Source of the DNA: Candidatus Ozemibacteraceae bacterium
GTDB taxonomy: Bacteria > Muiribacteriota > Ozemobacteria > Ozemobacterales > Ozemobacteraceae
Direction: 5' to 3'
NCBI GenBank assembly: GCA_937998695.1
Contig: CALLCO010000078.1
Span: 1 to 34,674, forward strand
Length of the DNA: 34,674 bases
The notes under the pieces are model-generated. The model was not told where the DNA came from, made no database searches, and was given only the letters and a program-made list of their open reading frames with translations. This document shows, one piece after another, positions 1 through 34,674 of this stretch. Positions within the stretch are counted from its first letter, which is position 1. The number at the start of each line of letters is the position of its first letter. A program made the position numbers and the translations under genes.

Positions 1-144
1 GGGTGCGATCCTGGAAAAAGCTACCCTGCCGAATGACCCCAATATGACTACCGCATTTGAAACATCCACCCTGGGGCCGGATTCGCCGGAAGACACACAT
101 GGAGCAGGCCGGATCGGTCTGAGGGAGAGGCCGATTCGACGTCT

Positions 145-202
145 CGCGAGGCCAGGATGGCCTCGCGCCTCGCAGATCGCCATGGATGGCGATTCTGCGA
201 GG
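145..202. repeat. Two adjacent strong inverted repeats
   Basis: CGCGAGGCCA (145-154) is an exact inverted repeat of 158-167 around a 3-base loop. Immediately next to it, 168-183 pairs with 186-202 (arms starting CCTCGCAGA and ending TCTGCGAGG) with one unpaired base and a 2-base centre. The two hairpins abut with no spacer. The arrangement resembles palindromic intergenic elements or a structured RNA; which of these it is cannot be decided here. Confidence 0.7.
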
Positions 203-488
203 TTTGGACGACGAATCGAGCCGAACCCGAGGCCACCGATCCGAGCCTGCGGAATGGTGTCTGGAGGCGAACCCGGCCCCAGGGTTTGGGAAACGACGGG
301 AGTCCTACGAAGGTGGTTCTGATCGTTCGCCGCCCCCAGCGCCGATCCCCGATTCGGGTCGGCTGAAGCTCGGTGGGGTCGGTCCCTCGCCGATGGGGTG
401 AAAATCTTTGGCAGAGCCAGGAGAAAACGGGACATCAGCCACCTTTCAGAAAATGAGACGGAGGGAAAGAGGGGCGACGGATGCCCTG

Positions 489-497
489 TGGTATAAT
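489..497 (+). promoter_or_regulatory. Extended -10 promoter of the ferredoxin-hut operon
   Basis: TGG-TATAAT is a perfect -10 box (492-497) with the TGn extension (489-491). No good -35 is visible, which is usual for extended -10 promoters. Transcription would begin about 503-505, only a few bases before the ATG at 508, so the first mRNA would be leaderless or nearly so. Confidence 0.6.
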
Positions 498-507
498 CTC
501 CGCAACC

Positions 508-762
508 ATGACTGGCCATTCGATCCGTAACCCTACGAAAGGTGGCAAAACCTGGGTTCCGCGGTTTATCGACCGCCTCGATCGCCGGGTCTGTACTCGT
601 TGCGGGTTTTGCGCCAAAATATGTCCGGCCGGCGTGCTGCACCGCGTGGACGACGGCGAGGTGGTGATCGCCTCGTCCGACGATTGCCGTGGCTGTGAGG
701 TGTGCGAACGGACTTGCAAGGTGGGGGCGATCCGCTGCCGGCCCCGCGAGGACAAGCCGTGA
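508..762 (+). CDS. 2[4Fe-4S] ferredoxin, dehydratase-activase partner
   Basis: Small ferredoxin of 84 residues. Two cluster motifs are complete: Cys29, 32, 35 and 39 (followed by Pro), and Cys60, 63, 66 and 70. The second motif lacks the usual Pro after its last Cys. I chose the ATG at 508 because the in-frame ATG at 481 lies upstream of the TATAAT box and would not be transcribed from it. No Shine-Dalgarno is seen, in keeping with a leaderless start. The stop overlaps the GTG start of the activase by 3 bases, so the two are translationally coupled. Activases of 2-hydroxyacyl-CoA dehydratases receive electrons from reduced ferredoxin or flavodoxin, so this is the likely dedicated electron donor (inference). 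Confidence 0.85.
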   Translation: MTGHSIRNPTKGGKTWVPRFIDRLDRRVCTRCGFCAKICPAGVLHRVDDGEVVIASSDDCRGCEVCERTCKVGAIRCRPREDKP

Positions 763-1664
763 CCGGGGCCATCGGGCTCGACCTGGGGTCGCGCCGCACC
801 AAGGCGGTTCTCGTGGCGGACGGCGAGGTGGTCGAGCGTGCGGTCTTCCAGGCCTGGGCGTTCGAGCGGTCGGCCATCGTCGGGTGGGTCGAGGCGCGCC
901 GGCCTCGTGCCGCCCGGCTGGGCGCCACCGGATACGCCCGCCAAGCCGCGGCCACCCAGCTGGGGGCCGAAGCGGTGACCGAGATCCGTGCCTTCGGGCG
1001 GGGAGCCACGGTGTTGGCGCCGGGGGCCCGCACCCTGGTCGACATCGGCGGGCAGGATGCCAAGACGATCGCCCTCACTCCCGGCGGGCAGGTCGATGGA
1101 TTCGAGATGAATGACCGGTGCGCCGCCGGCACGGGAAAATTCTTCGAGCTGCTGGCCGCCACCCTCGGGGTCGAATTCGCGGCGCTGGCGCCCCTGGCCC
1201 TGGCCGCGCCGGCGGCGGCGCCGATCACCAGCACCTGCGCGGTCTTCGCCGAGTCGGAGATCGTCGGCCGGCTGGCCGAGGGAGCCGACCCGGGGACCCT
1301 GGCCCGGGGGGTGTTTCGGGCGGTGGCCGAGCGTCTGGCGGCGATGTTGCACCGGGTCGGGTTCGCCCCGCCGGCGTGGCTGGTCGGGGGCGGCGCCAAC
1401 GCCTGCCTGGCGCGTGAGCTGGGTGCCCTCCTGGGCGTCGAGTTCCGTCTGCATCCAGATGGGGCCTTCTTCGGCGCCGTCGGGGCGGCCTTCCCCGCCA
1501 CGGCGACCGCGGCGACCGCGGCGACCGCGGCGGCCGGGCTCGCCCCGCTCGCCCCGGAAGCCCCGCTCGCCCCGGAAGCCCCCTTTCGTGTTTCTGCCCC
1601 TTCGGCATCGGGGGAGACCCCCGCTGCCCCTGTCGTTTCTGTCACCAAAGGAGATCCCGCATGA
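759..1664 (+). CDS. 2-hydroxyacyl-CoA dehydratase activase (BadF/BcrA/HgdC family)
   Basis: ASKHA-fold ATPase of 301 residues. Its family role is to hydrolyse ATP while passing one electron from ferredoxin to a dehydratase such as 2-hydroxyglutaryl-CoA dehydratase. Visible motifs are GLDLGSRRTK (6-15, phosphate 1), DIGGQDAK (95-102), and the two Cys that bind the dimer-bridging [4Fe-4S] cluster: Cys121 in DRCAAGTGKF and Cys160 in STCAVFAESE. The LVGGGANA segment near 208-215 is the second nucleotide motif. The GTG start at 759 is chosen because it overlaps the ferredoxin stop. The last ~55 residues are an Ala/Pro-rich tail from short DNA repeats and are unlikely to be catalytic. The stop overlaps the hutH ATG (ATGA). 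No dehydratase subunits lie in this window, so the substrate is inferred from context. Confidence 0.88.
   Translation: MTGAIGLDLGSRRTKAVLVADGEVVERAVFQAWAFERSAIVGWVEARRPRAARLGATGYARQAAATQLGAEAVTEIRAFGRGATVLAPGARTLVDIGGQDAKTIALTPGGQVDGFEMNDRCAAGTGKFFELLAATLGVEFAALAPLALAAPAAAPITSTCAVFAESEIVGRLAEGADPGTLARGVFRAVAERLAAMLHRVGFAPPAWLVGGGANACLARELGALLGVEFRLHPDGAFFGAVGAAFPATATAATAATAAAGLAPLAPEAPLAPEAPFRVSAPSASGETPAAPVVSVTKGDPA
1502..1578 (+). repeat. Short tandem repeats in the activase tail
   Basis: GGCGACCGC occurs three times in tandem (1502-1528), and an 18-base unit beginning CCCCGCTCGC occurs twice without change (1543-1560, 1561-1578). Both unit lengths are multiples of three, so copy changes would keep the frame. 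They encode Ala/Thr and Ala/Pro/Glu runs. Confidence 0.85.
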
Positions 1665-3178
1665 TCGCCCTCGATGGACATTCCCTCGACCTCGCCGGCC
1701 TGAAGCGCATCGCTGATGGCGAGGCCGTGTCCGTGACCGACGAGGCCCTGGCCCGCGTGCGGGCTTCCCGCGCCATCGTCGAGAAGCTGATCGCCGACGA
1801 CCGCGTCGTCTACGGCATCACTACCGGGTTCGGCCACCTGTGCCACACCCGCATCGCCCGGCCCGACCTGCAACGGCTGCAGACCAACCTGATCCGCAGC
1901 CACGCCACCGGGGTGGGCGACCCCTTCACCCGGGAAGAAGTGCGGGCGATGATCGCCATCCGGCTCAACAGCCTCTTGCACGGGGTGAGCGGGGTGCGGC
2001 CGGCCGTCATCGAGGCGCTGGCCGGTCTGCTGCGCCACGACGTCATCCCGTGGGTGCCGCAGCAGGGGTCGGTGGGCAGCTCCGGTGACCTGGCGCCGCT
2101 GTCGCACATCATGCTCGTCCTGATGGGGGAAGGAGAGGTGCGGGCGCCCGACGGCAGCCGGCAACCCGCCGCCCCCGCCCTGCAGCGCGCCGGCCTCACC
2201 CCCGTCGCCCTCGAGGCCAAGGAAGGCCTGGCCCTGATCAACGGCACCTCGGTGATGACCGGCGTGCTCGGCCTCGCCGTCGAGCGGGCTCTCGACCTGG
2301 CCACCGCCGCCGACGTCATCGCCGCCCTCTCGCTCGACGTGCTGAAGGGCTCGACCAGCCCGTTCGATCCCGACTTTCTCGCTCTACGGCCCTACGAAGG
2401 CATGCGCGAGGTCGGGGCGAACATCCTGGCCTGCCTCGACGACAGCCAGGTGCGGGCCAGCCACGTCAACTGCGGCAAGGTGCAGGACGCCTACAGCCTG
2501 CGCTGCATCCCGCAGGTGCATGGCGCGTCCCGCGAGGCCCTGCGCCACGTGCAGCGGCAGGTGCTGACCGAGATGAACTCGGTCACCGACAACCCCATCC
2601 TGCTCTCGGAAGACCGCATCGTCTCGGGCGGGCACTTCCACGGGCAGCCGATGGCGCTGGCCGCCGACTATTTCGGCATCGCCGTCGCCGAACTGGCCAA
2701 CATCAGCGAGCGGCGCATCGACCGCCTGCTGAACCCCCTGGTCAGCGGGATGAACCCTTTCCTCGCCAAAGACCCCGGGGTCAACTCGGGGCTGATGATC
2801 GTGCAGTACACCGCCGCCTCGCTGGTCAGCGAGAACAAAGTACTGGCTCACCCCGCCTCGGTCGACTCGATTCCCACCTCGGCGTATCAGGAAGACCACG
2901 TCAGCATGGGTACCATCGCGGCCCGCAAGGGCGCGTCGATCCTGCGCAACGCCACCCAGGTGCTGGCCATCGAGTGGGTCTGCGCGGCGCAGGGCTACGA
3001 GATGATCCGGCCCCTCGAACTGGGTCGGGGCACCAAACCCGCGTGGGAACTGCTGCGGCAGCACGTTCCCGCGCTCGACGAAGACCGTCTGCTGGCTCCC
3101 GACCTGGAGAAGGCCCGCGACCTGTTGTGGAAAGGAGAACTTGTCCGTCATGTCCGGAACACCGTCGAACTCCGCTAA
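1661..3178 (+). CDS. hutH: Histidine ammonia-lyase
   Basis: 505 residues, the usual length of HutH. It deaminates L-histidine to urocanate, the first step of histidine degradation, in the cytoplasm. The active-site Tyr51 lies in YGITTGFG (51-58). The MIO cofactor loop is [14 protein letters not shown] (136-149). Here the self-cyclising triplet is Ser140-Ser141-Gly142 instead of the common Ala-Ser-Gly; the essential Ser-Gly is kept, so activity is expected. The start has a strong RBS (AAAGGAG, 1647-1653) and overlaps the activase stop by 4 bases. The 3' end overlaps hutU by 29 bases. Phenylalanine/tyrosine ammonia-lyase is the alternative, made unlikely by the adjoining urocanase. Confidence 0.95.
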
Positions 3179-4823
3179 AGCCCGCGTCGTGCATCCCCCG
3201 CGGGGGACGCAGGTGTCGTGCAAGGGGTGGCTGCAGGAAGCCGCCTTCCGCATGGTCCAGCACAACCTCGATCCCGAGGTGGCCGAGAAACCCGAAGAAC
3301 TGATCGTCTACGGCGGCATCGGCAAAGCCGCCCGCACCTGGGACTGTTTCGACGCCATCCTGGCCACGCTCAAGCGGCTGGGCGACGACGAGACTCTGCT
3401 CGTCCAGTCGGGCAAGCCGGTCGCCGTCTTCAAGAGCCACGCCGACGCCCCGCGCGTGCTGCTGGTCAACTCGATGCTGGTGCCGCGCTTCGCCACCTGG
3501 GAGCACTTCCACGAACTCGACCGCAAGGGGCTGATGATGTACGGCCAGATGACGGCCGGCTCCTGGATCTACATCGGCACCCAGGGCATCCTGCAGGGCA
3601 CCTACGAGACCCTGGCGGCGGTCGGCGCCACGCATTTCGGCGGCACCCTCGCCGGCACCATCACGTTGACCGGGGGCCTGGGCGGCATGGGCGGGGCCCA
3701 GCCGCTGGCGGTCACCATGAACGACGGCGTCTGCCTGGCCGTCGAGGTCGACCCCGCGCGCATCCAGCGCCGCATCGACCACAAATACTGCGACGTCATG
3801 TGCACCACCGTCGAGGAGGCCATCGCCAAGGCCGAAGAAGCGAAGAAGGCGAAAAGGCCCCTGTCGATCGGGCTGCTCGGCAACTGCGCCGAGGTGCTGC
3901 CGCAGATGGTGAAGATGGGCTTCCAACCCGACATCGTTACCGACCAGACCTCGGCTCACGACCCGCTCAACGGCTACGTGACGGCCGGTCTCTCGCTCGA
4001 GGCCGCGCTGGCCCTGCGCCAGAGCGACCCCGCCGGCTATCAGGAGCGGGCCAAGGATTCGATCCGCACCCACGTCGAGGCCATGTTGGCCTTCATGGAT
4101 CGCGGGGCGGTGACCTTCGATTACGGCAACAACATCCGCACCGTGGCCTTCGACCGTGGCCTGAAGCGCGCGTTCGACTTCCCCGGGTTCGTGCCGGCCT
4201 ACATCCGGCCGTTGTTCTGCGAGGGGAAGGGCCCCTTCCGCTGGGTGGCCCTGTCGGGCGATCCCGCCGACATCGCCGTCACCGATCGCGAGATCGTGCG
4301 GCTGTTCCCCGACAACGCGCCGCTCAACCGCTGGATCGACAAGGCTTCGCAGAAGGTCCACTTCCAGGGGCTGCCGTCGCGTATCTGCTGGCTGGGCTAC
4401 GGCGAACGCGAGAAGGCCGGCGTGCTGTTCAACGACCTGGTAAAGAACGGCAAGGTCAAGGCCCCTATCGTCATCGGCCGCGATCATCTCGACACCGGCT
4501 CGGTGGCTTCGCCGTTCCGCGAGACCGAGGGGATGCGCGACGGGTCCGACGCCGTGGCCGACTGGCCGATCCTCAACGCCCTCATCAATGCCGTCAACGG
4601 CGCCACCTGGGTCAGTGTCCATCACGGCGGCGGCGTCGGCATGGGCAACTCGATCCATGCCGGTATGGTCATCGTCGCCGACGGCACGCCGGCGGCCGAG
4701 CGGCGGCTGCGCCGCGTGCTGACCAGCGACCCCGGCCTGGGTGTCGTGCGCCACGCCGATGCTGGCTACGATCTCGCCATCCAGACCGCCCGCGCCCATC
4801 GCGTCGACATGCCGATGCTCTGA
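3150..4823 (+). CDS. hutU: Urocanate hydratase
   Basis: 557 residues, full length. It adds water to urocanate to give imidazolone propionate, using tightly bound NAD+ as an electrophile. Visible are [10 protein letters not shown] (54-63), the NAD-binding [10 protein letters not shown] (175-184), the active-site Cys413 in [10 protein letters not shown], and [15 protein letters not shown] near the C-terminus. I start at ATG 3150; the AGGAG at 3133-3137 is 12 bases upstream, slightly far. A TTG at 3141 in the same frame is too close to it. The gene overlaps the end of hutH by 29 bases, which indicates coupled translation. Confidence 0.95.
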
Positions 4824-4855
4824 GCGCCTGTCACATCACGCAAAGGAGATCCCCC

Positions 4856-5773
4856 ATGGAAATCATCGAATGCATTCCCAACATCAGCGAAGGCCAGAAC
4901 GCCGAGGTGGTCGAGTATGTCGTCGACGCCATCCGGCAGACCCCTGGGTGTTTCCTGCTCGATTTCTCGTCCGATGCCGACCACAACCGGTCGGTCATCA
5001 CCTTCATCGGCCACCGTGCCGCGCTGAAGGCGGCCATCCGTGAGTTGTACAAGCGTGCTCTCGAGAAGATCGACCTGCGGCGGCACAAGGGCGAGCACCC
5101 CCGCATGGGCGCGGTCGACGTCGTGCCGTTCGTGCCCATTCAAGACGTCACCATGGATGACTGCATCGCCCTCAGTAAAGAGGTCGCGGCGATGATCTAC
5201 GATGAGTTCCGGGTGCCGGTCTATCTGTATGAGGAGAGCCAGACCAACCCCGACCGCAAGAACCTGGCGAAGATCCGCAAGGGCGAGTTCGAGGGCCTGA
5301 GCGCCAAGATGCAGCAACCCGAATGGAAGCCCGACGTCGGGGCGGCGCACCCGCACGTCAGTGCGGGCGCCTCGGTGGTCGGGGCGCGCATGCCGTTGAT
5401 CGCCTTCAACGTCAACCTCGGCACCGCCGACATCAAGATCGCCGACACCATCGCCAAGAACGTGCGCGGCATCGGCGGTGGCCTGCAGTTCGTCAAGGCC
5501 ATGGGCGTCGAGCTCAAGGAACGCAAAATTGTACAAATATCGATGAATATGGTGAATTACAAGAAGTCGCCGCTGTTCCGGGTGTTCGAGATGATCAAGT
5601 CGGAGGCCGAGCGCTATGGGGTGCCGGTCGTCGGCTCGGAGATCATCGGCCTGGTGCCGCAGGACGCCCTGTTCGAGACCGCCGAATTCTACCTGCGCTG
5701 CGAAAACTACTCGCCGGCCTGCGTGCTCGAGAACAAGATCAACGGCGTGCTCTACCAGCAGTTGCCCAAGTAG
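4856..5773 (+). CDS. ftcD: Glutamate formimidoyltransferase (stand-alone FtcD N-domain)
   Basis: 305 residues, matching only the transferase half of bifunctional FTCD (about 540 residues). It transfers the formimino group of N-formimino-L-glutamate to tetrahydrofolate, releasing glutamate. ECIPNISEG (5-13) is the family's N-terminal signature, and the catalytic His81 sits in HPRMGAVDVVPFVP (81-94). The RBS AAAGGAG (4842-4848) fits the ATG. The stop falls cleanly at the domain end, so this is a natural single-domain form, not a truncation. No cyclodeaminase gene (formimino-THF to methenyl-THF) is seen in the window. Its presence with hutH, hutU and hutI shows that nitrogen is passed to folate rather than released through HutG or HutF. 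Confidence 0.93.
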   Translation: MEIIECIPNISEGQNAEVVEYVVDAIRQTPGCFLLDFSSDADHNRSVITFIGHRAALKAAIRELYKRALEKIDLRRHKGEHPRMGAVDVVPFVPIQDVTMDDCIALSKEVAAMIYDEFRVPVYLYEESQTNPDRKNLAKIRKGEFEGLSAKMQQPEWKPDVGAAHPHVSAGASVVGARMPLIAFNVNLGTADIKIADTIAKNVRGIGGGLQFVKAMGVELKERKIVQISMNMVNYKKSPLFRVFEMIKSEAERYGVPVVGSEIIGLVPQDALFETAEFYLRCENYSPACVLENKINGVLYQQLPK

Positions 5774-5776
5774 GTC

Positions 5777-7042
5777 ATGAAGCCCGTCGCCGACTGCGTC
5801 ATCCACAGCCTGGCCGCCGCCGCCCTTTTCCCCCGGCCGTATCGGGGGAAAGGGACGATGGTCGGCTGGGAAGTCGAGGAACGGCCGCATGTCTCGATCG
5901 CCGCCCTCGACGGGGCGATCGTCTGGATCGGCCCCGCCGGGAAGCTGTCCGACGAGGTGAGGCTCGCCGCCGACTGCCGGTTCGTCAACGGGGCGGGCCT
6001 GCTGGCGGTGCCGGGGTTCGTCGATTCGCACACCCATCTGGTCTACGCGGGCGACCGCAGCGACGAGTTCGAGATGCGGGTGCAGGGTCGGCCCTACCTC
6101 GACATCCTGGCGGCGGGGGGCGGCATCCTGCGCACGGTCGAGGCGGTGCGGGCCCGTTCGGAGGACGAGTTGTACCAGGAGGCGGCGCAACGCCTGATCG
6201 AAGCCCTCACCTGGGGGACGACCACCGTCGAGATCAAGACCGGGTATGGTCTCGATCTTCCCACCGAACTGAAGATGCTGCGGGTCATCGACCGGCTGCG
6301 CCGCGACCTGCCGGTACGGATTGTCGCCACCTTCATGGGCGCCCACGCGGTACCGGCGGGCCGCCAGGCCGACCCAGACGCTTTCGTCGACGAGATCTGC
6401 CGCGACTGGATTCCCGAGGTGGCGAAGACCGGCATGGCCGTCTTCAACGATGTGTTCACCGAGAACAAGGCGTTCTCGGTGGCGCAGTCGCGCAAGATTC
6501 TCGAAGCGGGGGCGGCCCACGGTCTGCGGCCGAAGATCCATGCCGACGAGGTCAACGTGCTGGGCGGGGTCGACCTGGCGGTCGAGGTCGGGGCGGTCAG
6601 CGCCGACCACTTGCTGATGACCGGCCCGGAGGGCATCGCCAAGCTGGCGGGCAGCGGGGTGATTCCGACCGTGCTGCCCGGCACCTCGACCTATCTGATG
6701 GAGTCGCACCACGCCCCGGCCCGGGCCATGATCGCCGCCGGCCTGCCGTTGGCCATTGCGTCCGATCACAACCCTGGCAGCTGCCAGTTCCTGGGGGCAG
6801 GGATCGTGCAATCGCTGGCCATGCTGCAGTTGCGCCTGACGGCCGCCGAGGCCCTGGTGGCGGGCACCCTGCATGCCGCCCATGCTCTCGGGCAGGGCGA
6901 CCGGATCGGCGCCCTCGAGGTCGGCCGGCAGCTCGATGCCGTGTTGCTCGAGGCGACGTCCTTCCGCGAGGTGGGCTACCGCGTTGGGCAGAACCTCGTC
7001 CGGCAGGTGCTCATCGGCGGCAAGCCGGTCTTCCAGGCTTGA
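5777..7042 (+). CDS. hutI: Imidazolonepropionase
   Basis: 421 residues of the amidohydrolase superfamily. It hydrolyses 4-imidazolone-5-propionate to N-formimino-L-glutamate. Metal and active-site residues are in place: His85 and His87 (DSHTHLVYAGDR), His190 (MGAHAVP), His255 (HADEVN) and Asp330 (ASDHNPGS), with the substrate-loop GGGILRTVEA at 114-123. It starts 3 bases after the ftcD stop with only a weak RBS (TAGG), so it is likely translated by reinitiation. It is the last gene of the hut run; its stop codon overlaps the -35 box of the next promoter. Gene order places it after FtcD, although the enzyme acts before it. Confidence 0.95.
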   Translation: MKPVADCVIHSLAAAALFPRPYRGKGTMVGWEVEERPHVSIAALDGAIVWIGPAGKLSDEVRLAADCRFVNGAGLLAVPGFVDSHTHLVYAGDRSDEFEMRVQGRPYLDILAAGGGILRTVEAVRARSEDELYQEAAQRLIEALTWGTTTVEIKTGYGLDLPTELKMLRVIDRLRRDLPVRIVATFMGAHAVPAGRQADPDAFVDEICRDWIPEVAKTGMAVFNDVFTENKAFSVAQSRKILEAGAAHGLRPKIHADEVNVLGGVDLAVEVGAVSADHLLMTGPEGIAKLAGSGVIPTVLPGTSTYLMESHHAPARAMIAAGLPLAIASDHNPGSCQFLGAGIVQSLAMLQLRLTAAEALVAGTLHAAHALGQGDRIGALEVGRQLDAVLLEATSFREVGYRVGQNLVRQVLIGGKPVFQA

Positions 7043-7073
7043 TTCCGTGAGGAATTTCCGCTATATCCGGAAA
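7039..7073 (+). promoter_or_regulatory. Promoter and overlapping palindrome upstream of DAHP synthase
   Basis: TTGATT (7039-7044) is followed after exactly 17 bases by TATATC (7062-7067). The -10 lies in the centre of the inverted repeat TTTCCG-N7-CGGAAA (7055-7073), an arrangement typical of a repressor operator. The -35 overlaps the hutI stop codon. This would let the DAHP synthase gene be expressed independently of hut. Confidence 0.5.
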
Positions 7074-7132
7074 GGGCCGGGGGGTCGCCCGGTCCGGTGG
7101 GTGTTTCCCGGTTTCCGGCAAAGGATCCTCCA

Positions 7133-8170
7133 ATGATCATCGTCATGGCTCCCTGGGCCACCGCAGAACACAAGCAGAACATCCTCGACCAGGTCGGCAA
7201 AATGGGCCTGGAGGCCCACCTCCTCGAAGACGACCGTCGCACGATCGTCGCGGTCCTAGGGGAGGAACGCCCCATGGTCGAACTCCCGTTCGAATCATGG
7301 CCAGGCGTTGAGCGCGTGCTGCCGGTGCTGCAGCCGTTCCTGCTCGCTTCGCGCGAGTACCGGGGCGAGAACAGCCTGATCAAAGTGGGCCCGGTCGGAG
7401 AGGGGAAGGACCAGGTGGTGTTCGGCGGCCCCGAAGTACAGGTCATCGCGGGGCCCTGCGCGGTCGAGTTCGAGGAGATCACTCTCAAGACGGCCCACCT
7501 TGTCAAGCAGGCGGGGTGCAAGCTCTTTCGGGGCGGCGCGTTCAAGCCCCGGACCTCACCGTATTCCTTTCAAGGATTGGGGGCCGAAGGCCTGGCCATC
7601 CTGCGCCGGGTGCGCGAGGAGACCGGCCTGCTGATCGTGACCGAGGTGATGGACGTCCACGAGGTCGACCTTGTCGCCACCACCGCCGACGTGCTGCAGA
7701 TCGGCACCCGCAATATGACCAACTTCAACCTGCTGAAGGCGATGGGGGGGGTGAAGAAGCCCGTGCTGCTGAAGCGGGGCATGAGCTCCACCATCAAGGA
7801 GTTCCTGATGGCGGCGGAGTACATCCTCAGCAACGGCAACCCCAACGTCATCCTGTGCGAGCGCGGCATCCGCACGTTCGAGACCTATACGCGGTTCAAT
7901 CTCGACATCAATGCCGTGCCCGCCATCAAGCACCTGTCGCATCTTCCCATCATCGTCGATCCCAGTCATGCCACCGGGTTGTGGCGCCTGGTCGAGGCGG
8001 TCACCCTGGCGGGCGTCGCGGCGGGCGCGGATGGGGTCATGGTGGAGATCCATCCCGACCCGCAGAATGCCTTGTCTGATGGCAGCCAAGCCTTGAAGCC
8101 GGAGAAACTGCCGCCCCTGCTCGAACGGATCAAGGGCATCGCCGGAGTCCTCGGTCGGACGCTGGGCTGA
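7133..8170 (+). CDS. 3-deoxy-7-phosphoheptulonate synthase (DAHP synthase, Thermotoga-like class)
   Basis: 345 residues. It condenses phosphoenolpyruvate with erythrose 4-phosphate, the entry step of the shikimate pathway. Residues 1-~80 form the ferredoxin-like regulatory domain found in this subclass; ~100-345 is the (beta/alpha)8 barrel with GPCAVE (108-113), GGAFKPRTSPYSFQG (134-148), DVLQIGTRNM (186-195), KPVLLKRGM (209-217) and DPSHATG (276-282). The ATG at 7133 has RBS AAAGGA and begins at the family's usual N-terminus; a longer frame upstream has no support. It has its own promoter and is functionally unrelated to histidine degradation. Confidence 0.94.
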   Translation: MIIVMAPWATAEHKQNILDQVGKMGLEAHLLEDDRRTIVAVLGEERPMVELPFESWPGVERVLPVLQPFLLASREYRGENSLIKVGPVGEGKDQVVFGGPEVQVIAGPCAVEFEEITLKTAHLVKQAGCKLFRGGAFKPRTSPYSFQGLGAEGLAILRRVREETGLLIVTEVMDVHEVDLVATTADVLQIGTRNMTNFNLLKAMGGVKKPVLLKRGMSSTIKEFLMAAEYILSNGNPNVILCERGIRTFETYTRFNLDINAVPAIKHLSHLPIIVDPSHATGLWRLVEAVTLAGVAAGADGVMVEIHPDPQNALSDGSQALKPEKLPPLLERIKGIAGVLGRTLG

Positions 8171-8288
8171 TTTCCCACCCCTTGCCCCAGGGCCTTTCCC
8201 AAGGGAAGAACAACGCGTCGAGCAAGCCTGGTTCAGGGTGATGGCAAAAAGTGGCCATGGGTGTCACATGCGGGTGTGTTTTGCGGTT

Positions 8289-8294
8289 TATAAT
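8289..8294 (+). promoter_or_regulatory. TATAAT -10 box for the gene at 8477
   Basis: A perfect TATAAT lies about 180 bases before the next start codon. No convincing -35 is seen at 17 bases. Transcription would begin near 8301, exactly where the base-paired leader starts. Confidence 0.45.
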
Positions 8295-8300
8295 TAGTAG

Positions 8301-8378
8301 GGAGCTGCCTGGCTTGAAGAGGCTTTCGCCGGTAGCGGTCCGGCGGAGTTTCTCCCCCCTCATCGGCTCAAGGCAGCT
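8301..8378 (+). promoter_or_regulatory. Structured 5' leader, possible cis-regulatory RNA
   Basis: AGCTGCCT (8303-8310) pairs perfectly with AGGCAGCT (8371-8378), closing a domain that contains a hairpin CGCCGG-N7-CCGGCG (8327-8345). The outer stem begins at the predicted transcription start. I do not recognise it as a known riboswitch class. A further ~100 unpaired-looking bases lead to the strong RBS of the next gene. Confidence 0.4.
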
Positions 8379-8476
8379 TTGCTTGATGAATGGCATCTAT
8401 GAAAGTGAGGGTTCTGGAGATTCATCCGGTAACCGGCCCGCGATAGTTTGGGGCAGCAATACCAAAGGAGGAGACT

Positions 8477-9361
8477 ATGCATATTCGTTGGAAGGTATCG
8501 TGGTTGGTCCTGTTGACGGTTGTTGGTGGATGGTCGGCCATCCATGCCCAGCAGGCCCCAAAGCCCGGTCAAGGTCAAGTGGGCGAACCTCCATCGGTTT
8601 CTGTCATGCAGCCGAGCTCTCCAGCCGGGCAACCTCAATTGTTGAGCGGAGTTGGGATTGTGGCCGAGTCGCGGACGGCCGTCGAACGGGCAGCGTTTCA
8701 GGCGATGGCCATTACCCTAGGCCAGTTTGTCATGGCCTACACCAACAATGGGCTGGCCCCCATCTACGGTATTTTGCAGAAAGAGGGTCAGGAATACCGG
8801 TTGGTGCCCACGGCCTGGGACGCGGAGAAGGTCGAAGCCGATCTTTTCTCCCCCGATGCGAAATCGTCTTCTCTGGAATTGCCGGTCGGGCATATCACCC
8901 TGACCCCCATGACCGACGGACCTTACTCGGGTTGGCGAGGGCAGCTGATGATCAATACCCCCGGGGAAGCCGACGCCCGCAGTCTGGCTTGCGTGGTGTT
9001 GTCACCACCGGCTACCGCTGGAATGGATGTAGGTAATATCGCCATGGGAAAAATCTCACCGGCGTCAGTGGCGGCAACCCTGGTCAGCATGGGGTATCTT
9101 ACCAACCTGGATCTTGCCCGACTATTTCCTCCGGAAGGCGCTTTGGGAACGACCTCCGTGGGCAAGGGAACGAAACCGACGGCGGACGTGCGCCAAGCCT
9201 CGCCGGTCAAGATTCAGGACCATCTTGATCGCAAGCCAGGAAGCCCGACACCGGTAGCCCCCGAGTCGTCCTCTTTGGTTCACCCGACGACCACCCGGAC
9301 GGATTCTTCGAGCAAGATGGGGCCTTCCACGATTCTCCCCGGGAAAAAGGATTCGAAATAA
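8477..9361 (+). CDS. Secreted protein of unknown function
   Basis: 294 residues with a clear Sec signal peptide: MHIRWK followed by a hydrophobic stretch and AHA-Q at about residue 25. The mature protein has a Pro/Gln/Ser-rich linker (~26-55), a folded centre (~60-205) with no motif I recognise, and a low-complexity Ser/Thr/Pro/Lys-rich end (~210-294). The RBS AAAGGAGGAG (8463-8472) decides the start. It is preceded by a ~180-base structured leader and ends at a convergent boundary with the helicase gene. It is probably periplasmic or cell-surface; no function is assigned. Confidence 0.8.
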   Translation: MHIRWKVSWLVLLTVVGGWSAIHAQQAPKPGQGQVGEPPSVSVMQPSSPAGQPQLLSGVGIVAESRTAVERAAFQAMAITLGQFVMAYTNNGLAPIYGILQKEGQEYRLVPTAWDAEKVEADLFSPDAKSSSLELPVGHITLTPMTDGPYSGWRGQLMINTPGEADARSLACVVLSPPATAGMDVGNIAMGKISPASVAATLVSMGYLTNLDLARLFPPEGALGTTSVGKGTKPTADVRQASPVKIQDHLDRKPGSPTPVAPESSSLVHPTTTRTDSSSKMGPSTILPGKKDSK

Positions 9362-9411
9362 CTCCTGGAGCTGGTCATCGCGGAAAGGGGCCTCGTGCCC
9401 ATCTGCCTTTT

Positions 9412-9444
9412 TGGCCTGGGGAGCGCGTGCCGTTTCCCAGGCCA
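9412..9444. terminator. Hairpin between convergent genes
   Basis: TGGCCTGGG (9412-9420) is an exact inverted repeat of CCCAGGCCA (9436-9444), with a 15-base loop. It lies between the end of the secreted-protein gene and the end of the helicase gene. There is no T run on either side, so it is only a possible terminator. Confidence 0.35.
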
Positions 9445-9572
9445 GGCGATCGGCACACGCCCCAAACAGTTGCACGTTTTCTGGGGTTCATCGGTGTGCT
9501 TCGACGATGAGCCAACGCTCGGTTTCGCAGGGGGCTGGCGGGCGAGCAGGTCCCCGAGAAAGGATTCAGGGG

Positions 9573-11198
9573 TTACGCGCGGCGGGGGCCTCGGCGGCGA
9601 GACCGGCCGGAGCTGCGCCTGGTATGTCTCGCGGCAGGGGAAGAGATCTCTTCGTCCGGTGAGGAGGCGCCTCTGGCCTCGGGAACGGGAATTGGTTCCG
9701 GTCGCCCTTCCAGGCGCAGGCGGGTGGCCGTCTCGTCGAGCAGCATCAAGAAGATCTCGCTGCCCTGGTCGTGCTCGCGCAGGTCGGCGAGCAGGCGGGT
9801 GAAGCCGCGCATGCGCTCGCGGGTGGCCGAGTCGAGGTCGCGCAGCCGGGCTTCGAGCCGGGCCAGCAGGCGCTCGGCCAAACGGGCTTGCACTTCTTCG
9901 GCGGTGGGGGTGTTCTTTTTGATGAACGGCACGCCATAGCGCTTGCCCGCCCGCTTGACGTCCATCTCCTGGATCATCGAGACCAGGCTGACGGCAACGC
10001 CCCGGTTGCCGGCGCGGGCGGTGCGGCCCGCGCGGTGGATGTACTGCTCGAAATCGGGCGGGAAATCGTAGACGAACACATACTCGAGCCGGCTGACGTC
10101 GATGCCGCGCGCCGCCACGTCGGTGGCCACCATCAGGCGCAGGGTGTGCTTCTTGAGACGGGCCATGACGTTTTCGCGTTCCTTCTGGCTGACGTCACCG
10201 CTGATCTGGTCGACGTCGTAGCCGAACCGGCGGAGGAAGGCCGACAGATACTCGACCTCGCTCTTGGTGTTGCAGAAGATGATGGCGCTGCTAGGGTTCT
10301 CGATCTCGAGAATGCGCATCAGCACCCGGTCTTTCTGCATGGGGTCGACCACGTAGTAGACGTGGTCCATCGCGGTGACGTGGACGTTGTCGGCCGACAG
10401 GCCGATGAACTGCGGCTGCCGCAGGAACTCGTCCGCCATCAGGCGGACGCCGCCCGGGATGGTGGCGGAGAACATCGCCGAGACCCGTTGTTTGGGCAGA
10501 TAGGACCGGATGCGGCGCATGTCGGGCCAGAAGCCCATCGATAGCAGTTCGTCGGCCTCGTCGATGACCAGATAACGCAGGTGCTGCAGCGACAGGCTCT
10601 TGCGGCCGAGGTGATCGAGCAGGCGGCCGGGGGTGCCGACCACGAGGTGGGCCCCGTCGCGGAATGCCTGTAGTTGTGGGCCGTAGCCGACGCCGCCGTA
10701 GACGGCCACCGAGCGCACGCCCATCGAGCCGGCCAGCCGGTCGCACTCGGCTTTGACCTGATGGGCCAGTTCGCGGGTGGGGGCCAGGATCAGCGCCTGG
10801 GTTACCGGTTTCGACGGGTCGATGCGGCACAGCAACGGCAGCAGGAACGCGCCCGTCTTGCCGCTTCCCGTCTGCGATTGCACGATGATGTCGTGATCGT
10901 CGAGCAGCCAGGGGATGACCCGGGCCTGCACCGGCATGGGCGCCGGCCAGCCGGCCGCCTCGACGGCGCGGCGCAGGGGCTCGGGCAGGTCGCTGAACGC
11001 GAACGGCGGATACTCGGGAGCCGGTGGGACGTCCAGCGTGGCCGGCGTGGCCGGCGTGCCGTCGGTGGTGGCCGCGATACCGCTGCCACTTTCCGCCACG
11101 GGAAGCGTTTCGAGGTGGGGGGCGGCGCCTCCCGCGGGGTCAGGGTCGTGACCGCCAGGCAGAACACCATCGGGAACGGAAGCGAATGGAACAGACAT
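9573..11198 (-). CDS. DEAD-box ATP-dependent RNA helicase
   Basis: 541 residues from the ATG at 11198, which has a good RBS (GGAGG, 8 bases upstream); the frame stays open further upstream but crosses the promoter. All core motifs are present: Q motif around 67-91, SQTGSGKT (108-115), PTRELA (140-145), GTPGRLLD (188-195), DEAD (213-216), SAT (244-246), ATDVAARGID (358-367) and HRAGRTARAG (388-397). Such proteins unwind short RNA duplexes in ribosome assembly, RNA decay or cold adaptation. The N-terminal ~60 residues are Pro/Ala-rich and the C-terminus ends in a Ser/Arg-rich basic tail (~524-541), as in RNA-binding tails of CsdA- or RhlE-type helicases. The exact subfamily cannot be fixed. Confidence 0.95.
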   Translation of the reverse strand: MSVPFASVPDGVLPGGHDPDPAGGAAPHLETLPVAESGSGIAATTDGTPATPATLDVPPAPEYPPFAFSDLPEPLRRAVEAAGWPAPMPVQARVIPWLLDDHDIIVQSQTGSGKTGAFLLPLLCRIDPSKPVTQALILAPTRELAHQVKAECDRLAGSMGVRSVAVYGGVGYGPQLQAFRDGAHLVVGTPGRLLDHLGRKSLSLQHLRYLVIDEADELLSMGFWPDMRRIRSYLPKQRVSAMFSATIPGGVRLMADEFLRQPQFIGLSADNVHVTAMDHVYYVVDPMQKDRVLMRILEIENPSSAIIFCNTKSEVEYLSAFLRRFGYDVDQISGDVSQKERENVMARLKKHTLRLMVATDVAARGIDVSRLEYVFVYDFPPDFEQYIHRAGRTARAGNRGVAVSLVSMIQEMDVKRAGKRYGVPFIKKNTPTAEEVQARLAERLLARLEARLRDLDSATRERMRGFTRLLADLREHDQGSEIFLMLLDETATRLRLEGRPEPIPVPEARGASSPDEEISSPAARHTRRSSGRSRRRGPRRA

Positions 11199-11220
11199 GG
11201 AACAGACCTCCAGGAAATAC

Positions 11221-11240
11221 GACCGGCCCAACGGCCGGTC
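11221..11240 (-). promoter_or_regulatory. Perfect hairpin in the helicase 5' UTR
   Basis: GACCGGCC-N4-GGCCGGTC is an exact 8-bp inverted repeat between the predicted transcription start (~11250) and the RBS of the DEAD-box gene. It could stall or shield translation until unwound; the role is inferred. Confidence 0.55.
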
Positions 11241-11256
11241 AGGTTCATTCCCCGAC

Positions 11257-11262
11257 ATTATA
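11257..11262 (-). promoter_or_regulatory. TATAAT -10 box of the helicase gene
   Basis: On the minus strand this reads GGGTATAATG, a perfect -10 about 60 bases upstream of the ATG at 11198. No TTGACA-like -35 is visible at 17 bases (AGGTGT is found there). Confidence 0.5.
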
Positions 11263-11467
11263 CCCGCAATCCGTTCCACACACCTCATTTCGGGGCGGCC
11301 CACTGTGTCCCTGGCTCAGACCAGCATCTGGTGCTGGTTTTCAGGCAGGTATCGGGCGGGGCCTGGAGCCGGCCCGCGGCAGGGAGGGTGGTGAAACCTC
11401 CATCGGAAGCCAACCAGGCGCGGGACACTTTGCCCCGGTCGGGAAATTTCGGTTTGTGGAACGGGTT

Positions 11468-14400
11468 CTACGGGAGGAAGGCGGGGCCGTGGGGGCCGGC
11501 GGGGTTGGCGGCCTGGAGTTCGGCGAGCTCGGCTTCGGCGCGGCGCCGGCCGGGGTGGTTCAGCTCGCGGTAGGCGGCGGCGCGGGCCGACAGGAAGTCC
11601 TCGTTCCAGGGGACGAAGGGTTCGAACTCGGCGCAGAGCTCGGCGGTGAGGGAAGCGGGCAGCTTGGGGAGCAGGCCGGCCAGGGCCTGCACCCGCACCT
11701 CGTTCTCGGCCGAGAGCAGGAAACGGGGGCGCAACAGGGCGGCGATCCGCGGGGCCAGCGAAGGGGCCTGTAGGCCCATGTTCATGGCGGTCTCGAGGCC
11801 CCGCCGCAGGATCGACTTGACCGGGAACGGGCGTTCCTGGAAGACGGCCAGGCCCTTCTCGAGGCACTCGAAGGCCTGGGTGAAGCTGCCGATCTTGTGG
11901 TGGAAGGTGGCTTCGATCAGCCAGGCCTCGCCGGGAAACGCGGCCCGGGCGGATTCGAGCATACCCAGTGTTTCCGGGGCCCCGTAGCGGGCGAAGGCTT
12001 CCCCGAGCATCAGGAACTCGGCGGGGTGTGAAGGCTGGCGGGACTGATCGTTCCAGTATTTGAGGAAGGCGGCGAAATCCTCGCGGCAGAAGCTGGTGTG
12101 GGCCGCCACCCGCTGCAGGTATCCCTTCTCGGGATCCTCGATCGAGCGGCATTCGATGTCGCCGAGGGTAAGGAAGAGCAGAGCCTGGTTCTGCACCTCC
12201 TCCCAGTCGAGCTGGCCGTCCCGCAGGGGGGGGCGGTGGAACCCCTGGGCATAGGCTTCCGACCGCAGGCGGCGCATCATGCCGAGATTCTTCTTCCCCA
12301 TGGTGCGCAGCAGGCCGAACTCGACGGTCATGCGATCGTCGGTGCTGATCTCCCGCTCCGGCACCCGGGTTGCCACCAGGTGGGCGAAATCGGCATTCGC
12401 CTGGTAGTGCGAAAAGTAGCCCTCGACACCGGTGGCCCGCCACCCCTGCCAGAGGGCGGTCTTCCAGGGTTCGCCGGCCAGTCGCTGCTCGAGGAGGGCC
12501 CGCGAATGGGCGAGCCGTTCCATGGTGCAGAGCAGCAGCAGGTCGCCGTCGCTGGTCTGCCAGGTCTCGATGTGAGGGAAGACGTCGTGCAGGGTGGCGT
12601 AGATGGTCCGCATCGTTTCGACGTCGATCTCGTAGCCTTGTACCCACTGCGAAAAAATACCACCGGACTGCAGCCGGCGCGCCGCCGCCCGGTAGAACTC
12701 GCGGGTGAACAAACTGGCGATGCCGGCCCGGAAGGGGTTGGACGGCTCGGAGACGATCAGGTCATAGGTCTGTCCGTCGGTCAGCAGCAGTTCGCGGGCA
12801 TCGCCGAGCCGCACCTCGACCTTGGGGTGGTGCAGCACGTCGTGGTTGATCGGCGCACATCGCGAGGCCACCTCGAAGACGAGCGGCTCGAGCTCGGCCA
12901 CGACCACTTTCTCCATCTCGGGCACGGCGGCCAGCCAGCCTGCCGAGCACCCGGTGCCCAGGCCGATGACGAAGGCCCGGCGCGGGGTGGGGTGGGTGAG
13001 GGCGCTGACCATGCCGAGCATGATCTGGGTGGGGGCGTCGCCGAGGGAGTTGCCGTCGACCTTGCCGTTCAGGCTGAAGGCGAGGCCGTTGGCCTCGGTT
13101 AGGGCGACGCTGCTCTCCTTGCCGTCCTTCTCCCAGATGGTGATGCGGCGTTGCAGGTTCATCCATTCGCGCAGTGCCGTGGCATCGAGGGAATGGAGAG
13201 CCACCCGGCCGAACCCGACATTGCTGTGCCGCCAGACCGCGGTGGGTCCCTCCGCCCTCATGAGGGCGAACCCGGCCCCCACGAGGATGAGCGGGGTCAG
13301 GCTGCCCAGCCGGAAGCCCTGGCGCCGGATCGCCACGCCCACGAGACCCACCGCCAGGAGGCCGCCCAGCAGCCCGGCGAACCTCCAGCAGCCTGGGGCC
13401 GACAACCACGACAGGAGCCCGAAGCCGCCCGCCAGGGCCCCGAGGATGGCTCCGAGGGTGTTGACGGCGTAGAGCAGGCCGACCTGGCGTCCGATGTCGT
13501 GGCGGCCCTGTCCCACCAGCGACAATAGCATGGGGAACTGGTAGCCCGACACCGCCGAAGCCGGGAAGACGACGATGCCGGCGATCAGCGTCCAGTGGAA
13601 GAGCTTGCCGGGGAAACCGAACAGATCGAGACAGCCCAGCAGGCCGGTCAGGATGGCCAGGCGGTCGCCCAGCGCATACGGCACCATCAACAGCAGCATG
13701 CCGAGGGCGGTGACCCCGGCGAATTCCCGCAGGCCTGCGGCCCGCCCCGCCGAACGGGCCGAGAAGAGCAACCCGCCGGCACCGATGCCGGCCAGCGCCA
13801 CGGCCAGGATCAGTCCGAACGAATAGGTCGAACCGCCCAGCAGGGGCGCCAGCATGCGGTACCAGACCATTTCCATGAAGAAGAAGGTGGCGCCCGTCAT
13901 GAAGGCGGCGACGGCTTCGGGCCACAACAGCGGGGAAGGGGAATCGACCGCCCCGGTCGGGGTCGCGGCTTCCCGCCCTCCCGGCCCGCGGTCAGGCGCG
14001 CCGTGCAGGTGTCGGCCGCCTTTCCCATCGTGGTCCGGGGCGCTCTCGCTACCCGTCTGCGGGCTCTGGCCCGTCGGGGTGCGCTCCGACCCGACGGTTC
14101 CGGTCGTTGGCTCGGCCGGAATCTCCGGCAGATGGTTGCCCCACCCCCAGGCGAGCAGTCCGAGCAGGATGTTGGCCGCCGCGGTCAGGAGCAGCGTGTG
14201 CTGCAGCCCGAACCACTCGAGGCAGACGAACGTGCCGGCCAGGACGCCGAGCACCGCGCCGACGGTGTTGGCCCCGTAAAGCAGGCCGAGCACCGGCCGC
14301 CCGGCCTCCTGGTCGGAAGCCACCGCCCGGGCCATGGCCGGGAAGGTGCCCCCCATCAGGAAGGTCGGCAGGCCCAGCACCAGCAGGGCCAGGATGCCCC

Positions 14401-14746
14401 GCACCTGCGTGGCGACCGCTCCGCCCAGGGTGGTCGTTCCCCCCGTGGCCAGGTAGATGTCGCGCACCAAAGACATCAACATCGGCGACAGCGCCGCGCA
14501 CAGGCCGATCCCCACCTCGAGCTTGCCGTACAGGCTCATCGGGCGGGAGTGGGCATCGGTGCGCCGCCCCAGCCACAGGCTGCCGAACCCGATCCCGCCC
14601 ATGAAGATGGCTACGACGGCGGCCGAGGCGGCCGTCGAGGTGCCGAAGATCAGCTTCAACTGCTGGAACCAGACCATCTGGTAGATTAGCCCGCACATAC
14701 CGCTGCCGACCAGGAACCATGCCGCCAGGAAGGGGGAGGGTGCCAT
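11468..14746 (-). CDS. Membrane protein: MFS-type transporter fused to spermidine-synthase-like domain
   Basis: 1092 residues. Hydrophobic segments at about 5-205 and 275-500 form two membrane halves split by a hydrophilic Gly/Pro/Thr linker (~207-272). Residues ~510-745 are a spermidine-synthase-like Rossmann domain: VIGLGTGCSAGW (593-604), VVAELEP (615-621, acidic ribose-binding), LGDARELL (648-654) and SEPSNP (666-671). SEPSNP replaces the catalytic Asp motif of true aminopropyltransferases and, as I recall, is typical of the membrane-fused members, whose substrate is unknown. The last ~340 residues look helical, possibly TPR-like, and are an unusual extension. The ATG at 14746 has a weak GAGG RBS and a promoter just upstream. 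Calling it a spermidine synthase would be overstatement. Confidence 0.85.
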   Translation of the reverse strand: MAPSPFLAAWFLVGSGMCGLIYQMVWFQQLKLIFGTSTAASAAVVAIFMGGIGFGSLWLGRRTDAHSRPMSLYGKLEVGIGLCAALSPMLMSLVRDIYLATGGTTTLGGAVATQVRGILALLVLGLPTFLMGGTFPAMARAVASDQEAGRPVLGLLYGANTVGAVLGVLAGTFVCLEWFGLQHTLLLTAAANILLGLLAWGWGNHLPEIPAEPTTGTVGSERTPTGQSPQTGSESAPDHDGKGGRHLHGAPDRGPGGREAATPTGAVDSPSPLLWPEAVAAFMTGATFFFMEMVWYRMLAPLLGGSTYSFGLILAVALAGIGAGGLLFSARSAGRAAGLREFAGVTALGMLLLMVPYALGDRLAILTGLLGCLDLFGFPGKLFHWTLIAGIVVFPASAVSGYQFPMLLSLVGQGRHDIGRQVGLLYAVNTLGAILGALAGGFGLLSWLSAPGCWRFAGLLGGLLAVGLVGVAIRRQGFRLGSLTPLILVGAGFALMRAEGPTAVWRHSNVGFGRVALHSLDATALREWMNLQRRITIWEKDGKESSVALTEANGLAFSLNGKVDGNSLGDAPTQIMLGMVSALTHPTPRRAFVIGLGTGCSAGWLAAVPEMEKVVVAELEPLVFEVASRCAPINHDVLHHPKVEVRLGDARELLLTDGQTYDLIVSEPSNPFRAGIASLFTREFYRAAARRLQSGGIFSQWVQGYEIDVETMRTIYATLHDVFPHIETWQTSDGDLLLLCTMERLAHSRALLEQRLAGEPWKTALWQGWRATGVEGYFSHYQANADFAHLVATRVPEREISTDDRMTVEFGLLRTMGKKNLGMMRRLRSEAYAQGFHRPPLRDGQLDWEEVQNQALLFLTLGDIECRSIEDPEKGYLQRVAAHTSFCREDFAAFLKYWNDQSRQPSHPAEFLMLGEAFARYGAPETLGMLESARAAFPGEAWLIEATFHHKIGSFTQAFECLEKGLAVFQERPFPVKSILRRGLETAMNMGLQAPSLAPRIAALLRPRFLLSAENEVRVQALAGLLPKLPASLTAELCAEFEPFVPWNEDFLSARAAAYRELNHPGRRRAEAELAELQAANPAGPHGPAFLP

Positions 14747-14772
14747 GAACCACCTCGCCGCGAGTTTCCCCC

Positions 14773-14801
14773 GTTATAGCCCAAATCCCGGCCAAGTACA
14801 A
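14773..14801 (-). promoter_or_regulatory. Promoter of the MFS/spermidine-synthase-like gene
   Basis: On the minus strand, TTGTAC (14796-14801) is followed after 17 bases by TATAAC (14773-14778). It sits 27 bases upstream of the ATG at 14746. Confidence 0.6.
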
Positions 14802-14950
14802 GCACCGGATTTTCCTTGGCTCCCTGCGCCACCGTCTACCGGTCAGACCCCGATTGCTCCGTTAGGTAGTCTGTCCTGCGCGGGCGAACGATGGCTTTCA
14901 GGCTGGTCCTTGTTCAGGCAGGGGGGTTCCGGGGTATGGGAGGGGGCAGG

Positions 14951-14956
14951 TATACT
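14951..14956 (+). promoter_or_regulatory. TATACT -10 box for the gene at 15019
   Basis: TATACT is five of six matches to the -10 consensus and lies about 60 bases before the start codon. The -35 is weak (TTCCGG at 14927-14932, 18 bases away). Confidence 0.45.
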
Positions 14957-15018
14957 TAAAAAGCTTCCGTACCCCGACCGCGTCGGGGAGTCCTTCCCAT
15001 CTCGAACGGAGAATCGTC

Positions 15019-16290
15019 ATGAGAACACGGATCCTGCGGCTGACGGTGGTCATCCTCCTCGTGGGGATGGCGGGGGCGTTCGCCGGCGAGTTCAAAGACT
15101 GGCTCAAGAAACTGCCGGTCGCCGAGCACTACCAACAGGACGGCTTCCGACTGGTCGATCCCAAGGGTGACGCCTATCTGATCCGCATGCTCGACACCGT
15201 TCCGATGAAGCTGCTGTCGACCCTGGTCAAGGGAGACTACCCCCAGGCCGAGATCGACCGCGAGCGTGAGCTGAAAGCCCTCGAAGCCCAGCAAAAACAG
15301 GCCGCCGCCGCCGGCTTCAAGATCGGCAAGACCCGGCCGATCGACCCCGACCGGTTGGTCAACGCGTTTCGCCAGATCATCCAGCAGTATCCGAAGATCG
15401 TCCCGACCCTCGGCGAAGAACACGAATGGAGCCCCGAAGCGAAGCGGTATCTGTGGTACGGGTTCTGGCACCGGTTGGGCCGGGTCGTCTTCCGGCGCCA
15501 GAAAGAGTTTCCTTCACCACTCTTTTTGCGGTCGAAGCTGTTCCTGCTGCTCGCCTGCGGCTGGACCAGCCGCTACGCCGTCACCGGCCAGGAGCAGGCC
15601 CTGACCGCCCGACTCATGTCGTATCCCGATCGCGCCGTGCAGATCCACGACCTGTTCCGTGAGAGCTACGTCCTCAACCATGGGAACCTCTACCTCACCA
15701 TGCTGACCGCCGAAAACGTGCTGGCCAGCAATCCCTATCGGGTCGACCGGCAGAACGACCCCCTGCAGAAGAAGCTGGCCTACCTGCGTCACGACACCTG
15801 CGAGTTCGGCGACAATTACGGCGCCTGGTACCATTTCTTCGGCATCGCTCTCTACGGGCTGGTCCGGGCGCCAGCCGTCGCCCGCGCGGTGGCCGAGATC
15901 GAGTCGCTGGGCTCCCTGTTCCTGGAGGGTGCCGACAAGCAGGAGGACTACATCAACCGGATCGGCGCCATTTTTGGCCGCAAGCTGAATCGAATGTTCG
16001 TGAACGGCGACTGGCGCCGCCCCCTGACCGCCGCCGACCGCACCGACTACATGCTTCCCAACCCGCTCCTCGACGCCGGGAAGGCGCCGGGGAACGGGGC
16101 GCCCAAATCCCCGGTCAGTGGCCAGACCGGCTCGGGGGAAATCCGCCCGGGCGTCGATCAGGCCGCTCAGACCGGTCAGGCCGACGATGCCGACCGTCCA
16201 GACGATGCCGACCGTGCCGACTCGGTGGACCATGCCGACCGGGCGGGTCAGGCCGACGAGGAGCCCACCGACCCGATGAACCTCCAGTGA
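15019..16290 (+). CDS. Secreted protein of unknown function with Asp/Ala repeat tail
   Basis: 423 residues with a signal peptide (MRTRILR, hydrophobic core, AFA-GEF at about 22). The body (~25-350) is mixed alpha, rich in Tyr, Trp and Leu, and contains HDTCEFGDNYGAWYHFFG near 255-272; I do not recognise a family. The last ~60 residues are an acidic low-complexity tail of Asp-Ala-Asp-Arg type units. The DNA there repeats: GACGATGCCGACCGT occurs at 16183-16197 and 16201-16215. GGAG upstream supports the ATG. It is probably exported to the periplasm or surface. It is transcribed divergently from the MFS/spermidine-synthase-like gene. Confidence 0.8.
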   Translation: MRTRILRLTVVILLVGMAGAFAGEFKDWLKKLPVAEHYQQDGFRLVDPKGDAYLIRMLDTVPMKLLSTLVKGDYPQAEIDRERELKALEAQQKQAAAAGFKIGKTRPIDPDRLVNAFRQIIQQYPKIVPTLGEEHEWSPEAKRYLWYGFWHRLGRVVFRRQKEFPSPLFLRSKLFLLLACGWTSRYAVTGQEQALTARLMSYPDRAVQIHDLFRESYVLNHGNLYLTMLTAENVLASNPYRVDRQNDPLQKKLAYLRHDTCEFGDNYGAWYHFFGIALYGLVRAPAVARAVAEIESLGSLFLEGADKQEDYINRIGAIFGRKLNRMFVNGDWRRPLTAADRTDYMLPNPLLDAGKAPGNGAPKSPVSGQTGSGEIRPGVDQAAQTGQADDADRPDDADRADSVDHADRAGQADEEPTDPMNLQ

Positions 16291-16291
16291 T

Positions 16292-16320
16292 TTGTCGAAC
16301 GGGGCCCGGCGCGGTAGGAT
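16292..16320 (+). promoter_or_regulatory. Promoter of the methionine gamma-lyase-like gene
   Basis: TTGTCG (16292-16297) and TAGGAT (16315-16320) are separated by exactly 17 bases, each matching four of six consensus positions. The box pair starts right after the stop codon of the preceding gene. Confidence 0.5.
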
Positions 16321-16355
16321 GAGGGGGTAAAACCTACCCCACCGGAGGAACGGAC

Positions 16356-17663
16356 GTGAAGACGATGCACGAGTGGTATCCCAAATGGTTCGAGCGCAAG
16401 CAGAAGTATGCCCGCACCGAGGAGCGCTTCCTGTCTGAAGACCGGTTCGCCTCGATCGGCGTGGGGATCGGCCTGCCCAACATCGTCCAGAAATCGACCT
16501 TCAGTTTCCGCAATGTCAAAGACGGGGCCGATCGCTTCCTGGGCAAGTCGAAGAGCGGCGAGAAGCCCTATGCGCGCATCTACACGCGTCTGGGCAACCC
16601 GACCACCGAGTATCTGGAAAAAGTGCTGTTCCAGCTCGACTGTCAGCACATCATCGACGCCGCCCTGAAGGCCGACGAGCGCAAACCGACCATCGGTTCC
16701 CTGGTCTTCGCCTCGGGCATGGCCGCCATCGCCTGCACCACCTTTGCCCTCGTCAAGAGCGGGTCGGCGATTCTCAGCGGCAACGTCTACGGCTGCACCG
16801 ACAGTTTCTTCCGGTCGCTCCAGAAGTTCGGGGTGACCAGCCGGTTCATCGACATGACCGACCTGAAAGCGGTCGAGCGGGCCCTCGACGAGACCCCGCA
16901 GGCGGCGATGCTCTTCCTCGAGACTCCCGACAACCCCACGCTGCAGATCGCCGACCTCGAGGGCATCTCGCGGTTGGCCGAGCAGCGGGGCGTGCCGCTG
17001 GTCGTCGACAACACCTTCGCCACGCCGTTCCTGCAGCAGCCGTTCCGGCTCGGGGCCGACATCACCATCCAGAGCCTGACCAAGTATGTGAATGGCCACT
17101 CGACCTGCGTCGGCGGGGTGGTGATCGGCCCCTGGAACTTCGTGGGCGAGCATCTGTTCCCCGTATACAAAGATCACGGGCCCACCCCCAGCCCCTTCGA
17201 CTCGTGGCTGAACTCGCAAGGGGTGCAGACCCTGCACCTGCGCATGGAACGCGTCTGCGCCTCGGCCCTCGAGCTGGCCGGCCGCCTCGAAAAGCACCCC
17301 AAGGTGGCCCGGGTCTACTATCCCGGCCTGACATCACACCCGCAGCACGCCGTGGCCAAACGGCAGATGCGGGCTTTCGGCGGCATGATCGCTTTCGAGC
17401 TGAAGGGCGGCTTCGAGCCGGGCGCCCGCCTGATGGACTATTTCGCCACCTACACGACGCCCATGGAGCTGGCGGTCAGCCTTGGCAGCGCGGTCAGCTA
17501 TATCCAGCACCCCGCCTCGATGACCCACTCGGGCATTCCCGCAGCCGACCGGCAGGCCCGCGGCATCACCGAAGGCCTGGTGCGCTGGTCGGTCGGCCTC
17601 GAGGGCGTGGAAACCCTCTGGCACGCCATGCAGGAGGGCATCGACCTGGCCTGTCGGGGCTGA
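16356..17663 (+). CDS. Cys/Met-metabolism PLP enzyme, probably methionine gamma-lyase
   Basis: 435 residues. PLP-dependent enzyme of the cystathionine-gamma-synthase/lyase family. PLP Lys243 is in SLTKYVNGHS, phosphate-binding residues are in YTRLGNPT (76-83) and ASGMAA (119-124), and DNTFATP is at 218-224. Cys147 in NVYGCTDSFF corresponds to the Cys of methionine gamma-lyases; gamma-synthases and cystathionine gamma-lyases mostly have Gly there. This favours cleavage of methionine to methanethiol, ammonia and 2-oxobutyrate. The N-terminus is about 30 residues longer than usual. The GTG at 16356 has GGAGG 7 bases upstream; ATG at 16365 is the alternative. O-acetylhomoserine sulfhydrylase is the other possibility. 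Confidence 0.85.
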   Translation: MKTMHEWYPKWFERKQKYARTEERFLSEDRFASIGVGIGLPNIVQKSTFSFRNVKDGADRFLGKSKSGEKPYARIYTRLGNPTTEYLEKVLFQLDCQHIIDAALKADERKPTIGSLVFASGMAAIACTTFALVKSGSAILSGNVYGCTDSFFRSLQKFGVTSRFIDMTDLKAVERALDETPQAAMLFLETPDNPTLQIADLEGISRLAEQRGVPLVVDNTFATPFLQQPFRLGADITIQSLTKYVNGHSTCVGGVVIGPWNFVGEHLFPVYKDHGPTPSPFDSWLNSQGVQTLHLRMERVCASALELAGRLEKHPKVARVYYPGLTSHPQHAVAKRQMRAFGGMIAFELKGGFEPGARLMDYFATYTTPMELAVSLGSAVSYIQHPASMTHSGIPAADRQARGITEGLVRWSVGLEGVETLWHAMQEGIDLACRG

Positions 17664-18064
17664 CGGGATGGCCTGAAGCCAGCCTCGAAGCGGAGTTGGC
17701 TCTGCGGCAGCGGTGGGTGATCCAGTGGGGGTGGCACGCCGGCGGGTGTGGAGCACGGCGCCCCGAACTCCGGTCAAGAGGCTCCCGCTGGCTCAGGCGT
17801 TCCCGATTGGCTCCTGAGACGGGATTCCAGCGAATGCTCCCACGAAAGGCCGTTCGATGGCCCATGACCAACGGAAACCACCGTTCGTCAGCCGCCATCG
17901 CCAAGCGAGGAGCTCGCTTTCGCGGAAGGTATGACCTCTGACTTTCACCCGTGAGGCCCGCCCTCCCCATGTCCGAAACGGGCCCCGGATGCCAGGGATG
18001 GTGGTGAGCCGCCGCCGCGGACCCGTTCCCGCCAAGGGGGGGCAGGAGGGGCGATTCTCGCGGG
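17664..18064. other. Intergenic region between convergent genes
   Basis: No gene is evident in these 400 bases; the open frames have no RBS or recognisable content. It contains a hairpin AAGCGAG-N3-CTCGCTT (17903-17919) with only a short T run, which may terminate one or both flanking genes, and a weaker CTCAGG/CCTGAG repeat near 17790-17820. Confidence 0.4.
17903..17919. terminator. Possible terminator hairpin
   Basis: A 7-bp perfect stem with a 3-base loop lies in the gap between two convergent genes. It is followed by TTT on the + strand and preceded by CCAA, so only a weak terminator can be proposed in either direction. Confidence 0.3.
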
Positions 18065-19504
18065 CTAGCGGGCGCCCGCTGCCGTGGTGGCCATCTCCTG
18101 CAGCAGGATGGCGAGAGTCTTGTTGCCCAGCTTGGGGAAGAGGATGCGCTGGGCGCGCTTCTGGCCGAGTTCGAGGTAGGGCCGGCCGTCGGGGCAGAAC
18201 AGCATCGAGACGCTGACCGGCTGCCCGACGGTGGCGGCGTTGAACCGGGCCAGGAAGGCCTTGACGTCGCCGAGCGGGCTCTCGGGCGAGGTGGTGCGCA
18301 GCAGCTCGGTCGGCAGCACCCCGGCCGGGGCGGCGGCGAAGGTGACCTCGGCCAGGACGGGCGCTTTGAGGCCCTTCCAGGTGCCCTCGACCACCTTGAC
18401 CGCCAGGCGAACGGGGCCGGTGGCCATGCCAGGCTCGGCGGGGTCGGGGGCGGGGGGCAGGCCTTCCCCGGTCAGCCAGTCGTTCCAGGTCAGGCCCAGA
18501 TCGACGAAGTAGACATCGGCCAGCGGGTAGACCCCCTGGATGACGAGGTCGCGCCCCGCCGCGCTGCGGTGCAGGATGAACTCGCACGGTTGCGAGGCCA
18601 GGGCCTCGAGGCGGGCCGGCGTCAGCCAGTCGGGGGCCGCCCCGGCGGGGGGGGGCAGGCGCAGGGTGGGGCGTTGTCCCTCGACCACGGCGCCGGCGAT
18701 CGTGCCGTCGGCGGCGAGCCGGCCCATCCGGCCGCTGGCCCAGCGGACCGGATCGACCTGGATGATTTCCTTTTGATAGGGCCGGTTCTTGAGGTCCCGG
18801 ATCTTCTCGTCGAGTTCCTTCTTCATCTTGCGAACCGACGGAGGCAGCACCCCGGCGGGCATGACGTCCCAGGAGGTGCGCGCGACGCCGGGGTCACCGG
18901 TTCCGCCGCTGGGAATGGGCCGGAGAGGCTGGCCCGGTTGCCCGGTCTGCCCGGACTGCCCGGCGGCGGGGTCGGCCCCTGCGGTACCAGTGCCGCCCTG
19001 GGTGCCGGTTGCCCCGGCCTGCTGGCGCTTCTCGGCGAGGTAGGCCCCGCTCTGCACGTGGCGCAGGTAGGAGGGATCCTCGAAGGCGGGGGTCTTGCTG
19101 ATCTTGAATTTGTAGCCCAGACGGCGCAGATACCCGACGTAGGTCATCTTCAGGTCTTTCAGGTAGACGTCCTGCGAGAACAGCAGGTTTCCGATGCGCT
19201 TGGGGCGTCCGATCCCGTCGTGATAGAGGTGGAAGACCGCGCCCTGGCGCTTGATCCCGTCCTTGAGGGCTTTCTGCAGTTCGGCGGGATCGACCTCCTG
19301 GGTGAACTCGATGCGCGGCAGACAGACCGTCTCGCTCTTCTTGTCGATCTCGGCCTGCACCACGTCGGAGGTGGTGTTCATGATCCAGGTGCCGTCCTGC
19401 ATCATGGTGTCGGCGGCCTGGGCCGGCGGCGGGGCGGGCGGGACGACGACGGCGAGGACGAGCAGCGTGAGGATGGACGTCAAGGCGACGAACGAGATGC
19501 GCAT
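18065..19504 (-). CDS. Secreted protein of unknown function
   Basis: 479 residues beginning at the ATG at 19504, preceded by an AAGGGG RBS and then the TATACT promoter; an open frame continues far upstream but is antisense to the propeller gene. There is a signal peptide (MRISF, long hydrophobic stretch, AQA-AD at about 30). Two Lys- and Arg-rich folded parts (~35-155 and ~220-479) flank a Gly/Thr/Gln/Pro-rich linker (~158-205). The C-terminal part ends with residues about ILFPKLGNKTLAILLQEM. No known domain is recognised. It is divergent from the propeller gene and shares its regulatory region, so the two may be co-regulated. Confidence 0.8.
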   Translation of the reverse strand: MRISFVALTSILTLLVLAVVVPPAPPPAQAADTMMQDGTWIMNTTSDVVQAEIDKKSETVCLPRIEFTQEVDPAELQKALKDGIKRQGAVFHLYHDGIGRPKRIGNLLFSQDVYLKDLKMTYVGYLRRLGYKFKISKTPAFEDPSYLRHVQSGAYLAEKRQQAGATGTQGGTGTAGADPAAGQSGQTGQPGQPLRPIPSGGTGDPGVARTSWDVMPAGVLPPSVRKMKKELDEKIRDLKNRPYQKEIIQVDPVRWASGRMGRLAADGTIAGAVVEGQRPTLRLPPPAGAAPDWLTPARLEALASQPCEFILHRSAAGRDLVIQGVYPLADVYFVDLGLTWNDWLTGEGLPPAPDPAEPGMATGPVRLAVKVVEGTWKGLKAPVLAEVTFAAAPAGVLPTELLRTTSPESPLGDVKAFLARFNAATVGQPVSVSMLFCPDGRPYLELGQKRAQRILFPKLGNKTLAILLQEMATTAAGAR

Positions 19505-19553
19505 GTGGCTTCCCCTTCCGGGCAAACGCGGCGGCCTGCCCGCGGATGCAAAA

Positions 19554-19559
19554 AGTATA
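19554..19559 (-). promoter_or_regulatory. TATACT -10 box of the secreted-protein gene
   Basis: On the minus strand TATACT lies 50 bases upstream of the ATG at 19504. The hexamer 17 bases further is AGGTGG, not a good -35. Confidence 0.45.
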
Positions 19560-19581
19560 GCATGGCCTGAACCGCTCCACC

Positions 19582-19610
19582 TTGCCGGAGGGTGTCGGTT
19601 TGGGTACACT
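19582..19610 (+). promoter_or_regulatory. Promoter of the beta-propeller gene
   Basis: TTGCCG (19582-19587) and TACACT (19605-19610) are exactly 17 bases apart. The -35 is only 22 bases from the -10 of the divergent gene, so polymerases at the two promoters would interfere with each other. Confidence 0.5.
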
Positions 19611-19657
19611 GGGCGGGCGGTGCGGCACGAACCTGTTCCCAAAAAGGAAGGACCACC

Positions 19658-21658
19658 ATGACCGGGAAGGATCACCACCCTCGTCCCCCGAGTTCCGCCG
19701 GAGCGCCGGCCAAACTGGCGTTCCATGAAGCCTGGCGGGCCCAGCCGGGCCCCCTGAAGCTGGCGGCCGCCACCGGGACCCGCCAGGGCGGCGTCGTGCT
19801 GGGCGCCGACGGTGTCCTCACCTGGATCGACCACCGGGGCCAGACCCTGTGGCGGGCCGAGGTGGGGGGGGTGTTCCGGTCCGTGAGCGCGGCCGAGACC
19901 CAGGAGGTGCTGGCCGTCCAGGACAGCGGCTCGGCCATTCTGCTCGACGCCACCGGGCAGGTGCAATGGAAGAAACGGGTCTTCCCCGCCATGAGCGGCA
20001 TCATCAGCGGGTCGGGGCAGCACTTCGCCTTCCTGACCCGCGACCCGACGGTCATCCTGGCCGATCGGGCCTCCCGCCCCCGCTGGACCTACCGGAACCT
20101 GCTGAAGCTGCCGGCCGCCCTCGCCATGACCCACGATGGCGAGCTGGTGGCTTTCGCCTGTCAGGACGAGCGCGGGGAAGGGTTGGCCACCGTGGGCCGC
20201 ACCGGCAAACCCGCCGCCTCCTTCATGGGGCTCGATCCGGTGATCGACGTGGCCATCACGGCCGACGGCGAGCATCTGTTCGCCCTCGACCGCGGGGGCG
20301 GGGTGTTCGGCTTCCATGTGCCGACCAGCGCTGGCGTCTGGCGGGCCAAGCTGCCCTTCGAGGCGGTCGGCCTGTCCCATGCCGCGGAAACCCGGCAAAC
20401 CCTTGTCTACAGCCGCACCGGGCGTCTGTGCCTGCTCGACGACCACGGCTTCCCGTTGTGGGAGGAAGAGCTGGGCGGCACGCTGCTGACCGCCCGCCTC
20501 AGCCATGACGGCCAGACGATCTGGCTGGCCACCGCCGAAGGGGCGGTCGTCGGCCTGCAGTCGGGCGCCGCCCGCGATCTGACGCGGGCCGGCTTCGCCG
20601 AGGTCGCCGCCCCTCCCGCCCAACCGGAAACCTGCGCCTTCCAGCGCCGGTGGCTGGCCGACCTGCCGCGGGCGGCCGCCGGGGACCGCCCCCGGGCCCG
20701 CCTCTGGACGGGCGCCGACCAGGTCGAATACGTTCTCCTCTGGGACGGGCAGGCCCAGTTGGCTTGTCTCAACGACCTCGGCGAGGAGATCTGGACCACC
20801 CGCCTGACCGGCGGCCCGGTCCGGGACCTGGCGGTGGATGCCGCCGCCGACCTGGCCATCGTGTTGACCGGCCAGGGGGTGCTCGGGTTCCATCTCGACG
20901 GGTCGGAGGCGTTCCGGTCGCTGGGCACCTTTGCCGAGGTCCACCTGTTCGCCAACGGGGCCTTCCTGCTGGTCGACGAGGTCCGCCGGGTCACTTTCCT
21001 GGCGAACCACCGCCACCCCCCGCAGCCGCTTCCCATCAGCGAACCGGTCCTGCGCCTCGTCGGCACGGCAACTCAGGCCGCCCTGCAGGGGAATGCGGGC
21101 ATCCACCTCGTCGATCAGGACGGCGGGGTGCGCGCCACGGTGCCCACCGGCGGGCCCGGCAGCCGTCTCGGCCTGCTGCCCGGGGAGACCGGATGGGCCT
21201 TGGGAGGGGAAGGCGGGGCGATCTCCTTCCACGCGTGGACAGGAGAGGTGACCTACCGCCAGACGACGGTTGGCGGCACCCCTCCCACGGCCCTTGCGTT
21301 CCATCCTGGCGAGGATGTGGTCTTCCTCGTCTGGGAAGGGACCCCCGATCTGCTGGTCATTCAGAACCGGCTCAAGAGCCGGATCCGGGTGCCGCTGCCC
21401 GCCCCCGTGGCCCACATGGCCTTGCATGCCGAGGGGATCGTCGGGGCGACCACCCTCGATGAACTGCTGCTGATCGATGTGGCGGGAACCCTGCGGGCCC
21501 GATATCCCTATCCCGACCGGTTGCTGGGCTTGTTTCCGTCGGCTGGCAGCCCCGACTTCCACCTGTTGGCCGAGGGGGGCTTCGGCCGGTTCACCGTCCG
21601 GCACCTGGGGGCGGCGCCGTCCGCATCCCACAGGAGCGGCCTCGCCGAAGACGCATGA
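19658..21658 (+). CDS. Cytoplasmic beta-propeller-like protein of unknown function
   Basis: 666 residues without a signal peptide. The sequence is a series of ~40-residue beta-rich units of the PQQ/WD40-like type, each with a turn such as DxxGxxLW: DHRGQTLWRAEV, DATGQVQWKKRV, DHGFPLWEEEL and DLGEEIWTTRL. This suggests a seven- or more-bladed propeller, perhaps two. A Cys/Trp-poor N-terminal ~25 residues precede it. Propellers of this kind usually serve as protein-binding scaffolds. The RBS AGGAAGG supports the ATG. The stop overlaps the start of the acetyltransferase (ATGA), so both proteins are probably made together. Lack of export makes an enzyme of the PQQ dehydrogenase type unlikely. Confidence 0.75.
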   Translation: MTGKDHHPRPPSSAGAPAKLAFHEAWRAQPGPLKLAAATGTRQGGVVLGADGVLTWIDHRGQTLWRAEVGGVFRSVSAAETQEVLAVQDSGSAILLDATGQVQWKKRVFPAMSGIISGSGQHFAFLTRDPTVILADRASRPRWTYRNLLKLPAALAMTHDGELVAFACQDERGEGLATVGRTGKPAASFMGLDPVIDVAITADGEHLFALDRGGGVFGFHVPTSAGVWRAKLPFEAVGLSHAAETRQTLVYSRTGRLCLLDDHGFPLWEEELGGTLLTARLSHDGQTIWLATAEGAVVGLQSGAARDLTRAGFAEVAAPPAQPETCAFQRRWLADLPRAAAGDRPRARLWTGADQVEYVLLWDGQAQLACLNDLGEEIWTTRLTGGPVRDLAVDAAADLAIVLTGQGVLGFHLDGSEAFRSLGTFAEVHLFANGAFLLVDEVRRVTFLANHRHPPQPLPISEPVLRLVGTATQAALQGNAGIHLVDQDGGVRATVPTGGPGSRLGLLPGETGWALGGEGGAISFHAWTGEVTYRQTTVGGTPPTALAFHPGEDVVFLVWEGTPDLLVIQNRLKSRIRVPLPAPVAHMALHAEGIVGATTLDELLLIDVAGTLRARYPYPDRLLGLFPSAGSPDFHLLAEGGFGRFTVRHLGAAPSASHRSGLAEDA

Positions 21659-22131
21659 CCGAACCAGTCGCCGACCGCGCGCCGGTGTTCGAGCGGTTAC
21701 CCGACCCGCCCGCCTGGGCCGACCTGGAGGCCTTCGCCGCCCTCGACCGCGAAGCGTTCGCCGCCGACGGTCTGACCGCCGGCAATCTGCGATTGGTGAG
21801 CCTCGCTGGCCGCCTCTACATCGCCCGTCTGGAGGGCCAGGTCGCCGGCCAGGCGGTCGTGCTGGGTCGCCTCGACGGCCCGGGGGCCTTTCTGCTGGGG
21901 TTGGCGGTCGGGCGCGTCTGGCGGGGCCGGCAGGTGGGCCGGGGTCTCCTGCGGTTCGTGCTCGCCGATCTGGCGGCGGCCGAGGCCCCGTTCCTGGAAC
22001 TGACCGTCGACCCTGCCAACACCCCGGCCGTGACCTTGTACGAAAAGGAAGGCTTTCACCGGGAACGGCTCGTTCCCGATCTGCTGGGGCCCGGCAAGCC
22101 GCGACTCATCATGCGGCGATCCCTGCCCTGA
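21655..22131 (+). CDS. GNAT-family N-acetyltransferase
   Basis: 158 residues, the common length of RimI-like GNAT enzymes. The acetyl-CoA pyrophosphate loop is VWRGRQVGRGLL (88-99, R/QxxGxG), and the C-terminal motif VDPANTPAVTLYEKEGF (118-134) is typical of RimI-type protein acetyltransferases. The target is unknown. Translation is coupled to the propeller gene by a 4-base overlap, so the propeller could present or recognise the substrate (inference). Confidence 0.88.
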   Translation: MTEPVADRAPVFERLPDPPAWADLEAFAALDREAFAADGLTAGNLRLVSLAGRLYIARLEGQVAGQAVVLGRLDGPGAFLLGLAVGRVWRGRQVGRGLLRFVLADLAAAEAPFLELTVDPANTPAVTLYEKEGFHRERLVPDLLGPGKPRLIMRRSLP

Positions 22132-22166
22132 TACGTCGGGCCCTCCCGGGCCCCAAGGAGAATCCC

Positions 22167-23324
22167 ATGCACCGTTCATCCCGCTCCTTCAGCATCGCCG
22201 GCGTGTGGCGCCCGGGCCGCCCGGCGGAATTCCTCTCCTGCCTCGGTCAAGCCGCTTGGCGTCACGGGCCCATGGGGGGTGGCCCCCTGGTGAAAGGGTC
22301 CGGCGAAATCCGGCCTCGACCGGCGCTGGGCCACGGGCACCAACGACCGGATGGCCCCACTCCCTGGGGACTGGCCGGTCCGGCGACGGTCGGAGCCGTC
22401 CGCATCGCCCCCTGCCGGGGGGGGGGGCGTGCCGTGCTCCTGGCCGGGGTCTTGGCCTCCCTCCTGCTGACCCTCGCCTCCGCCGTCGAGGCGCGGCCGC
22501 GGGTGGCCGTGCTTCCCTTCAAGACAGGCGCGGGGTTCGACTACCCGCTGGGCGAGGGCTTGGCCCAGTTGCTGCGCAAGCGGATCATGGAGACCGGCAA
22601 GGTCCAGGTCGTCGATCGCGAAGACCTGCACAACATGAAGGGCGAACTGCAACTCGCCAACGATGGCTATTTCGATCCTTCCACCTTCCCCGAGAAGGGG
22701 GGGTTCCAGGGCGCCGACTACCTGATCGTGGGCCGGGTGCTCGACTTCGGGCACTATTCGCGCGACACCACGCTGGGCGCGCTGTCCAGCATGGTGCAGG
22801 TGCAGGGGCTGCAGCACAAGAAGACGACCGCCTACGTGCGCCTGGGCATCGAGGTGATCGACCTCGCCACCGGCCGTCTGGCGCTCTCGGAGGAAGCCGA
22901 GGGGAAGAACCAGACCTCCGGGGCCATCCTGATGGCCGGTGATCTGAAGAAGATCTTCGTCGGCGGGCTGAAGGTCGGCAACTTGCAGTTCGACAACTCC
23001 ATGATCGGCCGCGCCACCAAGCAGTCGCTCGACCGCCTGATCGGCCGTCTGGCCGCGCTGTTCGTCAAGGAGGCCAAGGTGCTGGCGGTCAGCCCCGAGG
23101 GGATCGTCATCGACATGGGGGCGAGCTCGGGTTTGCAGGTCGGCATGAAGGGCCGGATCTTCGCCACGCGTGAGATCAAAAACACCGCCGGCCGCGTCGT
23201 CTGGAAGTCGCGGCGCCAGGTGGCGGAAGGCGTAGTGGCCGAGGTGCAGCCCGAGGATGCCCTGTTGCACTGCCCGGCGACCGGCGAGCTCAAGGAGGGC
23301 GACGTCGTCATTTTTGACCAATGA
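22167..23324 (+). CDS. CsgG/FlgT-like exported protein with long N-terminal extension
   Basis: 385 residues from the ATG at 22167, which has a good RBS (AAGGAG). Residues 1-85 are Gly/Pro/Arg-rich and unlike a folded domain; a hydrophobic signal segment follows (~89-108, ending VEA-RP). The mature part starts RPRVAVLPFKTG, typical of the CsgG-like fold found in curli secretion proteins and flagellar FlgT, and continues with VDREDL, GADYLIVGRV and AYVRLGIEVIDLATGRL (~110-300). The C-terminal ~80 residues resemble the FlgT C-terminal beta domain. No lipobox Cys follows the signal. An 11-G run (22417-22427) falls just before the signal segment and could shift the frame. The link to flagella is suggestive, not shown. 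Confidence 0.72.
   Translation: MHRSSRSFSIAGVWRPGRPAEFLSCLGQAAWRHGPMGGGPLVKGSGEIRPRPALGHGHQRPDGPTPWGLAGPATVGAVRIAPCRGGGRAVLLAGVLASLLLTLASAVEARPRVAVLPFKTGAGFDYPLGEGLAQLLRKRIMETGKVQVVDREDLHNMKGELQLANDGYFDPSTFPEKGGFQGADYLIVGRVLDFGHYSRDTTLGALSSMVQVQGLQHKKTTAYVRLGIEVIDLATGRLALSEEAEGKNQTSGAILMAGDLKKIFVGGLKVGNLQFDNSMIGRATKQSLDRLIGRLAALFVKEAKVLAVSPEGIVIDMGASSGLQVGMKGRIFATREIKNTAGRVVWKSRRQVAEGVVAEVQPEDALLHCPATGELKEGDVVIFDQ
22417..22427 (+). repeat. Poly-G tract of 11 bases inside the CsgG/FlgT-like gene
   Basis: Eleven consecutive G residues encode about residues 84-87, directly before the hydrophobic export segment. As given, the frame is open through it. Runs of this length are slippage-prone in replication and sequencing. 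Confidence 0.9.
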
Positions 23325-23594
23325 CCCGCCTGAAGGCAAGCGATGGCCAGCCTCGTCCTCTGTCATCCTCGACGCGGGGGGGCCGCTCCTGTCGCTGCTG
23401 CGGTGGTTTTGGGGAGCCGCAGGCGGGAAAACCACAAAATCCTCGGTGACGGAGGGCTGGCTGGCTGCCCGGAAGACATGGGGATTCCTCCAGGGCGGAA
23501 AAAGGAAACAAGGATAGTTCCCCCTGGTGGGTTGGCGGGCCAAAGCCCCTTCGGCTGGTGTGGGCGCGGACCATGGTGGTTGAATGACCGACCG

Positions 23595-24776
23595 ATGGCG
23601 GGGCGAGGGCGGCGGGCCGGGCTTGTGGTGGCGGGTTTGACCGGCCGAAGGATCGTGGTGTGTCTGGGGCTGGTGGTCTTTCTTCTCGGGGGGATGCCCG
23701 CCCCAGGGGCCGGATCCGCCGCCCCGACGATTCCGGAGGGCCCCGACTATGGCCGGGAAGAGCATTGGGCGGCGCTTCCCTGGAAAGCGGATGGCGCCGA
23801 TTTTCTGCCGGATGGGGTGGCTGGGTTGGTCGATGGGCAGGCCACAGCGGCGGTCGATACGTTTTTCATCCACCCCACGACCTGTCTCGACGAAACGGTG
23901 CGCAACGCTGGCTTGGATGAGGCCGCGGTCAACCTGCTCACCGACCGGGGGGCGCTGCGGTTCCAGGCGAGCGCGTTCAACGGAGTGACGCGGGTTTTCG
24001 CCCCCCGGTACCGGCAGGCGTCGCTGGGCTCTTTTCTCGACCGTACCGGGGCGGGGAAAGCCGCTCTCGACCTGGCCTACGAGGACGTGCGGGCGGCTTT
24101 CCGCCAGTATCTGGCGCGGTACCGGCAGGGACGGCCGTTTGTGATCGCCGGGCACAGCCAGGGAACGGCCCTGGCCATCCGCTTGCTCAACGAGTTCGTG
24201 GTCGGCCAGCCCCTGGCCAAGGATCTGGTGGCGGCCTGGCTGCCGGGGCAGTATGTCGGGCGGGACAGTTTCGATGGCCTGCCATTCCTGCGCCGGCCTG
24301 ATGAGACCGGTGGGTTCGTGACCTGGGCCACCGTGGCGCCGGGGGCAGGGCCCCACCTGGTTTGCGGCTGGACGGCCGATGAGAGGTTTCCACCCTTTAC
24401 GGTCAACACGGCTTTTCCATTGGCCATCAACCCCCTGACCTGGGATGCCGACCAGCCGGCGGTCGCCTCCTTCCCCAACCCCGGGGCGCTGCCGGACGTA
24501 TCACCCCATCTGCCGGAGCCGGGCCCGCTGGTCCGCGACCCGTTCGATGCCCGGGTGGTCGACGGACTGGTGGAGGTCGCGATGCCCCGCACGCTCTGGT
24601 ATGAAGAGCAATTCAACGCCGAGGCCGGGGATTTCCATCTGGCCGACATTCCCCTCTTCTGGATGAGCCTCCGGAACAACGTTGCCAGGCGGGTTGAGGG
24701 ATTCCTCCGGAAGAGGAGAGAGGCTCGCGAGCCCCCAAGCATGTTGCCAGGTGATCCTGATTTTCCGGGGAAATAG
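23595..24776 (+). CDS. DUF3089-type alpha/beta hydrolase, exported
   Basis: 393 residues from ATG 23595. A signal or anchor segment (~19-40, with Ala-rich cleavage region before APTIPEG) is followed by features I associate with DUF3089 proteins: DTFFIHPTT (88-96), the nucleophile elbow GHSQG with Ser188 (186-190), and a late segment FHLADIPLFW. Substrate unknown, probably an ester or lipid in the envelope. The start is uncertain: the RBS at 23595 is poor and the frame is open back to an ATG at 23343, whose extra 84 residues look non-coding. It follows the CsgG/FlgT-like gene after 270 bases that hold no other gene. Confidence 0.75.
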   Translation: MAGRGRRAGLVVAGLTGRRIVVCLGLVVFLLGGMPAPGAGSAAPTIPEGPDYGREEHWAALPWKADGADFLPDGVAGLVDGQATAAVDTFFIHPTTCLDETVRNAGLDEAAVNLLTDRGALRFQASAFNGVTRVFAPRYRQASLGSFLDRTGAGKAALDLAYEDVRAAFRQYLARYRQGRPFVIAGHSQGTALAIRLLNEFVVGQPLAKDLVAAWLPGQYVGRDSFDGLPFLRRPDETGGFVTWATVAPGAGPHLVCGWTADERFPPFTVNTAFPLAINPLTWDADQPAVASFPNPGALPDVSPHLPEPGPLVRDPFDARVVDGLVEVAMPRTLWYEEQFNAEAGDFHLADIPLFWMSLRNNVARRVEGFLRKRREAREPPSMLPGDPDFPGK

Positions 24777-24888
24777 CCTTTGTTTCCCATGTTTTGGGGA
24801 AAGAACGCGGTGGTGGGATGGCCTGACAAGGCTCCCGAAGAAGACTCGTGTCAGAAACGGCCTGGCAAAAGCTGATTTTGAGAGGTCC

Positions 24889-24918
24889 TTGCGGGGTACG
24901 CTTTACGTTTGTTAAAAT
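24889..24918 (+). promoter_or_regulatory. Promoter of the glycine-zipper gene
   Basis: TTGCGG (24889-24894) and TAAAAT (24913-24918) are 18 bases apart, in a locally AT-rich stretch about 40 bases upstream of the start codon. Confidence 0.5.
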
Positions 24919-24958
24919 AAAGGAAATTCTATCGAATGCCTCGCCAGAGGAGGTTCCC

Positions 24959-25669
24959 ATGAAAACCGCCAAACGCCCCGTGAGCATGCTGTTGATCCTG
25001 TCGATCGTCACCTCGTTCTTCCTGCTGCCCGCCACTCCGGCCCACGCCGGAATTCTCGGCAGCTTCCTGCATGCCATCCGGCCTCTTGCTGGCATTGCCG
25101 GCAAGGTCGCCGGGGCTGTCATCGGCGCTTCGCTGTGCGGCGCCTTCTGCCCTCCTCTGGGCATGATCGCGGGTGGTGTCATGGGCTGGATTGCCGGCGG
25201 TATCATCACCGGTTATGGCACCAGCAGCCTGGCCAACCTGGCCACTCTGGCCGGTGGCGTGGTGGGCGCCATGGCCCTCGGGCCCGGCGCGGTGGGCATG
25301 GTCGGCGGGTTCCTCCTCGGCGGGTTCCTCGGTCGCATGGCCATGAAACTGTTGCAGGACGTCGATCACACCATGACGGGCGGGATTCTTTTCAAGAAAT
25401 CCGCTACCGGTATCAGGAGCGTCCTAGGCCGTTCCCAGACGCCCTCCTCTTCGGCCTTCACCCCTGCCACCTCGGGCGCCAGTTCGCTGGGCGTGACCGT
25501 CTCCGGTGACCGATCGGCCGAGATTCAGAGTGCCGAAAACAAATACAAGGCGGCCTACCAGAAGTATATCGATGCCACCCAGAAGGGCGACGCCAAGGCT
25601 GCCGCCGAGGCCCACAAGGTCTACCTGAACGCCTACCAGGATTTCCAGAACCTGTCTTCGGGTAAGTAA
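24959..25669 (+). CDS. Exported glycine-zipper protein of unknown function
   Basis: 236 residues. The signal peptide (MKTAKRPVSM, hydrophobic core, AHA-G at about 30) is followed by ~95 Gly/Ala-rich hydrophobic residues (~44-128) with repeated GxxxG spacing, e.g. GVMGWIAGGIITGYG and GMVGGFLLGGFLG, as in glycine-zipper membrane proteins. Two Cys (60, 64) lie in it. The C-terminal ~50 residues (~188-236) are Ala/Lys/Glu/Tyr-rich and probably helical. GAGGAGG decides the ATG at 24959; the frame is open further upstream but crosses the promoter. It probably inserts in or lies against a membrane. No function is known. Confidence 0.82.
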   Translation: MKTAKRPVSMLLILSIVTSFFLLPATPAHAGILGSFLHAIRPLAGIAGKVAGAVIGASLCGAFCPPLGMIAGGVMGWIAGGIITGYGTSSLANLATLAGGVVGAMALGPGAVGMVGGFLLGGFLGRMAMKLLQDVDHTMTGGILFKKSATGIRSVLGRSQTPSSSAFTPATSGASSLGVTVSGDRSAEIQSAENKYKAAYQKYIDATQKGDAKAAAEAHKVYLNAYQDFQNLSSGK

Positions 25670-25704
25670 TCAGCCTCCAATTCCTCTCCGCTTTGCCACG
25701 AACC

Positions 25705-25718
25705 CCCGCTCCGGCGGG
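25705..25718 (+). terminator. Terminator-like hairpin after the glycine-zipper gene
   Basis: CCCGC-TCCG-GCGGG, extended by a GAAC/GTTC pairing on either side, is followed by a T/C-rich stretch. It lies 36 bases after the stop codon. Confidence 0.5.
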
Positions 25719-25858
25719 TGTTCTTCGTCTTCGGGGTCAGGAGTGGCCCCGCGCCTTGTCGATGGATGGGGACAGCTGGTCGGTGAATCCTGTTCCTGTT
25801 GGGTGAGTGAGATTCACCTGAAGCACGGGGTGGCCGGGTCGCGCCTTCGTGAAGAAAC

Positions 25859-25867
25859 TGCTACACT
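25859..25867 (+). promoter_or_regulatory. Extended -10 promoter of the PLD-family gene
   Basis: TGC-TACACT: a TACACT -10 (25862-25867) with the TGn extension, 32 bases before the start codon. No -35 is evident. Confidence 0.4.
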
Positions 25868-25899
25868 GGTGGCGAATTCCAGCTTCAGGAGGTCTGTCG

Positions 25900-27438
25900 A
25901 TGAACCGTCGTCTGATGCTGATCCTGTCCCTGATGGTCCTGATGATAAGCGGTGCGGTGTGGGCCGCTTCCGCCCCCGCAGCCTCGTCGGCCGTTCCCGA
26001 CGCTGGGGCGAACATCGGGGTCGAGGAGTTCTTCGATCGTATCCAGTGCAATACCTTTGACCCGCAGGCCCTGGTCAGGTTCTTGCCGGAAAACGTGCCG
26101 GCCTGGTATGCCCGGTGGGCCATCATGGACAACGCCAAGTCGTCCATTGACACCACCTATTTCATTGTCGAGCAGGACATCTTCGGGCACAGCATGCTGG
26201 GCATGCTGCTCAAGAAGGCCCGCGAGGGGCTCAAGATCCGGATCATGCTCGACGCTCGCGGTACCAAGACCCTGACCCGCACCTTCTTCGGGCAGGATGT
26301 CATGCAGGAACTGAGCAAGTTCCCCAACGTGACGATCAAGACCTTCAACCCGGTCAGCTCCAACCTCTTGCAGGCCTTTGCCGACATCCGGAACATCGTG
26401 GCCAGCAACCACGACAAGATCCTGCTGGTCGACGATGAATACGTCATCACCGGGGGCCGCAACATTTCCAAGAACTATTTCGTCGATCCTCGCGATCTGC
26501 CGACCGTCTACCGTGATACCGACGTGCTGATCAAGAGCAAGATCGTGGCGAAGCAGACCAAGCAGGCCTTCGACGAGGAATTCGCCCAGCACAGCAACTT
26601 CAAGTTCAGCGGCGACCTGTTTGGCAACTGGAAGGACATGCACCGGGAGCTCGATCTCGCCTACCACTGCATGCGGCGCTATCTGCTCGGCCAGGGGCTG
26701 TTCCAGGTCGATCCGGCGAAATTTTCCAAGGACATGGTGGCGATCGTCGGGAAGTACAACAAGGAACTGGCGACCTACAAACACCTTCCGGGCTATGCGG
26801 CCTTCCGGCTGTTCGAGGGACAGCGGCCCATGGCCGCCCGGTTGCTCGACAAGCATTCCAAGAAGGGGTTCCGCAACGATATTACCTGGAACTTGATCTC
26901 CTTCTTCAACACCGCCAAGAGCGAGATCCTGATCCAGAACCCTTACGTCGTGCTTACCCCTGAAATGGAAGCCGCCATCAAGCGGGCCAGCAAGCGCGGC
27001 GTCAAGGTCATCATCCAGACCAACAGCCCGATGAGCAGCGACAGCCTGCTGACCCAGGCCATGTTCATCGGCGACTGGAAGAAGATCCTGGCAGAGAACC
27101 CGGGGCTGCGCATCTTCGCCTACAAGCTGACCAACAAGCTGCACTCCAAGGTTTTCGTCTTCGACCGCAAGGTGGCCGTCATCGGCACCTACAACATGGA
27201 TTTCATCAGCGAACAGGTCAATTCCGAGCAGGTGGCGGTCATCAAGTCACCCGCCTTTGCCACCCAGGTGGCCAAGAAGATCGAACAGGACATGGCCAAC
27301 TCGTTCGAATACAAGGTCAAAGTCGAGCCCAACGGCACCATCACGACCATTTTCGGGCCTGAGACCCATTCCGACCCGAAGGTGATGAGCCGCTTGCAGA
27401 TGCTCTTGAAGCTGGGCTGGCTGCGTCCTTTGATCTGA
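25900..27438 (+). CDS. Exported phospholipase-D-superfamily protein (two HKD motifs)
   Basis: 512 residues. A signal peptide (~1-24, AVWAASA) targets it to the periplasm. Both HxKx4D motifs are intact: His171-Lys173-Asp178 (followed by GGRN) and His415-Lys417-Asp422 (followed by GTYN), the arrangement of cardiolipin synthases, phospholipases D and related transphosphatidylases. The region between motifs (~200-340) is a larger insert than in cardiolipin synthase. The absence of N-terminal membrane spans makes a soluble periplasmic enzyme likely; the substrate could be phospholipid or, less likely, nucleic acid. AGGAGG (25887-25892) fixes the ATG; an upstream in-frame ATG at 25849 precedes the promoter. 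A strong hairpin follows the gene. Confidence 0.88.
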   Translation: MNRRLMLILSLMVLMISGAVWAASAPAASSAVPDAGANIGVEEFFDRIQCNTFDPQALVRFLPENVPAWYARWAIMDNAKSSIDTTYFIVEQDIFGHSMLGMLLKKAREGLKIRIMLDARGTKTLTRTFFGQDVMQELSKFPNVTIKTFNPVSSNLLQAFADIRNIVASNHDKILLVDDEYVITGGRNISKNYFVDPRDLPTVYRDTDVLIKSKIVAKQTKQAFDEEFAQHSNFKFSGDLFGNWKDMHRELDLAYHCMRRYLLGQGLFQVDPAKFSKDMVAIVGKYNKELATYKHLPGYAAFRLFEGQRPMAARLLDKHSKKGFRNDITWNLISFFNTAKSEILIQNPYVVLTPEMEAAIKRASKRGVKVIIQTNSPMSSDSLLTQAMFIGDWKKILAENPGLRIFAYKLTNKLHSKVFVFDRKVAVIGTYNMDFISEQVNSEQVAVIKSPAFATQVAKKIEQDMANSFEYKVKVEPNGTITTIFGPETHSDPKVMSRLQMLLKLGWLRPLI

Positions 27439-27567
27439 AGCATCGCATGTAACCGGCTTCCAGACAGCGAATCTCCCAGCCCCCCCTTTCTCACTGAAAG
27501 GGGGGATTCACGCAAATGGGCCTCCGGAGCGTTTCCAGACCGAGCGAAAAAAAACGAAAATTCCCCC
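27439..27567. other. Intergenic region before the sigma-28 promoter
   Basis: Holds the strong terminator hairpin (27481-27505) and an A-rich stretch with a run of eight A (27547-27554) leading to the sigma-28-type promoter. No gene is seen. Confidence 0.6.
27481..27505 (+). terminator. Strong terminator hairpin after the PLD-family gene
   Basis: CCCCCCTTTC-TCACT-GAAAGGGGGG is a perfect 10-bp stem with a 5-base loop, 43 bases after the stop codon. It lacks a following T run, but its strength and place make it a likely transcript end. Confidence 0.65.
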
Positions 27568-27594
27568 TAAAGTTTTTCCAAGATATGCCGATAC
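27568..27594 (+). promoter_or_regulatory. Near-consensus sigma-28 (FliA) promoter
   Basis: TAAAGTTT (27568-27575), then 11 bases, then GCCGATAC (27587-27594). The enteric FliA consensus is TAAAGTTT-N11-GCCGATAA, so 15 of 16 positions and the spacing match. Transcription should start near 27600, on the + strand, toward the octapeptide-repeat gene. It is the only such match I found in the intergenic regions. Confidence 0.8.
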
Positions 27595-27599
27595 CTTTA

Positions 27600-28021
27600 A
27601 AGAGGGCAAAGGATTGCCCGTAAAAGCCAAGGTTGATGGGCCAGTTTGTCCATCACCGCGAGGATGGATTTCGGAATGTGCATGGATGCCAGGGGAACTT
27701 CCTCCCTTTCGAACGCGCTGCAGGCTTGGCGCTGCTGGCTTCCCGATTTTCCTCGGAAGGTTTTGGGCGGGGCTGCTGGTTCAGTGGCATTGCGACTTGG
27801 TTTCAGGCGTAGAAAACCTTCGCCCTTTCCACCCAGGAGCACCTGTCACCCCATCCCCCCTGACTGCGGACATACTCCTGGAACAATCACCATGGGGAAA
27901 TTGATTCTTTTGGTCTATCCATCTTGGCTTGCCGATGGTCAAGGGGAAACCCTTAGCGATTTTGCTGTTGACCAGAGAAAATCAACCTGCGGGAATTCCG
28001 GCTCGCAAAAAGGGGATTGAC
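27600..28021 (+). other. Long leader between sigma-28 promoter and repeat gene
   Basis: About 420 bases with no convincing gene. The frame at 27646-28020 and others have no RBS, poor start codons and no recognisable content. If the sigma-28 promoter drives the repeat gene, this is an unusually long 5' UTR; a small RNA or an unrecognised short gene here is possible. Confidence 0.4.
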
Positions 28022-29401
28022 ATGTCTATCGTTATTGGTATGACCACCTCACAGATTGCGGCTTTAACCCCGACGCAAATTGCCAATCTGGGAACGGCCG
28101 ATTTCAAAGCGATGACGACGGCTCAGGTGGCTGCTTTGACCAGCAACCAGATCACTGCCATCGAAACCCGTGACCTGGTGGTTCTGAACTCCAGCCAGGT
28201 CCAAGCCATTCAGACGTATAACATTCAGCTGCTGACCGCCAACCAGGCCAAGGCCCTGACCACCGCCCAGGTGAAGGCGTTGACCGACACCCAGGTGAAG
28301 GCGTTGACGACAGCCAACCTGTCCTCCCTCTCGACGAGTCAAATTCAAGCTATCGATCCTTCCGATCTCACAGGGCTGACCACCGACCAGGTTGCTGCCT
28401 TCACCAGCAGCCAGAGTTCGGCATTCACCACCTCCCAGCTGGCGGCGCTGACCACCGCGCAGATTCAAGCTTTCGGCACCGAAGATATTCAAGCCCTCAC
28501 CACCTCTCAGGTGAAAGGTCTGACCTCGTCTCAGGTGGGGGCGTTGACGACCGCGCAGTTGGCGGCCATGGAGACCATCGACCTGGCGGCACTGAGCACC
28601 GCCCAGATCGTCGGCATGTCGACCGCCAATATCGCGGCGTTGACCACCGCCCAGGCGCAGGCGCTGACTTCGGCCCAGCTGAAGGCCCTGGGCAGCGACC
28701 AGATCAAGGCGTTCACCACCAGCGGGCTGGCGGCCCTGTCGACCACCGCCATCAAGGGCATCGACGGTTCCGATCTGGCCGCCCTGTCGACGACGCAGAT
28801 GGCTGCGGTCACGACCACGCAGATTGGTGCGCTCACCACCTCCCAACTTGGCTCTTTGACTACCTCCCAGATTCAGGCGATCGGTACCGCTGGCGTCAAA
28901 GCCCTGGCGACGTCCCAGATGTCCGCCTTGTCCACCGCGCAGATAGCCGCTCTGACCACCGCTCAAGTGGCTGCCCTGGAAACCCAGGATCTGGCGGCCC
29001 TTAGCTCGACTCAGGTGACCGGCTTCACCACGAGTCAGATCCAAGCAGGGTTCACGACGGCCCAGATCGTGGCGTTGACGACGAATCAATTCAAAGCCCT
29101 GCTAGCCTCTCAAATTGCCGCATTGACCACGCAACAAGTGCAGGCGATCGAGTCCCAGGATCTGCAAGCCCTCACATCTTCCCAGATCTCAGCCATGACG
29201 ACGTCGCAGATTCAGAATGGTTTGACCACCTCCCAGATCCCGGTGCTGAAAACGAGCCAGATACCCGCTCTGACCACGACGCAGATTCAGGCTTTGACCA
29301 CTCTGCAGATCAGCAACATGACTACAGCCCAGGTGCAAGCCCTCACGTCTTCCCAGATCGCCGCCATGTCCACGGCCCAGATTGCCGCTCTTCCCATCTG
29401 A
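28022..29401 (+). CDS. Thr/Ser-rich octapeptide-repeat solenoid protein
   Basis: 459 residues, of which nearly all are ~56 tandem octapeptides of the pattern [T/S]-[T/S]-x-Q-[I/V]-x-A-[L/M/F], such as TTAQIQAL. Two units carry an extra residue (ending AGF and NGL). At intervals a unit has Asp at position 4 in place of Gln (ETRDLVVL, DPSDLTGL, GTEDIQAL, ETIDLAAL, DGSDLAAL, ETQDLAAL), spaced 8, 5, 4, 8, 9 units, so a 17-unit (136-residue) block is repeated. There is no Cys, His or Trp and no signal peptide or membrane segment. ATG 28022 follows an AAAAGGGG RBS. Regular Leu/Ile at positions 5 and 8 implies a solenoid. Lies downstream of a sigma-28 promoter and before a GT41 glycosyltransferase. 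Function unknown. Confidence 0.85.
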   Translation: MSIVIGMTTSQIAALTPTQIANLGTADFKAMTTAQVAALTSNQITAIETRDLVVLNSSQVQAIQTYNIQLLTANQAKALTTAQVKALTDTQVKALTTANLSSLSTSQIQAIDPSDLTGLTTDQVAAFTSSQSSAFTTSQLAALTTAQIQAFGTEDIQALTTSQVKGLTSSQVGALTTAQLAAMETIDLAALSTAQIVGMSTANIAALTTAQAQALTSAQLKALGSDQIKAFTTSGLAALSTTAIKGIDGSDLAALSTTQMAAVTTTQIGALTTSQLGSLTTSQIQAIGTAGVKALATSQMSALSTAQIAALTTAQVAALETQDLAALSSTQVTGFTTSQIQAGFTTAQIVALTTNQFKALLASQIAALTTQQVQAIESQDLQALTSSQISAMTTSQIQNGLTTSQIPVLKTSQIPALTTTQIQALTTLQISNMTTAQVQALTSSQIAAMSTAQIAALPI

Positions 29402-29445
29402 GAAAGCATTGAGTCTGGCGACATATCGTGGATGGACTCGGCGAT

Positions 29446-29470
29446 GACAACCCCCGACCAGGGGGTTGTC
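29446..29470 (+). terminator. Hairpin between the repeat gene and the GT41 gene
   Basis: GACAACCCCC-GACCA-GGGGGTTGTC is a perfect 10-bp stem with a 5-base loop, 44 bases after the repeat gene and ending 13 bases before the glycosyltransferase start. No T run follows. It may end or attenuate the transcript, or occlude the downstream start. Confidence 0.55.
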
Positions 29471-29483
29471 GTGCCTATCGCGG

Positions 29484-31307
29484 ATGCAGGAAATGGAAGG
29501 GGAGATCGCGGAACTGCCTGCTCTTCTCCGCCGAGCTTGGCAGCGGCAACTGAGCCTAACGGCGCTGATCGAAGCTGCTCAGAGTCTGGAGCAGGCTGGG
29601 CAGCACGTGCCGGCCATCATCTTGTATCAGACCTGGCTGCAACGCGGTGGTTCGCCCATGGCCCATATCGCCTGGTACAACCTCGGAGTTCTGCGCTTCA
29701 CTCTGGGAGATTGGCCTGGGGCACAGGAAGCTTATCTTGAGGCGCTGCGGGTCGCCCCCGACTTCTGGCAGGCTCGATTCAATCTTGGGCTGACGTACGA
29801 ACGCTTGGGAAGAATTCCCGAGGCTTTGTCCGAGTGGGAGCGAATAATCGACGCCGGGGATTCCTTGGGCTCCGAGCATGGGGACCTTTTCAAGACCACT
29901 CTCAACAACGTGGGACGTGTCCTTGAAGATCGGCAGCAACCCATGCGGGCCATGGTTGCCCTCACCCGGAGCCTGCTGCTCGATCCCCGGCAGGCCGACG
30001 TCCTCCACCATTGGATCTACCTTCGAGAGAAGATCTGTGCCTGGCCGGTGATCTCCCCTCTTCCTCGCCTCAATTCTGCGCAGGCCCAAGACAAGGTGTC
30101 GGCTCTGGCCCTCCTCAGCCTGACCGACGACCCACAGGCCCAGTTGGCGGCCGCCTGCCGCTATGTGCAGGCCAAGTTCCCGACCCCCGTGTCGCCACTG
30201 CCGGTGGTTTCCCCCTATCATCACCCCCGGATCAGGGTCGGATATTGCTCCTCGGATTTTTGCCTCCATCCAGTTGCCATGCTGACCGTGGAGATGTTCG
30301 AGCTCCATGATCGCGAACGCTTTGCCGTGCATGGGTTCTGCTGGACAACGGTGGGTGACTCTCCATTGCGGCAGCGGGTGATCAAGGCGATGGACCATTT
30401 CACCCTGATTGGGGAACTGTCGGATGAAGAAGCCGCTCGCCAGATTCGGGCACAGGAGATCGACATCTTGGTCGATCTGCATGGGCAGACCCTCGGGGCG
30501 CGGCCGCGCTTGCTGGCCTTGCGGCCGGCCCCGATCCAGCTCACCTATTTGGGACTGCCGGCCACCACCGCGTTTCCCTGGATCGATCACGTCATCGCCG
30601 ATCGTTTTGTCCTGCCACCTGAATTGGTGCCATATTTCACGGAAAAGCCCCTCTACATGCCTGAGGTGTTTCAGGTCAGCGACCGACATCGCCGGCCAAG
30701 CGCCGTCCCTTCCCGCCTTGAATGTGGACTGCCGGCCGAGGGGTTCGTCTTCTGCTGTTTCAACAACCCAACCAAGATCACGCCCGAGATGTTTTCTGTC
30801 TGGATGCGCATTCTCACGCGGGTGCCCAACAGCGTGCTGTGGCTGTATGTCGATGACGAGTGGGCGGCAATCCATTTGCGCCAAGAAGCCGCGGTTCGGG
30901 GGGTGAATCCCGATCGCTTGGTATTTGCGCCTCGCGTTCTCCCCGAAGCGTATCTGGCCAGATACCAGGTGGCCGATCTGTTCCTCGATACCTTCCCGTT
31001 CAATGCCGGAACCACGGCCAACGATGCCCTGTGGATGGGCTGTCCGGTGCTGACTCGCAGTGGTCGAGCGTTTGCTTCGCGAATGGCCGGGGCATTGCTG
31101 ACCGCAGCCGGCCTACCGGAACTGATCACCTGGAACTTTGCCGACTATGAAGAGCGCGCGGTGGCTTTGGCCCATGACCCTCCGCAAATTTTGGCTCTAA
31201 GAGCGCATCTCCAGCAGGTGCGCGACCATGGCGTTCTCTTCGACACCCCTCGCTTCGTTCGGCATCTCGAAGCCCGTTATTCGCGGTTGGTAGCCGAACT
31301 GGGTTGA
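29484..31307 (+). CDS. TPR-containing GT41 glycosyltransferase (O-GlcNAc-transferase/SPINDLY-like)
   Basis: 607 residues. The N-terminal ~175 residues contain TPR-like helices (YNLGVLRFTLGDWPGAQEAY at ~65-84, FNLGLTYERLGRIPEALSEW at ~99-118). The catalytic part follows: RVGYCSSDFCLHPVAML (251-267, with the conserved His262), DILVDLHGQTLGARP (327-341), RPAPIQLTYLGLPATT (347-362), CCFNNPTKITPE (424-435, Lys431) and DTFPFNAGTTANDALWMGCPVLT (502-524). GT41 enzymes move a sugar from a nucleotide donor to Ser/Thr in protein; bacterial ones often modify flagellin or adhesins. Donor (GlcNAc, GDP-fucose or other) is not readable. The start is uncertain: ATG 29484 or 29493, neither with a good RBS; an in-frame TTG at 29466 is inside the hairpin. 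Confidence 0.9.
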   Translation: MQEMEGEIAELPALLRRAWQRQLSLTALIEAAQSLEQAGQHVPAIILYQTWLQRGGSPMAHIAWYNLGVLRFTLGDWPGAQEAYLEALRVAPDFWQARFNLGLTYERLGRIPEALSEWERIIDAGDSLGSEHGDLFKTTLNNVGRVLEDRQQPMRAMVALTRSLLLDPRQADVLHHWIYLREKICAWPVISPLPRLNSAQAQDKVSALALLSLTDDPQAQLAAACRYVQAKFPTPVSPLPVVSPYHHPRIRVGYCSSDFCLHPVAMLTVEMFELHDRERFAVHGFCWTTVGDSPLRQRVIKAMDHFTLIGELSDEEAARQIRAQEIDILVDLHGQTLGARPRLLALRPAPIQLTYLGLPATTAFPWIDHVIADRFVLPPELVPYFTEKPLYMPEVFQVSDRHRRPSAVPSRLECGLPAEGFVFCCFNNPTKITPEMFSVWMRILTRVPNSVLWLYVDDEWAAIHLRQEAAVRGVNPDRLVFAPRVLPEAYLARYQVADLFLDTFPFNAGTTANDALWMGCPVLTRSGRAFASRMAGALLTAAGLPELITWNFADYEERAVALAHDPPQILALRAHLQQVRDHGVLFDTPRFVRHLEARYSRLVAELG

Positions 31308-31362
31308 CCCAACGCATCCTTGCCCGAGCCGCTACCGGGTGGCTGTCCATCTCTGGTGGCAG

Positions 31363-32244
31363 TCATCCGATAACGGCCTGCGGGTTTTCCCGCAGAGTCC
31401 GTGCCACCGCCTGGACCATGTCCTGGCGGAGCCGAGTGAAGCAATCGAGAAAGAAGGGATCTCCGCTGGCGGCAAATTGCCGCTTGCACCAGTTGGCAAG
31501 GGGAATCAACCCCGCGGCATGGAAGGTGCGTCGCTGCAGTTCCGGCCAGGAATATTCCCACGCGGCCGTGGCGAACTCGGGATGCAGATGGAGGAAAACC
31601 GAAAACAAGCGCTCTACCAGATACGGAATCACCGGCAGAATCTGGAGGTGGTCAGGGTCGCTGCCAGAGGCGAAGCGAGGCTGCCAGAAAGGATCGCCTG
31701 GTTCCTCCCGCCGGGATTCCAAGAAGGAGAAGATCGGTTCCATGAAGGTAAAATAGGCTTCCCAGAAGGGGCGGCGGGCGACCCAGTAGTTGCAGAATGC
31801 CGTGCTCAGATGGTGATCGACGCTGGCGGCGAGGTCGATGCGATAGCCGAGACTGTCCAGAAGGGTCTGCGCGAGGGTGGTCAATCCAGGATGCCAGGCT
31901 TCTCCCTGTTCCCAGACGTTTCGATAGAAGGCCACCTGAAACACCGCCGGGCTGAACAGGTAGCAGTCGGCGGTTGGGTGGGCACGCAGGAATCCCAGGA
32001 TCTGGTGCGCATCGAGGCCGAGTTTCTCTTTGACCCTCCAACTGAAGAAGCCGGTCAGATCACCGAAAAACCGTTCCGGGTCCTGGTGGGCCTGACGCAT
32101 GACCCAATACTCGCACCATTCCGGGCGGGGGTTGGCGCAGTTGTCCCAGGGGAGCATGCCCGGATCGAGATAGGGCCGTTGGTCCTCACGATAGAAGATC
32201 TGGTGAAGGCGAATCCCCGCGGAGCCGTCAAGAGACGCGGACAT
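31363..32244 (-). CDS. Uncharacterised protein of glycosylation-locus type
   Basis: 293 residues, cytoplasmic by the absence of signal or membrane segments. It opens with IRLHQIFYREDQRPYLDPGM and continues LPWDN...NPRPEWCEYWVMR; this beginning recalls conserved unknown proteins I have seen in glycan gene clusters, but I cannot name the family. It is rich in Trp, Phe, Tyr and His (e.g. CNYWVARRPFWEAYFTFMEPIF), suggestive of a sugar-binding or glycosyltransferase-like fold. The ATG at 32244 overlaps the end of the upstream methyltransferase gene by 17 bases, so it is the third gene of a - strand operon. It ends 55 bases from the convergent GT41 gene. Confidence 0.75.
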   Translation of the reverse strand: MSASLDGSAGIRLHQIFYREDQRPYLDPGMLPWDNCANPRPEWCEYWVMRQAHQDPERFFGDLTGFFSWRVKEKLGLDAHQILGFLRAHPTADCYLFSPAVFQVAFYRNVWEQGEAWHPGLTTLAQTLLDSLGYRIDLAASVDHHLSTAFCNYWVARRPFWEAYFTFMEPIFSFLESRREEPGDPFWQPRFASGSDPDHLQILPVIPYLVERLFSVFLHLHPEFATAAWEYSWPELQRRTFHAAGLIPLANWCKRQFAASGDPFFLDCFTRLRQDMVQAVARTLRENPQAVIG

Positions 32245-32935
32245 GGTTGGCGATCACTTGATCGATCAGGGCCAGCTTTTTCTGATCTTCATTCAAGGCA
32301 CTTGGGTTCAGAATGTTTTCTGTTCCCGCCCGCCGGCCATTCTCGAAATCCGTTTTGGTATCGAGAATGCGGTGGGGAAAAGCAGTCACGTGCGCTTCGT
32401 CACGCAAGAACACGGCCACGAAGTCGTTCCATTGGTCGAAGATCTGCTGACTGGGCTGCTGGCGACTGATATATGATTCCAGCAGCAGGACAGGCATGCC
32501 ATGCCGGCGAGCCCACGTCGTCAGGGCCAGACCGCTGTCGGGGAAGAACCGCCAACAGTCCAATGGATAGCGATGAATCATCCCGTTGGAGGGGGCGTTG
32601 AGATAGAACACGCCGCGGGGTTTCAGCACCCGCATGATTTCCAGGAAGCTTACCCAGAACAGTTCCGAATGTTCGAAACAGGAACTGGAGACAACAATGT
32701 CGGCGGTGCCGTCGGGGAAGGGCAGGACATAGGGATCGGTCAATACCACATCGACTCCTGGTCCGGTTACGAAATCCACGCCAACATACCGAAAGGTCGA
32801 TGGGCAGACCTCTTTGAGTGAGCCATTGACATTCTGGGCGCCGATGTCCAAGACCAGAACCTCGGGCAAATCGGCAAAGGCGGACCGATACGTGTCGAAA
32901 AACTGTTTGCCGTTGAGCATGGCGGAAGGGTGCAT
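32228..32935 (-). CDS. Class I SAM-dependent methyltransferase
   Basis: 235 residues from ATG 32935, which has GGAGG 8 bases upstream. The Rossmann motif I is VLVLDIGAQNVNGS (26-39), the acidic end of strand 2 is VGVDF (51-55), and the post-motif region reads VVSSSCFEHSELFW and MRVLKPRGVFYLNAP (~81-115), as in the Methyltransf_11 type. Motif I lacks the usual GxGxG, having GAQNVNG. The substrate is unknown; the adjacent glycosylation genes make a sugar or nucleotide-sugar plausible. It starts 22 bases after the preceding methyltransferase and overlaps the next gene, so the three form an operon. Confidence 0.85.
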   Translation of the reverse strand: MHPSAMLNGKQFFDTYRSAFADLPEVLVLDIGAQNVNGSLKEVCPSTFRYVGVDFVTGPGVDVVLTDPYVLPFPDGTADIVVSSSCFEHSELFWVSFLEIMRVLKPRGVFYLNAPSNGMIHRYPLDCWRFFPDSGLALTTWARRHGMPVLLLESYISRQQPSQQIFDQWNDFVAVFLRDEAHVTAFPHRILDTKTDFENGRRAGTENILNPSALNEDQKKLALIDQVIANHVRVS

Positions 32936-32957
32936 CGAATGACCTCCGATGGGCGGT

Positions 32958-33680
32958 TCAGGTGGGAGAGCTGCGGAGAGCGGGACCGTTCCACCGCCCG
33001 GGCTGGCGGGCCAGAAAGGCCGTGGCGGCTGGAAAGGCAACGGTAAGGATGGTGACTTCGGCAAAACCGGCGGCCAAGAGGCAGGTCCAGGCGTCGGCGC
33101 CGAATTCGGTCTGCACCATGAAATCACCGGCGGAGGTGGTGGCGGTGCCGTGGTAGCTCGGGCTCAGCCCCTGACGTGAGCGGGTCAGACGCCCGATCAC
33201 GACAGGAACGGTGTAGCAGAGAGCTCCTCCGGGTTTGAGGACGCGTCGGCATTCCGTCAACGCATGGATCGGGTGGGGCACATGTTCGAGGGTATCGGAA
33301 TGTACGACCAGATCGAACCTGCCATCAGGAAAGGGAAGCTGGTGCATGTCCACCTGCGGATAGGTGACAAGGTGATGGCCGCGACACTGTCGCAAGGTTG
33401 GGGTCAGGCTGCCCGCTTCGTTAATTTCGAGGAGCTGGAGATCGGTGCCGGGCGATGCCGCCAGCGCTTCGCGTAGCACCAGCTCCGTGTCCAGGAACCG
33501 GCGGATGGCGTTGGCCAACGCGATCGAGCGCAGATTGGCACGGCACTGCAGGCAGATCTCTCCCTGTTGCCGATTGATGTAATCGACTTCGTACGGAGAA
33601 AGCTGCCAATCGGTGATGAGCTGGGGCCATAAGACAGGAAAGCGGACGAACGCCGTGCCGCCGCAGACTCCGCACTCCAT
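32958..33680 (-). CDS. Class I methyltransferase with N-terminal zinc-ribbon
   Basis: 240 residues from ATG 33680 (GGAGG 8 bases upstream); the frame is open further upstream without an RBS. Cys3-Cys6 and Cys43-Cys46 form a CxxC...CxxC zinc site, a layout often seen in sugar-type methyltransferases of glycan clusters. The catalytic domain has LQLLEINEAGSL (81-92, a degenerate motif I), the FPDGRFDLVVHSDTLEHV segment (117-134) and RVLKPGGALCYTVP (146-159). It is the first gene of the three-gene - strand operon. Which sugar it methylates cannot be read. Confidence 0.83.
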   Translation of the reverse strand: MECGVCGGTAFVRFPVLWPQLITDWQLSPYEVDYINRQQGEICLQCRANLRSIALANAIRRFLDTELVLREALAASPGTDLQLLEINEAGSLTPTLRQCRGHHLVTYPQVDMHQLPFPDGRFDLVVHSDTLEHVPHPIHALTECRRVLKPGGALCYTVPVVIGRLTRSRQGLSPSYHGTATTSAGDFMVQTEFGADAWTCLLAAGFAEVTILTVAFPAATAFLARQPGRWNGPALRSSPT

Positions 33681-33852
33681 CAGGGGTACCTCCGCTTTTT
33701 CTTCGTTGAGCGTGTTGCATGAACACTCCAAACAGCCCGAGGGTATTTGGGTCATCGGGTTGAAGCGTATCTTTTCGAAGTGGGGGTGAAACGATGGACA
33801 TATTCAGGCTCCCTGCAGGTTGCTCCCAAACCAATCGCCCTGGAGGCCGAAC

Positions 33853-34119
33853 ATGTTTTTAAGCATCTTGCACCACGGATGGGGTCTGGGCGGCTATGAG
33901 TACCTCTCCACCAGGGATGAACAAGGCGCCATGATCTTCTGTGTTCGAGCCAAAGCCCAAACGGTCTGCTGTCCTGAATGCGGGCGGGAGCACGTGGGTT
34001 TCCGTGGCGGGAAGGTCCGACGGTTCCGGGCTCTTCCCATTGGAAACAAGCCAGTCTTTATCGAGGCATGGGTTCAGCGTGTCTTTTGGGAGGACTGCAA
34101 GATTGTGGCCGGTGTGGGG
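33853..34119 (+). pseudogene. Truncated ISL3-family transposase remnant
   Basis: The 89 residues from ATG 33853 (GGAGG upstream) resemble the N-terminal zinc-binding region of ISL3-family transposases (IS204/IS1001/IS1096/IS1165 type): VCCPECGREH (38-47) then RRFRALPIGNKPVFIEAWVQRVFW. The family is usually 400 or more residues; here similarity stops near 34110, although the frame runs on to 34224 with unrelated sequence that overlaps the DUF5672 gene. No DDE catalytic domain and no matching terminal repeats were found. It is a decayed fragment within the glycosylation region and marks past rearrangement. Confidence 0.65.
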
Positions 34120-34155
34120 TCCCGTTGGCCGGGGCAGCCTGCTGGCGGGCCGTTT

Positions 34156-34674
34156 TCACCGGCACGGGGGACATTGGCTCGCCGGGGGAACCGCCGGCGC
34201 GGCGGGTTCATGAGACGGCGATGAGGGGGGCGCCGAGTCCCCTGCTAGGGCCGAGTCGTCTTCTGCCGCTTGAACGATGATGCCCTTCCAGAACTCAAGG
34301 TCATACTTCCACCAAGCATGACACCCCGTGGGGATGGTTCGGTTGTGCAGTTCGAAATATTTCCGGGGTTCTCGTTCGAGGGCGAAGCGGGAAGCAACCA
34401 TTTGGTTGGGAAGACGAAAGGTGGATGAGACGGTGCCGGCAAATCCGTAGAAAAGGTCTTCGCTGCTGTTAGATCGGAGCCAGTACTCACGCATGTCTCC
34501 CAGTTCGGTCAGGACTGCTCGGGTGCCGGCGATCGCGCGTAGGCTGAAGCCGCCATTGCCCACGTAGGTTTTAACCGGAATTCCCCCATGGCCGGCGAAG
34601 CGGCCGAAATCGAGGCGAACTTCCAGACCGCCGGGCCATGGTGCCCCGAGGAAATCATACCCGGCGCGCATCCA
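34156..34674 (-). CDS. DUF5672-family protein (partial, N-terminus outside window)
   Basis: About 172 C-terminal residues are visible; the frame runs off the right edge, so the beginning is missing. YDFLGAPWP and VGNGGFSLR are the signatures I associate with DUF5672, a family found in glycan-synthesis clusters and possibly glycosyltransferase-like; SEDLFYGF and the FALEREP segment also fit. The last ~35 residues are a Ser/Pro/Ala-rich low-complexity tail that looks unlike the family, perhaps a result of the nearby ISL3 fragment joining. Same strand as the methyltransferase operon, from which it is separated by the transposase remnant. Confidence 0.75.
   Translation of the reverse strand, partial: WMRAGYDFLGAPWPGGLEVRLDFGRFAGHGGIPVKTYVGNGGFSLRAIAGTRAVLTELGDMREYWLRSNSSEDLFYGFAGTVSSTFRLPNQMVASRFALEREPRKYFELHNRTIPTGCHAWWKYDLEFWKGIIVQAAEDDSALAGDSAPPSSPSHEPAAPAVPPASQCPPCR

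Follow-up and report, generated by a model that had tools for sequence, protein, structure and literature searches.

A candidate O-glycosylation pair formed by an ALTTAQ-repeat protein and a GT41 glycosyltransferase in Candidatus Ozemobacter and other bacteria

A genome bin of Candidatus Ozemobacter (Riflebacteria) includes a stretch of 34,674 nucleotides, here called the window, which encodes an ALTTAQ-repeat protein followed, after a gap of 64 bases, by a TPR-GT41 glycosyltransferase (GT41-1), and genes of these two families are linked and co-occur across phyla. We propose, at a probability of roughly 0.7, that the two proteins form a dedicated cytoplasmic O-glycosylation pair whose glycoprotein product is then exported. 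Neighborhood alone is no proof of an enzyme-substrate relation. The parts named in a preliminary description of the region, namely a sigma-28 promoter, the repeat protein, the GT41 enzyme, two methyltransferases, an uncharacterised ORF and DUF5672, were all found in the window, and the genome of a sibling species (G012) served as a comparison for its gene order and promoter.

The ALTTAQ-repeat protein, the proposed acceptor (positions 28022–29401, plus strand; 459 aa), is recognized by PF20080, its octad profile, its share of Ser and Thr and an AF2 model. It matches PF20080 over 17 stretches with 343.2 bits, against a curated cut-off of 26.4, which places it among the ALTTAQ repeat proteins. 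As read here it contains 56 octapeptides and has a Ser+Thr share of 28.3%. Every octapeptide had been credited with two or three acceptor hydroxyls, but the actual spread is wider: 12 of the 56 octads have one Ser/Thr, 21 have two, 18 have three, 4 have four and 1 has five, with a mean of 2.3. The best of five single-sequence AF2 models (scores of 86.9, 83.0, 63.8, 47.9 and 42.2, the best being pLDDT 86.9) predicts an α-helical screw made of short helices only, though AF2 can be over-confident on repeat proteins. A β-solenoid reading of the repeats was dropped on the basis of this predicted fold. Foldseek matches of the model to mesothelin-like structures had TM values below 0.4 and were not accepted as kinship. 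The only match below 0.001 in a PDB sequence search was HeliScrew4 (9zem; E 3e-13), which likewise consists of octapeptide repeats; it has 120 aa as against the 459 aa of the ALTTAQ protein, and the match may stem from repeat composition. No signal peptide was seen when the translation was judged by eye, and phage records searched with the protein gave no match. The longest ALTTAQ open frame, from Pseudomonas, has 5506 residues, and the names given to PF20080 proteins in plasmid records include "ICE nucleation protein" and "heme utilization protein".

GT41-1, the proposed dedicated enzyme (29466–31307, plus strand; 613 aa when counted from TTG, the first start codon listed), combines TPRs (TPR_2, 48.3 bits) with a GT41 catalytic domain (PF13844, 251.7 bits; cut-off 25). 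Its closest solved relative is XcOGT (PDB 2jlb), with which it scores 307.6 bits, as compared to 265.2 bits with the OGT 110-kDa subunit. The histidine of its SDFCLHP motif and the lysine of its NPTKITP motif, which we take to be catalytic and nucleotide-binding respectively, align with their counterparts in both proteins, and are retained in all 59 GT41s labelled as near ALTTAQ genes. It differs from both in having FNAGTT versus their His-Thr-Thr, which may point to a donor other than UDP-GlcNAc. The NCBIfam NGT equivalog model, whose cut-off is 1000, gives it 31.4 bits, far below what the HMW1C/NGT group requires. From its sequence, GT41-1 is predicted to be a Ser/Thr protein O-glycosyltransferase.

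The association of GT41 enzymes with ALTTAQ proteins is evident at several taxonomic levels. GT41 was found in 8/8 ALTTAQ-bearing genomes as against 1/16 others in the same order (24 genomes; Fisher 1.2e-5), in 12/12 as against 6/187 in one Pseudomonas genus (Fisher 3.2e-15), and in 49/53 as against 75/147 in one Burkholderiales family (Fisher 1.3e-8). GT41 genes are common in that family anyway. There, 18 genomes show both places among the matches listed; in 13 the two lie 10–28 kb apart and in 5 they are not close. The ALTTAQ genomes of Pseudomonas have the GT41 as a near neighbor in 11/12 cases and carry a single GT41 gene in 10/12. Adjacency was surveyed in 72 named ALTTAQ loci, using a local GT41 profile built in part from enzymes adjacent to ALTTAQ genes. 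The loci come from the 80 best among at least 570 matches and in some cases share one genome; 35 of them contain a GT41. When only the 37 informative loci are considered (those with at least 4 kb available downstream of the array), 29 contain a GT41, which in 27 is on the same strand and at most 4 kb downstream. Assuming 3 GT41 genes per 5 Mb, about 0.4 would be expected by chance over all flanks.

In a tree of GT41 enzymes, 44 members of a clade of 47 (support 100/99), which includes the window and Pseudomonas copies, are labelled as near ALTTAQ, i.e. within about 10 kb of an ALTTAQ gene; this label requires 9 changes on the tree, as opposed to a mean of 22.4 when shuffled. The GT41s of the six ALTTAQ-negative Pseudomonas genomes are in a distant branch of 11. 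GT41s from other subclades also adjoin ALTTAQ genes, which argues for repeated recruitment. The earlier proposal to assign the GT41 to the repeat protein was accompanied by a suggested co-occurrence analysis, and this bears it out in the three taxa, at the level of loci and on the tree. Homologs of the repeat protein that lack a nearby GT41, named at the outset as the observation that would speak against it, do exist, but only in a minority of loci (8 of the 37 informative ones). Examples are the Shinella HZN7 locus (no GT41 within a 29-kb stretch), a third ALTTAQ gene in genome G007 and a second, split one in G020 (no GT41 on the contig of either). For 30 GT41-less loci the whole genome was searched; a GT41 occurs elsewhere in 26 and in 4 there is none.

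An alternative reading, which we consider improbable, is that GT41-1 modifies flagellin, in the manner of the flagellin O-glycosyltransferase FlmG (PMC7591256), and that the ALTTAQ gene is a mere neighbor in a flagellar glycosylation region. Flagellin genes do flank the pair in genome G006 (locus L080) and in a gammaproteobacterial bin (L171), and a second GT41 (GT41-2) of the window's own genome is on a flagellin contig (C272) with three Flagellin_N matches, a FlgK-like gene and a FliD-like gene (by eye). However, flagellar queries matched in only 2 of the 72 loci, as against 23 of these loci, all from other genomes, with HlyD/TolC-type secretion matches, and GT41-1 groups with the ALTTAQ-side GT41s of other phyla, far from those of the ALTTAQ-negative Pseudomonas. 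GT41-1 is closer to two ALTTAQ-adjacent GT41s of Pseudomonas (476 bits each) than to the enzyme of C272 (264 bits), so the earlier suggestion of a GT41 acting on flagellin encoded elsewhere fits the C272 enzyme better. About equally improbable is a broader role, in which the GT41 and its accessory enzymes would serve ALTTAQ and flagellin alike, or another surface protein, with ALTTAQ as one of several acceptors. In the sibling genome, and probably also in that of the window, a single region contains two GT41 genes together with two methyltransferase genes and flagellar genes, and Neoroseomonas and Pseudoroseomonas have two tandem GT41s near ALTTAQ; against this, the mostly single and neighboring GT41 of the Pseudomonas genomes makes one enzyme with one acceptor the simplest account. 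Genomic hitch-hiking in surface-polysaccharide islands, without any relation of enzyme to substrate, is hardly credible, for although three of the plasmid loci read are set among genes of polysaccharide type (rfb, sulfotransferases, gmd, deacetylase), the same-strand downstream placement of the GT41 persists in those 27 loci despite differing surroundings and the co-occurrence holds in three taxa.

The genes beyond the pair may serve further processing of a glycan. A 293-aa uncharacterised protein (31363–32244, minus strand) had no match in Pfam (E up to 1), NCBIfam (E up to 0.1) or PDB sequences (E up to 1). Its homologs adjoin the ALTTAQ-GT41 pair in three Pseudomonas loci (L135, L145 and L146) as well as at L104 and L114; in Rhodovastum (L092) a methyltransferase gene contains a partial match. 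A low-confidence AF2 model of the protein matches WbbM in Foldseek (E 8.3e-5), suggesting that it is probably a GT-A-fold glycosyltransferase. It is accompanied by two class I SAM methyltransferases on the minus strand. The first (32228–32935; PF08241, 39.7 bits) has 235 aa from the start common to G012, with its open frame extending to 33127, and has homologs adjoining the pair in three Pseudomonas loci (289–298 bits). The second (32958–33755; PF08241, 57.2 bits) has an N-terminal Cys-rich, zinc-ribbon-like motif, with CxxC pairs recognized by eye in the translated sequence, and the gene order here is the same in G012. Other loci likewise show methyltransferases and a predicted second glycosyltransferase next to the pair. 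The DUF5672 domain is indeed present (34156–34674, minus strand; PF18922, 77.5 bits), but rather than a separate protein it is the C-terminal part of GT41-2, a TPR-GT41-DUF5672 fusion cut by the contig end; its N-terminal part is at the end of C272, and the whole fusion is seen in G012 (PF13844, 255.3 bits; PF18922, 142.5 bits).

Upstream of the repeat gene, 427 bases before its start codon, is a sigma-28-like promoter, TAAA-N15-GCCGATAC (27568–27594, plus strand), with 11 of 12 consensus bases; when the bases of the 500-base region upstream were shuffled, none of 200 versions had a site as good. G012 has a 12/12 site at nearly the same distance, inside a conserved block. The window's genome encodes a FliA-type sigma factor (284.9 bits; cut-off 189.6) and contains the promoter core once without mismatch; when one mismatch at most is allowed, the pattern shows no genome-wide enrichment (62 sites versus 82 for a reversed control). 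The proposed motility link is moderately supported by the site kept in G012, the presence of FliA and an enrichment of such sites upstream of ALTTAQ genes, but no such site was found at the genome's own flagellin genes, and in many other lineages the ALTTAQ-GT41 pair lies with type I secretion genes instead. We regard this link as weaker than that between GT41 and ALTTAQ. A six-frame search of the window for type I secretion (HlyD/ABC/TolC) genes gave no match, nor did a 20-kb sibling locus (L104), and 19 stretches of this and related genomes yielded none save one weak TolC-like match.

In the favored model of a dedicated pair, the ALTTAQ protein, without an evident signal peptide, would form a short-helix screw in which Thr/Ser residues line up in rows where the helices begin, and GT41-1 would add sugars to some of these hydroxyls. 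The GT-A-like protein and the methyltransferases may then extend and methylate the glycan. In many Proteobacteria the glycoprotein would leave by a type I system encoded nearby, whereas in Ozemobacter the flagellar export apparatus is perhaps the likelier route, given the sigma-28-like promoter and the probable location of the gene in a flagellar/glycosylation region. More tentatively, and on balance doubtfully, ALTTAQ proteins could be widespread glycosylated α-helical screw fibers, each with its own GT41 and exported by either of two interchangeable routes. Many Proteobacteria would use type I secretion, and Riflebacteria, Rhodovastum and some Gammaproteobacteria would use the flagellar apparatus; sigma-28 would time synthesis in the latter lineages so that the fibers cover or decorate either the flagellum or the swimming cell.

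This model has parallels in known systems. HMW1C-type N-glucosyltransferases are GT41-type cytoplasmic enzymes paired with exported HMW1-type adhesins, and resemble the present pair in joining such an enzyme to an exported protein, but they act N-linked on Asn with two-partner secretion, and GT41-1 is below the NGT cut-off. The serine-rich repeat proteins of Gram-positive hosts, which use an accessory Sec/SecA2 route and other glycosyltransferases, are comparable in their O-glycosylated Ser/Thr-rich repeats and dedicated export, and differ in enzymes, hosts and route. FlmG of Caulobacter crescentus (PMC7591256) is a cytoplasmic O-glycosyltransferase that modifies its protein before export, as proposed here; its acceptor is flagellin, whereas the neighboring candidate of GT41-1 is a repeat protein, and the export genes usually near ALTTAQ elsewhere are of type I secretion. 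Enzymes of the FlmG type are marked by an N-terminal flagellin-binding domain. Among the literature matches listed, no title or abstract opening concerned an ALTTAQ-GT41 pairing, and papers containing the string "PF20080" were, by their titles, on other subjects.

To our knowledge, most bacterial GT41 enzymes have no assigned substrate, and the linkage supplies a whole GT41 clade with an acceptor that can be tested in bacteria amenable to culture, among them Cereibacter sphaeroides 2.4.1, whose plasmid pA carries the pair, and environmental Pseudomonas. The ALTTAQ repeat offers dozens to hundreds of copies of a similar site, and would suit studies of O-glycosylation as well as glyco-engineering. 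If the proposal is true, the locus would also link a protein-glycosylation module with the control of motility in a phylum that has received little study.

The repeat protein of the window (28022-29401, forward strand) belongs to the ALTTAQ-repeat family, with a profile match to PF20080 at 343.2 bits, and a genome-wide search with this profile finds the family in a single place, the window's gene, in a genome bin of 4.53 Mb in 324 contigs (completeness 91.8%). Its 56 octapeptides follow the consensus L-T-T-(S/A)-Q-(I/V/L)-x-A, with threonine or serine at position 2 in 41 and at position 3 in 50 of them, and these two residues account for 28.3% of the protein versus 9.0 to 11.3% of three other proteins of the window. 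The sole strong sequence match in the PDB is HeliScrew4 (9zem). The AF2 model, built without an alignment, places a single short helix, 4 to 6 residues long, in most octapeptides; as the first threonine typically precedes the helix and the second opens it, we infer that the second and third hydroxyl positions would be the likelier exposed acceptors. Elsewhere the family includes giant open frames of 5506 residues in a Pseudomonas (G248, contig C1, around 4421363-4435018) and of 3767 residues in a Riflebacteria genome (G006, contig C9, 84151-95454, i.e. L080 6151-17454). The annotation 'ICE nucleation protein' or 'heme utilization protein' is given to the ALTTAQ proteins at L091 13785-18470 and L093 14001-17099.

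The open frame of the TPR-GT41 O-glycosyltransferase GT41-1 (29466-31307, forward strand) begins 64 bases past the stop of the ALTTAQ gene; upstream of this pair, family searches identify a CsgG/LpoB-like protein, a DUF3089 hydrolase and a PLD-like protein, along with a Gly/Ala-rich protein that fits no clear family (21477-27438). The pair is adjacent in seven of the eight ALTTAQ-bearing genomes of the order, the contig ending first in the eighth (G019); in G002, where one small gene separates them, as well as in G018 and G020, the two genes point toward each other. A scan of a wider collection gave at least 570 hits, the best 80 of which supplied 72 named loci (several genomes appear twice); GT41 is present at 35 of these loci, in 32 of which the catalytic domain lies within 1.8 kb of the ALTTAQ array. 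Many GT41-less loci are cut by contig ends, and 30 of the 37 were followed by searches of the whole genome (L128 serving as known positive), which recovered a GT41 in 26, six of them on the same contig as the ALTTAQ gene at 1.3 to 10 kb; the other seven belong to genomes covered by the other adjacency results. Likewise, GT41 is found near the ALTTAQ gene in seven of eight plasmid records hand-picked from 59 matches (Cereibacter, Rhodovastum, two Pseudomonas, Rhizobium, Niveispirillum and Pseudoroseomonas). The preliminary description took homologues lacking a nearby GT41, together with an unmodified protein, as counting against its proposal. Such homologues do exist, among them an ALTTAQ gene of G007 on contig C125 and the second, split gene of G020 on contigs C31 and C2, whose contigs carry no GT41, and the gene of the Shinella plasmid record. 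Of the 72 loci, 37 have at least 4 kb of downstream DNA, and 29 of these hold a GT41.

The co-occurrence analysis proposed there, with PF20080 and PF13844 searched separately, bears out the association in three taxa, the counts being of species that are not phylogenetically independent. GT41 occurs in 8/8 genomes with ALTTAQ versus 1/16 without it in the order (24 genomes), the lone exception being a fragmented bin, in 12/12 versus 6/187 in a Pseudomonas genus (199 genomes), and in 49/53 versus 75/147 in the family of an Aquabacterium (200 genomes), where three of the four ALTTAQ-positive, GT41-less genomes show one to five weak ALTTAQ matches.

GT41-1 aligns with XcOGT at 307.6 bits and with the human OGT 110-kDa subunit at 265.2 bits. 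The active-site histidine and the nucleotide-site lysine align across all three and are both retained in 59/59 GT41s labelled as near an ALTTAQ gene. The histidine of the His-Thr-Thr motif of XcOGT and OGT is kept in 15 of these 59 and is replaced by glycine in the window enzyme and 43 others, which may point to a different sugar donor. In a tree of 85 GT41 catalytic domains, 59 of them with the label, which was assigned within about 10 kb, one clade of 47 (support 100/99) contains 44 labelled enzymes from Riflebacteria and Proteobacteria, and a separate branch of 11 is made up of the GT41s of the six ALTTAQ-negative Pseudomonas and five unlinked GT41s whose genomes are ALTTAQ-positive. Mapped on the tree, the label requires 9 changes versus 22.4 when shuffled (0/500 shuffles as low), a clustering that near-copies inflate. 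Outside the clade of 47, yet beside ALTTAQ genes, are the Rhizobium type, the GT41 of Pseudomonas G182 and the TPR-GT41 fusions of G002, G018 and G020, that of G018 including an FkbM methyltransferase domain. Long TPR-GT41 proteins with N-terminal extensions are seen in Riflebacteria (L085 4213-8814, L079 7693-10587 and L102), with an FkbM domain confirmed by Pfam in L085 only, and a Pelobacter bin (G047, contig C20, about 51410-61660) has a 3750-residue open frame with several GT41 domains in tandem.

Three Pseudomonas loci (L135, L145 and L146) repeat the order ALTTAQ, GT41, 293-aa protein (31363-32244, reverse strand, in the window) and methyltransferase, and in Rhodovastum a methyltransferase-domain gene partially matches the 293-aa family. 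The 293-aa protein is probably a second glycosyltransferase, because its low-confidence AF2 model (pLDDT 59.2) best matches the glycosyltransferase WbbM in the PDB, and nucleotidyltransferases and further glycosyltransferases match it less well. Methyltransferase genes resembling seven queries are found at 20/72 ALTTAQ loci, and HlyD/TolC-type secretion genes at 23/72, or 17/35 of those with GT41.

The link to motility suggested earlier has moderate support. The sigma-28-like site upstream of the ALTTAQ gene (27568-27594) has 11/12 consensus bases, and its counterpart in the sibling species G012 has 12/12, at nearly the same distance from the gene and within a conserved block; the organism's own genome encodes FliA. 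Sites of at least 10/12 occur in 10/48 ALTTAQ upstream regions (47 loci with sufficient upstream DNA plus the window) versus 16/858 random flank windows (Fisher 1.9e-7, or 1.4e-6 after one Ozemobacter site is dropped) and 0/96 reversed or complemented controls. In the rest of the order, results vary: the second genes of G020 and G007 have a full and an 11/12 match, respectively, both with a 16-base spacer, and the remaining ALTTAQ genes have 8 to 10/12, a score that 12 to 199 of 200 shuffled sequences also reach. On the other hand, a good site is lacking upstream of five flagellin-type genes of the same genome (two start positions in this flagellar-gene scan being inexact) and of its FliD- and FlaG-like genes, the pattern is not enriched across this genome, and the site is absent upstream of the Rhodovastum and Cereibacter ALTTAQ genes. 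With regard to gene neighborhoods, the genes bordering the pair include flagellin genes in G006 and L171 and flagellar-type export genes in Rhodovastum. In G012 the contig that carries the pair also has, at a distance of about 19 kb, genes identified by eye as FlgK- and FlgL-like. Because, by comparison with G012, the DUF5672 ORF at the window's end (34156-34674, reverse strand) and the right end of the flagellin contig C272 are the two ends of one GT41-DUF5672 gene, the window and C272 are probably neighbors, in which case flagellin and hook-associated genes would adjoin the window.

Taken together, the linkage between ALTTAQ and GT41 is strong and crosses phyla; a literature search of incomplete coverage found no published description of it. 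The arrangement is of the same general kind as the FlmG system (PMC7591256), the HMW1C system and the serine-rich-repeat systems, but differs from each in its acceptor and export partners. Given this linkage, the best explanation is a dedicated cytoplasmic O-glycosylation, by GT41, of a repeat protein that is proposed to be exported.
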